Shown here piece after piece: positions 1 to 64,000 of a stretch of 64,000 nt of DNA (position 1 is its first letter; every line of letters starts with the position of its first letter). Source of the stretch: Streptomyces sp. NA02950 (GTDB taxonomy: Bacteria; Actinomycetota; Actinomycetes; Streptomycetales; Streptomycetaceae). A program made the translations under genes and the position numbers. The stretch spans positions 5,825,001-5,889,000 of the forward strand of contig NZ_CP054916.1 in assembly GCF_013364155.1 (NCBI RefSeq), written 5' to 3'. Below the pieces are notes generated by a model. That model had not been told where the DNA came from. It did no database searches and saw only the letters and a list, made by a program, of their open reading frames with translations.

Positions 1-70
1 GCTGCTGATCCTGCTGGTGATCACCCTGGTCTATCTGCGACTGCTGCGACGTCAGGGAGAAGAACTGTGA
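1..70 (+). CDS. Sugar ABC transporter permease, C-terminal end (partial)
   Basis: The frame open from base 2 encodes a strongly hydrophobic helix followed by a basic tail (ending RRQGEEL) and stops at 68-70. That is the usual C-terminal end of a MalF-type inner-membrane permease. Its stop overlaps the GTG start of the next permease, as in operons where the two permeases of one carbohydrate importer are translationally coupled. Only 22 residues are visible, so the assignment rests on the neighbour. Confidence 0.7.
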   Translation, partial: LLILLVITLVYLRLLRRQGEEL

Positions 71-936
71 GCCGTTCCCGCGCCCGGCTGCGGGTGCGCC
101 GCCCCTGGCGGCTGCTGGCCGAGGCCACGGCGCTGCTGGTGGCCGCCGTGGTCGCCTTCCCGCTCTACTGGATGGTGCTGTCCGCCTTCAAACCCGAGGG
201 CGAGATCCAGTCCACCGAGCCCCGCCCCTGGACCACCTCGCCCTCGCTGGACTCCTTCCGGCGCGTCTTCGAACAGCAGGACTTCGGGCGCTACTTCCTC
301 AACAGCCTGTTCGTGGCCGCCGTGGTGGTGGTGGTCTCCGCACTGATCGCCTTTCTCGCCGCGACCGCGGTCACCCGCTTCCGCTTCCGGCTCCGCACCA
401 CGCTGCTGATCATGTTCCTGGTCGCCCAGATGGTGCCGATCGAGGCGCTGACCATCCCGATGTTCTTCCTGATGCGGGACCTGGGGGAGACGGTGCCGGG
501 CATCGGGCTCAACACCCTGGGCTCGCTGATCGTGCCGCACATCGCCTTCTCGCTGCCGTTCGCCATCTGGATGCTGCGCGGCTTCGTCAAGGCCGTGCCC
601 GAGTCGCTGGAGGAGGCGGCCCACCTCGACGGCGCCAGCCGCTCCCGCTTCCTGTGGCAGATCCTCTTCCCCCTGGTCTTCCCCGGACTTGTCGCGACGA
701 GCGTCTTCTCCTTCATCTCCGCCTGGAACGACTTCCTCTTCGCCAAGTCCTTCATCATCAGCGCGACCGAGAACTCCACACTCCCGATGGCGCTGCTGGT
801 CTTCTTCAAGGACGAGGGCAACGACTGGGGAGGGATCATGGCCGGGTCCACCGTCATGACCATCCCCGTGCTGGTCTTCTTCGTACTCGTACAGCGCCGA
901 CTGGTCTCCGGGCTGGGCGGCGCGGTGAAGGACTAA
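67..936 (+). CDS. Carbohydrate ABC transporter permease (MalG family)
   Basis: This 289-residue protein has about six hydrophobic segments and the permease EAA loop (EEAAHLDGASRSRFLWQI, around residue 180) that contacts the ATPase. It would form the second membrane subunit of a CUT1-type sugar importer with the upstream partial permease. The GTG start overlaps the upstream stop. The gene ends 12 bases before a GH20 hexosaminidase, which suggests that the importer takes up N-acetylglucosamine oligomers or similar amino sugars; the substrate is inferred from context. No ATPase gene is present here, as usual for Streptomyces importers that share MsiK. Confidence 0.9.
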   Translation: MSRSRARLRVRRPWRLLAEATALLVAAVVAFPLYWMVLSAFKPEGEIQSTEPRPWTTSPSLDSFRRVFEQQDFGRYFLNSLFVAAVVVVVSALIAFLAATAVTRFRFRLRTTLLIMFLVAQMVPIEALTIPMFFLMRDLGETVPGIGLNTLGSLIVPHIAFSLPFAIWMLRGFVKAVPESLEEAAHLDGASRSRFLWQILFPLVFPGLVATSVFSFISAWNDFLFAKSFIISATENSTLPMALLVFFKDEGNDWGGIMAGSTVMTIPVLVFFVLVQRRLVSGLGGAVKD

Positions 937-948
937 GGACGGACACCC

Positions 949-2694
949 ATGCCCGGACCCGCCGGCTCCACCTCCACCCCCGGCCCCATTCCCGACCCCG
1001 CGAAAGCCCCGGCCCACGGCCTGGTCCCGGCCCCGCGGCGGACCTGGGCCACCCTGTCCGGCGGCGAGGGCCCGCTCCTCGACGAGCACACCCGGATCGA
1101 GGCCCGCCCCGGCACCGAACGCGTGGCCCGCTGGCTGCGCGCCACCGTCGGGGCGGCCACCGGACTGCCCCTGGCCCCGCACGGCCCCGGAGACGGGGAC
1201 GGAGACGCGGACGGCGGCGGGGGCCGGGTCCTGCTGCGCCTCGACCCCGACCTGGAGCGCCGACTCGGCCCCGAGGGCCATCGCGTCGTGGTGGACGACC
1301 GGGGAACCGTCGTGGAGGGCGGCAGCGAGACCGGTGTCTTCTGGGGCGCCCAGACCTTCCGTCAGCTCCTCGGCCCGGACGCCTTCCGCCGGGCCCCCAT
1401 CGACCCCGCCCGGCACCAGTGGCGGCTGCCCGCCCTCGGCGTCGAGGACGCCCCCCGCTTCCGCTGGCGCGGTCTGATGCTCGACGTGGCGCGGCACTTC
1501 ATGCCCAAGGACGGCGTCTTCGCCTATGTCGACCTGCTCGCCGCGCACAAGCTCAATGTGCTGCATCTGCATCTCACCGATGACCAGGGCTGGCGGCTGG
1601 AGATCCGGCGCTATCCGAAGCTCACCGAGGTCGGCGGCTGGCGCCCGCGCACCAAACTGGGCCACCGCGCCTCACCCCTGTGGGACCCGCGCCCGCACGG
1701 CGGTCACTACACCCAGGACGACATCCGCGAGATCGTGGCCTACGCCGCCGAGCGGCACATCACCGTCGTACCCGAGATCGACATCCCCGGGCACTCGGGC
1801 GCCGCCATCGCCGCCTATCCGGAGCTGGGCAACTCCGATGTCGTGGACACCGCCTCCCTCGGCGTCCTCACCACCTGGCGCACCAATCCGAACGTACTCT
1901 CCCCCACCGACAACACGCTCCGTTTCTACGAGAACGTGCTGGAGGAGGTCCTCGAACTGTTCCCCGGCACCTTCGTCCACCTCGGCGGCGACGAGTGCCC
2001 CAAGGACCAGTGGAAGGCGTCCCCGGCCGCCCAGGCGCGCATTCGCGACCTCGGTCTGGCGAACGAGGACGAGCTCCAGAGCTGGTTCATCCGGCACTTC
2101 GGGCTCTGGCTCCGGGAGCGCGGCCGCCGGCTGATCGGCTGGGACGAGATCCTGGAGGGCGGCACGGAGCGCGCCGGCGGGCTCGCGCCCGGCACCGCGG
2201 TGGCCTCCTGGCGGGGCTACGCGGGCGGTATCGCCGCGGCCCGCTCCGGTCACGACGTGGTCATGTGCCCCGAACAGCAGGTCTACTTCGACCACCGGCA
2301 GGCCGCGGGCGACGACGAGCCGGTGCCCATCGGCTATGTCCGCACCCTGGAGGACGTCTACCGTTTCGAACCGGTTCCCCCGCAGCTCGGCGAGGCCGAG
2401 GCCGGCCATGTGCTGGGCGCCCAGGCCAACGTCTGGACCGAGGTGATGGAGGACCGCCGCCGCGTCGATTACCAGACCTTTCCCCGGCTCGCCGCCTTCG
2501 CCGAGGTCGTCTGGTCCGCCCTGCCGCCGTCGCCCGAGAGGGACTTCACGGAGTTCGAGGGGCGCATGGCGGCGCACTACGCGCGTCTGGACGCGCTGGG
2601 CGTGAGCTACCGGCCGCCCACCGGTCCGCGCCCCTGGCAGCGGCGCCCCGGCATCCTCGGACGTCCGCTCGACGGATCGCCCCCGTTCGTGTGA
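949..2694 (+). CDS. Beta-N-acetylhexosaminidase, GH20
   Basis: The 581-residue protein hydrolyses terminal N-acetylhexosamines from chito-oligosaccharides or glycans. It has an N-terminal GH20b-like domain (residues about 30-160) and the GH20 barrel, with the signature HLHLTDDQGW near residue 205 and the catalytic pair D348-E349 in HLGGDECPKDQW. The Asp orients the substrate acetamido group and the Glu is the acid. No signal peptide is seen: the N-terminus is Pro/Gly-rich and polar, so the enzyme is probably cytoplasmic and acts on sugars brought in by the adjoining importer. The gene starts 12 bases after the permease stop, with GGAC upstream of the ATG. Confidence 0.93.
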   Translation: MPGPAGSTSTPGPIPDPAKAPAHGLVPAPRRTWATLSGGEGPLLDEHTRIEARPGTERVARWLRATVGAATGLPLAPHGPGDGDGDADGGGGRVLLRLDPDLERRLGPEGHRVVVDDRGTVVEGGSETGVFWGAQTFRQLLGPDAFRRAPIDPARHQWRLPALGVEDAPRFRWRGLMLDVARHFMPKDGVFAYVDLLAAHKLNVLHLHLTDDQGWRLEIRRYPKLTEVGGWRPRTKLGHRASPLWDPRPHGGHYTQDDIREIVAYAAERHITVVPEIDIPGHSGAAIAAYPELGNSDVVDTASLGVLTTWRTNPNVLSPTDNTLRFYENVLEEVLELFPGTFVHLGGDECPKDQWKASPAAQARIRDLGLANEDELQSWFIRHFGLWLRERGRRLIGWDEILEGGTERAGGLAPGTAVASWRGYAGGIAAARSGHDVVMCPEQQVYFDHRQAAGDDEPVPIGYVRTLEDVYRFEPVPPQLGEAEAGHVLGAQANVWTEVMEDRRRVDYQTFPRLAAFAEVVWSALPPSPERDFTEFEGRMAAHYARLDALGVSYRPPTGPRPWQRRPGILGRPLDGSPPFV

Positions 2695-2967
2695 GCCGCC
2701 CGCAAGCGGTGCACCCCGGCGCCCCGCCCCTGTCACCGTGGGACCCCACGCAAGCCCAAGTCGTACAAGGGTCCCTGAAACGTGGCAATCCACACTCGGC
2801 GGAGACAACGCCGTAAACCCGTACCATCCCCCAGGTCAGGGACGGATCCACGGATCACGGACCCTCGTGACGGCAGGCTCGGAAGATGTGCCAGAGTTGC
2901 CACGTCCGGGCTGTGAGCACGTACCGTACGGCGCAACAGCCGGGACACCGGGGAAGGGGCAGCTGGG

Positions 2968-3867
2968 TTGACCACGCACGCACCGCAGGCGGCGCACACG
3001 GTGACGTTGCCGGGCTCGCTCGATGAGGCCGTGGCGGCACTGACCGCCATGCCTGCCGCCGTGCCCGTCGCGGGCGGCACCGATCTGATGGCCGCGGTCA
3101 ACTCCGGCCTGCTGCGGCCCGCCGCGCTCGTCGGCCTCGGCCGGATCAGTGAGATCCGCGGCTGGCGCTATCTGGACGGGCACGCCCTGCTCGGCGCCGG
3201 GCTCACCCACGCGCGGATGGGCCGCCCCGACTTCGCCGCGCTGATCCCGGCGCTGGCCGCGGCCGCGCGGGCCGCCGGGCCACCACAGATCCGCAACGCG
3301 GGCACCCTCGGCGGCAACATCGTCAGCGCCGCCCCCACCGGCGACGCGCTGCCCGTGCTCGCCGCCCTGGAGGCCACCGTCATCATCGCCGGGCCCGAGG
3401 GCTCCCGTCGCGAGATCCCGGTCAGCCATCTGCTGGCCGGGGTCGAAATGCTGCGCCCCGGTGAACTCGTCGGATTCGTCCGGGTTCCGCTGCTGCACGC
3501 CCCGCAGACCTTCCTCAAGGCCACCGGCCGCACCGGCCCCGGCCGGGCCACCGCCTCGGTCGCCCTGGTGCTCGACCCGGCCCGGCGCGGAGTGCGCTGC
3601 GCGGTCGGGGCGGTCGCGCCGATGCCGCTGCGCCCGCTGGAGGCCGAGCGCTGGGTCGCCTCGCTGATCGACTGGGACGGTGAACGCGGCCATCTCGACC
3701 CGCAGGTCACCACGGCCTTCGGCGAGTACGTCGCCGCCGCGTGCATCCCCGACCCGGCACCGGCGGAGGACGGCGGTGAGCAGGTCACCCTGCCGCCCGC
3801 CGCGCTTCACCTGAGGCGTACGGTGGCAGCCCTGGCCCGCCGAGCACTGGGGAGGGCACTCGCGTGA
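2968..3867 (+). CDS. Molybdenum hydroxylase, FAD-binding subunit (CoxM/XdhB type)
   Basis: The 299-residue protein matches the FAD subunit of xanthine dehydrogenase/CO dehydrogenase-type hydroxylases. It shows the FAD loops VAGGTDLMAAVNSG (near residue 32) and RNAGTLGGNIVSAAPTGD (near 110), which bind the cofactor pyrophosphate. Its role is to pass electrons from the 2Fe-2S subunit to an acceptor. The start is a TTG preceded by GGGAAGGGG; no better ATG lies nearby. The stop overlaps the GTG of the Fe-S subunit by four bases, so the genes are translationally coupled. The substrate cannot be read from sequence. Confidence 0.88.
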   Translation: MTTHAPQAAHTVTLPGSLDEAVAALTAMPAAVPVAGGTDLMAAVNSGLLRPAALVGLGRISEIRGWRYLDGHALLGAGLTHARMGRPDFAALIPALAAAARAAGPPQIRNAGTLGGNIVSAAPTGDALPVLAALEATVIIAGPEGSRREIPVSHLLAGVEMLRPGELVGFVRVPLLHAPQTFLKATGRTGPGRATASVALVLDPARRGVRCAVGAVAPMPLRPLEAERWVASLIDWDGERGHLDPQVTTAFGEYVAAACIPDPAPAEDGGEQVTLPPAALHLRRTVAALARRALGRALA

Positions 3868-6218
3868 GTGACGAACAGCAGCCGCACCAACCGGAACCGG
3901 GGAGCGGTTGGCAGCCGATGCCGCACGGCTCCGACTGGGACGCCGAGTCGACGGCCTTCGTCCAGCTGCCGCCCGACTTCGCCTTCCCGGACCCGTCCGA
4001 CCCCACCGGCAGCTGGGACCCGCTCGCCGCGCCCGGCACGGGCTACACCCCGCCGCCGGTGACCGGCGAACACGGCGGACATGACGGCCCCAACGGACCG
4101 GACGGCCACGGCGCGCCCTCGCAGGGCGGCCAGTGGCAGCCCGAGCACGGCCAGCCCGCCCACGACCCGGGGGCCCATGACCCGGGCGCGACCGGGCAGT
4201 GGACCATGCCCGCGGAGACCGACGGTTCCGGCTACGGCTACGGGGGCCACTCCGACTCGTTCGGCACCCACCACGCGAACCAGTGGCCGACGCCCGCCGA
4301 GAACCCCCAGGCCCCGCAGACCGGTCACTGGCCGGTGCGGGGCGCGGAGCCGGTGGACGACTGGCCGGTGCCCGCCTCCTCCGACGACGGCACCGGCACA
4401 CCGGTGCACACCAGCCAGTGGACGATCCCGGTCGCGGGCGACGAGGTGGACGAGACCGGCGAGTACCGCGTCGACGACCACCCCGGCCCGGCCGCCCCGC
4501 CGTACGGCGGCGGGGCCCAGGGCGGCCCCCGGGACCCGCAGACCACCGCCGAGTGGCGGATGCCGTTCACCGGCGCCGCGCCGGAACAGCGGCAGGGCCG
4601 GCCCCAGCCGGATCAGCCGCAGCAGGGTCAGCCCCAGCAGGGTCATCAGCAGCCGGGGCAGACCGGCCAGTGGTCGATCCCGGCCGCCGCCGAGGGCTCG
4701 GAGGAGTCCGGAGGGTACGTGGTCGAGGGCCGTTCCGCGCCCGCGCCGCGCCCGGCCCCCGCCCGCCGTCCGCTGCGGATGCCCGGCACCGAGGACCGCG
4801 CACCGTCGCAGGCCCCCGGCGCGAACCCTCCCGGCGCGAACCAGGGAGCGCGGCCCGGCGCGGACCCGGGGGCGGACCCGGGCGCCGACCGGACCTGGCG
4901 CGGCTCCCCCGGGGACTCGGGCGAGTTCCCGGTCGAGGACGCGCACACGGGGCTGCGTACGCCGCCCCACGGCAGCCCCGTACCCGGAGCCCCCGGAGCC
5001 CCCGGCGGGCGGCCGTCCGCCGACGAGGTGGGCTGGCCCGCCCCCGCGCCCGGTGACTCCGGCGAGTACCCGATGGACCCCCAGCACGGGGGCCGGATGA
5101 CGCCTCCGCACGGCAGCCCGGCGCCCGGCATGCCGCAGCGGCCGGGCCGGCAGGGCGAGTTCGCGGGGGAGACCCACGCCGGGGACAGCCACGGCCGGGA
5201 CGCCCTCGGCCACACCCCGCACGCCGCCCCGGAGGACGGGACCGGCGCGCCCGCCGGTGACGCCGCCGACGGCGCCCGGCACCAGACCCCGCGGCACCCG
5301 GAGCCCGAAGCCGACGGCCATGAACAGACCACGGCCGAGGACGAGTTCACCGAGGCCCCAGAGGCCCCAGAGGCCCCAGAGGCCCCTGGGACGGCCGCGC
5401 CCACCGAGGACCCGGCCGACAGCCCGGCGGACGCCTCCGAGGCCGCTGACGGCCCCGCCGAGCCCCTTCCGGCCGACGCCCCGTCCGACCCCGCGGCCGG
5501 GACCGCCGAGCCGGACGCCCCGGCGGCGGACGCGGCGGACGCGACCGGCGAGAGCGACGCCGCCGACGCGGACCCGGTCCACAGCGAACATCCGCAAGCC
5601 TCGTACGTCCTGCACGTCAATGGCGCGGACCGGCCGGTGACCGACTCCTGGATCGGCGAGTCGCTGCTCTACGTGCTGCGCGAGCGGCTCGGCCTCGCAG
5701 GGGCCAAGGACGGCTGCTCCCAGGGCGAGTGCGGCGCCTGCTCGGTCCAGGTCGACGGGCGGCTGGTCGCCTCCTGCCTGGTGCCCGCCGCCACCGCAGC
5801 GGGCTCCGAGGTCCGTACCGTCGAGGGCCTGTCGGTCGACGGGCAGCCCTCCGACGTCCAGCGCGCCCTGGCCGAATGCGGCGCGGTGCAGTGCGGCTTC
5901 TGCGTACCGGGCCTCGCGATGACCGTGCACGACCTGCTCGAGGGCAACCACGCCCCCAGCGAGCAGGAGACCCGTCAGGCCATCTGCGGCAACCTCTGCC
6001 GCTGCTCCGGCTACCGGCCGGTCGTCGACGCCGTCCGCGAGGTCGTCGCCGCCCGCGAGGCGGCCGACGAGGCGGCGGCCGAGGACGCCGAGGACGGGGC
6101 CGCCGCCCACCAGGACGGGGCCCGCATTCCGCACCAGGCGGGCCCGCCCGGCCCGCACGGGATCAGCGGCAACGGGAGCGTGAACGGAACCGGCAGCGGC
6201 AGCGGAAGGGCATCATGA
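3864..6218 (+). CDS. 2Fe-2S subunit of molybdenum hydroxylase with giant disordered N-terminal extension
   Basis: The protein has 784 residues, whereas family members are usually 150-210. Only residues about 575-745 form the known fold: a plant-ferredoxin-like [2Fe-2S] site (C618, C623, C626, C638) and a second all-alpha [2Fe-2S] domain with CGFC and CGNLCRCSGY. The first 570 residues are rich in Pro, Gly, Asp and Gln with no globular domain. They contain repeated short units ending in W plus I/M/V plus P (TGQWTMP, SQWTIP, TGHWPV, TAEWRMP, TGQWSIP) and two copies of GDSGE(F/Y)P followed by TPPHGSP. The GTG start lies in the stop of the FAD subunit gene; the first 60 codons read as well-used Streptomyces codons, so the extension looks genuinely translated. 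Confidence 0.85.
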   Translation: MSDEQQPHQPEPGSGWQPMPHGSDWDAESTAFVQLPPDFAFPDPSDPTGSWDPLAAPGTGYTPPPVTGEHGGHDGPNGPDGHGAPSQGGQWQPEHGQPAHDPGAHDPGATGQWTMPAETDGSGYGYGGHSDSFGTHHANQWPTPAENPQAPQTGHWPVRGAEPVDDWPVPASSDDGTGTPVHTSQWTIPVAGDEVDETGEYRVDDHPGPAAPPYGGGAQGGPRDPQTTAEWRMPFTGAAPEQRQGRPQPDQPQQGQPQQGHQQPGQTGQWSIPAAAEGSEESGGYVVEGRSAPAPRPAPARRPLRMPGTEDRAPSQAPGANPPGANQGARPGADPGADPGADRTWRGSPGDSGEFPVEDAHTGLRTPPHGSPVPGAPGAPGGRPSADEVGWPAPAPGDSGEYPMDPQHGGRMTPPHGSPAPGMPQRPGRQGEFAGETHAGDSHGRDALGHTPHAAPEDGTGAPAGDAADGARHQTPRHPEPEADGHEQTTAEDEFTEAPEAPEAPEAPGTAAPTEDPADSPADASEAADGPAEPLPADAPSDPAAGTAEPDAPAADAADATGESDAADADPVHSEHPQASYVLHVNGADRPVTDSWIGESLLYVLRERLGLAGAKDGCSQGECGACSVQVDGRLVASCLVPAATAAGSEVRTVEGLSVDGQPSDVQRALAECGAVQCGFCVPGLAMTVHDLLEGNHAPSEQETRQAICGNLCRCSGYRPVVDAVREVVAAREAADEAAAEDAEDGAAAHQDGARIPHQAGPPGPHGISGNGSVNGTGSGSGRAS
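5352..5387 (+). repeat. Four tandem copies of a 9-base unit (GAGGCCCCA)
   Basis: Four head-to-tail units lie in frame inside the extended Fe-S subunit gene and encode EAP repeated. Such short perfect repeats can change number by slippage without breaking the frame. Confidence 0.85.
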
Positions 6219-8539
6219 CCGGAATCGCGGACGGCGCGGGAGCCGTCACCGCCACCCCCGCCGCCGGTACCCCCGTCTCGCCCCCGCCGTCCTCGATGGG
6301 CCTGGGCGTGTCCCTGCCCGCCGCCGACGCGGTGGCCAAGACCTCGGGCACCTTCCCGTACGCGGCCGACCTGTGGGCCGAGGGGCTGCTGTGGGCCGCC
6401 GTGCTGCGCTCCCCGCATCCGCACGCCCGCATCGTCTCCGTCGACACCGCCCAGGCCGCCCGGATGCCCGGCGTGCACGCCGTGGTCACCCACGCCGACG
6501 TACCCGGCGACGCCGCCCACGGCCGCCGCGTCGCCGACCGCCCCGTCTTCGCCAAGGACGTGGTCCGCCACCACGGCGAGCCGATCGCCGCCGTCGCCGC
6601 CGACCACCCCGACACCGCCCGGCTCGCCGCGGCCGCCATCGCCGTCGAATACGAGGTGCTGGACCCGGTCACCGACCCCGAGCAGGCGTTCGCCGCCGAG
6701 CCGCTGCACCCCGACGGCAATCTCGTCCGTCACATCCCGCTGAGCTTCGGCGACCCCGACGCCGTCGGCGAGGTCGTCGTCGAGGGCCTGTACCGCATCG
6801 GCCGCCAGGACCCCGCCCCCATCGGCGCCGAGGCGGGCCTCGCCGTACCGCGCCCCGACGGCGGCGTGGAGATCTACACCGCCTCCACCGACCCGCACGC
6901 CGACCGCGACCTTGCCGCCGCCTGCTTCGGTCTGGAGCCCGAGCGCGTCAAGGTCGTCGTCACCGGTGTGCCCGGCGCGATGGGCGAGCGCGAGGACCCC
7001 GGGATGCAGCTCCCGCTCGGCCTGCTCGCGCTGCGCACCGGCCACCCCGTCAAACTGGCCGCCACCCGCGAGGAGTCCTTCCTCGGCCACCCCCACCGCC
7101 ACCCCACCCTGCTGCGCTACCGCCACCACGCGGACGCCCAGGGCAAGCTGGTGAAGATCGAGGCCCAGATCCTGCTGGACGCGGGCGCGTACGCGGACTC
7201 CTCCGCCGACTCGCTCGCCGCCGCCGTCTCCTTCGCCTGCGGCCCCTACGTCGTCCCGCACGCCTTCATCGAGGGCTGGGCCGTGCGCACCAACAACCCG
7301 CCCTCCGGCCACGTCCGCGGCGAGGGCGCCATGCAGGTGTGCGCCGCGTACGAGGGCCAGATGGACAAGCTGGCCGCCAAGCTGGGCATCGACCCCGTCG
7401 AGATCCGGCTGCGCAACGCCATGGCCACCGGCGATCTGCTGCCCACCGGACAGACCGTCACCTGCCCGGCCCCGGTCGCCGAACTGCTCCAGGCCGTACG
7501 GGACGCCCCGCTGCCGCCCCTTCCCGAGGACGACCCCGAGGAGGAGTGGCTGCTGCCCGGCGGCCCCGAGGGCGCGGGCGACCCGGGCGCGGTGCGCCGC
7601 GGCGTCGGCTACGCGCTCGGCATGGTCCATATGCTCGGTGCCGAGGGCACCGACGAGGTCTCCACCGCCACCGTCAAGGTCACCGGACCGGTCGCCACCG
7701 TCATCTGCGCGGCCGTCGAGACCGGCCAGGGCTTCACCACCCTGGCCCGCCAGATCGTGCAGGAGGTCCTCGGTATCGAGGAGGTCCACGTCGCCCCCGT
7801 CGACACCGACCAGCCCCCCGCCGGACCCGCCTCGCGCGGCCGCCACACCTGGGTCTCGGGCGGCGCCGTCGAGCGCGCCGCCAAGATGGTCCGCACCCAG
7901 CTCCTCCAGCCGCTGGCCCACAAGTTCGGTATGTCCACCGAGCTGCTGACCATCGCCGACGGCAAGATCACCTCCTATGACGGCGTGCTCAGCACCACCG
8001 TCGAAGAGGCCCTGGAGGGCAAGGAGCTCTGGGCCACCGCCCAGTGCCGCCCCCACCCCACCGAACCGCTGGACGAGACCGGCCAGGGCGACGCCTTCGT
8101 CGGCCTCGCCTACTGCGCGGTGCGCGCCGTCGTCGACGTCGACATCGAGATCGGCGCCGTCCGCGTCGTCGACATGACCGTCGCCCAGGACGTCGGCCGC
8201 GTGCTCAACCCCCGCCAGCTGCGGTCCCGGATCGAATCCGGCGTCACCCTCGGCATCGGCGCGGCGCTCACCGAGAACCTCCGTACCTCCCGCGGTGTGG
8301 TCCGCCACCCGGACCTCACCGGCTACGCCCTGCCGACCGCCCTGGACGTCCCCGAGATCCGGATCGTCAAACTGGTCGAGGAACGCGACGTGGTCGCCCC
8401 CTTCGGCGCCAAGGCCGCCAGCGCGGTCCCGGTCGTCACCTCCCCGGCCGCCGTGGCCGCCGCCGTCCGCGCGGCCACCGGCCGCCCGGTCAACCGCCTC
8501 CCGATCCGGCCACAGGCCGCGGTGGTCAACCGGGGCTGA
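6215..8539 (+). CDS. Molybdopterin-binding subunit, xanthine dehydrogenase family (degenerate active site)
   Basis: The 774-residue protein has the overall plan of XdhA/CoxL large subunits: an N-terminal aldehyde-oxidase a/b hammerhead (residues about 30-150) and a C-terminal Mo-cofactor region. The ATG overlaps the Fe-S subunit stop (ATGA) and follows GGAAGGG. Several canonical signatures are altered. The C-terminal motif that normally reads GAKGVGE reads GAKAASA, so the catalytic Glu is Ala. The GGGFGGK loop reads VPGAMGER, and the R-G-F-G-x-P-Q loop reads RGEGAMQ. The remaining motifs (GQGFTTLARQ, ETGQGDAFVGLAYC) are recognisable. It may be a divergent hydroxylase with another mechanism or substrate, or an inactive one. 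Confidence 0.82.
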   Translation: MTGIADGAGAVTATPAAGTPVSPPPSSMGLGVSLPAADAVAKTSGTFPYAADLWAEGLLWAAVLRSPHPHARIVSVDTAQAARMPGVHAVVTHADVPGDAAHGRRVADRPVFAKDVVRHHGEPIAAVAADHPDTARLAAAAIAVEYEVLDPVTDPEQAFAAEPLHPDGNLVRHIPLSFGDPDAVGEVVVEGLYRIGRQDPAPIGAEAGLAVPRPDGGVEIYTASTDPHADRDLAAACFGLEPERVKVVVTGVPGAMGEREDPGMQLPLGLLALRTGHPVKLAATREESFLGHPHRHPTLLRYRHHADAQGKLVKIEAQILLDAGAYADSSADSLAAAVSFACGPYVVPHAFIEGWAVRTNNPPSGHVRGEGAMQVCAAYEGQMDKLAAKLGIDPVEIRLRNAMATGDLLPTGQTVTCPAPVAELLQAVRDAPLPPLPEDDPEEEWLLPGGPEGAGDPGAVRRGVGYALGMVHMLGAEGTDEVSTATVKVTGPVATVICAAVETGQGFTTLARQIVQEVLGIEEVHVAPVDTDQPPAGPASRGRHTWVSGGAVERAAKMVRTQLLQPLAHKFGMSTELLTIADGKITSYDGVLSTTVEEALEGKELWATAQCRPHPTEPLDETGQGDAFVGLAYCAVRAVVDVDIEIGAVRVVDMTVAQDVGRVLNPRQLRSRIESGVTLGIGAALTENLRTSRGVVRHPDLTGYALPTALDVPEIRIVKLVEERDVVAPFGAKAASAVPVVTSPAAVAAAVRAATGRPVNRLPIRPQAAVVNRG

Positions 8540-8645
8540 GGCCCGGTCGATTGTCCGAGATACGTAACAGAGGGATCCCTTCCCGCCCCAACTCCGTCCT
8601 CCTGGGTGCGATAGCGGCACAGGAGACAAGTGGAGCGAGGCGGAC

Positions 8646-9443
8646 ATGGGACGGCACCGGATCATGGGGGCGAACGGCCGAGTGCTGATAGCGGCCGTCG
8701 GCGTGGCGGGGGTGGCCGCCCTGGCCGCGGTGTGGACCGCCCAGGCCGGCTCCGTCGAGACGGAGCCGAACGCGGCACCGAAGCCGAAGCCGATCGTGGG
8801 CCAGACCTCCAAGCCGGACCCCGAACTGCCCGACCCCGTGGTCAACATGGACATCGCCCACGCCTCCGACAAGGGCTCCAAGGGCGTCAACATCACCATC
8901 GACGACGGCCCGGACCCGACCTGGACCCCGCAGGTCCTCCAGGTGCTCAAGGCCAACGGCGTCAAGGCCACCTTCTGCATGGTCGGCCCGCAGGCCCAGG
9001 CCCACCCGGACCTGGTCAAGGCGGTGGTCGCGGCCGGGCACCGGCTGTGCGACCACTCCGTCTCGCACGACACGACGATGGCCACCAAGTCACGCGCCTA
9101 CCAGTCCAAGGAGATCCTCGACGCCCGGCGAATGATCATCAAGGCGTCAGGGGGCGTCAAGCCGCTCTACTACCGCGCCCCGGGCGGTGCGTTCACCCCG
9201 TACAGCCGTCAGATCGCCGCCTCCCAGGGCATGCGGCCGCTGGGCTGGAACGTGGACTCCAAGGACTTCAAGCAGCCCGGCGCCGCCGCCATGGTCAACA
9301 CCGTCAAGAACGAGATATCCAGCGGCCCGACCGTGCTCTTCCACGACGCGGGCGGCGACCGCGGCCAGACGGTCGAGGCGCTGCGCCAGGTCCTGCCCTG
9401 GCTGAAGCAGCAGGGCTACAGCTTTGGCTTCCCGGTGCGCTGA
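8646..9443 (+). CDS. Secreted polysaccharide deacetylase (NodB domain)
   Basis: The 265-residue protein begins with a basic N-terminus and a hydrophobic segment (VLIAAVGVAGVAALAAV), a signal peptide or anchor. The NodB domain covers about residues 78-262: motif 1 is TIDDGPD (metal-binding and catalytic Asp), motif 2 is DHSVSHD (HSxxH-type metal ligands) and motif 3 is YYRAPGGAF. The enzyme would de-N-acetylate an extracellular or cell-wall glycan such as peptidoglycan or chitin oligomers. The start at 8646 follows GAGCGAGG; a second in-frame ATG at 8664 is possible. It is a single gene behind the molybdenum hydroxylase operon. Confidence 0.9.
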   Translation: MGRHRIMGANGRVLIAAVGVAGVAALAAVWTAQAGSVETEPNAAPKPKPIVGQTSKPDPELPDPVVNMDIAHASDKGSKGVNITIDDGPDPTWTPQVLQVLKANGVKATFCMVGPQAQAHPDLVKAVVAAGHRLCDHSVSHDTTMATKSRAYQSKEILDARRMIIKASGGVKPLYYRAPGGAFTPYSRQIAASQGMRPLGWNVDSKDFKQPGAAAMVNTVKNEISSGPTVLFHDAGGDRGQTVEALRQVLPWLKQQGYSFGFPVR

Positions 9444-9473
9444 CGGGACGCTCCGGCGTCACCAGATGTCCGG

Positions 9474-9708
9474 TCACCAGATGTCCGGCGTGGGGATCGC
9501 CCGGCTGAAGTCGCCCGCGCGCAGGGCGTCGGTGGGGATCGACCAGTGCATCCAGCCGCCGTCGCCGCCGATGTGCCACTCGTCCTGCCCCGACCTCGGT
9601 GAGCGCGAAACCGGGCCGCGCGAGCTCGGCGAAACGGGCGGCGAGCTCCGGGCCGAGCCGTTCGGCGCAGAAGTCACGCAGGGCGGTGAGCGTGGTCCGT
9701 GGGTCCAT
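9474..9708 (-). pseudogene. Frameshifted small conserved protein
   Basis: Reading from the ATG at 9708, the frame encodes MDPRTTLTALRDFCAERLG and on to LTEVG. The coherent continuation (QDEWHIGGDGGWMHWSIPTD, ending in PTPDIW) lies in the next frame. Removing one base from the four-C run at 9588-9591 joins the two parts into a single protein of about 77 residues. So either the gene carries a one-base insertion or the run was misread. A 15-base direct duplication (9459-9488) lies at its 3' end. Function unknown. Confidence 0.6.
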
Positions 9709-9788
9709 GGCGGCATTCCAGCATCCGCCGCCGACAGGTCGGGCCCGGGGTGACCGCCGTTGTCGGACCCCCGCGCTACGGTGCCGCC

Positions 9789-10487
9789 ATGGCTGAATAC
9801 GTACTCGTGGCAGGGGCCTGGCTCGGCGCGTGGGCCTGGGACGACGTGGTGCCGGAGCTGCGCGCCGCCGGGCACGGTGCGCATCCGCTGACGCTGTCCG
9901 GCCTAGCCGACAAGCGGGGCGTTCCGGCCGGACAGCAGACCCATGTCCGGGACATCGTCGACGAGATCGAGCACCGCGGGCTGCGGGACGTCGTCCTCGT
10001 CGGCCACAGCTACTCCGGCATCCCGGTCGGCCAGGCCGCCGAGCGGATCGGCGACCGGCTGGCCCGCCTGGTCTTCGTCGACGCCAGCGTTCCCGTGGAC
10101 GGCGAGCCGTTCGTGGCGAGCTGGCCCGAGGGCCGGTCGATCGTCGAGGCGTCCTGCGCCGCCCACGACGGCTTCTGGGCCCCGCCCACCGCCGCCGACT
10201 GCGCGGGCCAGGGCCTCACCGACGAGCAGATCACCCGTTTCGTCAGCGGCGCCACACCGCACCCCGGCGCCACCCTCACCGAGCCCGCCGCCCTCGCCCG
10301 CCCCCTCGGGGCGCTGCCCGCCACCTACGTCAAGTGCCTCCTGGACGGCACCGAACCGTCCCCCGACGCCGCCCGTCTGCTCACCAGCGACCGCTGGCGG
10401 CTGGTCGAGATGGACACCGGCCACTGGCCGATGTTCTCCCAGGCCCACGAGCTGTCCCGGATCCTCCTCGACGCGGCGGCGCGCTGA
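9789..10487 (+). CDS. Alpha/beta hydrolase (esterase-like)
   Basis: The 232-residue protein is an alpha/beta-hydrolase with an N-terminal strand (MAEYVLVAGAWLGAWAW), a nucleophile elbow VGHSYSG (Ser near residue 86), and a terminal catalytic His in MDTGHWPMFSQ. The proportions resemble the salicylate/methyl-ester esterase group (HNL-like). The ATG at 9789 was chosen because the longer open frame upstream lacks family similarity and overlaps the divergent pseudogene's promoter. No operon partner is seen; the substrate is unknown. Confidence 0.85.
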   Translation: MAEYVLVAGAWLGAWAWDDVVPELRAAGHGAHPLTLSGLADKRGVPAGQQTHVRDIVDEIEHRGLRDVVLVGHSYSGIPVGQAAERIGDRLARLVFVDASVPVDGEPFVASWPEGRSIVEASCAAHDGFWAPPTAADCAGQGLTDEQITRFVSGATPHPGATLTEPAALARPLGALPATYVKCLLDGTEPSPDAARLLTSDRWRLVEMDTGHWPMFSQAHELSRILLDAAAR

Positions 10488-10614
10488 GGCATCACTCCTG
10501 GAGGCGGTCAGTGGGTTCGTTGAAGTGTGCAGATTGATCGAACGCTCATCGCACGGCGCCATGCTCGGTCCGACCGAGTCCGGAGCACCACCGGATCATC
10601 GTCTGGAGACGAGC

Positions 10615-11433
10615 ATGCGATTACCGCGAACCCTGGTTCCTTGCGCGGCCCTGTTGTCCTCCGCGGTGCTGTTCGCCCCGTCCAGCTCGGCCGAGGAGCC
10701 CTGGCGTCCGCTGCGCGGTGGCGGTGGCGGTGAGGGGATCCAAGCCTGTGTGGATCGGGCGCAGGAGATGACCCCGCAGACATGGACCTGCACCGGCGGC
10801 ACCCTGACCGTCACCGCCGACCGGGAGGGCAAGCCCACCGACAAGACGTACGTGGTGGCCGAGGACTTCCGCACCACGGCTGCACCGGCCACCTCGAAGG
10901 CGGGCGAGGACGTACGGGACGACTACGACACCTGGTGCGAGAACGGCACCACCTGCGGCCGGAAGATCAACGACTTCATCGCCGAGGCCAAGGGCAATGT
11001 GGCCTACGGGGACCAGAACGGCGTCATCGGCACCTTCGACCTCATCCTCCGCCAGGCGTTCGACGGACAGTTCCCCCGCTGGCGCACCGCGCTGGACTGG
11101 GACAGCGGCCCCGAGATCCAGCCCGGTGAGTGGTCCATCAACTGCCGTACCAACATCAGCGGCGGTCCGGACGACTACTGCGGTAAGAACTACGCGTACT
11201 TCGCCTCCATCAACCTCGGGTCGACGCGCACCTGGTGGCCGTCACCCCGGCGCTACTCCTCCAACGAGGACCTGCTGCGGGACGGGCGCAGGCACCACGA
11301 CGACGAGCAGGGCGAGTTCTTCGTCCACGCACACGAGGGCCTGTGGAAGATCGGGGTTCTGCACACCGGCCGCTGGAACACGTGCAACGTCAGCGAAAGG
11401 TGCCGGTACTACCAGGTGCCGTGGAAACCGTGA
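10615..11433 (+). CDS. Secreted hypothetical protein
   Basis: A signal peptide is clear (MRLPRTLVPCAALLSSAVLF, cleavage probably after SSA). The mature part of about 245 residues contains Cys residues that could pair (ACVDRAQ, TWTC, WCENGTTCGRK, INCRTN, DDYCGK, CNVSERCRYY) and is rich in Trp and Tyr, in keeping with an exported disulfide-bonded protein. I do not recognise the family. The ATG follows GGAG at 10606-10609. The long open frame upstream of this start is a shadow of the hydrolase gene. Confidence 0.75.
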   Translation: MRLPRTLVPCAALLSSAVLFAPSSSAEEPWRPLRGGGGGEGIQACVDRAQEMTPQTWTCTGGTLTVTADREGKPTDKTYVVAEDFRTTAAPATSKAGEDVRDDYDTWCENGTTCGRKINDFIAEAKGNVAYGDQNGVIGTFDLILRQAFDGQFPRWRTALDWDSGPEIQPGEWSINCRTNISGGPDDYCGKNYAYFASINLGSTRTWWPSPRRYSSNEDLLRDGRRHHDDEQGEFFVHAHEGLWKIGVLHTGRWNTCNVSERCRYYQVPWKP

Positions 11434-11610
11434 CCTGGTGACCAGGCTGGCCCCAGCGGGATGATCGAGTCGACCGGTCGCCCAGCATCCGGCCTTGGCG
11501 ATGTACCGAGTTGCCGGGCGGCCTCGCCGACGATCCGCACCCGGAGGTCCGGCAGGCGGCGGAGGCGGCGCGTAGCAGCCGTTACTGGCTCCTGGAGGTT
11601 CGTCATCTAG
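11427..11610 (+). pseudogene. Remnant of a duplicated HEAT-repeat gene
   Basis: Bases 11427-11505 resemble the upstream region and start codon of the intact gene at 12439: both hold CCGTGACCTGGTGA, then GGTCG, then GCATtCCGGCC-(T/A)TGGCGATGT. The next bases encode LPGGLADDPHPEVRQAAEAA, close to the last 25 residues of the intact protein (LLDGLADDPHPDVREAVEEV). So this looks like a copy that lost its start (ATG to TTG) and about 700 internal bases. It overlaps the 3' end of the next minus-strand gene. Confidence 0.55.
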
Positions 11611-12233
11611 GCGGCCAGCCTGCGGAGTTCTTCCGTCACCAGCGCGACGAAGCGCTCGCTGAGCATCGGCTGCACCCCCCGGGACTGCGCCGTGTGTTTC
11701 AGGTGACCGAGCATGTCCTCGACCGAGGTGAACCCGGCGAACGGACGCAGGAACCAGATCCTTCCGACCGGCCGGGGCGTGGGCACACCGACGTCCTCCA
11801 GCTCCGCGTTGGCCTCCTCTTCCTGCTCGGCGAGCAGGGCCGGGGTCCACCGGATCCGCCGTCGAGGCTGCTCTGCGCCGCGAGGGTCGGCGGAGTGATC
11901 AATGCACTGTTCCCACGCGTAGTGCGTGGAGCGGTTGGGCACCCAGGCACGGTGCTCGGAGGGCCACAGGCAGGGCAGGAAATCCCAGGCTCCGCCCAGG
12001 TCCGAGTACCACCCCTGCTCGTGCAGAGCGATCACTTCGGGGAGCCTGTCGGCCTCGACGTCGGCGTTGTCCGCTCGGCGCCTGGCCAGCGGATGCGGTT
12101 CCTGGTCCCAGCCCCAGTCCATGATGTCATCGTGCCAGAGCGACCTCTCCCGGGCCGGGGGGTTGTGGATCAGGGCAGTAGCGTCAGCGCCGATCCTTCC
12201 CGGCCGCGTCGCCCCGCCAGAACCTGTCGTCAT
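11607..12233 (-). CDS. Hypothetical protein (Trp-rich)
   Basis: This frame gives 208 residues with no signal peptide or membrane segment. It is rich in Trp and acidic residues (SLWHDDIMDWGWDQEPHP near residue 31, GWYSDLGGAWDFLPCLW near 75). I recognise no family. A later ATG (at MDWGWDQ) is an alternative start; the upstream one is kept because the intervening residues look coding. It lies between the HEAT remnant and the intact HEAT gene, which are on the other strand. Confidence 0.55.
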   Translation of the reverse strand: MTTGSGGATRPGRIGADATALIHNPPARERSLWHDDIMDWGWDQEPHPLARRRADNADVEADRLPEVIALHEQGWYSDLGGAWDFLPCLWPSEHRAWVPNRSTHYAWEQCIDHSADPRGAEQPRRRIRWTPALLAEQEEEANAELEDVGVPTPRPVGRIWFLRPFAGFTSVEDMLGHLKHTAQSRGVQPMLSERFVALVTEELRRLAA

Positions 12234-12438
12234 CCCCGCCCTGGGGGGTTGCGAAGTGCCGTGTTCCTGTTGCCCCGCGCCGCATATGATGCCGCCGCGC
12301 CCACTGCGCCATCCGGCGCCGACCAGCGCTCAGTTCGCCGCCGCTATGGACGAGAGCGACGCCCCGGAAGCCGTGACCTGGTGAACGGGCTCGTCCCCAC
12401 CAGAGGGTCGATTCCACCGGGCGCCTAGCATTCCGGCC

Positions 12439-13242
12439 ATGGCGATGTTCGTGCATCTGACGTCGGCGGCGAACGCGCCGCGCGTCCGGCGGTCCGGGAT
12501 CCGTGCGGTCGCCCACGGGCAGGGCGGTGCGCGCGGGGTGTACTGCTTCCCGGTGCTGCCGTCGTACACCGTCACCCACCAATGGCTGCGCGAGCTTGCC
12601 CGGTTCGGCAGCCGGGGCGGGCTGGTGGCCGTCCATGTGCGACTGGACGACGCCCAGCCCGTTCTGGTCGGCCACTACCGGGACCGGGCGCGTGACGCCC
12701 AGGAAACCGCCCCGGCGGCCGAGGCGGTCCGGCGAATCGCGGCACTGGACGATCCGCGCGGATGGGAGGTGTTCGTGCCCCGGGCGATCCGGCCGCGCGA
12801 AGTGCACCGGATTCGGACCGCGCCTCAGGTCGTCGGCTGGCGGTACCAGCCGGACGCGCACGGCGTCCGCCCCTGCACCTGCTTCGGATGCCGGGTGCGC
12901 GGCGGCTACGGATCGCGGCGGCTGCGCGAGCGGCTGCCGCATCCCCTGGACGGCCCACCGCCACCGCCCAGGGTGCTGCTCGCCCGGATCACCGCGGCCG
13001 GCACCCCCGGAGACCCCGTCGCGCTGCGGGAGGTACTGCACTGGTTCGGTATGCGCCGCCGGGGCCCGCTCGCCCAACTCGCCCGCCTCGCCGCCCATCC
13101 CGACCCCACGGTGCGGGAGGAACTGGTGTGGGCGGTCGGCCGCTGGACCACCCCCGGCGTCAGCGAGCTGCTGGACGGCCTCGCCGACGACCCGCACCCG
13201 GACGTCCGCGAGGCGGTGGAGGAGGTCCGTGAGCCGTGGTGA
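12439..13242 (+). CDS. HEAT-repeat domain-containing protein
   Basis: The 267-residue protein has an N-terminal alpha/beta part (MAMFVHLTSAANAPRVRRSG) resembling small RNA- or nucleotide-binding folds, a cysteine cluster PCTCFGCRVRGGYG near residue 145 that could bind zinc, and C-terminal helical repeats (AQLARLAAHPDPTVREELVW; LDGLADDPHPDVREAVEEV) of HEAT type. Function unknown. A degenerate second copy lies 1 kb upstream. The start ATG sits in GGCCATGGCGATG; no strong ribosome site precedes it. Confidence 0.72.
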   Translation: MAMFVHLTSAANAPRVRRSGIRAVAHGQGGARGVYCFPVLPSYTVTHQWLRELARFGSRGGLVAVHVRLDDAQPVLVGHYRDRARDAQETAPAAEAVRRIAALDDPRGWEVFVPRAIRPREVHRIRTAPQVVGWRYQPDAHGVRPCTCFGCRVRGGYGSRRLRERLPHPLDGPPPPPRVLLARITAAGTPGDPVALREVLHWFGMRRRGPLAQLARLAAHPDPTVREELVWAVGRWTTPGVSELLDGLADDPHPDVREAVEEVREPW

Positions 13243-13297
13243 TAGCTGCCCTCTGGAGTCGAGAGCGATGTCTTCTGGGGCCGCTGGGGCCAGGGCC

Positions 13298-13714
13298 TCA
13301 GCCAGGGGTGGTGAAGACGCTGCGTTCCGCGAGATCGGGGAGCACATGCGCGGCGGCGCGGAAGTCCGCATCGTCATGCAGGACGACCAGACCATGGTGG
13401 GCCGCCGTCGCGCAGATCAACCAGTCGATCGCGGACAGGCTCCGGTGCTGGCCCCGCTGGGCGAGGCGGTATTGGCCCACCTCGATCCACCGCCACGCTG
13501 CCTTGGGGACGGAGACGTCCGGGAACAGATCGGTGAACATGTCCGTCATCCGGTCGAACTCGTCGAGACCCCGCGCGGACTGCCGGAACTCCGTGCGCTG
13601 CGGAGCGCAGGAACCGATCGCTCCTTCCTCGAGCTCGTGCCCCCAGACATCGTTGAGCTTCCGATCCCGTTGGAGGCGCCACACAGCGCTGGAGTCGGCG
13701 AGGTAGCGGATCAC
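13298..13714 (-). CDS. PIN-domain toxin (VapC-like ribonuclease)
   Basis: The 138-residue protein fits a PIN-domain RNase: an N-terminal Asp in LADSSAVWRL (D7), a central Glu (EFRQSARGLDEFDRM) and a C-terminal acidic pair (SAIDWLICATA and LHDDADF). These acidic residues would hold Mg/Mn in the nuclease centre. It starts at a GTG two bases after the stop of the upstream antitoxin-like gene, the usual coupled order antitoxin-toxin. The RNA target is unknown. Confidence 0.85.
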   Translation of the reverse strand: MIRYLADSSAVWRLQRDRKLNDVWGHELEEGAIGSCAPQRTEFRQSARGLDEFDRMTDMFTDLFPDVSVPKAAWRWIEVGQYRLAQRGQHRSLSAIDWLICATAAHHGLVVLHDDADFRAAAHVLPDLAERSVFTTPG

Positions 13715-13716
13715 GG

Positions 13717-13968
13717 TCAGGCGGCACCCTTCTCCGTGCTCGGCCCGTCCACCGCTGTGCCCTTCTCGGCTGCGTGGCGCTGCCAGAACTCCTCGTCATC
13801 CCAGTGCTGGGCTTCTTCGAAATGACGCATCCGCGCCTCGGTGCGAGAGCGCCGCTCCGCGTATTCACGCAGGGCGAGGTTGACCATCTCCTTCTTGGTC
13901 TTGGCGCCGGAGAGCCGCATGGCTTCCGCGAGGGCGTCGTCGTCGATGTCGATCTGGGTGGCTGACAT
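13717..13968 (-). CDS. VapB-type antitoxin
   Basis: The 83-residue protein opens with a ribbon-helix-helix-like segment (TQIDIDDDALAEAMRLSGAK) followed by a charged helix and a tail rich in His, Glu and Trp (HFEEAQHWDDEEFWQRHAAE). This matches the DUF2191/VapB antitoxins that bind their own promoter and block the cognate PIN toxin. The ATG at 13968 was chosen over the upstream ATG because GGAGG lies at ideal spacing (GGAGGTGCACGATG). Confidence 0.85.
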   Translation of the reverse strand: MSATQIDIDDDALAEAMRLSGAKTKKEMVNLALREYAERRSRTEARMRHFEEAQHWDDEEFWQRHAAEKGTAVDGPSTEKGAA

Positions 13969-13991
13969 CGTGCACCTCCATGACATGGGCT

Positions 13992-14456
13992 TCATACAAG
14001 GGTAGCCGATGTCGCATACATCCGGTCGGTGCCCGGGCGATGCACGGTCAGCTCGGCCCAGACCGTCTTGCCGACCAGGCCCGGGACGACGCCCCAGCGG
14101 TCGGCGAGCTCCTCGACGAGCAGCAGCCCGTGGCCGGACTCGCCCGGGGCCTCCTCCTCCGGCTTGCGGCGCACGGCGGGCAGCCGGTCGGTGCAGGGGT
14201 CGCGTACCTCGATGCGGAGGGTGTCACCCACGACTTTGAGCGTCAGTCGGACGTTCCGTCCCGGGACCCGGCCGTGGAGCGCGGCGTTCGCGGTCAGCTC
14301 GGCGATGACCAGCGCGGCGTTCTCGACCGGCAGCCCCCAGGTGACGAGCCGTTCGGAGGCCATTGACCGACCGAGCCGGGCGCCCTTGCGGGTGGCGGAG
14401 AGCAGCACGGTGAAGTGCGAAACGGAGGTGTCGGTTCGAGTGATTCGTTGGCTCAC
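13992..14456 (-). CDS. Anti-sigma-factor-like ATP-binding protein (HATPase, RsbW family)
   Basis: The 154-residue protein has the GHKL ATPase boxes: N-box NAALVIAELTANAALHG, G1 box VRDPCTD and G2 box ESGHGLLLVEELADRWG. Proteins of this family in Streptomyces act as serine kinases or anti-sigma factors. It is divergent from an XRE regulator with a downstream DUF397 gene, the usual neighbourhood of WhiJ-like developmental regulators. The partner sigma or anti-anti-sigma factor is not encoded here. Confidence 0.85.
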   Translation of the reverse strand: MSQRITRTDTSVSHFTVLLSATRKGARLGRSMASERLVTWGLPVENAALVIAELTANAALHGRVPGRNVRLTLKVVGDTLRIEVRDPCTDRLPAVRRKPEEEAPGESGHGLLLVEELADRWGVVPGLVGKTVWAELTVHRPGTDRMYATSATLV

Positions 14457-14588
14457 GTCACTCAGAGTGGCCGTCTGTGCCTAGGCTGAAAAGTAGCGAC
14501 GTCGATACGGACGGTGACTGTCCGCTGGTTGTCCGGCCATGTCCGGACGGCGTCGGGTGGGTGGGTCTCGATCGGGAGGTGGGCCGGT

Positions 14589-15398
14589 ATGGAGGACGAG
14601 GAGAGCGCGGCTGTACTGCGGGCGGTCGGCCGTCAGATCAAGCTCTGGCGCGAGGCGGCCGGGCTGAAGCAGGCGGAGTTGGGCGCTGCGATCGGTTACG
14701 GAGAGGAACAGGTTTCGGCCGTCGAACGGGCCCGGCGGATCCCCAGCGTCGGGTTCCTGGACAAGGCGGATGAGGTGCTGGGGGCAGGCGGCAAGATCTC
14801 GGCGATGAAGAAGGATGTCGCGGAGGCGCGGTATCCGAAGAAGGTGCGCGATCTGGCGAAGTTGGAGGCCGAGGCGGTCGAGCTGGGTGCGTACGCCAAC
14901 CACAACGTGCATGGGCTGTTACAGACACCCGAGTACGCCCGTGCCCTCTACGAGATGCGACGACCGTCCTTGGCGGAAGAGGAGATTGAGCGCTACGTAG
15001 CGGCACGACTGGCCAGGCAGGAGATCTTTGGATGGCGTCCCGCGCCCCTGCTGACCTTTGTCCAGGAAGAGGTGACGCTGACTCGCCCGCTCGGGGGCAG
15101 AATGCTATTGCGTCGTCAGCTCGAACACCTATTGGAACTCGGCCAGTTGAGGCACGTTGAGATCCAGGTGATGCCGACAGACCGAGAGGACCATGCCGGA
15201 ATGGGCGGGCAGCTCCAACTGCTGAAGATCAAGGACGGCGCAACGGTGGGCCACTGGGAAGCCCAGTTGTCCAACCGCCTGATCTCCGAACCCAAAGAGG
15301 TCCAGATCCTCGAGATGCGTTATGGGATCATCCGGTCGCAGGCCCTCACGCCGCGTGAGTCTCTGGCCTTCATCGAGAAACTGCGGGGAGAGACATGA
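14589..15398 (+). CDS. XRE-family regulator with DUF5753 (WhiJ-like)
   Basis: The 269-residue protein starts with a helix-turn-helix (LWREAAGLKQAELGAAIGYGEEQVSAVE, residues about 19-46) and continues into the DUF5753 ligand or partner domain (LLQTPEYARALYE near 115; HAGMGGQLQLL near 205). Such proteins are transcriptional regulators paired with DUF397 proteins in Streptomyces. The ATG at 14589 follows GGGAGGTGGG. Its stop overlaps the DUF397 gene by four bases. Confidence 0.9.
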   Translation: MEDEESAAVLRAVGRQIKLWREAAGLKQAELGAAIGYGEEQVSAVERARRIPSVGFLDKADEVLGAGGKISAMKKDVAEARYPKKVRDLAKLEAEAVELGAYANHNVHGLLQTPEYARALYEMRRPSLAEEEIERYVAARLARQEIFGWRPAPLLTFVQEEVTLTRPLGGRMLLRRQLEHLLELGQLRHVEIQVMPTDREDHAGMGGQLQLLKIKDGATVGHWEAQLSNRLISEPKEVQILEMRYGIIRSQALTPRESLAFIEKLRGET

Positions 15399-15637
15399 CC
15401 CTCAAGTCAGGCGAGTGGATCAAGAGCAGCTACAGCAGCAACGACGGCCCTGAATGCGTCGAAGTTGCCTGGATCAAGAGCAGCTACAGCAGCAATGACG
15501 GTCCCAACTGCGTTGAGGTCGCCGCCGACCCTTGCGGCAGTATCCACATCCGCGACTCCAAGATCCCCGACGGACCTCGGCTCGCCGTCACCCCGGCCGC
15601 CTGGACCGCGTTCCTCGGCTACGCCTCGCACCGCTGA
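15395..15637 (+). CDS. DUF397 protein with duplicated core
   Basis: The 80-residue protein is a DUF397 family member (usually about 60-65 residues), the presumed partner of the XRE regulator. It overlaps that gene (ATGA). The conserved core WIKSSYSSNDGP(E/N)CVEVA occurs twice in a row (residues 8-25 and 26-43), followed by the usual IHIRDSKIPDGPRLAVTPAAW and a C-terminal FLGYAS. The extra copy explains the greater length. Confidence 0.9.
   Translation: MTLKSGEWIKSSYSSNDGPECVEVAWIKSSYSSNDGPNCVEVAADPCGSIHIRDSKIPDGPRLAVTPAAWTAFLGYASHR
15416..15523 (+). repeat. In-frame tandem duplication, two 54-base units
   Basis: Units 15416-15469 and 15470-15523 encode the same 18-residue segment with one residue change (E to N). 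A handful of synonymous differences show that the duplication is not brand new. Confidence 0.9.
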
Positions 15638-15650
15638 GCCCGTGCCTTGT

Positions 15651-15687
15651 CTGTCACCGGCGGGCGCCATCCGCCCGCCGGTGACAG
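15651..15687. terminator. Bidirectional hairpin between convergent genes
   Basis: A perfect 15-bp stem (15651-15665 with 15673-15687) and a 7-base loop lie between the DUF397 gene and the convergent YqcI-family gene. Confidence 0.85.
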
Positions 15688-15697
15688 AGACACTCGC

Positions 15698-16390
15698 TCA
15701 GGCCGGGGCCGGACCCATCAGCGCGGGCTCGCGCTCGCCCTCGCGGGCAGCGAACGGGCACTGCCAGTCCGCCGGCTTCGGGCGGCCGGAGTAGCGGCGG
15801 GCCTCGGAGAGCTGCTCGTACTCGAGCAGGTTGGGGTTTATGTCGCCCTGGAGCTGGATGTCCTGCTTGCGGATCTTCTCCGCGAGCCGGTCCCACATGT
15901 TGGCGCCCTTGATGCGGTCGAACTGCTCATGCGAGTTGAAGGCCAGCATCGGGAACGGAGGACGGCGGCCCCAGCGGCGATGGGTCTCGTGGAGGCCGAT
16001 GACGAAGAAGGGATGACCGGCGACGCTATAGGCGAACTCCTGAGCCTGCGGATCGGACGAATACCCCTCGGCCCAGCGATAGGACCGGGCGTCCTGTTCG
16101 TGGAGCAGCTGGAGCTGTTCCCACAGCAGCTCCTCGAACCGGAGCTCGTCCACCCCGCGAGGCTGCTCGAAGGTCGCGATGAAACTCGTGAACGACTTGG
16201 CGCTCCAGTCCGCCGAGTCCACGAAATCCGCGAGATCGAGTGCCATCAGCCGGGCCGAATCCTCGGATCCCATCAGGTCGTAGTGACGATGGGTGATGCC
16301 ACCCTTGCGCCAGGCGGAGCGTCCCGCCAGGCAAGCGAACCGGTCACCCAGAATGAACCGCTCCACTTCGTCACGTGCGTCCAACATCAT
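15698..16390 (-). CDS. YqcI/YcgG family protein (GntA-like heme N-hydroxylase)
   Basis: The 230-residue protein has the family pattern: an N-terminal segment with Cys and basic residues (FACLAGRSAWRKG), GHPFFVIGLHETHRRWGRRP in the middle, and PMLAFNSHEQFDRIKGANMW. The family includes heme-dependent enzymes that hydroxylate guanidine or amine nitrogen (GntA of guanitoxin synthesis); the substrate here is unknown. The ATG at 16390 is preferred over the upstream TTG because GGAAGG lies 10 bases before it. It is convergent with the DUF397 gene. Confidence 0.8.
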   Translation of the reverse strand: MMLDARDEVERFILGDRFACLAGRSAWRKGGITHRHYDLMGSEDSARLMALDLADFVDSADWSAKSFTSFIATFEQPRGVDELRFEELLWEQLQLLHEQDARSYRWAEGYSSDPQAQEFAYSVAGHPFFVIGLHETHRRWGRRPPFPMLAFNSHEQFDRIKGANMWDRLAEKIRKQDIQLQGDINPNLLEYEQLSEARRYSGRPKPADWQCPFAAREGEREPALMGPAPA

Positions 16391-16667
16391 GGCCAGCCTT
16401 CCTTCCAACTACGTGCCTCCTCGCTGGGAGCTCATCTCCTTCTCCACATTCGAAGGCGCCCACCCTGTGCACCTGCGTATCTGCGTATCGAGAGCAGGAG
16501 AACGAGATGGGTCGCCTGGCTGAATTGTGACCGGCGATGGCCCATCGGCGAAATCCGTTCGCGGGACGGATGCCTGTGTGTGGATGTGATGTGCGTCGTT
16601 CAGCAAAGCGTGACGGCATCGGTGCGTTCGGTGACGCTTCGGGATCGTCTTCCCGGGCGGGGCGCGT

Positions 16668-17474
16668 TCACCGCACCACCAGCTGCACGATCGCCACCGT
16701 GCCCACCGTCACGATGAGCGCGCGCAGTACGGCCGGGCTGAAGCGGCGGCCCACCGCGGCCCCTATCTGCCCGCCCAGGGCGGAGCCGACCGCGATCAGG
16801 GCGACGGCCGTCCAGTCGAAGTGGGCGGCGAAGAGGAAGAAGATCGCGGCGACGGTGTTGACCACGGCCACGTAGACGTTCTTGGCGGCGTTGAGGCGTT
16901 GCAGGGGTTCGTCGAGCAGCATGCCCATCAGGGACATGTAGATGATCCCCTGGGCGGCGGCGAAGTAGCCGCCGTAGACGCTGGCGAGTGTCAGACCCGC
17001 GAACAGCAGCGGGCCGCCGTCCCGATGGCGCGGGCCGCCCGCCGCCTCCCGGCGCTCGCGTACGGCCCGGCTGATCCGCGGCTGGAGGACGACCAGGACC
17101 AGCGCCAGGCCCACCAGCACGGGCACGATCATCTCGAAGGCCGTACTGGGCAGGGCCAGCAGCAGGGTGGCGCCGGCGAGCCCGCCGATGAGGGCGGCCG
17201 AGCAGAGCCTGAGGATGCGCCGGGCCTGGCCGGTGAGCTCCTTGCGGTAGCCGATGGCGCCGCTGACGGAGCCGGGGACCAGGCCCAGCGCGTTGGAGAC
17301 GGTGGCGGTGACGGGCGGCAGACCGGTGGCCAGCAGAACGGGGAAGGTGATCAGCGTCCCGGAGCCGACGACGGTGTTGATGGCGCCCGCGCCGGTACCC
17401 GCCGCGAAGACGGCGGCCATTTCCCACGGTGTCACGCCGACTCTTTCATCGTGCAACGGATGCTCATGGGCCAC
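16668..17474 (-). CDS. TauE/SafE family membrane exporter
   Basis: The 268-residue protein has about eight hydrophobic segments and the family repeats: GTGAGAINTVVGSGTLITFP in the first half and GGYFAAAQGIIYMSLMGMLL plus LNAAKNVYVAVVN in the second. Members export sulfite, sulfoacetate or related anions across the membrane. The GTG at 17474 gives the full length; no convincing ribosome site is visible. It is a single gene whose 5' end faces the NRPS remnant. Confidence 0.85.
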   Translation of the reverse strand: MAHEHPLHDERVGVTPWEMAAVFAAGTGAGAINTVVGSGTLITFPVLLATGLPPVTATVSNALGLVPGSVSGAIGYRKELTGQARRILRLCSAALIGGLAGATLLLALPSTAFEMIVPVLVGLALVLVVLQPRISRAVRERREAAGGPRHRDGGPLLFAGLTLASVYGGYFAAAQGIIYMSLMGMLLDEPLQRLNAAKNVYVAVVNTVAAIFFLFAAHFDWTAVALIAVGSALGGQIGAAVGRRFSPAVLRALIVTVGTVAIVQLVVR

Positions 17475-17523
17475 GACGGTAGATCACGATCCGTTCGGTG
17501 ACCAGCAAACTGTTTCCCGGACC

Positions 17524-17549
17524 GGGGCCGCCCCCGGGGGAGCGGCCCC
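17524..17549. terminator. GC hairpin
   Basis: An 8-bp perfect stem (17524-17531 with 17542-17549) lies between the exporter gene start and the NRPS scar. It probably ends transcription coming from the minus-strand NRPS remnant. Confidence 0.5.
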
Positions 17550-17572
17550 AAGGACGGCCCCGGCCGGGCCGC

Positions 17573-17975
17573 TCAGCTCCGGGCGCGGTCGAGCGCGGCG
17601 GCCGGCACCGGGCCGATCCGGGCGAGTGACTCCTCCCGCATCATCCGGTAGTGGTGGTCCGGGACACCGTGCACCCACAGGCGGCCGCCGACATGCGGCC
17701 GCCAGGCGCCGGGGAGGTGCAGCGGGTCGCGCCGGTAGCCCGGGATCTCCTCGTCGGCCGTGAACAGCGGCAGATCGCCGTCGAAGGGTGCCGTCGGGAA
17801 GGCGGCGGGCCAGATCGCCGGTGCGGTACATCCGGGCACCGGGGTCGTCGAAGAGCGGGCCGAAGGGGTCGGGGACGAACCGCTCGGCGGTCGGCGAGGG
17901 GCGGTTGAGATAGCCCAGAGCGAGCTGCGCCCCGGCCGCGTACAGCTCGCCGGTCGCCCCGGCCGGGCACGGAAG
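17573..17975 (-). pseudogene. NRPS deletion scar: adenylation-domain piece joined to thioesterase end
   Basis: On the minus strand, bases 17975 to about 17805 encode a piece of an NRPS adenylation domain: [20 protein letters not shown], then [12 protein letters not shown] and [16 protein letters not shown] (core motifs A6-A7). After about 17805 the sense continues in another frame as [17 protein letters not shown] and [19 protein letters not shown], like the last 60 residues of an NRPS thioesterase, ending at 17573. The rest of the A domain, the carrier domain and most of the TE are gone. It is the scar of a large internal deletion with a frameshift. Confidence 0.6.
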
Positions 17976-18032
17976 ACGGAGGGGCGGCCCCCTTCGGGAC
18001 CGCCCCTTCACCTTGCCTGCTCAAGGCAGTAG

Positions 18033-18104
18033 AGGCCGTGACCGGAATCGAACCGGCGTAACTCGCTTTGCAGGCGAGTCCCTCAACCACTCGGGCACAC
18101 GGCC
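18033..18104 (-). tRNA. tRNA-Cys (GCA)
   Basis: The minus strand folds as a cloverleaf: acceptor GGCCGTG/CACGGCC, a D arm with GAGTGGTTGA, an anticodon arm CTCGC-CTGCAAA-GCGAG with anticodon GCA, and a T loop TTCGATT closed by CCGG. CCA is not encoded. The discriminator base is T. It lies between the NRPS scar and an alpha/beta hydrolase gene. Confidence 0.95.
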
Positions 18105-18215
18105 AATGTCGTGCCTGTTCTTCGACGGTAGGGCGGGGGTCGGAGGGCAGCAATGGTTCGGCCGGGGCTGCCATGCGACTGACATACCGCGTTCACAGTG
18201 GGCGCCCCGGCCCCC

Positions 18216-19094
18216 CTACGGCCGGGCCGGACGGTTCGCGAGGAAGTCCTCGACCAGCGGGCGGAACAGATCCGGCTCGTCCACCCACGGGTAGTGGCCC
18301 ACGCCGTGCAGCGGCTGCGACCGGCCGTTGGGGAAGGACTCCGCGACCAGTTCCCCCGCCCGTACACCGGTCACCGCGTCCTTGTCCCCCGTCACCGCCA
18401 GCACCGGGCAGGCCACCTCGCGCAGCCGGGCCAGCACCGCGCGGCGCCCCGCCTCGTCGACGCCCTGCCAGAAGCCGGCGCGCGGCACCGGGCCGAGTTG
18501 CTCGCCCTCGGCCGCCGCATGGGCACGCTGGGGCTCGTCCCAGCGGCCGTAGGCCATCGGGGCGGCCTGGAGGAGCAGTCTGCGCACCTCGCCGAAGTCG
18601 GTGGTGTCGGGCAGCAGCTGCACCGCGACGTACGCCTCCTGCCACCACGGCTCGTCCGCGCGCGCCTCGAAGATCTCGCGGGCGTCCTCGGGCAGTTCGC
18701 CCTGGAGCCGGGCGCCCGGACAGACCAGCACCAGATGGGTGAGGTGCTCGGGGTGTGCGGCCGCGTACGCCTGCGCCGTCGCGGCCGCCGCGTCGTGTGC
18801 CAGCAGCGGGAAGCGGCTCAGCCCCAGATGGCGGCGGAGCGCCTCCAGGTCCTCGGCCAGCCCCGGGAAGGAATAGCCGCTGGGGTCGGTGGCCGGAGGG
18901 GAGTCCCCGGTGCCGCGGCTGTCGGGGACGATCAGCGTGTGATGGGCGTCGAGCCCGCCGAGGTCGCCCAGGTAGGCGGCGTCCCGCCCCGGCCCTCCGG
19001 CCAGACAGATGAGCGGCGGCCGCGCGGAGCCGTCCCGGGCCTCCAGGACGCGATAGGCCAGCTCGGTGTTGTCGTACGACGTGTAGTGCGGCAT
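18216..19094 (-). CDS. Alpha/beta hydrolase, prolyl-aminopeptidase-like, with Asp at the nucleophile position
   Basis: The 292-residue protein has the order of a proline iminopeptidase-like hydrolase: oxyanion region CLAGGPGRDAAY, then PDSRGTGDSPP and a C-terminal catalytic His (LHGVGHYPWVDEP). The nucleophile elbow reads LLAHDAAAATA where the family has G-H-S-x-G, so Asp stands where Ser is expected. Asp nucleophiles occur in dehalogenases and epoxide hydrolases; here it may mean another chemistry or loss of activity. The ATG at 19094 gives the normal family N-terminus (MPHYTSYDNTELAYR). Confidence 0.8.
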   Translation of the reverse strand: MPHYTSYDNTELAYRVLEARDGSARPPLICLAGGPGRDAAYLGDLGGLDAHHTLIVPDSRGTGDSPPATDPSGYSFPGLAEDLEALRRHLGLSRFPLLAHDAAAATAQAYAAAHPEHLTHLVLVCPGARLQGELPEDAREIFEARADEPWWQEAYVAVQLLPDTTDFGEVRRLLLQAAPMAYGRWDEPQRAHAAAEGEQLGPVPRAGFWQGVDEAGRRAVLARLREVACPVLAVTGDKDAVTGVRAGELVAESFPNGRSQPLHGVGHYPWVDEPDLFRPLVEDFLANRPARP

Positions 19095-19218
19095 GAGGTC
19101 AGCTTGCCCGAAGAGCCCCGGATCAGCCCGAAGACACCGGGGCGTTTGACTGCTCCTCTCCCTGACGGGAGGGGATTCCTGGCTCAGGCTGCCTCCGGGA
19201 GCGGCGCTCCCGGAGGTC

Positions 19219-19344
19219 TTATGCCCAGATCCACCGGCACCGGCCCCACTCCGCCAGCAGCGCCGCACCAGAGGTCGACGACACGCGAAGCCGGTACGTG
19301 TACCGGGCGTACCCAGCCCCGTCGACTTCACCTGGCGTCGTCAT
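19219..19344 (-). pseudogene. TnpB (IS605 OrfB) N-terminal fragment
   Basis: The 41-residue frame reads ...GYARYTYRLRVSSTSGAALL then AEWGRCRWIWA and stops with TAA. The combination YRLRVS..ALLAEW.RCRW(I/V)W is the N-terminus of TnpB-like proteins, which are normally about 400 residues. Nearly all of the gene is missing, right up to the 3' end hairpin. Confidence 0.6.
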
Positions 19345-19361
19345 GCCGTCAACGTAGCGTC

Positions 19362-19567
19362 ATGGTTTCTGTCTCGGTCCGTGTTCCGGCAGACCTACTC
19401 GAACGGGTGACCGCCCGCGCTGCTGCGGACCGGCGGTCCTGGACTCCCAGATCCTCCACCTCTTGGAGACCGCCCTCGCCGCTCCCCGGGCGGACGCCCG
19501 ATCGCCCGGCGGCGATCCGGCTCCTCCTCCCCCGCTCCGCGGGAAACCGGGTTCCTCCCCGGCCTGA
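19362..19567 (+). pseudogene. Ribbon-helix-helix protein gene, frameshifted
   Basis: The first frame encodes MVSVSVRVPADLLERVTARA and then ADRRS, an Arc-like ribbon-helix-helix start. The sense continues in a different frame from 19442 as DSQILHLLETALAAP and stops at 19565-19567. One frameshift around 19436-19442 therefore breaks the gene. Start codons of this gene and the divergent TnpB fragment are 17 bases apart. Confidence 0.5.
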
Positions 19568-19687
19568 AGGCCGGGGCATCCTCCGGGAATCCCGGTGACA
19601 CCCGTCATCGGCCGCCCGGGGTGAGGACACCGGCCATCGGGGGTGATCGGTGACTCAAAAGCGACCGTGGGGGTGATCTTCCGGCAA

Positions 19688-19705
19688 CCCAAATCGCGCT
19701 TATGG
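19688..19705. promoter_or_regulatory. Putative LysR operator at its own gene
   Basis: The reverse strand reads CCATAAGCGCGATTTGGG. It matches 16 of 18 bases of the element in front of the cysteine dioxygenase gene. It lies just upstream of the GTG chosen for the LysR gene and overlaps the alternative ATG at 19702. Confidence 0.6.
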
Positions 19706-19725
19706 TTTCCGCCTATGATGCGAGG

Positions 19726-20631
19726 GTGTTCGATTCCCGGCACATCAAGACGTTCCACGAGGTGGTCAGCGCCGGTTCCTACTCGGCGGCCGCCCGTGCC
19801 CTCGGCTATACCCAGCCCGCCATCACCCAGCAGATGAAGGCGCTCGAACGGGCCGTCGGCAGCCCGCTGTTCATCCGGGTCGGCCGGGGGATGCGGCTGA
19901 CCGAGGCCGGGGAGACCCTGGCCCGGCACGCGGACACCATCCTGTCCAGCATCTCCACCGCCCAGCAGCAGATGAACGCCATCACCCGGCTGCGCTCGGG
20001 CCGGGTGCGGGTGTGCGCCTTCCCCAGCGCCAACGCCACCCTCATCCCCGAGGCCCTGGCCCGGCTCGCCGCCACCCACCCGGGGGTACGGGTGGAGCTG
20101 CTGGAGGAGGAGCCGCCGGAGTCGCTGGGGCGGGTGGTGCGCGGTGAGTGCGACATCACGCTCGCCTTCACCTACCCCGGGCTGCACGAGGAGGTGCCCG
20201 CCGAGCTGGTCGAGATCCCGCTGCTGGAGGACCAGCTGACGGTGCTGCTGCCGACCGGGCATCCGCTGGCCCGGCGGCGCGCGGTCAAGCTGGCCGAGCT
20301 GAGCGAGGAGCGCTGGATCGCCGGATGTCTGCGCTGCCGCGCCAACTTCCTGCACGAGTGCGCCGAGCAGGGCTTCGCCCCCGACATCGCCTTCACCACC
20401 GACGACAATCTGGTGGTGCAGAGCATGGTCGCGGCGGGCCTGGGGGTCGCGATGATGCCGGGGCTGGTGCTGTCCTTCCTGTGCCATCGGAAGGTCACCG
20501 GGCGCGCGCTGGACCCCGCCTCGCGCCGCCACGTCTCGGCGTACGTCCTGCGTGAGCATCTGGAGATCCCGGCGACGGCGCGGGTGCTGGAGGAGCTGAA
20601 GACGGTGGCGGGGAACCGGGTCGGCTGCTGA
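19726..20631 (+). CDS. LysR-family transcriptional regulator
   Basis: The protein has about 301 residues from the GTG at 19726. An N-terminal winged helix-turn-helix (SAGSYSAAARALGYTQPAITQQM) is followed by a periplasmic-binding-protein-like effector domain (residues about 90-290). An ATG at 19702 would add eight residues, but it overlaps a conserved operator-like sequence, so the GTG is preferred. The next genes encode cysteine dioxygenase and a YeiH-type exporter, and the same operator-like sequence precedes the dioxygenase. It therefore probably controls cysteine breakdown and sulfur export in response to a sulfur compound. Confidence 0.87.
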   Translation: MFDSRHIKTFHEVVSAGSYSAAARALGYTQPAITQQMKALERAVGSPLFIRVGRGMRLTEAGETLARHADTILSSISTAQQQMNAITRLRSGRVRVCAFPSANATLIPEALARLAATHPGVRVELLEEEPPESLGRVVRGECDITLAFTYPGLHEEVPAELVEIPLLEDQLTVLLPTGHPLARRRAVKLAELSEERWIAGCLRCRANFLHECAEQGFAPDIAFTTDDNLVVQSMVAAGLGVAMMPGLVLSFLCHRKVTGRALDPASRRHVSAYVLREHLEIPATARVLEELKTVAGNRVGC

Positions 20632-20670
20632 TCCTCTTCCCGCTGGTGCTTCCTCGGCGTAACCCGCCGT

Positions 20671-20688
20671 CCATAAGCGGAATTTGGG
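20671..20688. promoter_or_regulatory. Putative LysR operator before cysteine dioxygenase
   Basis: CCATAAGCGGAATTTGGG, 16 of 18 identical to the reverse complement of 19688-19705. It lies 58-75 bases before the dioxygenase ATG, a normal position for a LysR activator site. Confidence 0.6.
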
Positions 20689-20745
20689 GGGCGGTGAAGA
20701 GATCGTCGTTGGACGTGATGGAGCGCGCGGCTGGACGCTGCGGCT

Positions 20746-21315
20746 ATGACCACCACGCCGACCGAACCCACCGTCTTCCGCGTCACGGCGCGCCTCGGCG
20801 CGTTCGTCGACGGCGTACGCGAGGCCGTCGGACGCGGCCTGCCGCCCGATGTGACCGCCTATCTCGTGGGCGAACGGCTCGCGCCCTTCCTCGGCGCGGC
20901 CGATCTGCTCACCCCCGAGCAGCGGGAGGGCCACCCCGACCGCTACCGCCAGCACATCCTGCACGCCGAACCCGACGGCAGCTTCTCGATCGTCGCCCTG
21001 GTCTGGCTGCCCGGCCAGCGCACCTCCATCCATGACCATGTGTCCTGGTGTGTGACCGGTGTCCACGAGGGCGAGGAGCACGAGCGGCGTTACCGGCTGG
21101 TGCCGGACGGGCTGAGCTCACGGCTGGTCGCGGAGAAGGACGTGGTCAACCCGCGGGGGTCGGTCTGCGGTTTTGCGCCACCCGGAGATATCCACAGGGT
21201 GTGGAACGCCTGCGGGGCCACCGCGATCTCGATCCATGTCTACGGCGCGGACATCGCGCGGCTGGGCAGCAGCGTACGGCGGGTGTACGAGCTGCCGACG
21301 GAGGACGAGCTGTGA
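20746..21315 (+). CDS. Cysteine dioxygenase
   Basis: The 189-residue cupin oxidises cysteine to cysteine sulfinate with Fe(II) and O2. The first cupin motif contains the iron-binding pair in TSIHDHVSWCVTGVHEGEE and the second is PPGDIHRVWN, giving the three-His site of the family. The ATG at 20746 gives a usual length. It is followed closely by a putative sulfate/sulfite exporter, which suits disposal of sulfur from cysteine breakdown. Confidence 0.9.
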   Translation: MTTTPTEPTVFRVTARLGAFVDGVREAVGRGLPPDVTAYLVGERLAPFLGAADLLTPEQREGHPDRYRQHILHAEPDGSFSIVALVWLPGQRTSIHDHVSWCVTGVHEGEEHERRYRLVPDGLSSRLVAEKDVVNPRGSVCGFAPPGDIHRVWNACGATAISIHVYGADIARLGSSVRRVYELPTEDEL

Positions 21316-21358
21316 ACGCGCGCGGCTCCTCCCGCCTGCCCCATGGTGTGGTGACGGC

Positions 21359-22504
21359 ATGGCGCTGACGGGGGCGCGGGCCGCCGGGCGCGTGAACACC
21401 GCGCCCGCTGCCGTTGCGTCCGCCGGATCCGCCGCGTCCGCCGGATCCGCCGCGTCCGCCGCGCCGGGCCGTCGGCTGCCCGCTCCCGCGTCCGGCCTCG
21501 GGCTCGCGGCGGCCGGGGTCGCGGTCGCCTGGTGCGTCCACTGGCTCGTACCCGCCGTTCCCCTGCTCACCGCGGCCGTGGTGCTGGGCATCACGGCCGC
21601 CCATCTGCCCGGTGTGCGGGGCCTGGTGCGCGGAGGGTGCCGCGCGGGGCTCTCGTTCGCCGGGAAGCGGCTGATGCGGCTGGGCATCGTGCTGCTGGGT
21701 CTCGGGCTCGGCCTCGGAGACGTGCTCGGCCTCGGCTGGGCCACGGTGGCGATGGTGCTCGGCGTGGTCGCGGCAACGTTCTTCGGCACCTGGTGGCTCG
21801 GCCGCCGGATGGGACTGCGCGGGGACCAGCCGCTGCTGATCGCCACCGGTTATTCCATCTGTGGCGCGTCCGCGATCGGCGCGGTCAGCGAGGTCTCGGA
21901 GAGCGACGAGCGAGATGTGGCCACCTCCGTGGCGCTGGTGACGCTGTGCGGCACGCTCGCCATCGCCGTACTGCCGCTGCTCCAGCATCCGTTGGGGCTG
22001 AGCGACGCGGAGTTCGGCCGGTGGGCGGGCGCGAGTGTGCACGACGTGGGCCAGGTGGTGGCGACCGCGCAGACCGCCGGGCACGGAGCGCTGAACGAAG
22101 CGGTGCTGGTCAAGCTGGTGCGGGTGGCGCTGCTCGCACCGCTGGTCGCGGCACTGGCGCTGTCGGCGCGGGCGCGCCGGACCGCGGCCGAGGGAGGCAG
22201 GGGGACCGGGGGGGCCGGGGCTGCGGGCGGCGCGGGGACACGGCGGCCGCCGCTGGTGCCGCTCTTCGTCCTCGGCTTCCTGGCCATGGCCGCCGTGCGC
22301 AGTACGGGCGTGCTGCCCACGGCCGCGCTCGACACCGCCGGAGACGTCCGTGAACTCCTCCTCGCCGCCGCCCTGTTCGGCCTGGGCAGCGCGGTCCACC
22401 TCCCCTCGCTGTCCCGGACGGGGGCACGGGTGGCGGGCCTGGGGCTGTGCGCGTGGGTGGTGATCGCGGGGGTCTCGTACGCGGGCGTGCTGCTGACGGC
22501 GTAG
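21359..22504 (+). CDS. YeiH/UPF0324-family putative sulfate exporter
   Basis: The protein of about 381 residues has some ten hydrophobic segments. Family blocks include GKRLMRLGIVLLGLGLGLG, IATGYSICGASAIGAVSEV and GASVHDVGQVVATAQTAG. The N-terminus carries an 18-base repeat encoding SAGSAA twice (21421-21460). The ATG at 21359 lies 43 bases after the dioxygenase stop, and the pair is likely cotranscribed: cysteine sulfur goes to sulfite or sulfate and is then exported. A strong terminator follows. Confidence 0.85.
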   Translation: MALTGARAAGRVNTAPAAVASAGSAASAGSAASAAPGRRLPAPASGLGLAAAGVAVAWCVHWLVPAVPLLTAAVVLGITAAHLPGVRGLVRGGCRAGLSFAGKRLMRLGIVLLGLGLGLGDVLGLGWATVAMVLGVVAATFFGTWWLGRRMGLRGDQPLLIATGYSICGASAIGAVSEVSESDERDVATSVALVTLCGTLAIAVLPLLQHPLGLSDAEFGRWAGASVHDVGQVVATAQTAGHGALNEAVLVKLVRVALLAPLVAALALSARARRTAAEGGRGTGGAGAAGGAGTRRPPLVPLFVLGFLAMAAVRSTGVLPTAALDTAGDVRELLLAAALFGLGSAVHLPSLSRTGARVAGLGLCAWVVIAGVSYAGVLLTA

Positions 22505-22520
22505 CGGGGCCCACGGGGGG

Positions 22521-22554
22521 ACGGGGCCCGGCAGGCATGCGCGCCGGGCCCCGT
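22521..22554 (+). terminator. Rho-independent-like hairpin after the exporter gene
   Basis: A perfect 12-bp stem (22521-22532 with 22543-22554) with a 10-base loop starts 16 bases after the stop codon. Confidence 0.85.
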
Positions 22555-22873
22555 CCGGATCTCGCCGCCCCCTCCGGAGGAGCAGGTCGTCCGGAGGAGC
22601 GGTCCGCCCCGGCGGGGCGTCAGGACGAGTAGGCGAGAGTCCAGGCGCATGAACATGGCGAGTCGGTGGCGCTCACCTGGCTGCGCGACCAGGGTCTTCC
22701 GCCACATCAACGGGCATCCGCTCGACGCCGCTTCGACGCAGACTCCGCGGGCGCGGTGTGAGCCTGGTCCCACCCTCGGGTGGTCTCGTGGTGTAACCCC
22801 GAAGCGTGAATGGCGGCACAGGTAGGCTGACGCGGTTCCCGAACGACGCCGCCGAGCCAGCCCGACGGAGACC
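22555..22873. other. Intergenic region before the helicase gene
   Basis: No convincing gene is seen. A minus-strand frame starting near 22650 (MFMRLDSRLLVLTPRRGG) is short and unsupported. Bases 22790-22873 should hold the helicase promoter; the stretch ends with GGAG before the GTG start. Confidence 0.4.
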
Positions 22874-24670
22874 GTGAGTACTACCGCCTCCAGCACCAGC
22901 CATCACCTCTCGCCCGCCTTCCCCGGGCGGGCGCCCTGGGGTACCGCGAGCAAGCTGCGCGCCTGGCAGCAGGGCGCCATGGACAAGTACATCCAGGAGC
23001 AGCCGAGGGACTTCCTCGCGGTCGCGACGCCCGGCGCGGGCAAGACGACCTTCGCGCTGACCCTCGCGTCCTGGCTGCTGCACCACCATGTGGTGCAGCA
23101 GGTGACGGTCGTCGCGCCCACCGAGCATCTGAAGAAGCAGTGGGCGGAGGCCGCGGCGCGGATAGGGATCAAGCTGGACCCGGAGTACAGCGCGGGTCCC
23201 CTCGGCAAGGAGTACCACGGCGTCGCGGTGACCTACGCGGGCGTCGGCGTCCGCCCGATGCTGCACCGCAACCGGAGCGAGCAGCGCAAGACCCTCGTCA
23301 TCCTCGACGAGATCCACCACGCCGGTGACTCCCGCTCCTGGGGCGAGGCGTGCCTCGAGGCGTTCGAGCCCGCGACCCGGCGGCTGGCGCTCACCGGTAC
23401 GCCCTTCCGGTCGGACACCAACCCCATCCCCTTCGTCACCTACGAAGAGGGCAACGACGGCATCCGCCGCTCCTCCGCCGACTACACCTACGGCTACGGC
23501 AACGCGCTCGGCGACGGTGTCGTCCGGCCGGTCATCTTCCTCTCCTACAGCGGCAACATGCGCTGGCGCACCAAGGCGGGCGACGAGATCGCGGCGCGGC
23601 TGGGCGAGCCCATGACCAAGGACGCCGTCTCGCAGGCGTGGCGCACCGCGCTCGATCCGCGCGGCGACTGGATGCCGAACGTGCTGCGCGCCGCCGACCA
23701 GCGGCTGACCGAGGTCCGCAAGGGCATCCCGGACGCGGGCGCGCTGGTGATCGCCTCCGACCAGGAGTCGGCCCGCGCCTACGCCAAGCTGATCCGCGAG
23801 ATCACCGGTACCAAGGCCACCCTGGTGCTCTCCGACGAGGCCGCCGCCTCGCAGCGGATCGAGGACTTCAGCCACTCCGACGACCGCTGGATGGTTGCGG
23901 TCCGCATGGTGTCGGAGGGCGTGGACGTGCCCCGGCTGGCGGTCGGGGTGTACGCCACCACCATCTCGACGCCGCTGTTCTTCGCGCAGGCCGTCGGCCG
24001 CTTCGTACGGTCGCGGCGGCGCGGTGAGACCGCGTCGGTGTTCCTCCCCACCATTCCGACGCTGCTCGGCTTCGCAGGCGAGATGGAGGTCGAGCGCGAC
24101 CACGTCCTGGACAAGCCGAAGAAGGACGGCGAGGAGGAGAACCCGTACGCGGAGGAGGAGAAGCTCCTCGAGGAGGCCGAGAAGCAGCAGGACGAGGACA
24201 CCGGCGAGCAGGACCAGCTGCCCTTCGAGGCGCTGGAGTCGGACGCGGTCTTCGACCGGGTGCTCTACGACGGCGCCGAGTTCGGGATGCAGGCGCACCC
24301 CGGCAGCGACGAGGAGCAGGACTACCTCGGCATCCCCGGGCTGCTCGAACCCGACCAGGTGCAGATGCTGCTCCAGCGGCGGCAGGCCAAACAGATCGCG
24401 CACAGCCGCAAACGGCCCGACGCGGAGGCCGATCTGCTGGAGGTGCCGGCCGAGCGGCGGCCGGTGGTCACCCACAAGGAGCTGCTGGAGCTGCGCAAGC
24501 AGCTCAACACGCTGGTGGGGGCGTATGTCCACCAGAGCGGCAAACCGCATGGCGTGATCCACACCGAGCTGCGCCGGGTGTGCGGGGGACCGCCGAGCGC
24601 GGAGGCCACGGCCGGGCAGATCCGTGAGCGGATCAAGAAGGTGCGGGAGTGGGCCACGCGGATGCGGTGA
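22874..24670 (+). CDS. Superfamily II DEAD/DEAH-box helicase
   Basis: The 598-residue protein has a Walker A motif ATPGAGKTTFA near residue 51, a DEIHH Walker B (DEAH type) near 145, motif III LTGTPFR and a C-terminal helicase half with MVSEGVDVPRL and QAVGRFVRSRRRG (motif VI). A very acidic linker (residues about 405-440, EEENPYAEEEKLLEEAEKQQ) separates it from a C-terminal region with a helical arrangement. It is a general actinobacterial helicase; its nucleic-acid target is unknown. The GTG start follows GGAG. Confidence 0.9.
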   Translation: MSTTASSTSHHLSPAFPGRAPWGTASKLRAWQQGAMDKYIQEQPRDFLAVATPGAGKTTFALTLASWLLHHHVVQQVTVVAPTEHLKKQWAEAAARIGIKLDPEYSAGPLGKEYHGVAVTYAGVGVRPMLHRNRSEQRKTLVILDEIHHAGDSRSWGEACLEAFEPATRRLALTGTPFRSDTNPIPFVTYEEGNDGIRRSSADYTYGYGNALGDGVVRPVIFLSYSGNMRWRTKAGDEIAARLGEPMTKDAVSQAWRTALDPRGDWMPNVLRAADQRLTEVRKGIPDAGALVIASDQESARAYAKLIREITGTKATLVLSDEAAASQRIEDFSHSDDRWMVAVRMVSEGVDVPRLAVGVYATTISTPLFFAQAVGRFVRSRRRGETASVFLPTIPTLLGFAGEMEVERDHVLDKPKKDGEEENPYAEEEKLLEEAEKQQDEDTGEQDQLPFEALESDAVFDRVLYDGAEFGMQAHPGSDEEQDYLGIPGLLEPDQVQMLLQRRQAKQIAHSRKRPDAEADLLEVPAERRPVVTHKELLELRKQLNTLVGAYVHQSGKPHGVIHTELRRVCGGPPSAEATAGQIRERIKKVREWATRMR

Positions 24671-25070
24671 CTGGCCGGAACGTCGGTCGGGGTGTCGGTC
24701 GGGGTGATGTGGGGCGTGTTCGCACCACCCCGCGCCCCTTCACAACCCCTTTCACGGAACACCGCCAACTCGCCGTCAACTCACCACTGAATATCCGGGC
24801 ATATGGCGCTAAACACCCCAATTCATTGAGCGACTGAGTCGTCACCCCCAAAAGCTCTGCTCGGATTCTGGACGGGCTCTTCCGCTCAGCGGACCGGCTC
24901 GCTAGCGTTCGGGCACGCACACGCCCCGTGGCAGCGCCGCCGCGGAGCGCAGCCGGATGCGTATTTGCATGACCAGCCACCGCGACCGGCGGCCTCTGCG
25001 CGCGCCGTCGTCGGGACCGGCGGTGCACCTCCGCGAAGAGCCGCCCACCCATCACCGAGGAGGGGGCGTC
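24671..25070. other. Intergenic region between helicase and IclR genes
   Basis: The region of 400 bases is less GC-rich than its surroundings around 24775-24835. It begins with a 12-base unit repeated twice (24682-24705, GTCGGTCGGGGT). The open frame from 24957 is the out-of-family upstream extension of the IclR gene. A promoter for the regulator is expected here, but I can name no clear -10/-35 pair. Confidence 0.4.
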
Positions 25071-25712
25071 GTGACCGCGGAGACCTCCCAGACGCTCGAC
25101 CGGGGACTGCGTGTCCTCAAACTGCTCGCCGACACCGACCACGGGCTGACCGTCACCGAGCTGTCCACCAAGCTCGGCGTCAACCGCACCGTCGTCTACC
25201 GACTCCTGGCCACCCTCGAGCAGCACTCCCTGGTCCGCCGTGACATCGGCGGACGGGCACGCGTCGGACTGGGGGTGCTCCAGCTCGGCCGCCAGGTGCA
25301 TCCGCTGGTCCGGGAGGCGGCACTGCCCGCACTGCGCTCCCTCGCCGAGGACATCGGCGCGACCGCCCACCTCACCCTGGTCGACGGCACCGAGGCCCTC
25401 GCGGTCGCGGTCGTCGAGCCGACCTGGACCGACTACCACGTGGCCTACCGGGCGGGGTTCCGCCACCCGCTGGACCGGGGCGCCGCGGGCCGTGCGATCC
25501 TCGCCGCCCGCGCGGCCCGCGCCGACGACCCGGGGTACGCCCTCACCCACGGCGAACTGGAAGCGGGCGCGAGCGGTGCGGCCGCCCCGCTGGTGGGGGT
25601 GACGGGGATAGAGGGCAGTGTGGGTGTGGTGATGCTCTGCGACGCCGTACCGGAACGGGTCGGCCCGCGGGTGATGGACGCCGCCCGGGAGGTGGCCGAC
25701 GCGCTCAGGTGA
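25071..25712 (+). CDS. IclR-family transcriptional regulator
   Basis: The 213-residue protein has an N-terminal winged helix-turn-helix (TVTELSTKLGVNRTVVYRLL) and the start of the IclR effector fold (AHLTLVDGTEALAVAVVEPT; HPLDRGAAGRAILAA). It is shorter than the usual 240-270 residues, with a compact C-terminus. The GTG at 25071 follows GAGGAGGGGG, a strong ribosome site, so it is preferred to the ATG at 24957. Its target genes are not evident from the neighbours. Confidence 0.85.
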   Translation: MTAETSQTLDRGLRVLKLLADTDHGLTVTELSTKLGVNRTVVYRLLATLEQHSLVRRDIGGRARVGLGVLQLGRQVHPLVREAALPALRSLAEDIGATAHLTLVDGTEALAVAVVEPTWTDYHVAYRAGFRHPLDRGAAGRAILAARAARADDPGYALTHGELEAGASGAAAPLVGVTGIEGSVGVVMLCDAVPERVGPRVMDAAREVADALR

Positions 25713-25824
25713 CGGCCGGGCCGTCACCCGGGCCGGGTCGGGCTCCGTACGGTGGCCGCCCCGGCCCGTCGGGATCGGTCAGGGCGGCGGCACGATCGTC
25801 CCGGGCGTCAACTAGATTCACCCC

Positions 25825-26610
25825 ATGCCTGCCGTCTCCCCCCGCGCCCGCGTTCTCATGATCTGCTCCGCGATCGTGCTCGCGCTGCTCGCGGTCGCCG
25901 CGTTCGCGCCGCTGCCGTTCACCGTCGCCCAGCCGGGCACCACCGTGAACGTGCTGGGCACCGACCACGGCAAGCAGGTGATCACCGTCTCGGGGACCGG
26001 CACCCGCAAGACCACCGGGCAGCTGCGGATGACCACGATCCAGGCGACCGGGCCGGACGCCACCGTGCGGCTGAAGGACGTGATCGGCGGCTGGCTGGAC
26101 ACCGACCGCGCCGTGATGCCGCGCGACTCGGTCTACGTCGGCGGCACCACCGAGGAGATCGAGCGGCACAACACCGAGGAGATGGAGAAGTCGCAGTCCA
26201 CCGCCACCAGCGCGGCGCTCGGCTATCTCCACCGGTCGCCGCGGGACGTCAAGGTCACCCTGCGCCTGGCGGACGTGGGCGGGCCGAGCGCCGGGCTGCT
26301 GTTCTCGCTCGGCATCGTCAACAAGCTGGACGGCGACGGCAGCGGCGGCGACCTCACCGGCGGGCGGACGATCGCGGGCACCGGCACCATCGACGCCAAG
26401 GGCACGGTGGGCGCGGTGGGCGGCGTCCCGCTGAAGACGCAGGCGGCCAAGCGGGACGGTGCCACGGTCTTCCTGGTACCCAAGGCCGAGTGCGCGGACG
26501 CGAAGGCCGAACTGCCCAAGGGGCTCCGGCTGATTCCCGTCACCACCCTCAAGGGCGCGGTGTCGGCTCTGCGGGCGCTGCGCTCGGGCGGGAAGATCCC
26601 GCACTGCTGA
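25825..26610 (+). CDS. Membrane-anchored Lon-like (S16) serine protease
   Basis: The 261-residue protein begins with a membrane segment (VLMICSAIVLALLAVAAFA) and ends with a Lon proteolytic fold: the catalytic Ser in DVGGPSAGLLFSLG (near residue 158) and the Lys in LKTQAAKRDGATVF (near 210). YlbL-type homologues usually carry a PDZ domain between anchor and protease and have about 340 residues. Here that domain is absent and the linker is short. The active site would face outside. Stop codon at 26608-26610 overlaps the tail of a minus-strand pseudogene. Confidence 0.85.
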   Translation: MPAVSPRARVLMICSAIVLALLAVAAFAPLPFTVAQPGTTVNVLGTDHGKQVITVSGTGTRKTTGQLRMTTIQATGPDATVRLKDVIGGWLDTDRAVMPRDSVYVGGTTEEIERHNTEEMEKSQSTATSAALGYLHRSPRDVKVTLRLADVGGPSAGLLFSLGIVNKLDGDGSGGDLTGGRTIAGTGTIDAKGTVGAVGGVPLKTQAAKRDGATVFLVPKAECADAKAELPKGLRLIPVTTLKGAVSALRALRSGGKIPHC

Positions 26611-27008
26611 GCGCCGTCGCGGCCGGGGCCGCCGGGGGCACGGGCTCGCGGTCCATTCCGCGCCAGACCGGGAAGACCAGCGGGCTCAGCGTCACCAGGA
26701 AGTACGCCCCGCCGGTCACCAGGAACGCGGCCGTCAGCCCCGCCCCGTCCACCAGATAGCCGGCCGCGAGCCCGCCCAGCGGGATCACCACCCACACCCC
26801 CGCGGTGAGCGCCCCCAGCACCCGGCTGCGCAGCTCGTCCGGTACGGCCCCGTACGTCACCGTGGTGAGGATCGGATTGAGCATGCCCGCCGCGATCCCG
26901 CTCACCGCCATCGTCACGGCGAGCGGCGGAACGCCGGGCACCAACGCGGCGACGGCGAACCGCGGCAGTCCGCAGAGCAGAAAGCAGACGCCGTCCGTTG
27001 TCGCTCAT
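26549..27008 (-). pseudogene. MFS transporter with large internal deletion
   Basis: Downstream of GGGGGGACC an ATG at 27008 opens a gene (MSDNG...). Within five codons the sense switches frame to LLCGLPRFAVAALVPGVPPL and VSGIAAGMLNPILTTVTYGA and AGVWVVIPLGGLAAGYLVDG, the last four or so helices of an MFS exporter, ending at 26549. A stop precedes that frame, so about two thirds of the gene (some 250 codons) is missing. It would have been the third gene after the ArsR-type regulator and a small protein, a usual drug-efflux arrangement. Confidence 0.65.
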
Positions 27009-27029
27009 GGTCCCCCCTGTACGTCTCGG

Positions 27030-27230
27030 TCAGTAGTCGAGCCGTGCCGTCAGCCCCGCGTGCGGTCCCCTCGGGGTCGCCAGTCGCAGCCCGACCTCCA
27101 CGAGTGTCCAGCCCAGCCGGGTGCGCAGTGGGCGGGCGCCCGGGCGGCGCGCGGCCGCTTCCCGGGCCTCCTGCCGGAGGCGTTCGGCGCGGATGCGGTG
27201 CAGCCGCAGATGGATGTCGTCGCCGTACAC
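27030..27230 (-). CDS. Small basic protein in the ArsR operon
   Basis: The 66-residue frame starts with GTG after AGGGGGA at good spacing and lies 20 bases after the regulator gene. The product is Arg-rich (RLHRIRAERLRQEAREAAAR) with a short amphipathic stretch (GWTLVEVGLRLA). Family unknown. It lies between the regulator and the broken MFS gene and was probably cotranscribed with both. Confidence 0.65.
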   Translation of the reverse strand: MYGDDIHLRLHRIRAERLRQEAREAAARRPGARPLRTRLGWTLVEVGLRLATPRGPHAGLTARLDY

Positions 27231-27250
27231 AGCTGTCCCCCTGGGGTCGG

Positions 27251-27850
27251 TCAGTCCTCGTCGCGCGGGAAGGCGTGCAGATGGACCCGGAACCGGGCCG
27301 AGTTCTCGGTGTCCTGGTCCACCTCCTTCTCGCGGTAGCTCTCGATCACCTCGTGCACCTTGTCGCGCATTTCCTTGGCCAGTTCGGGCGTGAGGCGCAT
27401 CGTGAAGTCGCTGATGTCCCAGGACAGTTGCCACTCCTCGGACCAGGTGTGCAGGGTGCCGAGCCAGGTGGACAGATCCTGGGTGTGGGTGGTGGCCACC
27501 TCGTGGAGCAGGGTGTCCATCGCCCCGCGCACGGACGGGTCGGGATGGCTGAGGAACTCGTCGGTGCCCACCCGGGTGCCCCGGTGCGCCGCCTTCCACC
27601 ACCGCTCCCGGCCCTTGCCGCGCTCCGGGTCGTCCTTGACGAAGCCGTGCGCGGCGAGCTGCCGCAAGTGGTAGCTGGTGGCACCACTGGACTCGCCCAG
27701 CCGCTCGGCCAGTTGGGACGCGGTCGCCGGTCCGTACTCGCGGAGCGCGCCGAGCAGGCGCATCCGCAGTGGGTGCGCGAGCCCTCGCAGCGAGCGCGGG
27801 TCGAGCACCCGCACCTCGTCGTCGGGAGTCGGCTTGTCGTTCTCGGCCAT
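27251..27850 (-). CDS. ArsR-type winged-helix transcriptional regulator
   Basis: The 199-residue protein has an N-terminal winged helix (LAHPLRMRLLGALREYGPAT, then SGATSYHLRQLAAHGFV) and a longer C-terminal effector part rich in Trp (WLGTLHTWSEEWQLSWD). This is the HTH_20 group that represses a neighbouring transporter. The ATG at 27850 gives the family start; the frame remains open upstream into a TTG. A perfect 17-bp inverted repeat lies 20-61 bases upstream and is the likely operator. The controlled MFS gene is now a pseudogene. Confidence 0.87.
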   Translation of the reverse strand: MAENDKPTPDDEVRVLDPRSLRGLAHPLRMRLLGALREYGPATASQLAERLGESSGATSYHLRQLAAHGFVKDDPERGKGRERWWKAAHRGTRVGTDEFLSHPDPSVRGAMDTLLHEVATTHTQDLSTWLGTLHTWSEEWQLSWDISDFTMRLTPELAKEMRDKVHEVIESYREKEVDQDTENSARFRVHLHAFPRDED

Positions 27851-27869
27851 GCGCTGAAGCGTAAGCATG

Positions 27870-27911
27870 CAAAGGTTCCGTTGCAAGGATTTCTTTGCAA
27901 CGGAACCTTTG
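27870..27911. promoter_or_regulatory. Perfect inverted repeat upstream of the ArsR-type gene
   Basis: Arms 27870-27886 and 27895-27911 are exact reverse complements (17 bp) around an 8-base spacer. The centre of each arm holds TTGCAA. The position fits an autoregulatory operator; it could also serve as terminator of the AsnC gene that ends at 27930. Confidence 0.75.
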
Positions 27912-27929
27912 GATCTATGGCCCCTCGGA

Positions 27930-28397
27930 TCAGTCCCGCGCCACCTGCCGCACCAGCGGGATGATCCGCAGCGGCACCGGGTTCTCCATCACGATCGCCG
28001 TCGAGGCCCGCACGATCCCCTCGAACCCCACGACCAGGTCGATCACCCGCTGGAGATCGGCGTTCGAGCGGGCGACCAGACGGCACAGCATGTCGCCGTG
28101 GCCGGTGGTGGTGTGCAGTTCCAGCACTTCCGGAACGCCCGCCAGATGCGTCCGTACGCTCGCCCCCTGGCCCTGCTTGATCTCCAGCGTGGCGAACGCG
28201 GTCACCGGGTAGCCCAGTGCCGCCGGATCCACCTCCGGGCCGAACCCCCGGATCACCCCCTGCGCCCGCAGCCGGTCCAGCCGCGCCTGCGCCGTACCGC
28301 GCGCCACCCCGAGGCGGCGGGACACCTCCAGTACGCCGATCCGCGGCTCGTTCGCGAGCAGCTCGATCAGCCGGGCGTCGAGCCCGTCGATTCCCAT
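27930..28397 (-). CDS. Lrp/AsnC-family regulator, divergent from hppD
   Basis: The 155-residue protein has the AsnC-type helix-turn-helix (VLEVSRRLGVARGTAQARLD) and the RAM effector domain (AFATLEIKQG; TGHGDMLCRLVAR). The ATG at 28397 follows GGGAGGTGCCC. It is divergent from 4-hydroxyphenylpyruvate dioxygenase with a palindrome between them, so it probably controls tyrosine catabolism in response to an aromatic amino acid or keto acid. Confidence 0.9.
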   Translation of the reverse strand: MGIDGLDARLIELLANEPRIGVLEVSRRLGVARGTAQARLDRLRAQGVIRGFGPEVDPAALGYPVTAFATLEIKQGQGASVRTHLAGVPEVLELHTTTGHGDMLCRLVARSNADLQRVIDLVVGFEGIVRASTAIVMENPVPLRIIPLVRQVARD

Positions 28398-28417
28398 GGG
28401 CACCTCCCTGCACTTGA

Positions 28418-29687
<1,270 letters not shown>

Positions 29688-29710
29688 ACCACCCCCTGAA
29701 CCACCCCGCT

Positions 29711-29746
29711 GACGGCCCCGGGCGACCCCCACCGCCCGGGGCCGTC
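29711..29746 (+). terminator. hppD terminator hairpin
   Basis: A perfect 14-bp stem (29711-29724 with 29733-29746) and an 8-base loop lie 24 bases after the hppD stop. Confidence 0.88.
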
Positions 29747-29903
29747 GTATGCCCTTGCAGGTGGCGCGGGTGGCCGCACGGCCATGCGCCGGTCCCGCGA
29801 GAAAAACCTGAACCACGGGTGGGGAGGCGATGCCCAGCGTCTACACTCTCGGCGACCTGTTCACTCCAACAGGGCGTGACCGCATGAGAGTTGTGGAGTT
29901 CGA

Positions 29904-30929
29904 ATGTCCGAGGACACATACGACGCGGGGCGGTTGACCAGGCGCAGGTTCGCACTCGCGGGCGGTGCGGCCGCCGCGGGCGCACTCGCCACCTTCTCGG
30001 CCCGTACGGAGGCATCGGCCGCGATCGAGGGGGGCCGGTTCGATCTGGCGGTGCCCTCCACCCAACTGCTGCGGGAGAAGACCCCGCACAACGGCACCGT
30101 GCTCCAGTCCTTCGCGTTCGACGACACCAACAAGCACCTCTACGTCATCCAGCTGATGGAGGGCGGCATCCAGCTGGACGGCGAGCCCGGCCCCGTCTCC
30201 GGCGCCGACCGGGCCGCCCGCGGCGACATGTGCGTCACCAAGATGTCGCTCGCCGGCGCCGAGCTGGGCTCCATGTACGTCAAGGGGTTCGGGCACGGCG
30301 TGGCCATCGGCTGTGAGCCGGTGGGCGGCACCGCCTATCTGTGGACCGAGTCCGACGCCGACCCCGCCTCCGGCTACGGGCGTGCCATCAGCCGCTTCCG
30401 GTTCGCCGCCGGAACCGTGCTCGCCAGCGGCTCGTCCTCGCTCGTGGAGCACCGGCCGGTGCCCGGTTCGACCGGCAACCAGCCCGCCGTCGACATGCTC
30501 AACAAGCGGCTGATGTTGCGCTACCGGCTGAACGGCGTGCCCCGCTACCGGCTGATGAGGCTGGCCGACGTCACGGCCGGGAAGTACCCGGCGGTGTACG
30601 ACATACCCCAGGTCGGGGTCGCCGCGAACGAGACCTTCCAGGGCTTCGCGGTCCTCGGCGACTACGTCTACCAGCTGACGGGCACCGCCTACACCGACGA
30701 GGGCGGCACCAATCCGCCCTCCGGCCACGGCAACACCTATGTCTCCTGCATCGATCTGCGCAGCGGCGAACTGGTCCAGCGGGCCCGCACCGAGGCCGGG
30801 TACTCGCTCGACTACCGCGAGCCGGAGGGGATGGCGATCCAGCTGACCAGCCCCCGGCGGCTGTGCATGGGCTTCGCCTCGGGCGCGTCCGGCGACCGCA
30901 AGGCGAGCGTCTACTACAAGTCGCAGTAG
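29904..30929 (+). CDS. Tat-exported beta-propeller-like protein (helveticin-J-like)
   Basis: The 341-residue protein has a twin-arginine signal (LTRRRFALAGGAAAAGALAT). The mature part repeats a beta-rich pattern, with VLQSFAFDDTNKHLYVIQL near residue 70 and a similar unit TFQGFAVLGDYVYQLTG near 245, as in phage tail-like or helveticin-J-type proteins that bind cell surfaces. No catalytic residues are recognisable. The ATG lies in TTCGAATGTCC. It is a single gene between hppD and the GlcD-like oxidase. The helveticin label is from memory of the pattern and is tentative. Confidence 0.6.
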   Translation: MSEDTYDAGRLTRRRFALAGGAAAAGALATFSARTEASAAIEGGRFDLAVPSTQLLREKTPHNGTVLQSFAFDDTNKHLYVIQLMEGGIQLDGEPGPVSGADRAARGDMCVTKMSLAGAELGSMYVKGFGHGVAIGCEPVGGTAYLWTESDADPASGYGRAISRFRFAAGTVLASGSSSLVEHRPVPGSTGNQPAVDMLNKRLMLRYRLNGVPRYRLMRLADVTAGKYPAVYDIPQVGVAANETFQGFAVLGDYVYQLTGTAYTDEGGTNPPSGHGNTYVSCIDLRSGELVQRARTEAGYSLDYREPEGMAIQLTSPRRLCMGFASGASGDRKASVYYKSQ

Positions 30930-31005
30930 CCGCGCGGACGCGGCGGCGCGGTCCGCGGGCCGCCGCGATCTTCCCTGGCGCGCGGCCGGGTGCGACGCTG
31001 GACGC

Positions 31006-32373
31006 ATGACCGACCTCATCGAGCTGCTGCGGGAGGGCCTCCCCGGGGAGGCGGTGCTGACCGACCCCGATGTCACCGGGGCGTACGCGCACGACATGGC
31101 CGGCTTCTGCGAGGCGGGCGCGCCCGCCGTGGTCGTCCTCCCCCGCACCGTCGAGCAGGTGCAGCACGTCTGCCGCACCGCCACCGCGCTGCGCGTCCCG
31201 GTCGTCCCCCAGGGCGCGCGCACCGGGCTGTCCGGCGCGGCCAACGCCTCCGACGGCTGCATCGTGCTGTCCCTGGTCAAGATGGACCGCATCCTGGAGA
31301 TCAACCCGGTCGACCGGATCGCGGTCGTGGAACCGGGCGTGGTCAACGCGGCGCTGTCCCGCGCGGTGATGGAGCGGGGGCTGTACTACCCGCCGGACCC
31401 CTCCAGTTGGGAAGAGTGCACCATCGGCGGCAACATCGGCACCGCGTCCGGCGGACTGTGCTGTGTGAAGTACGGGGTCACCGCCGAATACGTCCTGGGC
31501 CTGGACGTGGTGCTGGCGGACGGGCGGCTGCTCACCACCGGCCGCCGTACCGCCAAGGGCGTCGCGGGCTATGACCTCACCCGGCTGTTCGTCGGCTCCG
31601 AGGGCAGCCTCGGCATCGTCGTACGGGCGGTGCTCGCGCTCAAGCCCAGCCCGCCCGAACAGCTGGTGCTGGCCGCCGAGTTCCCCTCCACGGCCACCGC
31701 GTGCGACGCCATCTGCCGGATCATGGAGCGCGGACACACCCCCTCGCTGCTGGAGCTGATGGACCGTACGAGCGTCCGCGCGGTCAACGCGATGGGCGCC
31801 ATGGGGCTGCCGGAGACCACCGAGGCACTGCTGCTGGCCGCCTTCGACACCCCCGACCCGGCCGCCGACCTCGCCGCCGTCGGCGAGCTGTGCGCGGCGG
31901 CGGGCGCCACCGAGGTGGTCCCGGCCGACGACGCCGCCGAGTCGGATCTGCTGCTCCAGGCCCGCCGGATGACCCTGACCGCCCTGGAGGCGGTCAAGGG
32001 CGTCACCATGATCGACGACGTCTGCGTACCGCGCTCCCGGCTGGCCGAGATGATCGACGGCACGGCCGCGATCGCCGAGAAGCACCGGCTGACCATCGGT
32101 GTGGTCGCCCACGCCGGTGACGGCAACACCCACCCCACCGTCTGCTTCGACGCCTCCGACCCCGACGAGTCCCGGCGGGCCCGGGAGTCGTTCGACGAGA
32201 TCATGGCGCTCGGCCTGGAGCTGGGCGGCACCATCACCGGGGAGCACGGGGTCGGGGTGCTCAAGCGGGAGTGGCTGGCCCGGGAACTCGGTCCGGTGGG
32301 CGTGGAGTTGCAGCGCGGCATCAAGGATGTCTTCGATCCGCTGGGCCTGCTCAACCCGGGCAAGCTCTTCTGA
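31006..32373 (+). CDS. FAD-linked oxidase, GlcD/D-lactate dehydrogenase family
   Basis: The 455-residue protein has a PCMH-type FAD domain (VVPQGARTGLSGAANASDGC near residue 65; GGNIGTASGGLCCVKYGVT near 145) and a C-terminal FAD-linked-oxidase domain with the metal/substrate motif VVAHAGDGNTHPT near 367 and GTITGEHGVGVLKREW near 409. It would oxidise a 2-hydroxy acid such as glycolate or D-lactate to the keto acid. No iron-sulfur subunit gene adjoins it. Confidence 0.9.
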   Translation: MTDLIELLREGLPGEAVLTDPDVTGAYAHDMAGFCEAGAPAVVVLPRTVEQVQHVCRTATALRVPVVPQGARTGLSGAANASDGCIVLSLVKMDRILEINPVDRIAVVEPGVVNAALSRAVMERGLYYPPDPSSWEECTIGGNIGTASGGLCCVKYGVTAEYVLGLDVVLADGRLLTTGRRTAKGVAGYDLTRLFVGSEGSLGIVVRAVLALKPSPPEQLVLAAEFPSTATACDAICRIMERGHTPSLLELMDRTSVRAVNAMGAMGLPETTEALLLAAFDTPDPAADLAAVGELCAAAGATEVVPADDAAESDLLLQARRMTLTALEAVKGVTMIDDVCVPRSRLAEMIDGTAAIAEKHRLTIGVVAHAGDGNTHPTVCFDASDPDESRRARESFDEIMALGLELGGTITGEHGVGVLKREWLARELGPVGVELQRGIKDVFDPLGLLNPGKLF

Positions 32374-32388
32374 TCACGCGGACTCCGA

Positions 32389-33153
32389 TCACCGTGGGGA
32401 GGCCGGAGCCGACGCGGTACCGGACCCCGACGGTGTGGGTGTCGCGGTGCCCGACGGCGTCGGCTTGGGGCCGGGGCGGCCGGTCGACGAGGGCTTGGGG
32501 GGCCTGGGGGTGTGACTCGGCCGTCGGCTCGGGGTCTCCTTGGGCGGGGTGCGGGTGGCCGACGGCGAAGCGCTGCTCTTGTCCGGCTCCGGCTTCGTGG
32601 TGCTGGGCGACGGCCGCGGCGGGGCCGTCGTACGCGGGGGAGCGGTGAACGTGGGCCGCGACTCGCGGCTGGCCCGGTCCGGCGCACGGGTCGCGGGCGC
32701 CGTGCTACCGGGGCTGGACTCGGAGGGGTCGGCCTCGGGCTTCAGGGGCGGTTCGCTGTCCCGCTCCGCGACCGCGTGCGACGGGCCCTGCGACCGCTGG
32801 GTCAACATCAGCGAACCGGCGGCCAGACCGCCGACCACCGCCAGGGCCGCCACGGCCGCCGCCCTGCGCCGCCGCCTGGAGCCTCTCGGGGCGCCGCGCC
32901 GCCGCGCGGGACTCGGCTCCGTGAGCGTCACGGCATCCGGCCCGAGCTGGGCGGTCAGCGGGGCGATCGGCGCGGTGGCGGCCTCGGCCGGGGCCGGGTC
33001 CGCTTCCCGGCCGGGCCCGAAGACCTGCTGGGCGATGGTCTGCGTGCTCAGCGCCCGGGGGTCGGCGGGCCCGGCCAGCGGGTCGTACGCACCGCACTCC
33101 GGACAGGTCACAACCCCGTTGAGCGTCCTGCGGCACGAGGCGCAGTAGTCCAT
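32389..33153 (-). CDS. Zinc-ribbon membrane protein with Ser/Thr/Pro-rich tail
   Basis: The 254-residue protein begins MDYCASCRRTLNGVVTCPEC, a four-Cys zinc ribbon. A basic segment precedes one membrane helix (AAAVAALAVVGGLAAGSLML, near residue 118). The last 120 residues are Pro/Ser/Thr-rich, like an extracytoplasmic stalk. The ATG at 33153 follows GAAAGG. Such proteins in actinomycetes are thought to be sensors or regulators, but the function here is unknown. It is convergent with the GlcD-like gene. Confidence 0.75.
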   Translation of the reverse strand: MDYCASCRRTLNGVVTCPECGAYDPLAGPADPRALSTQTIAQQVFGPGREADPAPAEAATAPIAPLTAQLGPDAVTLTEPSPARRRGAPRGSRRRRRAAAVAALAVVGGLAAGSLMLTQRSQGPSHAVAERDSEPPLKPEADPSESSPGSTAPATRAPDRASRESRPTFTAPPRTTAPPRPSPSTTKPEPDKSSASPSATRTPPKETPSRRPSHTPRPPKPSSTGRPGPKPTPSGTATPTPSGSGTASAPASPR

Positions 33154-33605
33154 CTGTTGCCTTTCGTCGTCGGCACGGCCCGCGCCGCCTCTCCCGTGGT
33201 GGTCGGCCCGGGGCAGGCGCGGGTTCGCGTGCCGGATGGTGCGGTCCGCCGTCCGGGGCGATGTCACGCCACGGTAACGGCTGATCGAAACGAGGTACGC
33301 CGGCCCGCCCCGTCGTGTTCAACTCCGGCCCCTGTCAGGCCCTCATCGTGGCCCGACTCACACCGGCCAAGGCCCGGCCGGCGGGCGGACGGCGGGCTCG
33401 TACGGCCACGTACGGCTCGCACGGGAGGGTGGCGCCGAGGAGTGACGGGCACATGACGCGGGCAGGTCTGATAGACCTTGACCCGCGCGCTCCGGGTTGC
33501 ACTGCGGCTCTTCTACGGCAGACTGCTTAGGCCCCCCCACCGCGAGGCACCGCACAGGCGCAGCGCAGGACAGCACGGCAGAGCAGATACGGGATATCGG
33601 AGATC
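33154..33605. other. Intergenic region with the native promoter of the interrupted RDD gene
   Basis: No gene is seen in these 450 bases. The divergent zinc-ribbon gene and the RDD gene fragment at 33606 read away from it. TTGACC at 33478-33483 and a GGAG before the ATG at 33606 mark the old initiation region. The -10 is not certain. Confidence 0.45.
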
Positions 33606-33698
33606 ATGAGCGCCTCTACCTCAGGATCCGCGGACGGCAGCTCCATTCCTGGCTTTTATCCGGAGGGGTCATACGGGAAACCGGTACATTTCCTGTAG
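33606..33698 (+). pseudogene. Detached 5' end of the RDD gene
   Basis: ATG with GGAG upstream, then MSASTSGSADGSSIPGFYP, which is the expected N-terminus of the RDD protein continued at 45411 (...GYYPDPSIPGYIRYWNG). After residue 19 the frame enters the integrated element and ends at TAG 33696-33698, leaving a 30-residue peptide. The PG-(F/Y)-YP overlap on both sides marks the junction. Confidence 0.75.
33641..33680. other. Left junction of the integrated element (attL)
   Basis: Host sequence (coding SSIPGF) changes to element sequence near the TA at 33657-33658, judged by comparing the two broken ends of the RDD gene. The core shared with the right junction is short (T-x-x-TA-x-CC), as expected for a serine integrase. 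Confidence 0.5.
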
Positions 33699-33721
33699 GG
33701 CTCTGACCTGGGCATATGGCT

Positions 33722-33751
33722 GAGGCTCCCACTCCGTCGAATGGGAGCCTC
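33722..33751 (-). terminator. Terminator after the DUF397 gene at the element's left end
   Basis: GAGGCTCCCA pairs with TGGGAGCCTC (10 bp, perfect) around a 10-base loop. Confidence 0.8.
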
Positions 33752-33792
33752 ACTGTTGCTGGGGGCGGGCTGGCTGCTCCGGGCGGACTGGC

Positions 33793-34002
33793 CTAGAGCT
33801 GGTCAAGCGCACCGGTGGCCACTCCGCCGATGAACGCTGCCCAAACCTGGGCGGGGAAGATCAGTACCGGGCTGGTCTGATCCTTGCTGTCTCGCGTCGC
33901 AACCCTGTCGCCGGGTACGAATGCGACCTCCACGCATGCGGACTGTCCGTTACTGCGGCTGGACTTGAACCACGCCGCGCCCGAAAGATCAACCGTCTTC
34001 AT
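33793..34002 (-). CDS. DUF397 protein
   Basis: The 69-residue protein is a typical DUF397 member: AAWFKSSRSNGQSACVEVAF, then RVATRDSKDQTSPVLIF and a C-terminal WAAFIGGV. Its ATG overlaps the 3' end of the XRE gene by 14 bases, the usual coupling with that partner. It is the last gene before the left junction and is followed by a terminator. Confidence 0.9.
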   Translation of the reverse strand: MKTVDLSGAAWFKSSRSNGQSACVEVAFVPGDRVATRDSKDQTSPVLIFPAQVWAAFIGGVATGALDQL

Positions 34003-34873
34003 AACTCCCTGCCATGTCAGCAAGTAGGCGCCTGGACGCCTGCTCTGTGAGTGCCTTGTCCCAGATGTCATTGAACGCTTCGTCGTAGCGTTCAACTTCG
34101 CTGGGCTTGTCCAGATAGAGATCACCGGTGTAGCCGTCCGAGTAGACGGTTGGTGGCTCACTGGTGATCCCGCCAGCGCGCGGGAAGCGAAGGACGATGA
34201 AGGGGCCGGTGAGCACGCCCCGATGCATACCTGCCTCGAACGGGACAACCTTGATCGTGACGGTCTCTAGCTTGGACATCTCTAGCAGGTGTCCAAGCTG
34301 GGCTGCCATCACCTTTCTCCCGCCGATCGGGCGGTGTAGTAGTCCCTCGTTGAGTACAACCTCCAGCTTGGGCGGTGCCGTAACGCGAGTGATCGATCCC
34401 TGGCGGGCAATCCGAAGGTGAACGCGACGTTCGATCTCCTCCGGGTCCTCGTCCGGGTTGTGAGCCTGGATGATCGTCCGGGCGTAGTCCTCGGTCTGGA
34501 GCAAGCCTGGCATCAGTTCGCTCTCGTACCAGGAGAGTTGGTCGGCCGCTTCCTCTAGCCCAATGTAGACGTCGAATCCCTCCGGGATCACGTCGCCATA
34601 GCTGTGCCACCAGCCCCGTGCCTTCGTCTCCTTGGCCAGACCCATGAGCGCGGCCGTCAACTCGTCGGACGCTCCGTAGACCCTGCACATCGTTTCGGCG
34701 TCGTGGCTGCGCAAGGAGGTCTGCCCGCTCTCGATGCGCCACATCTTGGCTTCTGACCACTCAAGCGCCTTCGCTGCGGCGCGGACCGTGAGCCGTGCTT
34801 GATTCCTCAGATCGCGCAGGTAGCGGCCGAGTTGCCTGCGCGGCACGGTCGAACCTGTCGGCCCCTCCGTCAT
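33989..34873 (-). CDS. XRE-family regulator with DUF5753
   Basis: The 294-residue protein has a helix-turn-helix (LTVRAAAKALEWSEAKMWRIE) and a DUF5753 region (YESELMPGLLQTEDYARTII; MHRGVLTGPFIVLRF). The ATG at 34873 follows GGGAGGGAGAG. It is the likely regulator of the divergent small-gene cluster starting at 35089, and its DUF397 partner follows. Confidence 0.9.
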   Translation of the reverse strand: MTEGPTGSTVPRRQLGRYLRDLRNQARLTVRAAAKALEWSEAKMWRIESGQTSLRSHDAETMCRVYGASDELTAALMGLAKETKARGWWHSYGDVIPEGFDVYIGLEEAADQLSWYESELMPGLLQTEDYARTIIQAHNPDEDPEEIERRVHLRIARQGSITRVTAPPKLEVVLNEGLLHRPIGGRKVMAAQLGHLLEMSKLETVTIKVVPFEAGMHRGVLTGPFIVLRFPRAGGITSEPPTVYSDGYTGDLYLDKPSEVERYDEAFNDIWDKALTEQASRRLLADMAGSYEDG

Positions 34874-35088
34874 GAGGTCTCTCCCTCCCTGTCCCTCATT
34901 ATGAAGGACTCTCGTTGGGTGAAATGAAAGCATCAAGTCGCGCGACTCGCAATGTAATCAGTCAGTTCGAGTACAGCGAATCGAAGCAATCAGAATGAAG
35001 TCTTGCAGAATCAGGGAGCAGGGCTCATGCTGTGACTGTCGCCCCGTCAGATCTCGGGCGGCGGCTAGGACATGAGGGAGGCGGCTCC

Positions 35089-35436
35089 GTGAGCGATACC
35101 CCGGCGGTCGGCAAGGTGGTCGTAGATACGGCCCGAAACCGCATAGGTCAGGTCATGGGTAGCGTCGGGGGCTCAGTGCAACTCCGGCCGCTTTCTGGCG
35201 GCCGTGAATGGGATGCGGACCCGTCTCTTATCAGGGCTCTAACGGAACAAGAACACATGAGGCTTCCGGCGGCTCCTTTTGTTCGAGCGAAGCCCCCGGG
35301 CAGGAATAGCGGATACGTAGACATTCTCTTGCCTGTGAAGCCGGGCGAAGGTATCGCATTCAAAGCCATGCGATACCCGCCGTGCAATTGTCAGCGTTGC
35401 CAGCGCGGTGAAACTCCGCCGGAAAAGCCGCTGTAA
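35089..35436 (+). CDS. Conserved small protein beside the XRE/DUF397 pair
   Basis: The 115-residue protein begins VSDTPAVGKVVVDTARNRIG and continues with GGSVQLRPLSGGREWDADPS, a beta-rich pattern I have seen next to XRE/DUF397 pairs in Streptomyces; function unknown. A Cys motif CNCQRC lies near the C-terminus. The GTG at 35089 follows GGGAGG. Confidence 0.7.
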   Translation: MSDTPAVGKVVVDTARNRIGQVMGSVGGSVQLRPLSGGREWDADPSLIRALTEQEHMRLPAAPFVRAKPPGRNSGYVDILLPVKPGEGIAFKAMRYPPCNCQRCQRGETPPEKPL

Positions 35437-35469
35437 TTTCTGCGCACTTCGTCGATTGAAGGAAATGCC

Positions 35470-35637
35470 ATGCTTCCCTTAGGCGCAATTGAAATTGTAG
35501 CGCTATGCGTGCTCGGGGTACTGCTGCTAAGGCTCATTTACACTTACAGCGGCCTTCAGGGGTTGATGGTCCTGGTGATCTATGTTGCATGCGCCCTCGT
35601 TTTGGTGCCACTTTATGCCTGGGCGGCTCCTGCTTAA
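35470..35637 (+). CDS. Small two-helix membrane protein
   Basis: A 55-residue frame with AAGGAA before the ATG. Two hydrophobic stretches (IVALCVLGVLLLRLIY and LMVLVIYVACALVLVPLYAW) make it a probable bitopic membrane protein. Family unknown. It follows the 35089 gene by 33 bases. Confidence 0.6.
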   Translation: MLPLGAIEIVALCVLGVLLLRLIYTYSGLQGLMVLVIYVACALVLVPLYAWAAPA

Positions 35638-35826
35638 GAGTCCGTACCCGGGGCTGGTTGACGCTACCAGCCGAGGTCAAGGGCCCGCGATCTCCCGTTC
35701 TGGCTGCCATAAAAGGTGTCAACTGGCGCTTATTCCTACTCGGTAGGTGGCTGGGGATGGGGTGCAAGAAAACCTGCATCACGCTGCGGGGAGCGTTTCC
35801 CCGCTGAGCTATTCGAGGAAGCGAAA

Positions 35827-36030
35827 ATGGATAAATTCGATTTCGTGAACGTGGCCTTGTGTCGAGACGCAAAGGTCGGGAACTGTCCGCAGGTGGCTGT
35901 CAACGTGCCTGGGGTGGTGGCCATCCGGGACAGTGAACGGCCTGCCGAGGTGGTTACCATGACGCTCGACGGCTGGCGGGATCTCACCTTAGCTGTCAAG
36001 GCGGGGAAGTTCGATTTGGGCGCTGCCTGA
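35827..36030 (+). CDS. Small DUF397-like protein
   Basis: The 67-residue protein reads MDKFDFVNVALCRDAKVGNC, with the C-terminal half VAIRDSERPAEVVTMTLDGW and a tail AVKAGKFDL. This follows the DUF397 plan (RDS... then a W and a terminal GEFD-like end) but lacks the SSYS core. GAGGAAGC precedes the ATG. It is closely followed by a zinc-ribbon gene. Confidence 0.65.
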   Translation: MDKFDFVNVALCRDAKVGNCPQVAVNVPGVVAIRDSERPAEVVTMTLDGWRDLTLAVKAGKFDLGAA

Positions 36031-36038
36031 GGGGAGTC

Positions 36039-36212
36039 ATGATGTCGAAGTGTCCTCGTTGTGAGGCTGGGCTCATCACGGACCCTGAGAGCGGTCTTCC
36101 CTGGTGTGCTCATTGCGGGGAACACTTCGCATTGTCGCTGCCTCGGTGTCCGGGGCTCTGGTCGAGGCGTGATGCTTCCACCCGTGCTCCGGTTAAACGG
36201 CGCCGCCACTGA
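36039..36212 (+). CDS. Small zinc-ribbon protein
   Basis: The 57-residue frame starts after GAGGGGAGTC, eight bases beyond the preceding stop. CPRC and CAHC form a zinc ribbon; the C-terminus is basic (APVKRRRH), suggesting nucleic-acid contact. A strong terminator follows within 15 bases, so this ends the small operon. Confidence 0.65.
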   Translation: MMSKCPRCEAGLITDPESGLPWCAHCGEHFALSLPRCPGLWSRRDASTRAPVKRRRH

Positions 36213-36225
36213 GTGACCCAAGTTC

Positions 36226-36262
36226 GCCCCGTCCATGCGTTTCCACTGCGCATGGACGGGGC
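36226..36262 (+). terminator. Strong hairpin terminator
   Basis: A perfect 14-bp stem (36226-36239 with 36249-36262), a 9-base loop and a following TTT. Confidence 0.9.
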
Positions 36263-36291
36263 TTTCACGCGTTCCCGCTCGTGAACACTCG

Positions 36292-36311
36292 TCACTTATT
36301 CCCATAAGTGA
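36292..36311. promoter_or_regulatory. Palindrome in the promoter of the 36410 gene
   Basis: TCACTTAT-tccc-ATAAGTGA is a perfect 8-base inverted repeat. AATAAGTG recurs at 39043-39050 in front of the GntR gene. GntR proteins often bind such AT-rich palindromes. Confidence 0.55.
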
Positions 36312-36346
36312 TTGACCCGCTTGGGTGGCAGTCTGCATGCTGGCAG

Positions 36347-36364
36347 CTCATTGGTACGAGTAAT
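36347..36364. promoter_or_regulatory. Operator-like sequence, copy 1
   Basis: CTCATTGGTACGAGTAAT is identical to 39092-39109. It contains CTC/GAG arms and is embedded in a longer similar block (GCATGCTGG upstream, ACCRGnnAAG downstream). It probably binds the element's GntR protein. Confidence 0.7.
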
Positions 36365-36409
36365 GACCGGCTAAGTGGGTCGGCGTGCTCGCTGATCGGA
36401 GGTGGATGC

Positions 36410-36562
36410 ATGTGGTACTGGACGCTGCGGCTGCGGCTGGGCTTGCTGGCGATCCTTCTGGCTGTCGCGATGAGCGAATGTGATCGCGGGGAGATGGGGC
36501 CTAATGGCATGGGGGCCCACCCCGGGGGCGCTGTTACGCAAGGTAACCGCGACACGCGGTAA
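36410..36562 (+). CDS. Small membrane protein
   Basis: The 50-residue frame begins MWYWTLRLRLGLLAILLAVA, one basic-flanked membrane helix, followed by a short hydrophilic tail. The ribosome site GGAGGTGG is excellent. Similar short proteins start the transfer/regulatory operons of Streptomyces AICEs. It lies just after the operator-like block. Confidence 0.6.
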   Translation: MWYWTLRLRLGLLAILLAVAMSECDRGEMGPNGMGAHPGGAVTQGNRDTR

Positions 36563-36680
36563 GGACTTGCGTTCGATCTGTAGCGGTACAGGTGTGGCGC
36601 GTGTGAGGGTTGGTCTTGGTCGAATCTTTGTACGGAGGTTCGTTTCAGGTGTGATCGCTCGGTTCGGCTTGGGGGCTGGT

Positions 36681-36953
36681 GTGACAGGGGAACCTGACGA
36701 AGTGCTGGTGTGGGTGCCTGGGGCTGCGTATCTGGCTGCCTGGCGTGCGGCTCGGGATGCTGCTGATGCCCTGTGTTCGTCTCTGTGCGATGCCGGGGTG
36801 CCGGGGGATGCCCTCGAGATAACACCGAGTACGGACGCTGACGGGTGCCCGGTCATCCGCATCGCTGGACGGGTGACACCTGCCCAATCTCGCGCTGTTG
36901 CCGACGCTTTAAAAAAGGGCGGTGCGGGGTCATCGCCTCAGCGTGGGGAGTGA
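36681..36953 (+). CDS. Conserved AICE protein
   Basis: The 90-residue protein reads EVLVWVPGAAYLAAWRAARD and then ALEITPSTDADGCPVIRIAG and RVTPAQSRAVADALKKG, a helical pattern I associate with accessory proteins of Streptomyces integrative elements; function unknown. The GTG start is uncertain: the frame is open upstream, and another GTG at 36651 has GGAGG ten bases before it. Confidence 0.6.
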   Translation: MTGEPDEVLVWVPGAAYLAAWRAARDAADALCSSLCDAGVPGDALEITPSTDADGCPVIRIAGRVTPAQSRAVADALKKGGAGSSPQRGE

Positions 36954-36984
36954 CGCGCGGTGCGGTAAAGGTGCAGGTGGGCAC

Positions 36985-37165
36985 CGCCGCCGGCCGTAGC
37001 GGCTTTTGGGCGGGAGCTGCCACGGGGCGAGAGAACAGGGGGCCTTACGCTGGCCCGGCGAATCGGGCGGGTCTGTGATCCTGCCCGCGTTTGCGACCGA
37101 TTGGCCCCCTGTTCTTAGAGGCTCGCCCCGTGGTGGCTGCCTAAAAGCCGCGTAGGCCGTCGGCC
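36985..37165. repeat. Large imperfect inverted repeat (cruciform)
   Basis: Arms of about 55-60 bases surround a 57-base centre. Perfect inner blocks include AACAGGGGGCC (left, 37034-37044) with GGCCCCCTGTT (right, 37102-37112) and CCACGGGGCGAG (37020-37031) with CTCGCCCCGTGG. Farther out, GCGGCTTTT pairs with AAAAGCCGC. The centre holds its own hairpin (CGGGCGGG/CCTGCCCG). No gene covers it. A single-strand origin, sti-like site or transfer-related structure is possible. Confidence 0.75.
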
Positions 37166-37280
37166 ACCAGCCACGACGCCCCAGCCATCGGGCATCGGCC
37201 CTACCAGTGGTGCACTTGTCCTCTTGCTGTGTGGGGTACGGCGCTTGGACCATGCCGGTACGGCGAGACAGGGAGGGCGT

Positions 37281-37475
37281 ATGCGGTGGGGCAAGAAGAC
37301 GACTGAGGGGCGGCCCATTCCTACGCGTGGGCGGCGCGGGTCCGTGCGGGTGACGACTGATGGCCGCGGGCGTCAGTGGTTGGAGTGCTCGGCGTGCGGG
37401 ATGCGGAAGTTCAACCCGGGCGTTACACCAGGCCAGTTCGCGGCGCGGAAGCATGCGGATACGTGCACGGGCTGA
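37281..37475 (+). CDS. Small Cys/His protein (zinc-finger-like)
   Basis: The 64-residue frame follows GGGAGGG. A basic N-terminus (MRWGKKTTEGRPIPTRGRRG) leads to a C-x2-C...H-x3-C arrangement (LECSACGMRK; KHADTC), a likely zinc finger. It may bind DNA, and it lies directly beside the large inverted repeat. Confidence 0.65.
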   Translation: MRWGKKTTEGRPIPTRGRRGSVRVTTDGRGRQWLECSACGMRKFNPGVTPGQFAARKHADTCTG

Positions 37476-37518
37476 TGTGGGTGCGGGGCGACCGGTTGGC
37501 CGCCCCGCTGAGCGCTGA

Positions 37519-37710
37519 CTAGGCGGCGGCGCCCATCGCGCGCGCCCATCCGCACTGGGGGGTGGTGCACTCCTGCGGGTCGTCGGCGAACTCCTCGGGG
37601 AGCGAGTAGCCAGCGGTGCGCGCCTGGCGGGCGAGGCACTGCGCGCACACGCAGTCGGGGCAGAGACGGTCATCGGACAGGTAGACCTCGTCCTGACAGG
37701 TGGGGCACAT
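37519..37710 (-). CDS. Small zinc-ribbon protein
   Basis: The 63-residue protein has three Cys pairs (MCPTC, LCPDCVCAQC) and a C-terminal CTTPQCGWARAMG. AAGGAGACGCC precedes the ATG, a strong ribosome site. It is convergent with the 37281 gene. Function unknown. Confidence 0.7.
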   Translation of the reverse strand: MCPTCQDEVYLSDDRLCPDCVCAQCLARQARTAGYSLPEEFADDPQECTTPQCGWARAMGAAA

Positions 37711-37761
37711 GGCGTCTCCTTAAAGGGTGGGCCGGTCGGTGGCCTGACGGGCTTTAGCCCG

Positions 37762-37843
37762 ATCACATGCCCCGCGGGCTGTCCAAGATCTTGACCGCTT
37801 GCGGCGCCGTAAGGCGTCTTGGACAGCCCGCGGGGCATGTGAT
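37762..37843. repeat. Perfect 27-bp inverted repeat with nested palindrome
   Basis: Arms 37762-37788 and 37817-37843 are exact reverse complements. The 28-base loop contains a second near-perfect palindrome centred on GGCGCC (CTTGCGGCGCCGTAAG). A short hairpin CGGGC-ttta-GCCCG (37748-37761) lies immediately to the left. This is far longer than a normal terminator and sits in a gene-free stretch. Confidence 0.9.
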
Positions 37844-38197
37844 TGCCTCTGGCGTCAGGGTGCCGACTGGTCCACCCGGTGACGACTCCAGCCACCCGAG
37901 GGAGAAAGGGCCCACCGACTGCCAGGCGGGTGCACTGCGGCCGGTACTTGGGCACCACCGGTTGGGGACTGACGGCGTCGGGCCTTGTGATGGCTGCTGT
38001 AGTGCCGCGTGCCTGGTCCGCACATGGGAGAACCCCCGCACTATTGGCGGGGGCTTCGTGCTGCTTGGGGCTGCTCGGGGTGCCGGGCGGTGGCCGTCCG
38101 GGCGGACCGGCCGCTAGGCCGCAGCCGCCCGGGGCGGCCAGACCGCCCGGCGCGCCGAAGGCGCGCCCTTGAGCAAGTGAAGAAGATCTAGACGCAG
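37844..38197. other. Gene-free stretch with strong hairpins
   Basis: No reliable gene is seen. The plus-strand frame 37843-38172 has no ribosome site and unlikely composition. The stretch ends with GC-rich hairpins (38090-38165, including GGCGCGCC twice) before the convergent GntR gene end. Together with the inverted repeats at 36.99-37.84 kb it could be an origin or transfer region. Confidence 0.5.
38033..38053. terminator. Hairpin
   Basis: CCCCCGC pairs with GCGGGGG around a 7-base loop, followed by CTTCGT. Confidence 0.65.
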
Positions 38198-39025
38198 TTA
38201 GCCGCGTGCGGGGGTGGTCGGCGTGATGCGGTAGGTCGGGTTGATCGCGGCGGCGCTCATGCGCAGTTCTTCGACAAGTAGTGCGCGGCCGTCCTGGTCC
38301 TGCGTTACGCGGTAGGTGATCAGGATGGTGTCGGCGTCGGTGCTGAGTGCGGCCCGTTCGTCCGGGCGGGCGGCTCGGGCTGTCACGGTCTCCCACCACG
38401 TGAGCGTGAGTCCCTTGTCGGCAAGCATGGCGTACAGCTCCGGCGGGTGGGCGTCGGGCCGTTCGGCCAGTGCGGGCACCTGGTCGGCCACGTCGAACGG
38501 GATCACGGTCTTGTGTGCGGCACGGACTCCGGTCTCCGGGTCGCGCAGCAAGCGTTCTGCTGTGATGGTGTGGACCGGGCCCCGACCGAGGAGAGAGGCG
38601 ACTGTGCCCGATGCGTGGTCACGGGTCACCGTGGGCTCCTCGGCTACCTCGAACTGATGGCCCATCACCAGAGTCTTACCTCGGCGGATCAGAGTCCGCT
38701 TGATCACTAGGGCGGGGGCGTCCTCGCGGCGGACGAAAGTCCCTTTGCCCTGGTGGGAAGCGGCGAGACCCATGCGACGGAGTTCAGCTATGGCCTGGCG
38801 CACTGTGTTGCGGCTGACCCCGTAGCGCTCCAGTAGCTCTGTCTCGGACGGCAGTTGGCTGCCCGGTGGATAGCCGCCTCCTTCCCCCTTGCTGATCTCA
38901 GCGGCCAAGATTCGTGCGAGCTGGAGGTATCGGGGCTCGCTGGTGAGCTGCTGGGCTGAGCTGGCGTCGTCCGGCACTGGTCTGTGCTCCCATCTGCGGC
39001 CCCGGTGGGCTCGTCTCGGCGTCAT
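38198..39025 (-). CDS. GntR-family repressor with UTRA domain (KorSA-like)
   Basis: The product of about 275 residues has a GntR winged helix-turn-helix (PPGSQLPSETELLERYGVSR, then NTVRQAIAELRRMGLAASHQ) and a C-terminal UTRA effector domain (ERLLRDPETGVRAAHKTVIP). In AICEs such proteins (KorSA) keep replication and transfer silent. Candidate starts are 39040 (ATG, no ribosome site), 39025 (ATG after AGGA) and a GTG near 38977; 39025 is taken here. Identical operator-like blocks lie in front of the divergent gene and at 36347. Confidence 0.87.
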   Translation of the reverse strand: MTPRRAHRGRRWEHRPVPDDASSAQQLTSEPRYLQLARILAAEISKGEGGGYPPGSQLPSETELLERYGVSRNTVRQAIAELRRMGLAASHQGKGTFVRREDAPALVIKRTLIRRGKTLVMGHQFEVAEEPTVTRDHASGTVASLLGRGPVHTITAERLLRDPETGVRAAHKTVIPFDVADQVPALAERPDAHPPELYAMLADKGLTLTWWETVTARAARPDERAALSTDADTILITYRVTQDQDGRALLVEELRMSAAAINPTYRITPTTPARG

Positions 39026-39091
39026 AGGTCCTGCACTCATCAGAATAAGTGCTTGTGCTCATCGGTCAATGCGGCGCATGCTGGTCGCGCA

Positions 39092-39109
39092 CTCATTGGT
39101 ACGAGTAAT
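39092..39109. promoter_or_regulatory. Operator-like sequence, copy 2
   Basis: CTCATTGGTACGAGTAAT, identical to 36347-36364. It lies 21-38 bases upstream of the first gene of the main element operon and about 70 bases from the GntR start, so it could control both directions. Confidence 0.7.
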
Positions 39110-39129
39110 AACCAGACAAGGGGACGGAC

Positions 39130-39342
39130 ATGGCTGACAACCGCTCACCCGCCGATCGGGTTGCGGCCGTACATCGCTACGGCGACCCGATAACTGGCGG
39201 TCAGCATGCGGCGGCAACGGCACTGCTTGAGGCCCTGCTGCGAGCTGCTGAACACCACGGAGTGACGCTCGCGGACTTCGACGCGGTGGTCGATCTGCCG
39301 GGCGGCTGCCTGGACGTGGTGCGTGCGAAGCGTCACCGCTGA
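39130..39342 (+). CDS. Small AICE protein, first gene of the transfer/replication operon
   Basis: The 70-residue, mostly helical protein (AAATALLEALLRAAEHHGVT; DFDAVVDLPGGCLDVV) has no family that I recognise. GGGGACGG precedes the ATG. It starts the operon running to the rep gene under the operator-like block. Confidence 0.6.
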   Translation: MADNRSPADRVAAVHRYGDPITGGQHAAATALLEALLRAAEHHGVTLADFDAVVDLPGGCLDVVRAKRHR

Positions 39343-39431
39343 CGTGCCGCGGGGGCCGGATTCGAGGTTCCGGCCCCGCTGTCGGCCCGTGGCCAGTGTC
39401 CCCATGACATCCGACAAGAAGAGGTGAACTG

Positions 39432-39827
39432 ATGCAGACGTTTCCCGTAGATGTGGCACGGCTCGGCACACTGATGTGCGTCGTCCCCCCGGAACCGCGG
39501 GTCGATCCGACCACGGGCCAGGTACGCACGGACCGCGAAGGACGACGGCTCAACGTGGTGGGCGTCTCGGTCCGCCAGTCCGAAGGGCGTCGCGCCGACG
39601 TCATCGAAGTCGCTGTTCCCGGTGAAGCTCCGGCCGTTGCGGAGGGGATGCGGATCAGCATTGACGGCCTGGTGGCCGTCTCCTGGTCCATGGGTGACCG
39701 TCACGGAATCTCCTTCCGGGCAACTGCGATCACTCCCGCTAACGGCGGCAAGAGCACCCCGGGCGGTCCGAGTTCCGCGGGGGCGGTGACCGGTAAGGCC
39801 AAGGCGGCGGGTGGCGATGCTGCCTGA
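39432..39827 (+). CDS. Conserved AICE protein (OB/beta-rich)
   Basis: The 131-residue protein is beta-rich in its first 100 residues (LNVVGVSVRQSEGRRADVIE; GMRISIDGLVAVSWSMGDRH) with a low-complexity tail. Similar proteins stand near the start of the transfer/replication operon in Streptomyces integrative elements; a DNA-binding role is possible but unproved. Preceded by GAAGAGG. Its 3' end overlaps the next gene. Confidence 0.65.
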   Translation: MQTFPVDVARLGTLMCVVPPEPRVDPTTGQVRTDREGRRLNVVGVSVRQSEGRRADVIEVAVPGEAPAVAEGMRISIDGLVAVSWSMGDRHGISFRATAITPANGGKSTPGGPSSAGAVTGKAKAAGGDAA

Positions 39828-40056
39828 TCCGACCGAGCTGCGGCGGGCGTACGTCGGCTGGCCGGACCTGTGTCGGCACGTCGCTGAGCTGCATCGACAG
39901 CTTGCTGCCTGCCCCTTTGAAGCCATGGATGCGCCACAGCGAGCCCGGCTGGTCCGGGTCTCTCAGGCTGTGGCGCACCTGGCCCAAACCATGATCATCC
40001 GAGAAGGGCAAGGAGGACAGGAATGGTGGAACAGCCCAATACCGACACAGATGTAG
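39817..40056 (+). CDS. Small helical protein
   Basis: The 79-residue frame (LPDPTELRRAYVGWPDLCRH; LVRVSQAVAHLAQTMIIREG) overlaps the preceding gene by 11 bases and the next by 34, as expected in a compact operon. GTG at 39811 is an alternative start. Family unknown. Confidence 0.6.
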   Translation: MLPDPTELRRAYVGWPDLCRHVAELHRQLAACPFEAMDAPQRARLVRVSQAVAHLAQTMIIREGQGGQEWWNSPIPTQM

Positions 40057-40253
40057 TCGTAACGCGACTCATGAGGAATCTGCGGCTGCTCACCGGGTGC
40101 GATGCACTCCTCACAGCCATGGAAGGCGGGGCGCTGGTCGCCGAGGTCATGGCGTTGACGGCGCGGTCCGCTGAGACGGTCGCCGATGACGCGCGCACCA
40201 TGCTTCTGACGCTCCGTCAAGACCCGCGCAAGTCCGGAGGTGATCACACATGA
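40023..40253 (+). CDS. Small helical protein
   Basis: The 76-residue protein is predicted mainly helical (VVVTRLMRNLRLLTGCDALL; LTARSAETVADDARTMLL). AAGGAGGACAGGAATG places a good ribosome site inside the preceding gene. Its stop overlaps the transfer ATPase start (ATGA). Function unknown. Confidence 0.65.
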   Translation: MVEQPNTDTDVVVTRLMRNLRLLTGCDALLTAMEGGALVAEVMALTARSAETVADDARTMLLTLRQDPRKSGGDHT

Positions 40254-41608
40254 CGTGGGACTGGGGAGTTTGGTTGGCGATCGTGCTGGTCCTCATTGCT
40301 GCGCGGGCGCGCCTTGGGGGCTCGCGGCTGCCGCGCTCGGTGCGTCGTGTCGCGGCACTGCCCTGGGTGTGGTACCTGGCCGGATTCCCGGTCGTGGCGC
40401 TGCGTATGCGGTTCACGTGGAGGAAGCTGGCCCGCAATGCGGACCTGGCGGTTGCGCGCCATCACGTCCCTCGTGCGCTCGTCGGGCGGGACATGATCGT
40501 CACGGGGCGGCCACTTCGGCCGCAAGCACCTCGGCTCGGTCTGCCGCGTCCCACCCGTGACGGCCTGGTCGTGCGGGCCTTCCTGCACCCTGGGCAGACT
40601 CCGGGTCCGTACATCGATGCGGCGCCTGCCATGGCGCACGCCTGGAGGATGCACTCCGTTCGCGTGGTCTCCGATCGTCGTGGGGAAGTCCTCATCACTG
40701 CGGTGTGGAGGGATCCCCTCCAAGAGGCAATGCACGGCGAAGTACCGGATCCGGATGCTCCGGACATGCCTGCTCGGGTGCTGACGGCTCATGTAGGCCG
40801 AACCGAAACCGGGGGTGTGTGGGCGATGGATCTGCATCGGGTTCCGCACTGGCTGATCGTCGGCGCTACACAGTCAGGCAAGAGCACCCTTCTTGCCTCA
40901 CTGGTCCGGGAGCTGGCGACACGGCCGGTGGCGCTGGTCGGGATCGACTGCAAGGGCGGCATGGAACTGTCGCTCTTCGAGCGTCGGCTGTCCGCGCTGG
41001 CATGCAGCCGCTCCGAGGCGGTGGCGCTCCTGGCGGTGCTGTGCGATGAGGCAGCGTCGCGTATGGCGATGTGCCGGGCGGCTGGCGTGCGCGCTATCTG
41101 GGATCTGCCGGAGGAGGTTCGCCCGGTGCCGGTCGTGGTCCTGGTGGACGAGATCGCGGAGCTGTATCTCGTTGACGGGTCCAAGATCAGTCGCCAGGAA
41201 GCGGCGGAATGCTCGACCTACCTTCTGCGGATCGCGCAGCTCGGTGCGGCGCTGGGGCTGCATCTCATCGTGGCCGGGCAGCGTGTCGGCAGTGAGCTGG
41301 GCGCCGGAGTGACAGCGCTCCGTGCGCAGCTTGGGGGCCGGGTTTGCCACCGCGTCCATGACGAAGCAACAGCGGAAATGGCGCTCGGCGACTTGGCGAA
41401 GGATGCAATCGAGGTCGCGCGGACGATCACAGAGGATGAGCAGGGTGTCGCTGTCACTGCGATGGGCGGCGCATGGGTTCGGGCACGGTCGCGGCTGACT
41501 TCCGCGGCGTCGGCTCGGCGGATAGCTGAACTGCACGCCGATCTGACTCCCGATATGCCAGACCTTTTGCGGGCTGTCATTTCCGCAACGTACAAGGGGA
41601 CGACATGA
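40250..41608 (+). CDS. FtsK/SpoIIIE-type conjugal transfer ATPase (TraSA-like)
   Basis: The 452-residue protein has an N-terminal membrane segment (WLAIVLVLIAARA), a second hydrophobic region (WVWYLAGFPVVAL) and an FtsK motor with Walker A VGATQSGKST (G205-T213, K211) and Walker B VVVLVDEIAE (D300, E301). Proteins of this type move double-stranded DNA between mycelia in Streptomyces, without a relaxase. Start and stop both overlap neighbouring genes, so it lies in a tightly coupled operon. Confidence 0.93.
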   Translation: MTWDWGVWLAIVLVLIAARARLGGSRLPRSVRRVAALPWVWYLAGFPVVALRMRFTWRKLARNADLAVARHHVPRALVGRDMIVTGRPLRPQAPRLGLPRPTRDGLVVRAFLHPGQTPGPYIDAAPAMAHAWRMHSVRVVSDRRGEVLITAVWRDPLQEAMHGEVPDPDAPDMPARVLTAHVGRTETGGVWAMDLHRVPHWLIVGATQSGKSTLLASLVRELATRPVALVGIDCKGGMELSLFERRLSALACSRSEAVALLAVLCDEAASRMAMCRAAGVRAIWDLPEEVRPVPVVVLVDEIAELYLVDGSKISRQEAAECSTYLLRIAQLGAALGLHLIVAGQRVGSELGAGVTALRAQLGGRVCHRVHDEATAEMALGDLAKDAIEVARTITEDEQGVAVTAMGGAWVRARSRLTSAASARRIAELHADLTPDMPDLLRAVISATYKGTT

Positions 41609-41814
41609 CGGAAAATCAGGCACTGCCCCTGGCTATCATTTTCGGCTCCTTCTGCGTGCTCGTTGTGCGCTCGCGGGAAGTCGTCTGGTGGGTTGGATCC
41701 CTGTTCTTCGCCTTCGGGTTCGTGATGGCGAGCACGACACCGGGCCTCACCATCAACGATTTCCTTATGTGGGTCAGCACGTACGTACTGCGGAGTGCGG
41801 AGAACGCGGGCTGA
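41605..41814 (+). CDS. Small membrane protein (spread-like)
   Basis: The 69-residue protein has two hydrophobic segments (LPLAIIFGSFCVLVV and VVWWVGSLFFAFGFVMA). It overlaps the stop of the transfer ATPase by four bases. Position and size resemble the Spd proteins that help intramycelial plasmid spread, but this is inferred from context. Confidence 0.65.
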   Translation: MTENQALPLAIIFGSFCVLVVRSREVVWWVGSLFFAFGFVMASTTPGLTINDFLMWVSTYVLRSAENAG

Positions 41815-41828
41815 GAAAGGGGGCGGAA

Positions 41829-41939
41829 ATGCCTCACCTCTATGTGAGGTGTCGCGGCTGCGGCCGGATCCGCTACCGCACTCGTGGCGGGCGTCTGCGT
41901 CGGTGCCGCTGCTGTCGAAAGGGGCCCCGCCGACGGTAG
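41829..41939 (+). CDS. Very small four-Cys protein
   Basis: A 36-residue frame with GGGGGCGGAA before the ATG. CRGCGRIRYRTRGGRLRRCR followed by CC forms a basic zinc ribbon. It sits between the spread-like gene and rep. The conserved cysteine spacing and ribosome site are the only support. Confidence 0.5.
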   Translation: MPHLYVRCRGCGRIRYRTRGGRLRRCRCCRKGPRRR

Positions 41940-42079
41940 TTGTCACAACCGGTGACTTACCGCCGGCGGGCACCCGGAAGAAAACCCCAGGTCAAACAAA
42001 TCTTTGGAGCAAATCCAGTGTCTTCCCGCATCCACTATCCGGCCGTCTTGGCGACGGTCCGTAAGGAAAGGGCACCGCC

Positions 42080-43510
42080 GTGACCATGTCCGACCCCCGT
42101 GCGCGGCGCTCCGCACTCGACCACGCGGAGCGCCTGCGCGGGCTCACGACCACTGAACGCGACATGATCCGACTCGTACAAGACCCCGGCTTCGGGCGCT
42201 GGCTCGACCAAATGCGCAACATCGGGGGCTGCTCACACCCCATCTACCTCTCTGGCCAGACCGTGACTCGCGATCTGATCACGGGTGAGACGCTGCGGTT
42301 CTACAGCACCGCAGATGAGCCACGCGGGACGCTGGCCGTCCGGTGCGGCAACCGCCGCGAAAGCAGGTGTGAGCCGTGCTCACGCCTCCACTCCGGGGAC
42401 ACCTTCCACCTTGTCCGGGCCGGACTGCTGGGCGGCAAGACCGTGCCAGCCGCGGTGGTCCATCACCCCCGGCTGTTTGTGACGCTGACGGCGCCCAGCT
42501 TCGGGCCGGTCCATCGCGCGACCACCGACAAGCCGTGTCGCCCTCGCCGATCCGGTGGGCACTGCGCCCATGGTCGCCCCGTAGGCTGCGGCGCCTTCCA
42601 TGCCGACTCCGACAACGCGATTGGGCGCCCACTGTGCTCGGCCTGCTACGACTACGCGGCACACGTACTCTGGCACGCTACGGCCGGTGAACTCTGGAAC
42701 AGGACTTGCATCCTGATCCGGCGGCTCCTTGCCGCCACACAGTCGATTAGCCAGCGCAAGCTGAATGAACACCTGCGGGTTTCCTTCGCGAAAGTCGCCG
42801 AATTTCAGAAGCGCGGTGCGGTGCACGTGCACGCAGTGATCCGGGTAGACGGTCCGGACGGGCCTCAGTCGCCACCTCCAGCATGGGCCACGCCCCTATT
42901 GCTGGCTGATGTGGTCCTTCGCGCAGTAGACGATGCGGAGACCTGCACCCCCTACACCGTGGAATTGGGAGAGCACATCATCAAATGGGGAGAGCAAATC
43001 GATGTGCATCCGATCTCTCCCGAGACTGCACAAGCCACAGTCACAGATAGTGCGGTGGCAGCGTACATCGCGAAATACGTGTCCAAGAGCGTCGGCGAAG
43101 TCGGGGGAACTGACTGGAAGATCAAAACGGCAGAGGAAATCGAGCTTGCACGCGTAAGTCCTCACATGCGCGCACTCATGGGTATGTGCTGGCGTCTCGG
43201 GGGGATTCCTGTGCTGGCTCCGCTGCGGCTACGGCTGTGGGCGCACACTCTGGGATACCGGGGACACGTGCTTACGAAGTCGCGCAAGTACTCCACCACG
43301 TACGCGGCTCTGCGTTCGGCACGTTCCGAATTTCGCTCGGACCGTGGAGAGGAAGAGAGGCCCGGGGCGGGTGTCGAGTCATCATGGCGTTACGTCCGGT
43401 CCGGCCATTCGCTAGCTGAGGCAGAGATAGCGACGGGGATTGCGGAAGATATTGTGCGCAGTCGCGATCTCGCTAATGAGATTCGAATCGATACGCGGAG
43501 GCGGAAGTGA
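42080..43510 (+). CDS. repSA: HUH replication initiator (RepSA family)
   Basis: The 476-residue protein shows the three rolling-circle motifs: FVTLTAP (residues 133-139), VHVHAVIRV with H249 and H251 for metal, and AAYIAKYVSK with Tyr329, Lys332 and Tyr333 as the nicking region. An N-terminal Cys-rich part (CGNRRESRCEPC; CSACYD) may bind zinc. It would nick the double-strand origin and start rolling-circle copying of the excised element. The GTG follows AAGGAAAGGG. The 140 bases before it could hold the origin or a promoter. Confidence 0.92.
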   Translation: MTMSDPRARRSALDHAERLRGLTTTERDMIRLVQDPGFGRWLDQMRNIGGCSHPIYLSGQTVTRDLITGETLRFYSTADEPRGTLAVRCGNRRESRCEPCSRLHSGDTFHLVRAGLLGGKTVPAAVVHHPRLFVTLTAPSFGPVHRATTDKPCRPRRSGGHCAHGRPVGCGAFHADSDNAIGRPLCSACYDYAAHVLWHATAGELWNRTCILIRRLLAATQSISQRKLNEHLRVSFAKVAEFQKRGAVHVHAVIRVDGPDGPQSPPPAWATPLLLADVVLRAVDDAETCTPYTVELGEHIIKWGEQIDVHPISPETAQATVTDSAVAAYIAKYVSKSVGEVGGTDWKIKTAEEIELARVSPHMRALMGMCWRLGGIPVLAPLRLRLWAHTLGYRGHVLTKSRKYSTTYAALRSARSEFRSDRGEEERPGAGVESSWRYVRSGHSLAEAEIATGIAEDIVRSRDLANEIRIDTRRRK

Positions 43511-43674
43511 AGAGCACGCACGGCGGGGTGTCGCGTAATGACCCTGCCGTGCGTGCTTGGGTGGCTCGCCATTTGGCGCGAGCTCCGGATCTAACTACTG
43601 AGGAACGGATGCTTCTTCGGTCGCTTCTTCGGAGGTTTGGCCAGCGCGGTGACCCTTCGTCTCCCGCCAGATAG
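43507..43674 (+). CDS. Small basic protein after rep
   Basis: The 55-residue frame starts at a GTG that overlaps the rep stop (GTGA). It reads as one helical unit (VRAWVARHLARAP, then TTEERMLLRSLLRRFG). Its last 80 bases overlap the convergent integrase gene. Similar short proteins follow rep in other elements, where excisionase would be expected; this one lacks a clear helix-turn-helix. Confidence 0.5.
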   Translation: MKSTHGGVSRNDPAVRAWVARHLARAPDLTTEERMLLRSLLRRFGQRGDPSSPAR

Positions 43675-45370
43675 GCACTACGGTTTCCGGGTCAAACTTG
43701 CCCCGGCCCTTTGGGCCTTTGAGTAGCTGGATGTACTTCATGTAGCGCTTAATTATTACCCGCTTTTCCACGTTGTCCCCTGACCTCCATAGCGCTAGGT
43801 CACTTTCCACGGCTTGGGGGTCGGGGGCCGAACCGAGTGCTTCGAGCTTCTCTATAAGATCGCGGATCTTCTTTGAGATCGCCCCGACGTGTTCGTAGTA
43901 GTCTTCATTTGACCAACCAACGTCAGAGAGTTCTCCGCGCTCCCACTTACCTTTGAGCTGCTCCTTTTCTGTGATGGCTTCATTCCTTTGCTCCTCTAGC
44001 TCCATGCGTTGTTCGGTGATCTCCTCGTCTTCCTGCACTGTCTCGCTAAGTGAAGCCCCCAACTTCTCTATGAGGAATTCCTCCATGAGGATATCTATGA
44101 GGTCGTCAATCGGTTTCATCTTGCGTGAAGTAGAGCCACATGCTCCGTTCCGGCCGCGTGACGGGCAGCGATAGACATGGTATTTCGCCTGTCCATTCCA
44201 GCGCCCTTCCATGGGCTTCTCGCATTTATAGCAACGCACAACCCCTGTCAGTAGGTACTTTCCGTATTCATGTCCTCCGACTGGCGTGGAATCCACTCCA
44301 TTCTGCTCTTGGCGTGCTTTTAAGATGCTCTGGGCCTTGAACCAAGTTTGTGGAGACACAATCTCATCCCAGGTCCCCATTACTGGATTTCCCTTCTCGT
44401 CGGTAAGTAGCTTAGACATTCCGACATGTTGTTTTGAGGGTTCGAGCCGATGACGTCCGCTGTACAACACCATGCCCGCGTATCGTGGATTCGAGAGAAT
44501 GAGTTTCACCGTGGCCGTGGTCCACTCGCCGCCACCCGGGGAAGGGATTCCCGAGAGTGTCAGTCCACGTGTGATGGATGATGGATTCCCGTTCTTCTCC
44601 ACCAGCTCTCGGAAGATTCGCCTAACGACTGCTGCCTCTTTCTCAATCTTCGTTCCTACGTTCTCACCCTTGCGCACCCATCCATAACCGAGGCGGCCTA
44701 TGGGAATACCCATCTCCGCGGCTCCCAGTGTGTCTCGAGCCACGCGCCGAGCTGTGTCCTGAGACTGCTTCAGCAGCATCACGCACATTACGCGCGCCAT
44801 ATTGCAGTCAGATTCCCTGACGAGATTGAGTTCACTGGTTGCTCCGATTGCGGGCCGCTTCACCTCGTCAACCACGTTCGCAAGATCTTCCAGGTCCCGG
44901 GGTTGCCTAACTAGGCGGTCCAAGTCATAGAAGACGATTCCGTCAATTACCCCATTGAGTAGATCCTTCAGCATTTGCTGGAAGTCTTTGCGGAGAACGA
45001 CCCAATCAACGGTGCCATCAGGGCGGGTGATCCGCTTCTTCTTGTATGCGCTGGTGTCGTCGTCTATGTACAGCTTGACGAACGGGCCCCACTCGAGGGC
45101 CTGACGCTTGGCCTCAACGTCTTCGGTCTGTCGTTCGATGGCTGTCTTTCGCTTGGTCGCCTCCTTCCGGGCGCGTCGGTCTTCGTTAATGTCATGCATG
45201 GACAGACGTAGGTATCCGCCCGGTCGCTGTGGTACGTACTGGGCGTAGCCAGCAGTGAGGTCCAAGGTGGTTGTCCTGCCCCGCTCGCGGAGCTGGGTGA
45301 TCACCGGGTCGTCGATGCCGGATACGGCGGACAGGTCAAGTGTGTTGGCCGTGAAGGGAGTAGGGGACAT
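43595..45370 (-). CDS. Large serine integrase
   Basis: The 591-residue protein has a serine-recombinase catalytic domain with nucleophile S57 (GYLRLSMHD) and DLDRLVRQPRDLEDL, a recombinase domain (residues about 225-330), a zinc ribbon (RCYKCEKPM; YRCPS) and a coiled-coil region (EQRMELEEQRNEAITEKEQL). Fifty-two residues precede the catalytic motif, longer than usual. The ATG at 45370 follows a perfect AGGAGG. The enzyme inserts the element into the RDD gene. No recombination directionality factor is recognised. Confidence 0.93.
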   Translation of the reverse strand: MSPTPFTANTLDLSAVSGIDDPVITQLRERGRTTTLDLTAGYAQYVPQRPGGYLRLSMHDINEDRRARKEATKRKTAIERQTEDVEAKRQALEWGPFVKLYIDDDTSAYKKKRITRPDGTVDWVVLRKDFQQMLKDLLNGVIDGIVFYDLDRLVRQPRDLEDLANVVDEVKRPAIGATSELNLVRESDCNMARVMCVMLLKQSQDTARRVARDTLGAAEMGIPIGRLGYGWVRKGENVGTKIEKEAAVVRRIFRELVEKNGNPSSITRGLTLSGIPSPGGGEWTTATVKLILSNPRYAGMVLYSGRHRLEPSKQHVGMSKLLTDEKGNPVMGTWDEIVSPQTWFKAQSILKARQEQNGVDSTPVGGHEYGKYLLTGVVRCYKCEKPMEGRWNGQAKYHVYRCPSRGRNGACGSTSRKMKPIDDLIDILMEEFLIEKLGASLSETVQEDEEITEQRMELEEQRNEAITEKEQLKGKWERGELSDVGWSNEDYYEHVGAISKKIRDLIEKLEALGSAPDPQAVESDLALWRSGDNVEKRVIIKRYMKYIQLLKGPKGRGKFDPETVVPIWRETKGHRAGQTSEEATEEASVPQ

Positions 45371-47045
45371 GGGGACGCCTCCTGGTGGTGGTGCGGAAAT
45401 GCCCGGGGTGGGGTACTACCCAGATCCGTCCATCCCCGGCTACATCCGTTACTGGAACGGCGCGGCCTGGGTGCCGGGCACCAGCAGGCCCGCCCCGGCC
45501 GAGGGCGAGTCCATGCCCGCGCCACCGCCCGGGGTGACCCACACCCAGGTGATCGCCCCGGCGGGGGACGAGACCGGGCCGATGTTCCTGGACGAGGACC
45601 CGGCACCGGGCCCCGCGGAGGGGACCGGCGGGGCACTGCCCGAGGTGCGCCAACGCGGGGAGATGGACGTCCGGGACAGCGGCGCGGGAGGTGCCGGCGG
45701 TGCGGGCGCCCAGCCGGTGCCGCCCGGTGGAACCGCGGCCCCGGTGGACTGGGACGATCCACGGCGGTTGCACGGCTCCCGGCCCGAACCCGCCACGGCC
45801 TGGCAGGCCGATGCCTCGCGGCAGGCCGGGTTCGGCGGTGAGCAGGACCGCCGGGTCTCCTGGGGCTCGGAGCACGACGGCCCCGGCGGTGCCCCGGCCG
45901 GGCCGCTGCCCGGGGTGCCCGATCCGCGGCGCGCCGCGGAGGACCCGGCGGGCGGCGGCGACCAGCCGGGCAATCAGCCGGGTGGCCCGGACAACTCCAC
46001 GCTGACCATGCGCGGGAGCGGGGCCCGGCCGCCCAAGGACCGCTCCACCCAGGCGCTGCCGCCGGTGCGCCGGAACCCCGAACTGCCCCCGGCCGACGGC
46101 GGCGAGCCGGCGGCCGCGCCGGGCGCCGGCACGCTGTCGGGCCGCGCGCCCCGTCCGCAGGGCGGTACGGACACCCCCACGACCGGCCAGGGCCGGGGCC
46201 AAGGCCAGGACCAGGGCACCATGGCGTTCCGTGCGGTCGGCCGCGGCGTACCGGGCCAGGGCGCCGGTGCCGCCGGCACCACACCTCCGGCCCAGCCCCA
46301 GCAGCCGCAACAGCCCCAGCAGCCCTACGGTGGTGTGCCCCCGCAGGGCGGCGCACCGAGCGGTCCGGCCTGGCAGCAGCAGGTGCACCAACTCGCCCAG
46401 CAGCACGGGCAGCAGCCGGGCGCGCCGCAGCCGGGCGCGCCGCAGCAGGGCGGGCAGCAGCAGGGCGGGCAGCAGCCGGGTCAACAGGGCGCGCCCGAGG
46501 GCGTCATCCCCTGGAAGCCGCCCGTCGACAACCCCTTCCTCCAGGCCGCGCAGGCCCAGGGGCGGCCCGCCCCGCTCGGCCGCCGTCTCCTCGCCCGGCT
46601 GATCGACACCGTCGTCCTGCTCGGAATCGTCGGTGCCGCCGCACTGCCCCTGTGGAGCAAGGCGAGCGACCACATCGAGGAGAAGGTGGAGACGGCGAAG
46701 CGGACCGGAGAGACCGTCACCGTCTACCTCCTGGACGGCACCACCGGCGGCTATCTCGGCATGGCGCTCGGTCTGCTGCTGGTCCTCGGGATCGTCCTGG
46801 AGGCGCTGCCCACCGCCGCCTGGGGCCGCACCCTGGGCAAGAAGCTGGCCGGGGTGCGGGTCCTGGACATCGAGGGGCACAGCAAACCGTCCTTCGGCGC
46901 CGCGCTGCGCCGTTGGCTGGTCTACTCGGTGCTGGGACTGCTGGTGATCGGCGTGCTGAACGTGCTCTGGTGCCTGTTCGACCGCCCGTGGCGGCAGTGC
47001 TGGCACGACAAGGCGGCGCGCACCTTCGTGGCGGCGTCCGGCTGA
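45369..47045 (+). CDS. RDD-family membrane protein with long Pro/Gln-rich N-terminus (element-supplied start)
   Basis: The product has 558 residues. An ATG within CATG (45369) opens MGTPPGGGAEMPGVGYYPDP, joining the host sequence PDPSIPGYIRYWNGAAWVPG. This is followed by about 370 residues of Pro/Gly/Gln-rich low complexity with PQQPQQP-type repeats. The RDD domain at residues about 395-555 (RPAPLGRRLLARLIDTVVLL; GRTLGKKLAGVRVLD) spans the membrane. The first 16 codons and the ribosome site (AGGGGA) belong to the integrated element; the native start is stranded at 33606. Confidence 0.85.
   Translation: MGTPPGGGAEMPGVGYYPDPSIPGYIRYWNGAAWVPGTSRPAPAEGESMPAPPPGVTHTQVIAPAGDETGPMFLDEDPAPGPAEGTGGALPEVRQRGEMDVRDSGAGGAGGAGAQPVPPGGTAAPVDWDDPRRLHGSRPEPATAWQADASRQAGFGGEQDRRVSWGSEHDGPGGAPAGPLPGVPDPRRAAEDPAGGGDQPGNQPGGPDNSTLTMRGSGARPPKDRSTQALPPVRRNPELPPADGGEPAAAPGAGTLSGRAPRPQGGTDTPTTGQGRGQGQDQGTMAFRAVGRGVPGQGAGAAGTTPPAQPQQPQQPQQPYGGVPPQGGAPSGPAWQQQVHQLAQQHGQQPGAPQPGAPQQGGQQQGGQQPGQQGAPEGVIPWKPPVDNPFLQAAQAQGRPAPLGRRLLARLIDTVVLLGIVGAAALPLWSKASDHIEEKVETAKRTGETVTVYLLDGTTGGYLGMALGLLLVLGIVLEALPTAAWGRTLGKKLAGVRVLDIEGHSKPSFGAALRRWLVYSVLGLLVIGVLNVLWCLFDRPWRQCWHDKAARTFVAASG
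45396..45440. other. Right junction of the integrated element (attR)
   Basis: Element sequence changes to host sequence at or near TA 45417-45418 within the second Tyr codon of GYYPDP. Host coding then continues with CCAGATCCGTCCATCCC. Confidence 0.5.
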
Positions 47046-47121
47046 GGCGGATGGACCATCCGGGTCGCCCGAACGGGGCATGCCGGATGCGACGGCTCCG
47101 GCTCCGGGTTCGACTCGGGCC

Positions 47122-47739
47122 ATGAGCACCGACCAGCCGCCCCCCGGGGCCGATGAGCCCCGGGACCGGGGCAGCGATCCGTTCGCCAAACACCCGCCGA
47201 CCGGTGGCGCCGAGGACACCGGCGGTGCCGGTGGCGCGGGTGGCACCAACGGCACCCCGTACGGCGAGCACCGTGACGAAGGCGATCCGCTCGCGGGCAT
47301 GCCCCCGCTGGCACATCTGGGCCGCCGTCTGATCGCCCGGATCATCGACGCGCTGCTCGTCGGCATTCCGGTCGGTCTGGTCATGGCCGCGATCCTGGGC
47401 GGTTACGACCCGGTGGACGGAAGCGCCCGGTCGTCCACCGTCACCATCGTGTACGCGCTGGTGTACTTCGTCTACGAAGGATTGATGCTCACCCACTACG
47501 GCCAGACAGTGGGAAAGAAGGCGATGAAGATCCGGGTGGCGATGCTGGAGAACGGTCAGCCGCCGGTCGGTCAGCCCGGCTGGGTGCGTGCCGGGGTCTA
47601 CGCCCTTCCGGAGATCGTGCCCTGTTGCGGTTTCATCTTCTGGCTGCTCAACGTCTTGTGGTGCACCTGGGACCGGCCGTACCGGCAGTGTCTGCACGAC
47701 AAGGCGGCCAAGACGGTCGTGGTCTCCGCCGTGCCCTGA
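47122..47739 (+). CDS. RDD-family membrane protein
   Basis: The 205-residue protein has a Pro/Gly-rich N-terminus of about 60 residues and an RDD domain: LAHLGRRLIARIIDALLVGI, then EGLMLTHYGQTVGKKAMKIR and a last segment with RQCLHDKAAKTVVV. The ATG at 47122 gives MSTDQPPPGA. It follows another RDD gene and precedes a third. The role of this family is unclear; ion or solute transport has been proposed for members. Confidence 0.85.
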   Translation: MSTDQPPPGADEPRDRGSDPFAKHPPTGGAEDTGGAGGAGGTNGTPYGEHRDEGDPLAGMPPLAHLGRRLIARIIDALLVGIPVGLVMAAILGGYDPVDGSARSSTVTIVYALVYFVYEGLMLTHYGQTVGKKAMKIRVAMLENGQPPVGQPGWVRAGVYALPEIVPCCGFIFWLLNVLWCTWDRPYRQCLHDKAAKTVVVSAVP

Positions 47740-47822
47740 GCCAGGGGTTCCGCACCGGCCCGGAGCAGGTCCGGCTGACCCTGAGCTACCGGGCCGCCAA
47801 GGGCTGCTGATGTAATCGGGAC

Positions 47823-48323
47823 ATGAGCCCCGATCCGCTGACGCCACCGCAGAACCCCCAGCTCGCCGGGATGCCGCCGCTGGCCACACCCGGTCAGCGG
47901 TTCGCCGCCCGGCTCATCGACACCCTGGTGCTCGGCGTCATCTGGACGGTGGCACTGGTCGCGACCGGGGCGCTCCAGTACACACTGGACCACCCGGGCA
48001 AGCAGGACATGGCCCGGGTGACGCTGGCGCTGGTGATCACCATGGCGGTCTATTTCGGCTACGAGGGGCTGATGCTGGCCCGCACCGGCCAGACGCTCGG
48101 CAAGCGGACGTTGCGGATCCGGGTCGCGATGCTCTCCGACGGGGACGTCCCGGCGCGGCAGGGCTGGGTGCGGGCCGCGGTGTACGCACTGCCGGGGATG
48201 CTGGTGCCGGTGCTGGTCGGCACGGTGTTCTGGCTGGTCGACTCGGTCTCGCTGCTGTGGGACAAGCCGTTCCGGCGCGCTCTGCACGACAAGGCGGCGC
48301 GGACCGTGGTGGTGACGGCGTGA
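47823..48323 (+). CDS. RDD-family membrane protein
   Basis: The 166-residue protein consists almost only of an RDD domain: LATPGQRFAARLIDTLVLGV, then EGLMLARTGQTLGKRTLRIR and RRALHDKAARTVVVT. Three hydrophobic segments are present. It is the third and smallest of three consecutive RDD genes. Confidence 0.87.
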   Translation: MSPDPLTPPQNPQLAGMPPLATPGQRFAARLIDTLVLGVIWTVALVATGALQYTLDHPGKQDMARVTLALVITMAVYFGYEGLMLARTGQTLGKRTLRIRVAMLSDGDVPARQGWVRAAVYALPGMLVPVLVGTVFWLVDSVSLLWDKPFRRALHDKAARTVVVTA

Positions 48324-48334
48324 GCCGAGCGGTG

Positions 48335-48631
48335 TCAGCCGTGGAACGAGTGCTCGCCGACGCCCGCCCGCTCGGCTGAGGCGTGCGCCGGAGTGCCCGT
48401 CCGCGGCCGGTTCGTCCGGATCGTACGGGAGCCCCGGGGCGCATGGGGCGCACGGGCCGCACGGGCGAACGGCCCGGTGACGGCCACCAGGAGCCCGAGC
48501 AGGAGACCGGCCACGGCGATGACCCCGACCCACGGCGCTGACCTGGCCTGGGACAGCAGCAACAGGGCGAAAGTCGAAAGAACGACGCTGGCCGAACCGT
48601 AGGCGAGCTGTGCAGGAGTCGGACGCGGCAT
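48335..48631 (-). CDS. Small membrane protein
   Basis: The 98-residue protein has two hydrophobic helices (LAYGSASVVLSTFALLLLS and WVGVIAVAGLLLGLLVAV) and a basic, Pro-rich C-terminus. It is convergent with the third RDD gene. Family unknown. The ATG at 48631 is preceded by GAGGACGG at a slightly long distance. Confidence 0.65.
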   Translation of the reverse strand: MPRPTPAQLAYGSASVVLSTFALLLLSQARSAPWVGVIAVAGLLLGLLVAVTGPFARAARAPHAPRGSRTIRTNRPRTGTPAHASAERAGVGEHSFHG

Positions 48632-48964
48632 GGCGGGATCCGTCCTCAAGGCATCGGTATACGCGGGGGGTTATGCGTCGGGCAGGAGTCAGGCTGATGT
48701 GCACCGTCAAAATGACTCTACGGTGCTGAATGCCCGAGGGGGAACGTCAGTAAGCGTGACCTCACCCACGGTGCCGTTGCATGAGGGGCGCACGGAATCA
48801 CCGCGCCGTCCAACTGACGAGATGAACGCGCCCGTTGGTGTCCGGTAACCGGTATCTGGCGGACCGGTTAACGTACTTGTCGCACCGGTCCAAGTCAAGG
48901 TCTGTCTTTTCTCCTGCCACTCCGGTCAAATGTCCGCACCGGCGTAAAGGGGAGGAATCAACAA
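48632..48964. other. Divergent promoter region of the protease gene
   Basis: The 333 bases between the divergent small membrane gene and the M6 protease gene hold no gene that I can support. GGTTAACG (48857-48880 area) and TAAAGGGGAGGAATC just before the start mark the leader and ribosome site. Confidence 0.5.
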
Positions 48965-51352
48965 GTGAACAGTCAACGGAGGGCGGCCAGATCGGCTGCC
49001 ATAGCCACGGTGGTGGCCGCGCTCGGCGCTGCGGCCCTGTCCACCGGCATGGCACGGGCCGACGCTCCGTCTACGCGGGTTGAGCGCCATGACCCGGCGC
49101 CCGCGAAGACGGATGTGAAGCACGATCTGGCCGGCCCGTTCAGCAAGACGCGGGAAGCGCAGCGCGAGGAGGCCCTGCGTCAGGTCATCTCCGGGGACGC
49201 GAAGACCGCCAAGCGCGGTGCGTCGCAGGTGGTGAAGCTCGGCAAGGGGAAGTACGTCGAGCTGGCCCGGGAGAAGACCGACAAGATCTTCACCATCCTG
49301 GCCGACTTCGGCGACAAGGTCGACAACACCACGATGGTCGACCCGGACGGCGACGGTCCGAAGCCCCCGGTGAAGAAGTACGGCGGTGATCCGGGCCCGG
49401 CCCACAACACCATCGCCGAGCCGGACCGCAAGGACGACAACAGCACGGCCTGGCAGAAGGACTACGACCGCAAGCACTTCCAGGACCTGTACTTCTCCAA
49501 GGACAAGAAGAAGCAGTCCCTGAAGAAGTACTACGAGCGGCAGTCCTCCGGCCGGTACTCGGTCGACGGTGAGGTCTCGGACTGGGTCAAGGTCGACTGG
49601 AACGAGGCCCGTTACGGCTCCAACTACTGCGGCAGCACCAACTGCTCCAACGCCTGGGACCTGGTCCGCGACGGGGTCAACCAGTGGGCCGAGGACCAGA
49701 AGGCGGCCGGCCGCACCGACGCGCAGATCAAGGCGGACCTGGCCGAGTACGACCAGTGGGACCGCTACGACTTCGACAACGACGGCAACTTCAACGAGCC
49801 CGACGGCTACATCGACCACTTCCAGATCGTGCACGCCGGTGAGGACGAGTCCGCGGGCGGCGGCGCTCAGGGCGAGAACGCGATCTGGGCGCACCGCTGG
49901 TACGCGTACGGCACCGACGCGGGCCGCACCGGTCCCGGGGAGAACAAGGCGGGCGGCACCCAGATCGGCGACACCGGCATCTGGGTCGGCGACTACACGA
50001 TGCAGCCGGAGAACGGCGGTCTCGGTGTGTTCGCCCATGAGTACGGCCATGACCTCGGTCTGCCGGACGAGTACGACACCACCGGCAAGGGCGAGTCCTC
50101 GGTGGCCTTCTGGTCGCTGATGTCCTCCGGTTCCTGGCTGGGCACCGGCAAGGACTCCATCGGTGATCTGCCCGGTGACATGAACGCGTGGGACAAGTTC
50201 CAGCTGGGCTGGCTGAACTACGCCACCGCCAAGGCCGGGAAGAAGTCGACGCACACCCTCGGTGTCGCCGAGTACAACACCAAGAACAAGCAGGCGCTGG
50301 TGGTCGAACTGCCCGCCAAGCCCGTCACCACCGATGTGGTCAAGCCCGCCGAGGGCGCCAAGCAGTGGTGGAGCGGGATGGGTGACGACCTGAAGAACAC
50401 CCTGACCCGTTCGGTGGACCTCACCGGTAAGTCCAAGGCCACCCTGGACCTCCAGGGCTGGTGGGACATCGAGGAGAACTACGACTACCTCTACGCCGAG
50501 GTCTCCACGGACGGCGGCGCCAACTGGACGCCGGTGGACGGCACCGCGGACGGCAAGGCCATCCCGCGGGACGCCGGTGACAAGCCGGCCCTGACCGGCA
50601 CCTCGGGCGGGTACAAGAAGCTCTGCTTCCCGCTGGACGCCTATGCGGGCAAGAAGGTCGACCTGCGCTTCCGCTACCAGACCGACAGCGGTGTGGCGCA
50701 GAAGGGCTTCGCGGCCGACGCGATCACCCTGACCGCGGACGGCTCCCCGGTCTTCTCGGACAACGCCGAGGGTGATGACAACGGCTGGACGGCCAAGGGC
50801 TTCTCGCGCATCGGCAGCTCCTTCACCAAGGACTACCCGCAGTACTACCTGGCGGAGAACCGTCAGTACGTGTCGTACGACAAGACCCTCAAGTCCGGTC
50901 CGTACAACTTCGGCTGGTCCTCGACCCGGCCCAACTGGGTGGAGCACTTCCCGTACCAGAACGGTCTGCTGATCTGGAAGTGGGACACCTCGCAGCCGGA
51001 CAACAACGTCAGCGCCCACCCGGGCAGCGGACTGATCCTGCCGGTCGACGCGCACCCGACCGCCGAGAAGTGGGCGGACGGCACGCTGATGCGCAACCGG
51101 TTCCAGGCGTACGACTCGCCCTTCAGCCGGTACCCGAGCGACGGCTACACCGTGCACAAGGACGGGAAGGCCGCGAAGGTGAAGCGCAAGGCGGGCATTC
51201 CAGTCTTCGACGACGGTAAGAGTGCGTACTGGGACGAAAGCAACCCCACCGGTGGTGTGAAGATTGCTGACACCAACACCCGGATCAAGATCCTCAAGGA
51301 GTCCAAGAGCGGCTCGACGATGACCGTACGCGTCGGACCGTCAGCTTCATAA
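48965..51352 (+). CDS. Secreted immune-inhibitor-A-type M6 metalloprotease
   Basis: The 795-residue protein has a signal peptide (SAAIATVVAALGAAALSTG), a propeptide, and the zinc site HEYGHDLGLPDEYD (His near residue 358, with the extra Asp/Glu ligands of the metzincin-like M6 family). Beta-rich C-terminal domains (residues about 450-795) probably aid substrate binding. It degrades external proteins. The GTG start follows GGGGAGG. A terminator follows. Confidence 0.93.
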   Translation: MNSQRRAARSAAIATVVAALGAAALSTGMARADAPSTRVERHDPAPAKTDVKHDLAGPFSKTREAQREEALRQVISGDAKTAKRGASQVVKLGKGKYVELAREKTDKIFTILADFGDKVDNTTMVDPDGDGPKPPVKKYGGDPGPAHNTIAEPDRKDDNSTAWQKDYDRKHFQDLYFSKDKKKQSLKKYYERQSSGRYSVDGEVSDWVKVDWNEARYGSNYCGSTNCSNAWDLVRDGVNQWAEDQKAAGRTDAQIKADLAEYDQWDRYDFDNDGNFNEPDGYIDHFQIVHAGEDESAGGGAQGENAIWAHRWYAYGTDAGRTGPGENKAGGTQIGDTGIWVGDYTMQPENGGLGVFAHEYGHDLGLPDEYDTTGKGESSVAFWSLMSSGSWLGTGKDSIGDLPGDMNAWDKFQLGWLNYATAKAGKKSTHTLGVAEYNTKNKQALVVELPAKPVTTDVVKPAEGAKQWWSGMGDDLKNTLTRSVDLTGKSKATLDLQGWWDIEENYDYLYAEVSTDGGANWTPVDGTADGKAIPRDAGDKPALTGTSGGYKKLCFPLDAYAGKKVDLRFRYQTDSGVAQKGFAADAITLTADGSPVFSDNAEGDDNGWTAKGFSRIGSSFTKDYPQYYLAENRQYVSYDKTLKSGPYNFGWSSTRPNWVEHFPYQNGLLIWKWDTSQPDNNVSAHPGSGLILPVDAHPTAEKWADGTLMRNRFQAYDSPFSRYPSDGYTVHKDGKAAKVKRKAGIPVFDDGKSAYWDESNPTGGVKIADTNTRIKILKESKSGSTMTVRVGPSAS

Positions 51353-51389
51353 ATCAACAAAACTGCGTCATCGCAGGTCAGAGCGGTAG

Positions 51390-51419
51390 CGGCCGTCGCC
51401 CCCTAGCGGGCGGCGGCCG
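51390..51419 (+). terminator. Protease gene terminator
   Basis: A near-perfect 12-bp stem (51390-51401 with 51408-51419, one mismatch) around a 6-base loop, 37 bases after the stop. Confidence 0.75.
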
Positions 51420-51484
51420 TACGCGTTTAGATGCCCCTACGACCTTCTTATTGACACGACGTCTCACGGGGGACATGAACCGCA

Positions 51485-51817
51485 ATGGCCGATGGAGGAT
51501 TCACCAAGCTGCCCGGCGGCAGTGTGGTGGTCGCGATCACGCTGCCGCGCCCGCTGGGCGAGGGCGGCGTCCGCGTCCTGGTGCACGCCGCGAACCGTCA
51601 GCGCGCCCTGACCAGGCTGCGCAATCTCGGGCTCCGCGCCGTCTATCTGCGCGGCAACGCCGCACCGCCGACACCCGACGAGGTGACGGCGGTGCTGCAC
51701 CATCCGGACGGGCTGGTCTGGCGCACCGCGCCGGACGGCGGAGGGGAGCTCTGGCACCCCATCGCCGCTCTGCTCAGGCCCCCCGCGGCGCACACTCCCC
51801 AGGGTCTGGCCGGGTAG
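51485..51817 (+). CDS. Conserved hypothetical protein
   Basis: The 110-residue protein has an alpha/beta pattern (SVVVAITLPRPLGEGGVRVL; GLRAVYLRGNAAPPTPDEV) and a C-terminal WHPIAALLRPP. No signal peptide. It stands alone between the protease gene and the convergent pncA. I recognise it only as a Streptomyces protein without known function. Confidence 0.7.
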   Translation: MADGGFTKLPGGSVVVAITLPRPLGEGGVRVLVHAANRQRALTRLRNLGLRAVYLRGNAAPPTPDEVTAVLHHPDGLVWRTAPDGGGELWHPIAALLRPPAAHTPQGLAG

Positions 51818-51851
51818 CGGCCAGGGGGGCGCAGGAGGCGTGCCGCGGTGG

Positions 51852-52436
51852 TCAGACGACCGGGGTGCCGGTCAGCTCCACCCCCGCGGCGCGCATCTCC
51901 TCCAGGGCGCTCCGGGTCGTCCGCTCGGCGACCCCGGCCGTCAGATCCAGCAGGACGCGCGTGGCGAACCCCTCACGGCGCGCGTCCAGCGCCGTGGCCC
52001 GCACACAGTGGTCGGTGGCGATGCCGACGATGTCCACCTCGGTCACCCCGCGCTCGCGCAGCCAGCGCGCCAGCGGGGTGCCGTGCTCGTCGCTGCCCTC
52101 GAAACCGCTGTACGCCGCGGTGTACTGACCCTTGTCGAAGACCGCGTCGATCGCCCCGGAGGCGACGGCGGGCGCGAAATTCGGGTGGAACCCGATGCCC
52201 TCGGTGCCCGCGACACAGTGCGGCGGCCAGCTGTCCACGTAGTCCGGGTTGGCGGAGAAGTGATCACCGGGCTCGATGTGGTGATCACGGGTGGCCACCA
52301 CATGGCGGTAACCGGGCGTCGCCTCCCCGATCAGATCCGTGATGGCGGCGGCGACCTCGGCGCCGCCCTTCACGGCGAGGCTGCCTCCCTCGCAGAAGTC
52401 GTTCTGGACGTCGGCCACAATCAGTGCCCGGTGCAT
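51852..52436 (-). CDS. pncA: Nicotinamidase/pyrazinamidase
   Basis: The 194-residue protein hydrolyses nicotinamide to nicotinic acid for NAD salvage. It has the catalytic Asp in VADVQNDFCEGG (D9), the metal-binding SANPDYVDSWPPHC region (Asp and His) and the nucleophilic Cys in GIATDHCVRATALDA. It lies 137 bases downstream of the nicotinate phosphoribosyltransferase gene, in the same direction, so the two steps are encoded together. Confidence 0.93.
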   Translation of the reverse strand: MHRALIVADVQNDFCEGGSLAVKGGAEVAAAITDLIGEATPGYRHVVATRDHHIEPGDHFSANPDYVDSWPPHCVAGTEGIGFHPNFAPAVASGAIDAVFDKGQYTAAYSGFEGSDEHGTPLARWLRERGVTEVDIVGIATDHCVRATALDARREGFATRVLLDLTAGVAERTTRSALEEMRAAGVELTGTPVV

Positions 52437-52573
52437 GACACACGCCTTCCGACGAGAAACGGACAGGACCGGGAAACCCCTCGGCCCGAAGCGGATGATG
52501 TGGTAGTGGCTGTCACCGAGGGTAGAGACTCGGCGCCGGATACGACAGTGGGCATGGTCCTCGCTCGCCTCCC

Positions 52574-53908
52574 TCAGTTCCGCGGGTATTCGGTGGGGAT
52601 CACCGGCTCACCGCGCGAGAGCTGGGTCGCCGACAGCGGCAGCCCCGCCCGTGCCGCCCGGTGCCGGTCGCGCGCCGCGTCCAGCGGTTCGCGTCCGACG
52701 ATCTCGCCGCCGCGCACCAGCGGCACCACCAGCTCCCGTCCGGCCAGCTCCGCCGGAACCTCGCCGCCGCCGACCACCTCGGCCTCGGCCACCCCGTCCG
52801 CGTCCAGCCGCCGCGCCGCCCACTTGCGACCGCCCACCGAGCTCTTGGCGCCCATGGACTTCTTGGCCACCGGCAGCAGCGGGGCCCCTGGCTCGTCCGA
52901 GTCCGCCCGCGCGACCAGCTTGTAGACCATCGAGCAGGTGGGGTGGCCGCTGCCGGTGACCAGCTGGGTGCCGACCCCGTACGCGTCCACCGGGGCCGCG
53001 GCCAGCGAGGCGATGGCGTACTCGTCGAGATCGCTGGTGACCACGATCCTCGTCCCCTTCGCGCCCAGGTCGTCCAGCTGCTGGCGGACCCGGTGGGCGA
53101 GCAGCAGCAGATCGCCGGAGTCGATGCGCACCGCGCCCAGCTCCGTCCCCGCGACCTCCACGGCGCTGCGCACCGCCTCGGCGACGTCGAAGGTGTCCAC
53201 CAGCAGGGTGGTGGCGCTGCCGAGCGAGTCGACCTGTGCGGTGAAGGCGTCGCGCTCGGTGTCGTGCAGCAGGGTGAAGGCGTGGGCGCTGGTGCCCACG
53301 GTGGGGATGTTGTAGCGGAATCCGGCCGCGAGGTCGGAGGTGCTGGCGAAGCCGCCGACGTACGCGGCGCGCGAGGCGGCTACGGCGGCCAGTTCATGGG
53401 TGCGGCGCGCGCCCATCTCGATCAGCGGGCGGTCGCCTGCGGCCACCGACATCCGGGACGCGGCGGCGGCCACCGCGGAGTCGTGGTTGAGGATGGAGAG
53501 GATGACGGTCTCCAGCAGCACCGCCTCGGCGAAGCTGCCCTCCACCCGCATCACCGGCGAACCGGGGAAGTAGACCTCGCCCTCGGGGTAGCCCCAGATG
53601 TCGCCGGTGAAGCGGTAGTCGGCGAGCCAGGAGAGCGTCGGGGGGTCCACGATCCGGTGGTGCGCGAGGAAGTCGAGCACCGCGGAGTCGAAGCGGAAGT
53701 TCTCGACGGCGTCCAGGACGCGGCCGGTGCCTCCGACGACTCCGTAGCGGCGCCCCTCGGGCAGCCGGCGGGTGAAGACCTCGAAAACCGCACGGCGGTC
53801 GGCGGTGCCGGACCGCAGCGCGGCCTGGAGCATGGTGAGTTCGTACCGGTCGGTGAAGAGGGCGGTCGACGGCACGTCCACCGGCAGTCCCAAGTCCGCA
53901 GTGTCCAT
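52574..53908 (-). CDS. pncB: Nicotinate phosphoribosyltransferase
   Basis: The 444-residue enzyme joins nicotinic acid to PRPP to give nicotinate mononucleotide. Recognisable parts are the N-terminal [35 protein letters not shown], the central [20 protein letters not shown] with AHAFTLLH, and [20 protein letters not shown] near residue 255. The ATG at 53908 gives [20 protein letters not shown]; a longer open frame runs over clpS on the other strand and is not credible. It precedes pncA and is divergent from clpS. Confidence 0.93.
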
Positions 53909-53998
53909 GGCCCCTATGCTACCCCATTTCTCGTCAAAGTGACGAGATATGGGTGCCGGTTTGCGCGACGGCCCGTACCGGGTGGCAGCATTGGGGGT

Positions 53999-54298
53999 GT
54001 GAGTGTCCCCGTGGAGATCGAGCGCCCAGAGTCCCGTGAAGCGCCGTCGATGGTGCCGGAGCCCGACGTTCCCTGGGTGACGGTGGTGCACAACGACCCC
54101 GTCAACCTCATGAGCTATGTGACATACGTCTTTCAGAGCTACTTCGGCTACTCCAAGGACAAGGCGCACCGACTGATGCTCGATGTCCACCACAAGGGCC
54201 GCGCGATCGTCTCGAGCGGCAGCCGCGAGGAGATGGAACGCGACGTGCAGGCAATGCACGGCTACGGCCTGTGGGCAACCCTCCAGCAGGAGCGCTGA
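53999..54298 (+). CDS. clpS: ClpS adaptor of the Clp protease
   Basis: The 99-residue protein delivers N-degron substrates to ClpAP/ClpCP. It has [40 protein letters not shown] and a short disordered N-terminus, as usual. The GTG follows GGGGG. The stop TGA overlaps the ATG of the DUF2017 gene, an arrangement conserved in actinomycetes. Divergent from pncB. Confidence 0.95.
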
Positions 54299-54906
54299 TG
54301 TCGGGACGATTCGAACCGCTGCCCGACGGCGGCGCGGCGCTCGCTCTGGACGAGGTCGAGATCTCCATCCTGCGCAGCCTGGCCGTACAGCTCGCGGAGC
54401 TGATCGGCCCCGGTGACCAGCCGGACGGCGCGGCCGATCCGCTGGACGCGCTGTTCGCCGAGGGGCCCAGCAAACCGCCCGCCGACCCGGCGCTGGCCCG
54501 GCTGTTCCCGGACGCCTATGTGGCGCCGGACGCGGAGCTGGGTGCCGACGAGGAGAAGGAGGCGCACGCCGCCTCCGCCGAGTTCCGCCGCTACACCGAG
54601 AACGACCTGCGGGCGCGCAAGCGCGAGGACGCCCTGGCGATGGTGCGCGACCTGGACGCGCTGACCTCCGGTGAGGTCGTCCGGGACCCGGTCGTCCTGG
54701 AGCTGGCGCCGGAGGGGTCCCGGCAGTGGCTCGGCGCCCTCAACGATCTGCGGCTGGCCATCGGCACCCGGCTGGAGGTGACGGACGACGACGACGGCGG
54801 CGAACTGCTCCAGCTGCCGGACTCCGACCCCCGCAAGCCCATGGTGATGGCCTACTTCTGGCTCGGGGGTCTCCAGGAAACGCTCGTGGAAACCCTCCTG
54901 CCGTAG
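54298..54906 (+). CDS. DUF2017 protein, clpS partner
   Basis: The 202-residue acidic protein is a DUF2017 member: FEPLPDGGAALALDEVEISI, a central region with EFRRYTENDLRARKREDALA, and a C-terminal AYFWLGGLQETLVETLL. The ATG overlaps the clpS stop. Its function is unknown; the fixed linkage to clpS hints at a link with protein degradation. Confidence 0.9.
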   Translation: MSGRFEPLPDGGAALALDEVEISILRSLAVQLAELIGPGDQPDGAADPLDALFAEGPSKPPADPALARLFPDAYVAPDAELGADEEKEAHAASAEFRRYTENDLRARKREDALAMVRDLDALTSGEVVRDPVVLELAPEGSRQWLGALNDLRLAIGTRLEVTDDDDGGELLQLPDSDPRKPMVMAYFWLGGLQETLVETLLP

Positions 54907-55101
54907 TCACGGAGTGTTCGTTTAGAGGATGCTCAAGTCCGGATAACGATCGCGTCACTGCGGTCGTTCGGTTTGTTGCGCCGGTTAACGTTTGTCCGCT
55001 TCTTCCTGTGGTCTGCCGCACAAACGCCTGAGTGGATCAGTGCCGCGGGCGTGGTAAATCTTCACGATCGCCAGCCGCCACAGAAGGAAAGGCGCAGCAC
55101 T

Positions 55102-56526
55102 ATGACCTCAGTGGCTCCTGAAGAGGGCTATGAGCGCGGCCTCGGCAGCCGCCAGGTCCAGATGATCGCCATTGGTGGTGCCATCGGTGTCGGCCTGTTC
55201 ATGGGCGCCGGTGCGAACATCGCCAAGGCGGGACCCAGCATCATCCTGATGTACGCCCTCGCCGGCGTGATCATCTTCTTCATCATGCGAGCGCTCGGCG
55301 AGCTGCTCCTCTACCGGCCGGTCTCGGGCTCCTTCGCGGAGTACGCCCGTGAGTTCCTCGGCCCGTTCTTCGGTTATGTCACCGGATGGACGTACTGGCT
55401 GATGTGGGTGGTGACCGGCATGGCCGAGCTCACCGCCGCGGCCATCTACATCCACTTCTGGTTCCCCTCGATCCCCCAGTGGGTCAGCGCCCTGGTCTTC
55501 CTGGTGGTGCTCTTCGGGGTCAATCTGATTTCGGTCAAGATCTTCGGTGAGGTCGAGTTCTGGTTCTCGATGATCAAGGTCACCGCGATCATCGGCATGA
55601 TCGTCATCGGTCTCGGTGTGCTCACCCTGGGCTTCTCCGACGCCGGTGACACCGCCGCGGCCTCCAACCTCTGGGCCCACCACGGCGTCTTCCCGAACGG
55701 CATCGGCGACAGCCTGATGACCCTCCAGGGCGTCATGTTCGCCTACCTGGCCGTCGAACTGGTCGGCGTCACCGCCGGTGAGTCCGAGGACCCGCAGAAG
55801 ACCCTGCCCAAGGCGATCAACACGCTGCCCTGGCGCATCCTGATCTTCTACGTCGGTGCGCTGGTGGTCCTGCTGGCCGTCGTCAAGTGGACCGAGTTCT
55901 CCGCGGGCGAGAGCCCCTTCGTGCACGCGTTCTCGAAGATCGGCATCCCCTTCGCGGCGGGCATCGTCAACTTCGTCGTCCTCACCGCGGCCCTGTCCTC
56001 GTGCAACTCCGGTATGTACTCCACCGGCCGGATGCTGCGCGACCTCGCCTCCAACAGCGAGGCCCCCGGGGCCTTCGGCAAGCTCAACTCCCGCAAGACC
56101 CCGGCCGTGGGCATCACCGTCTCCGTCGCCCTGATGGGCATCGGCGTGGTCCTCAACTACGTCGTCCCGGAGAAGGCGTTCACCTACGTCACCTCGGTCG
56201 CCACCGCCGCCGGTATCTGGGCGTGGATGATGATCCTCGTCAGCCACATCAAGTACCGCCGCGCGGTGACCCAGGGCCGCCTCCCGGCCTCGTCCTTCCC
56301 GGCCCCGGGCGGCTCCGCCTTCAGCTGGGTCGCGCTGATCTTCCTCTTCCTGGTCACCGGGATGATCGCGTACGACAAGGACGCCCGTGTCTCGCTGTAC
56401 GTCGGTGCGGGCTGGGCGGTCTGCCTGGTGATCGGCTGGATCGTCCTCAAGCGCCTCGGCCGCGTCCCGGACCTTCCCCGGGTCGCGCCGGACGCCGAGG
56501 GCGAGAAGGAACTCGCCCGCAAGTAA
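55102..56526 (+). CDS. Amino-acid permease (APC superfamily)
   Basis: The 474-residue protein has twelve hydrophobic segments and the amino-acid transporter consensus, for example GLGSRQVQMIAIGGAIGVGL near residue 13 and FMGAGANIAKAGPSIILMYA. EYAREFLGPFFGYVTGWTYW follows in helix 3. The C-terminus is charged. It would import amino acids such as GABA, lysine or aromatic residues by proton symport; the substrate is not readable. AAGGAAAGG precedes the ATG. A terminator follows. Confidence 0.92.
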   Translation: MTSVAPEEGYERGLGSRQVQMIAIGGAIGVGLFMGAGANIAKAGPSIILMYALAGVIIFFIMRALGELLLYRPVSGSFAEYAREFLGPFFGYVTGWTYWLMWVVTGMAELTAAAIYIHFWFPSIPQWVSALVFLVVLFGVNLISVKIFGEVEFWFSMIKVTAIIGMIVIGLGVLTLGFSDAGDTAAASNLWAHHGVFPNGIGDSLMTLQGVMFAYLAVELVGVTAGESEDPQKTLPKAINTLPWRILIFYVGALVVLLAVVKWTEFSAGESPFVHAFSKIGIPFAAGIVNFVVLTAALSSCNSGMYSTGRMLRDLASNSEAPGAFGKLNSRKTPAVGITVSVALMGIGVVLNYVVPEKAFTYVTSVATAAGIWAWMMILVSHIKYRRAVTQGRLPASSFPAPGGSAFSWVALIFLFLVTGMIAYDKDARVSLYVGAGWAVCLVIGWIVLKRLGRVPDLPRVAPDAEGEKELARK

Positions 56527-56562
56527 CGGCATGGCGGCGGCGCCCTCGGGCGGCTGTCGCGG

Positions 56563-56592
56563 ACGGGCCCCGGACCGCTGTCCGGGGCCCGT
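56563..56592 (+). terminator. Permease gene terminator
   Basis: A perfect 13-bp stem (56563-56575 with 56580-56592) with a 4-base loop, followed by TCCCGTTCGT. Confidence 0.88.
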
Positions 56593-56708
56593 TCCCGTTC
56601 GTGGCCCGTTCGTGGCCCGTCCGTCTCTCGTCCCTCTCTCGACCGTCCGCGGCCGCCGGGCCCGGAGGCCCCGCGCGGCCCGCCAAACGGCTTTCCTATT
56701 CTGTGGCC

Positions 56709-57131
56709 ATGCTGACCATCACCCAGGCCCTCCGCGACCAGATCGTGGCGCACGCCCGCGCCGACCACCCCGACGAGGCGTGCGGCGTGATCGCGGGACC
56801 GGCCGGAAGCGGCCGACCCGAGCGGTTCATCCCCATGCTGAACGCGGCCCGCTCACCCACGTTCTACGAGTTCGACTCGGGCGATCTGCTCAAGCTCTAC
56901 CGCGAGATGGACGACCGCGACGAGGAGCCCGTCGTCATCTACCACTCGCACACCGCCACCGAGGCGTACCCCTCCCGCACCGACATCTCCTACGCCAACG
57001 AGCCGGGCGCCCACTACGTCCTGGTCTCCACCGCCGACGCGGACGGCGCGGGCGAGTTCCAGTTCCGCTCGTTCCGGATCGTGGACGGCGAGGTCACCGA
57101 GGAGGAGGTCGAGGTCGTCGAGGCGTACTGA
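56709..57131 (+). CDS. mec: JAMM/M67 metallopeptidase of the cysteine synthesis module
   Basis: The 140-residue protein has the JAMM site YHSHTATEAYPSRTDISYA (zinc His pair and Asp) plus the Glu in DEACGVIAG near residue 24. In actinomycetes such proteins (Mec+) cleave the C-terminus of the sulfur-carrier CysO to release the new cysteine. It is the first gene of the module, with cysO and cysM 320 bases downstream. The ATG follows no strong ribosome site (TGTGGCCATG). Confidence 0.92.
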   Translation: MLTITQALRDQIVAHARADHPDEACGVIAGPAGSGRPERFIPMLNAARSPTFYEFDSGDLLKLYREMDDRDEEPVVIYHSHTATEAYPSRTDISYANEPGAHYVLVSTADADGAGEFQFRSFRIVDGEVTEEEVEVVEAY

Positions 57132-57220
57132 GCGCGCGCGATCTCGTATACCGGTACCTACTCGTCCGTATCGCGGGACATATTTCCTGGGGTCCGAGCG
57201 GGAATCGATACGATGAGTCC

Positions 57221-57337
57221 ATGGTTTTCGATGACGTGAGCGACAAGACGCCGGGCATGCTGCTCGTGGCGCGGCTCCACGTCGACCTGTGCAGGCTCGC
57301 CAGCGCGATCTGTCCGCAGCGCGCCGTGGCCGCCTGA
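57221..57337 (+). CDS. Putative leader peptide upstream of cysO-cysM
   Basis: The 38-residue frame reads MVFDDVSDKTPGMLLVARLH and then VDLCRLASAICPQ. The pattern LxxRLHVDLCRLASAICP matches the short leader peptides that precede sulfur-assimilation genes in Streptomyces. Two Cys codons near the end would stall ribosomes when cysteine is scarce. TACGAT at 57209-57214 ends six bases before the ATG, so the transcript is probably leaderless. A GC hairpin lies between the peptide and cysO. Confidence 0.75.
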   Translation: MVFDDVSDKTPGMLLVARLHVDLCRLASAICPQRAVAA

Positions 57338-57394
57338 TCCCGCGGTACCCGTACCAGACCTGCCCCGCGCCGCCGTGCGCACCCGCCACGCCCG

Positions 57395-57411
57395 CCCGGA
57401 GCCCCTCCGGG
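57395..57411 (+). promoter_or_regulatory. Hairpin between leader peptide and cysO
   Basis: CCCGGAG pairs with CTCCGGG around CCC. It lies 41 bases before the cysO start and could block translation or cause pausing unless the leader ribosome stalls. Confidence 0.45.
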
Positions 57412-57450
57412 ACCCGGCCTTCCACCCCGCCCTCCGACAGGAGCTCCTGA

Positions 57451-58680
<1,230 letters not shown>

Positions 58681-58860
58681 CGGCCGCGGGGGGCGGCAGG
58701 GCCCGGGTCCCTTCGGCTCCGTCCTGGTGATTCCGCCCACAACGCGGGCCCGTGGAGGAGCTACCTGGGCTTTAGCGCCTTACGCTCGTGGGCACCGCAT
58801 GACCCCCCGCACCCGCCCATGGCCCTCGGCATGGGGACCCCCCAAGGAGGTTCCTGCTCC

Positions 58861-59613
58861 ATGAAGCTCACCGTCGTCGGATGCTCAGGGTCGTTCCCGT
58901 CCGCGGAATCGGCCTGTTCGAGCTACCTCGTAGAGGCCGACGGCTTCCGGCTGCTCCTCGACATGGGCAATGGCGCCCTGGGCGAGTTGCAGCGCCACTG
59001 CGGTCTCTACGACCTCGACGCCGTGCTCCTCTCCCATCTGCACCCCGATCACTGCATCGACATGTGCGGATACTTCGTGGCGCGCTACTACCGCCACGAC
59101 GGCGGCCGGGCCGAGGCGATCCCCGTCCACGGACCGGAGGACACCGAGCGGCGGCTGGTGCAGGCCTACGACGACGTCCCCGACGAGAAGGCCATGCGGG
59201 AGGTCTTCGACTTCCGCACCCTGACGCCCGGCACCTTCGAGGTCGGCCCGTTCACGGTGCGCGCCGAGCGGGTCTGCCACCCGGTGGAGGCGTTCGGCTT
59301 CCGGATCGAGCACGGCGGCCGCACGCTGGTCTACTCGGGCGACACCGGCCCGTGTGAGGCCCTGGTGGAGCTGGCTCGGGGCGCGGACCTCTTTTTGTGC
59401 GAGGCGGCCTTCACGCACGGCAAGGAGGACATCCCGGAGCTGCACCTCAACGGGCGCCAGGCGGGCGAGCACGCCCGTCGGGCCGGGGTGGACTCCCTGG
59501 TGCTGACCCATATCCCGCCGTGGACGGATCCGCAGATCAACCAGCGGGACGCACAGCAGGTCTTCGGGGGCCCGGTGGAACTGGCGAAGGCGGGCGCGGT
59601 CTACGAGGTCTAG
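58861..59613 (+). CDS. Metallo-beta-lactamase-fold hydrolase (RNase Z-like/cyclic phosphodiesterase-like)
   Basis: The 250-residue protein has the metal site SHLHPDHCIDMCGYF, a His in ERVCHPVEAFGFRIEHGG, an Asp in YSGDTGPCEALVELARGADL and a terminal His in LTHIPPW. The pattern fits the ElaC-like group, which act on tRNA precursors or other phosphodiesters; the substrate is not known. AAGGAGG lies 13 bases before the ATG at 58861. It is convergent with nagE across a strong terminator. Confidence 0.88.
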   Translation: MKLTVVGCSGSFPSAESACSSYLVEADGFRLLLDMGNGALGELQRHCGLYDLDAVLLSHLHPDHCIDMCGYFVARYYRHDGGRAEAIPVHGPEDTERRLVQAYDDVPDEKAMREVFDFRTLTPGTFEVGPFTVRAERVCHPVEAFGFRIEHGGRTLVYSGDTGPCEALVELARGADLFLCEAAFTHGKEDIPELHLNGRQAGEHARRAGVDSLVLTHIPPWTDPQINQRDAQQVFGGPVELAKAGAVYEV

Positions 59614-59633
59614 GCCGCCGGAATACAGATCCG

Positions 59634-59687
59634 ACGGACGGCGATGCGCCGGACCGGAGGGAACCGGTCCGGCGCATCGCCGTCCGT
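59634..59687. terminator. Bidirectional terminator between the MBL gene and nagE
   Basis: A perfect 24-bp stem (59634-59657 with 59664-59687) and a 6-base loop lie between the convergent genes. Confidence 0.95.
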
Positions 59688-59708
59688 GTCCGAGGGCGCG
59701 GGGAAGCG

Positions 59709-60953
<1,245 letters not shown>

Positions 60954-61001
60954 CGGATTCCTCCTGGTGAGGCGGGCTCTCGGGGAAGGGGCGGCCCGCA
61001 G

Positions 61002-61033
61002 TATGGTCTACACCACAAGTGGTGTAGACCTGT
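61002..61033. promoter_or_regulatory. Two adjacent DasR (dre) sites
   Basis: TATGGTCTACACCACA (61002-61017) and AGTGGTGTAGACCTGT (61018-61033) lie side by side, 49-80 bases upstream of the nagE start. The second matches 14 of 16 bases of the known consensus AGTGGTCTAGACCAGT; the first is slightly weaker. DasR (GntR family) represses GlcNAc uptake genes until GlcN-6-P binds. Confidence 0.85.
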
Positions 61034-61073
61034 TGTAGCACGTGAGGATCCGATAAAGGAATCCATCGTTTCA

Positions 61074-61089
61074 TGTGGTCTGAACCACC
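61074..61089. promoter_or_regulatory. Weak dre-like site
   Basis: TGTGGTCTGAACCACC keeps the TGGTCT and ACCA halves but differs in the two central bases. It may be a low-affinity DasR site, midway between the two genes. Confidence 0.45.
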
Positions 61090-61134
61090 GATGTCCAGGG
61101 GTGCCAGGGTGCCATCGAGGGCATCAACCCGCAT

Positions 61135-61150
61135 AATGGTGTAGACCACT
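61135..61150. promoter_or_regulatory. DasR (dre) site near nagF
   Basis: AATGGTGTAGACCACT matches 14 of 16 bases of ACTGGTCTAGACCACT. It lies 111-126 bases before the nagF ATG. Confidence 0.85.
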
Positions 61151-61260
61151 TGGGAGGGCGAACCGACATGGCCCTGCGAAGGTGGGCCGGCGTGGTTAAC
61201 GTAGATGAACCGCTCGCCGGTATCCCGGAATCCCGAAGGGCCGAGACAACAGGAGTGGAC

Positions 61261-61494
61261 ATGGCCAGCAAGGCTGAGAAGATCGTCACGGGGCTCGGCG
61301 GACTCGACAACATCATCGAGGTCGAGGGCTGCATCACGCGCCTGCGCACCGAGGTCAAGGACCCCTCCCTCGTCGACGAGGCCGTCCTGAAGGCGGCGGG
61401 CGCCCATGGCGTGGTGAAGATGGGCAGCGCGATCCAGGTGGTCATCGGCACCGACGCCGACCCCGTCGCCGCCGACATCGAGGACATGATGTGA
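61261..61494 (+). CDS. nagF: PTS N-acetylglucosamine-specific IIB component
   Basis: The 77-residue IIB protein carries the phosphorylated Cys in EVEGCITRLRTEVKDPS (C24) and ends in VIGTDADPVAADIEDMM. It relays phosphate from IIA to the sugar in NagE. The ATG at 61261 follows AGGAG at ideal spacing (ACAGGAGTGGACATG); the frame is open further upstream, but those residues do not fit the family. Divergent from nagE with dre sites between. Confidence 0.92.
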   Translation: MASKAEKIVTGLGGLDNIIEVEGCITRLRTEVKDPSLVDEAVLKAAGAHGVVKMGSAIQVVIGTDADPVAADIEDMM

Positions 61495-61554
61495 CCACCC
61501 GGTGAGTCACGCCTCCCGCGCGACAGGGCCCCGCTCCGCCCCGGCGGTTTCTAG

Positions 61555-62830
61555 GGGTCGTTGCAACACGTGGTCGTGTTGATCAGGCCGCGAGCAGTTT
61601 ATGCAGGCGCTCGGCTGGGGTTTCCCAGCCGAGCGTTTTGCGTGGGCGGCGGTTGAGCTGGTCGGCGACGGCGGCCAGGTGCTCGGGGCCGTGGGCGGAC
61701 AGGTCGGTGCCCTTGGGGAAGTACTGACGGAGCAGTCCGTTGGTGTTCTCGTTCGAGCCGCGCTGCCAGGGGCTGGCGGGGTCGCAGAAGTAGACCGGGA
61801 TGTCGGTGGCGAGGGTGAACTCGCCGTGGCGGGCCATCTCGCTGCCCTGGTCCCAGGTCAGGGACCGTTTCAGCTGGGCGGGCAGGGTCTGGACTGTGGT
61901 TGTCAGCGCTCCCAGGACGGCCTCGGCGCCGTGGTCGCCGGGCAGATGCAGGAGCATGGCGTAGCGGGTCGCGCGTTCCACCAGGGTGCCGATCGCGGAC
62001 TTCCCGTCCTTGCCGATGATCAGGTCGCCTTCCCAGTGGCCGGGCAGGGCCCGGTCCTCGGCCTCGGCGGGCCGTTCGCTGATCATCACCATCGGGGTGG
62101 TGAACCGCGGCTGGCGGCAGTTGGCCTGCTTCTGCGGCTTGCGGCGGGCCCGCCCCGAGCGCAGGGTGCCGGCGAGCTCGCGCCGTAGCCGGCCTCTGCC
62201 CTGGACGTAAAGGGCCTGGTAGACGGTCTCGTGGACCACGTGCATCTCCGGCCGGTCGGGGAACTGTGCCCGCAGAGCGTGGCATACCTGCTCCGGGCTC
62301 CACTTCTCGTCCAGCATCGCCTGGACGGCGGCCCGCAGCTCGGGGTTCTCGCTGATCTTCCGGCGCTTGGGGCGGGGCCGGCGGGCATCCGCGCGGGCCT
62401 GGGCCGCGTAGGGCCGGTACTGACCGCTGCCCGGGTGCCGGTTGCGGCGGATCTCCCGGCTGATCGTGGACGGACTGCGGCCCAGCTCGGCCGCGATCGC
62501 CCGGACCGTCGCCTTCTCACGCAGCCGGTCGGCGATGTGGATCCGGTCGGCCTCGCACAGGTACCGCGACGGCGCAGAAGGCGGCCCCACCGAGTTGATC
62601 GGTGGGGCCGCCTTGTTGCTGCCGGACACGCCGCGTCCGTAGCGCCAGCGTTTCCCGGTCCGCCGGTTGATCCCGACAATCCGGCACGCTTCCGTGTTGC
62701 TCACGCCCTGCTGCATGAGCCGGAAGTATGCCTCCCGCTCACGAGTGAGCTTCCTGGGTCCCTGCGGCTGCCGGTCCTCACGGATCTCGAAGTCCATGCC
62801 ACCCCTTGAGCTGGGGTGTTGCAACGACTC
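61555..62830. mobile_element. IS30-family insertion sequence (1,276 bp)
   Basis: Imperfect terminal inverted repeats are GGGTCGTTGCAACACG (left) and GAGTCGTTGCAACACC (right, inverted). CTAG flanks the element on both sides (61551-61554 and 62831-62834) and is the apparent target duplication. It holds one transposase gene of the IS30 family, intact. Confidence 0.88.
61583..62797 (-). CDS. IS30-family transposase
   Basis: The 404-residue protein has an N-terminal helix-turn-helix (TVRAIAAELGRSPSTISREI), the conserved IS30 block SPEQVCHALRAQFPDRPEMH and a DDE integrase core. Its acidic residues lie in LPGHWEGDLIIG (Asp), LTWDQGSEMARH (Asp) and RGSNENTNGLLRQYFPKGTD (Glu). The ATG at 62797 follows AAGGGG; the frame is open to the end of the inverted repeat. 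The gene appears functional. Confidence 0.93.
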   Translation of the reverse strand: MDFEIREDRQPQGPRKLTREREAYFRLMQQGVSNTEACRIVGINRRTGKRWRYGRGVSGSNKAAPPINSVGPPSAPSRYLCEADRIHIADRLREKATVRAIAAELGRSPSTISREIRRNRHPGSGQYRPYAAQARADARRPRPKRRKISENPELRAAVQAMLDEKWSPEQVCHALRAQFPDRPEMHVVHETVYQALYVQGRGRLRRELAGTLRSGRARRKPQKQANCRQPRFTTPMVMISERPAEAEDRALPGHWEGDLIIGKDGKSAIGTLVERATRYAMLLHLPGDHGAEAVLGALTTTVQTLPAQLKRSLTWDQGSEMARHGEFTLATDIPVYFCDPASPWQRGSNENTNGLLRQYFPKGTDLSAHGPEHLAAVADQLNRRPRKTLGWETPAERLHKLLAA

Positions 62831-62882
62831 CTAGAACCCAAGCCCGGACCGGGGCCCTCCGGGTTGCCGATAGGCTCATCCC

Positions 62883-63614
62883 ATGTCTCGTATCGACGGC
62901 CGCACCCCCGATCAGCTCCGCCCCGTCACCATCGAACGCGGATGGAGCAAGCACGCCGAGGGCTCCGTCCTCGTCTCCTTCGGCGACACCCGAGTGCTGT
63001 GCACCGCGAGCGTCACCGAGGGCGTGCCGCGCTGGCGCAAGGGCAGCGGCGAGGGCTGGGTCACCGCCGAGTACGCGATGCTGCCGCGCGCCACCAACAC
63101 CCGCGGCGACCGGGAGTCCGTCCGCGGCAAGATCGGCGGCCGCACCCATGAGATCTCCCGCCTCATCGGCCGCTCGCTGCGCGCCGTCATCGACTACAAG
63201 GCGCTCGGCGAGAACACCATCGTGCTGGACTGCGATGTCCTCCAGGCCGACGGCGGCACCCGCACCGCGGCCATCACCGGCGCCTATGTGGCCCTCGCCG
63301 ACGCCGTCGAGTGGGCCCGCGGCAAGAAGCTGATCAAGGCGACCCGGCAGCCGATCACCGGCACCGTCGCCGCCGTGAGCGTCGGCATCGTCGACGGCGT
63401 CCCCATGCTCGACCTCTGCTACGAGGAGGACGTGCGCGCCGAGACCGACATGAACGTCGTCTGCACCGGCGACGGCCGCTTCGTCGAGGTCCAGGGCACC
63501 GCCGAGGGCGAGCCCTTCGCCCGCGACGAGCTCAACGCCCTGCTGGACCTCGCCGTCGCGGGCTGCGGCTCGCTGGCCGGTATCCAGCGCGCGGCGCCGG
63601 CCGACGAGGCGTGA
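62883..63614 (+). CDS. rph: RNase PH
   Basis: The 243-residue enzyme trims tRNA 3' ends phosphorolytically. Typical blocks are [58 protein letters not shown] and [20 protein letters not shown]. The IS30 insertion ends 52 bases upstream, so its promoter could be affected. No ribosome site is obvious in GGCTCATCCCATG. Confidence 0.95.
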
Positions 63615-63738
63615 GACGGCGGCCGGGCAACCACCGCCCGGCCGTTGGCGTGTAGTCAGGTACCAGCACATCCACCGACACCCGGCCCCGGGGCGCGTCC
63701 GCGCCCCGGCGGGCCGCCCCCCGGGGAGGGACCGTTCC

Positions 63739-64000
63739 ATGGCTCCGCGCCACCGTCACCGACGCACCACCGCCGTCACCGCACTCGCCGCCGTGGCCCT
63801 CACGGTCCCCCTCGCCGTCGGATGCGGCGCGGTGGAGAAGGCCTTCGACTGCGCCCAGCTCGCGGTCGAGATATCCAACGACGTGGACGACCTCCAGAAC
63901 GCCGTGATCGGTGCCGCGAACGACCCCACCGAGACCGGCCGGGTGCTCACCGCCCTGGACAAGGACATCGACAAGCTGGACGACCGCACCGACAACGCCG
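63739..64000 (+). CDS. Lipoprotein, partial at window end
   Basis: The first 87 residues are visible. GGGGAGGG precedes the ATG. A basic start (MAPRHRHRRTTAVTALAAVA) leads into a lipobox LAVGCGAV, where the Cys is acylated. The mature part is a helical region (LAVEISNDVDDLQNAVIGAA). It follows rph by 124 bases. The 3' end lies beyond the window. Confidence 0.75.
   Translation, partial: MAPRHRHRRTTAVTALAAVALTVPLAVGCGAVEKAFDCAQLAVEISNDVDDLQNAVIGAANDPTETGRVLTALDKDIDKLDDRTDNA

Follow-up and report, generated by a model that had tools for sequence, protein, structure and literature searches.

The window was a stretch of 64,000 nucleotides from Streptomyces sp. NA02950. Reading of the sequence and blast comparisons placed a pSAM2-like element of ~11.8 kb inside a DUF2510-RDD gene, in the part that encodes DUF2510 (Table 1). 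The element carries a replication initiator, an FtsK/SpoIIIE-type protein and an integrase together with att sites that have empty counterparts elsewhere, and was classed by gene content and att sites as an AICE of the pSAM2 type. Resolvase, Recombinase and zinc-ribbon domains were all present in the integrase, marking it as a large serine integrase. Positions 33000-46000 gave no Rfam match at the gathering score, PADLOC returned only generic ATPase matches to the FtsK-type protein and, for the GntR protein, a single weak Csa3-like match, and a search of viral contigs for integrase relatives gave 4 pattern matches, 0 of which were confirmed.

Table 1. Features of the RDD locus and the integrated element (positions in the window).
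Feature	Position	Strand	Evidence
Host neighbour, 455 aa	31006..32373	+	location upstream of RDD across typed genomes
Stranded native RDD 5' end, MSASTSGSADGSSIPGFYP then element sequence, 30 codons + stop	33606..33698	+	read from sequence
attL core TATCCGGA; relatives TATCC[T/G]GATCC	33657..33664		sequence comparison
Integrated pSAM2-like element, about 11.76 kb	33665..45424		blast to empty/occupied sites; Pfam
DUF397 protein	33793..34248	-	Pfam PF04149 E 1.1e-20
HTH_31-DUF5753 regulator	33989..34936	-	Pfam
GntR-family regulator	38198..39040	-	Pfam PF00392 E 1.4e-16
FtsK/SpoIIIE-type transfer protein	40250..41608	+	Pfam PF01580 E 2.4e-24
RepSA replication initiator	42080..43510	+	Pfam PF20199 E 2e-149
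Large serine integrase, 591 aa, divergent from hybrid RDD gene	43595..45370	-	Pfam Resolvase, Recombinase, Zn_ribbon_recom
Antisense of integrase codons 58-83, kept in putative remnant types B-E	45122..45199	+	sequence comparison
Antisense integrase core TCTTCGTTAATGTC	45180-45193	+	sequence comparison
Hybrid gene Shine-Dalgarno GGGAG, inside integrase codons	45356..45360	+	read from sequence; GGAG kept in carriers and putative remnants
CATG, integrase start (-) and hybrid RDD start (+)	45368..45371		read from sequence
Hybrid DUF2510-RDD gene, 558 aa	45369..47045	+	Pfam PF10708 E 2.5e-10, PF06271 E 2.9e-22
Element-supplied 5' coding sequence MGTPPGGGAEMPGVGYY	45369..45419	+	sequence comparison
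Integrase Shine-Dalgarno AGGAGG, RDD codons on + strand	45378..45383	-	read from sequence
attR core TACCCAGA	45417..45424		read from sequence

The element enters at codon 18-19 of the native RDD gene. The native ATG at 33606 is left on a stump whose stop codon (33696-33698) lies within element sequence. Matches between the window and empty sites stopped at 33661 by blast and restarted at 45417 in three genomes and at 45419 in G095. The crossover was placed within the shared CCnGA rather than at a single base, and inverted-repeat scoring of attP and attB gave no clear centre for its position. A match to the RDD segment was found in 377 of the 392 Streptomyces genomes, so the gene interrupted in its 5' end is a conserved one. 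The first-pass annotation had described the native start as stranded and had called for uninterrupted MSAS.. homologues; the sequence and intact counterparts elsewhere agree with the former, and the latter were found as unbroken proteins beginning exactly MSASTSGSADGSSIPGFYPDPS (P0006-P0008) and as uninterrupted RDD starts MSAPTSGSADGSSIPGFYPDPS at empty sites in four related genomes (G383, G164, G055, G095). An S-for-P change in the stump was considered as decay and dropped, S being native in P0006-P0008.

At the other junction the DUF2510 domain (residues 15-45 of the hybrid protein) spans the boundary between element and host codons. The integrase start codon is the complement of 45368-45370, and the overlap is reciprocal, the Shine-Dalgarno sequences of the integrase and of the hybrid RDD gene each lying within the first codons of the other. 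The double use of CATG and the reading of the integrase AGGAGG as RDD codons, both noted in the first-pass annotation, were confirmed. Its in-frame ATG at 45369 also stood; the ribosome site that it placed within 45369-45410 did not, since the Shine-Dalgarno lies upstream at 45356-45360. The proposed exchange of the first 16 codons held with a corrected size, ~18 native codons being replaced by 17 element codons. An in-frame start and N-terminus are thus supplied by the element, which supports the view that the host gene gets a new start codon and new N-terminal codons on integration and is not merely broken. Translation of the hybrid probably begins at the ATG at 45369.

The hybrid frame was intact in 8/8 occupied loci, the window included, four of which have a truncated integrase. 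All seven typed carrier loci have an in-frame start 8 nt after GGAG and 16 or 18 codons before YPDP. In S465 (L021) the leader is the same as in the window element; in this genome and the near-identical G359 the integrase is reduced to residues 1-112, with the junction sequence identical and the hybrid frame kept. A deletion in G356 (truncated integrase) fuses native upstream DNA to antisense integrase sequence; there, as in S. rugosispiralis (truncated integrase), the native ATG is lost and the hybrid frame is kept. In carriers G149 and G371 the native start is still present 11-12 kb away.

An element-type RDD start with no element found at the locus was present in 63 of 157 typed Streptomyces genomes (13 of 57 typed among the first 61 genomes). 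Nine genomes had an integrase relative at E <= 1e-60, and the 63 include none of them. Their leaders fell into types A (n=25), B (26), C (5), D (4), E (2) and F (1), with the start codon in frame and placed 8-12 nt beyond GGAG in 62/63 and, likewise in 62/63, 14-17 codons before YPDP. The type B beginning was also seen in protein P0055 of the laboratory species S. venezuelae (protein sequence only). A recognisable antisense integrase fragment was kept in 37 of the 63 (types B-E), and not clearly in types A and F (26). The antisense core was matched at >=12/14 bases in B 26/26, C 5/5, D 4/4 and E 2/2, against 2/94 native-labelled genomes (12/14 in both; a further 1/94 at 11/14); reverse-complement and reversed controls reached at most 10/14. 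In G018 the integrase remnant (E 6.6e-14) is broken up between two reading frames. Types B-E therefore look like remnants of earlier insertions. Type A matched the core at no more than 11/14 (24/25 at 10) and type F at 11/14, so the suggested element origin of these two types rests on the leader. Element-free homologues starting at the MGTPPGGG sequence had been named in advance as grounds for rejection; formally the 63 genomes supply them, with antisense integrase upstream in the 37 of types B-E. We read the 63 starts as scars, the start swap outliving the element.

The host neighbour was located upstream of RDD in 54/63 element-type genomes, 52 of them at 0.8-1.1 kb (G018 at 2.1 kb, G028 at 2.5 kb), and in 54/94 native-labelled genomes at 0.17-2.2 kb (median 0.8). 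It was not found in 9/63, over 1.5 kb of upstream sequence in six and over 2.4-3.1 kb in G172, G187 and G012.

The tree contained 61 element-type rows, and an AU test rejected a single clade for them (p 0.0014); this was a quick tree, and its groups were named after the sequences had been seen. Types A (22 rows, support 100) and B (26 rows, support 97) each formed one clade. Well-supported branches alone forced only 5 native/element changes in one tree analysis and 3 in another. That element-type genomes fall in more than one clade is well supported; one old origin of the element-type start, with native genes restored later by replacement, is a possible alternative.

Insertion severs the native promoter and start, and a GC-rich end of ~50 nt is fairly often open in some frame; the gene might simply be dead and its in-frame start coincidental. 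Against this stand the frame kept in 8/8 carrier loci and 62/63 element-type genomes and the conserved GGAG at start spacing, which make a dead gene extremely improbable. ORFs of <400 codons from YPDP also occurred in only 2/52 complete element-type genes compared with 5/74 native-labelled genes; of the latter five, four belonged to other genera. If the gene is alive, it could still start at the inner ATG at 45399 (MPGVGYYPDP) and not at 45369. An ATG of this type is present in the carriers compared and is the annotated start of two carrier-type database proteins, P0004 and P0005 (MPGVG..). No good Shine-Dalgarno was seen for it by eye, however, and the conserved distance of the type A-F starts from YPDP favours the outer codon; the inner start was judged distinctly improbable.

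The leader might instead be the original RDD 5' end of some Streptomyces, captured by the element, so that most element-free cases would not be remnants. The 63 genomes with the leader and no element found there fit this, as do types A and B, each with many species in one clade, the lack of a clear integrase relic in type A, and the VIVE.. (or similar) starts of G393, G396, G404 and G406, all from a single other genus, which match neither the MS type nor the element type. For types B-E capture is already weakened by antisense integrase sequence that natives lack, and the G018 relic spanning two reading frames, the MSTG/LSTG starts of G395 and G399 (two other genera), the MS-type starts of several small-genome Streptomyces and the distant native starts of G149 and G371 also speak against it, leaving capture quite unlikely. 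The first-pass annotation suggested that RDD expression may be linked to element state; read as a regulatory switch, it would be meant to change with integration and excision. The integrase and RDD share 5' regions, integration removes the upstream arm that the integrase has in the circular form, and a dusA island is described as reducing expression of its target in the part of PMC8409611 used here. We hold a switch to be unlikely, because 63 genomes keep the element-type start although no element was found at their locus, which fits repair better.

The explanation we consider very probable is that the element swaps the RDD 5' end at insertion and that the element-type start stays after deletion or decay of the element; insertion, empty sites, the conserved in-frame start and the type B-E remnants are its well-supported parts. 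On this account the attB of a pSAM2-type serine-integrase element lies in a conserved Streptomyces RDD gene, inside its DUF2510 segment. The attP arm of the element brings a Shine-Dalgarno, a start codon and 17-19 codons, and these restore the beginning of DUF2510 (..G-Y-Y-P-D-P) in frame; insertion therefore exchanges the RDD 5' end and leaves the native start stranded. The RDD leader lies back to back with the integrase, the Shine-Dalgarno of each coded in the first codons of the other. Once the element was lost or decayed, the host would retain the start that it had supplied, in several lineages along with part of the antisense integrase. The benefit to the element would presumably be a harmless insertion. 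We give even chances to the broader proposal that elements have repeatedly and permanently rewired one core gene (start, first codons and, in several lineages, promoter, from antisense integrase), as a ratchet affecting ~1/6 of sampled species.

Start-swapping by elements is already known, from SXT/R391 ICEs at prfC and from dusA islands. The SXT/R391 ICEs differ from the Streptomyces element in hosts and transfer system. They too enter a conserved gene in its 5' end (PMC2791158) and use a tyrosine recombinase, unlike the serine integrase here; the portions of that account drawn on do not mention a start kept after element loss. The dusA-specific island IMEVchUSA3 is mobilizable, related to SGI1 and equipped with an integrase and RdfN of its own, and overlap of integrase and target starts is not mentioned in the corresponding part of PMC8409611. 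Prophages and phage remnants at the dusA 5' end were described earlier (Farrugia et al., cited in PMC8409611), so a remnant at a site of this kind is not in itself a novelty. AICEs of the pSAM2 type share RepSA, an FtsK-type transfer protein and an integrase with the Streptomyces element; serine recombinases occur in 19/144 AICEs and some AICEs lie in protein genes (PMC3218068). The sections of that paper used here describe insertion in tRNA genes and in protein genes, one of the latter disrupted, and do not mention start replacement. A literature search joining RDD, attB, Streptomyces and integrase found no paper. What is new is the serine-integrase element, the reciprocal start overlap and the fossil series. 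Start-swapping elements were known so far from few proteobacterial cases; here the whole series, from the empty through the occupied site and the truncated element to an element-type start with no element, is found in one genus. Such a series permits events to be counted and what persists to be seen, and raises the question of permanent re-promoting of core genes by mobile elements. If the broader proposal above is true, integration would act as a ratchet, turning a reversible insertion into a lasting regulatory change.

The first-pass annotation also had the promoter swapped by integration; a scan of 44900-45500 for sigma-70-like promoters gave 0 sites (shuffles mean 0.2). The antisense integrase block is conserved upstream of the RDD start in types B-E, and this retained fragment may serve as the present RDD promoter. 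In three integrases compared, divergence at 4-fold sites was 2/42 in codons 1-20 and 0.34-0.53 per 50-codon window in codons 111-560, which counts in favour of the start-swap explanation. Codons 561-591 were likewise low in 4-fold divergence (6/89), a point against it.

The window (G000:C1:5825001-5889000) lies in a 9.77 Mb genome that we infer to belong to the genus Streptomyces. It contains a pSAM2-like AICE that encodes a serine integrase and is inserted into the gene for a DUF2510-RDD protein. The first-pass annotation placed the stranded native start at the left end and the remaining RDD gene behind an element ATG at the right, with one CATG common to the integrase and hybrid RDD starts; all of this was read at the junctions. 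DUF2510 was still recognised across the right junction (residues 15-45 of the hybrid protein).

Features of the element and its junctions
Feature	Position	Detail
Native RDD start (ATG)	33606	MSASTSGSADGSSIPGFYP; left stranded
Integrated element	33665-45424	
RepSA		in element; E 2e-149
FtsK/SpoIIIE-type transfer protein		in element
GntR regulator		in element
HTH-DUF5753/DUF397 pair		in element
Large serine integrase		in element; 591 aa
Long hairpin	36985-37185	DNA fold -73.1 kcal/mol, z -7.05
Last 31 integrase codons	43595-43690	
GGGAG of hybrid gene	45356-45360	inside integrase codons
CATG	45368-45371	start of integrase and of hybrid RDD gene
Predicted hybrid RDD start (ATG)	45369	MGTPPGGGAEMPGVGYY; remaining RDD gene behind it
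AGGAGG of integrase	45378-45383	inside RDD codons
Second RDD-domain gene	47080-47739	directly 3' of hybrid gene; PF06271 E 1.4e-23

Uninterrupted native-start homologues, which the annotation had proposed seeking, were found in genomes G383, G164, G055 and G095. Aligned with these four empty sites, the window match stops at 33661 and restarts at 45417-45419. The stump residues were identical and uninterrupted in database proteins P0006-P0008. Occupied sites were found in S. iranensis (G371), S. niphimycinicus (G149), S. sabulosicollis, S. rugosispiralis, strain S465, G356 and G359. The G359 sequence matches that of S465 exactly across the junction stretch compared. An in-frame element start was present in 8/8 occupied loci, the window counted. 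In G149 and G371 the native 5' match is a stranded copy 11-12 kb from RDD. The integrase is reduced to residues 1-112 in S465 and G359 and is truncated in S. rugosispiralis, where the native ATG is gone; in G356, also lacking the native ATG, DNA 5' of the native start is fused straight to antisense integrase. Divergence between carriers at 4-fold sites was greater in the integrase than in the host neighbour, the 455-aa gene upstream of RDD (0.410 vs 0.298; 0.441 vs 0.295; 0.258 vs 0.161), so a single recent spread of one element is unlikely.

The RDD segment was matched in 377/392 sampled Streptomyces genomes and the native 5' pattern, counted at any genomic position, in 285/392. Starts were typed at 165 loci, 157 from the 392 genomes, in a set enriched for genomes without the native pattern. 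Native labels were given to 94 loci (88 in Streptomyces and six in other genera, five of the latter labelled by hand); G120, labelled '?', is native-like, and seven loci are carriers. The remaining 63 have an element-type leader at a locus where no element was found (A 25, B 26, C 5, D 4, E 2, F 1; types named after the sequences had been inspected). Integrase relatives at E <= 1e-60 occurred in 9/392 genomes, none among these 63. The first 61 handles (G000-G060) gave 57 typed starts, namely 43 native, 13 element-type and one carrier (the window), with four untyped. Element-type starts occur in at least 68/392 genomes (17%; the 63 plus five carriers). An in-frame ATG, GTG or TTG lay 14-17 codons before YPDP, at the beginning of DUF2510, and 8-12 nt past GGAG in 62/63; in the exception, G223 (88% complete), the frame is lost between start and YPDP. 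Complete ORFs below 400 codons numbered 2/52 element-type vs 5/74 native-labelled, four of the five from other genera.

We call the element-type genomes putative remnants of earlier insertions. The host neighbour was found upstream of RDD in 54/63 of them (52 at 0.8-1.1 kb) and in 54/94 native-labelled genomes (median 0.8 kb). Of the nine element-type genomes in which it was not found, six offered only 1.5 kb of upstream sequence; in G172, G187 and G012 it was absent within 2.4-3.1 kb. Upstream of the start, types B-E and carriers have sequence antisense to integrase codons of about 58-83. Twelve or more positions of a 14-base antisense core matched in B 26/26, C 5/5, D 4/4, E 2/2, carriers 7/7 and natives 2/94; reverse-complement and reversed controls gave at most 10. 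Type A (24 genomes at 10, one at 11) and type F (11) were not clearly distinguished, and for these 26/63 it is leader similarity that suggests remnants. An integrase relic was matched in G018 (residues 1-18 and 47-101, two frames, E 6.6e-14), and weakly in G035 (E 0.054) and G028 (E 0.75). In two genera outside Streptomyces, G395 begins MSTG and G399 begins LSTG; MS-type starts occur in several small-genome Streptomyces. In another genus, four genomes begin VIVE or similar, neither native MS-type nor element-type.

Trees were built from the host neighbour and RDD domain by quick searches on these two proteins. Native/element-type changes numbered 9 in the 113-row tree (5 forced by starred branches) and 13 in the 148-row tree (3 forced), in which 37 rows were less than half filled. 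Holding 61 element-type rows as one group was rejected in the latter (p 0.0014). In the 113-row tree type A (22 rows) formed a single clade, as did type B (26 rows); in the 148-row tree type A needs 2 changes.

Pairwise identity among 25 type B genomes, computed on columns with at least 70% occupancy, was 0.95-0.99 across Shine-Dalgarno, start and leader; the antisense integrase block gave 0.81-0.88 and other upstream 15-column windows 0.38-0.77. For comparison, 4-fold sites in the host neighbour gave 0.70. In integrase codons 1-20, 4-fold divergence was 2/42 among three carrier integrases (the 5' part of G149 fell outside the match used) and 6/140 with truncated copies added; in codons 21-60 it was intermediate, 0.22-0.31. 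The low value is as expected if codons 1-20 also serve RDD, and constraint near any start could contribute. This conservation argues that the element would supply RDD with a translation start that is then kept. The retained antisense block probably holds the RDD promoter; a promoter scan of the element end and RDD 5' region found no sigma-70-like site. The likely gain for the element would be harmless insertion into a conserved gene.

Serine integrases have been described in AICEs before (PMC3218068). The start-replacement principle is known too, from SXT at prfC and from dusA islands. A literature search, with most subscription journals outside its scope, turned up nothing on an RDD attB, and we did not find the reciprocal overlap or the graded remnant series described.

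Several other features were recorded. The hairpin block shares 93-95% identity with its counterparts in the elements of G371 and G149 (other aligned rep/tra stretches, 71-82%), had no Rfam match and is perhaps the single-strand origin of a rolling-circle replicon. In the last 31 integrase codons 4-fold divergence is low (6/89) though 30% of residues differ. Integrases 39-52% identical (best match) to that of the element, at loci L007, L008, L018, L019, L013, L020 and L024, adjoin divergently a flavin-reductase-like gene (assigned by eye) at its 5' end. L013, L020 and L024 have only the first part of that gene, followed by other DNA, as if this family also carried the 5' end of its target. Relatives at L009, L010 and L011 (38-39% identity) adjoin the start of another gene (..GHALITMVEPH..), again divergently.
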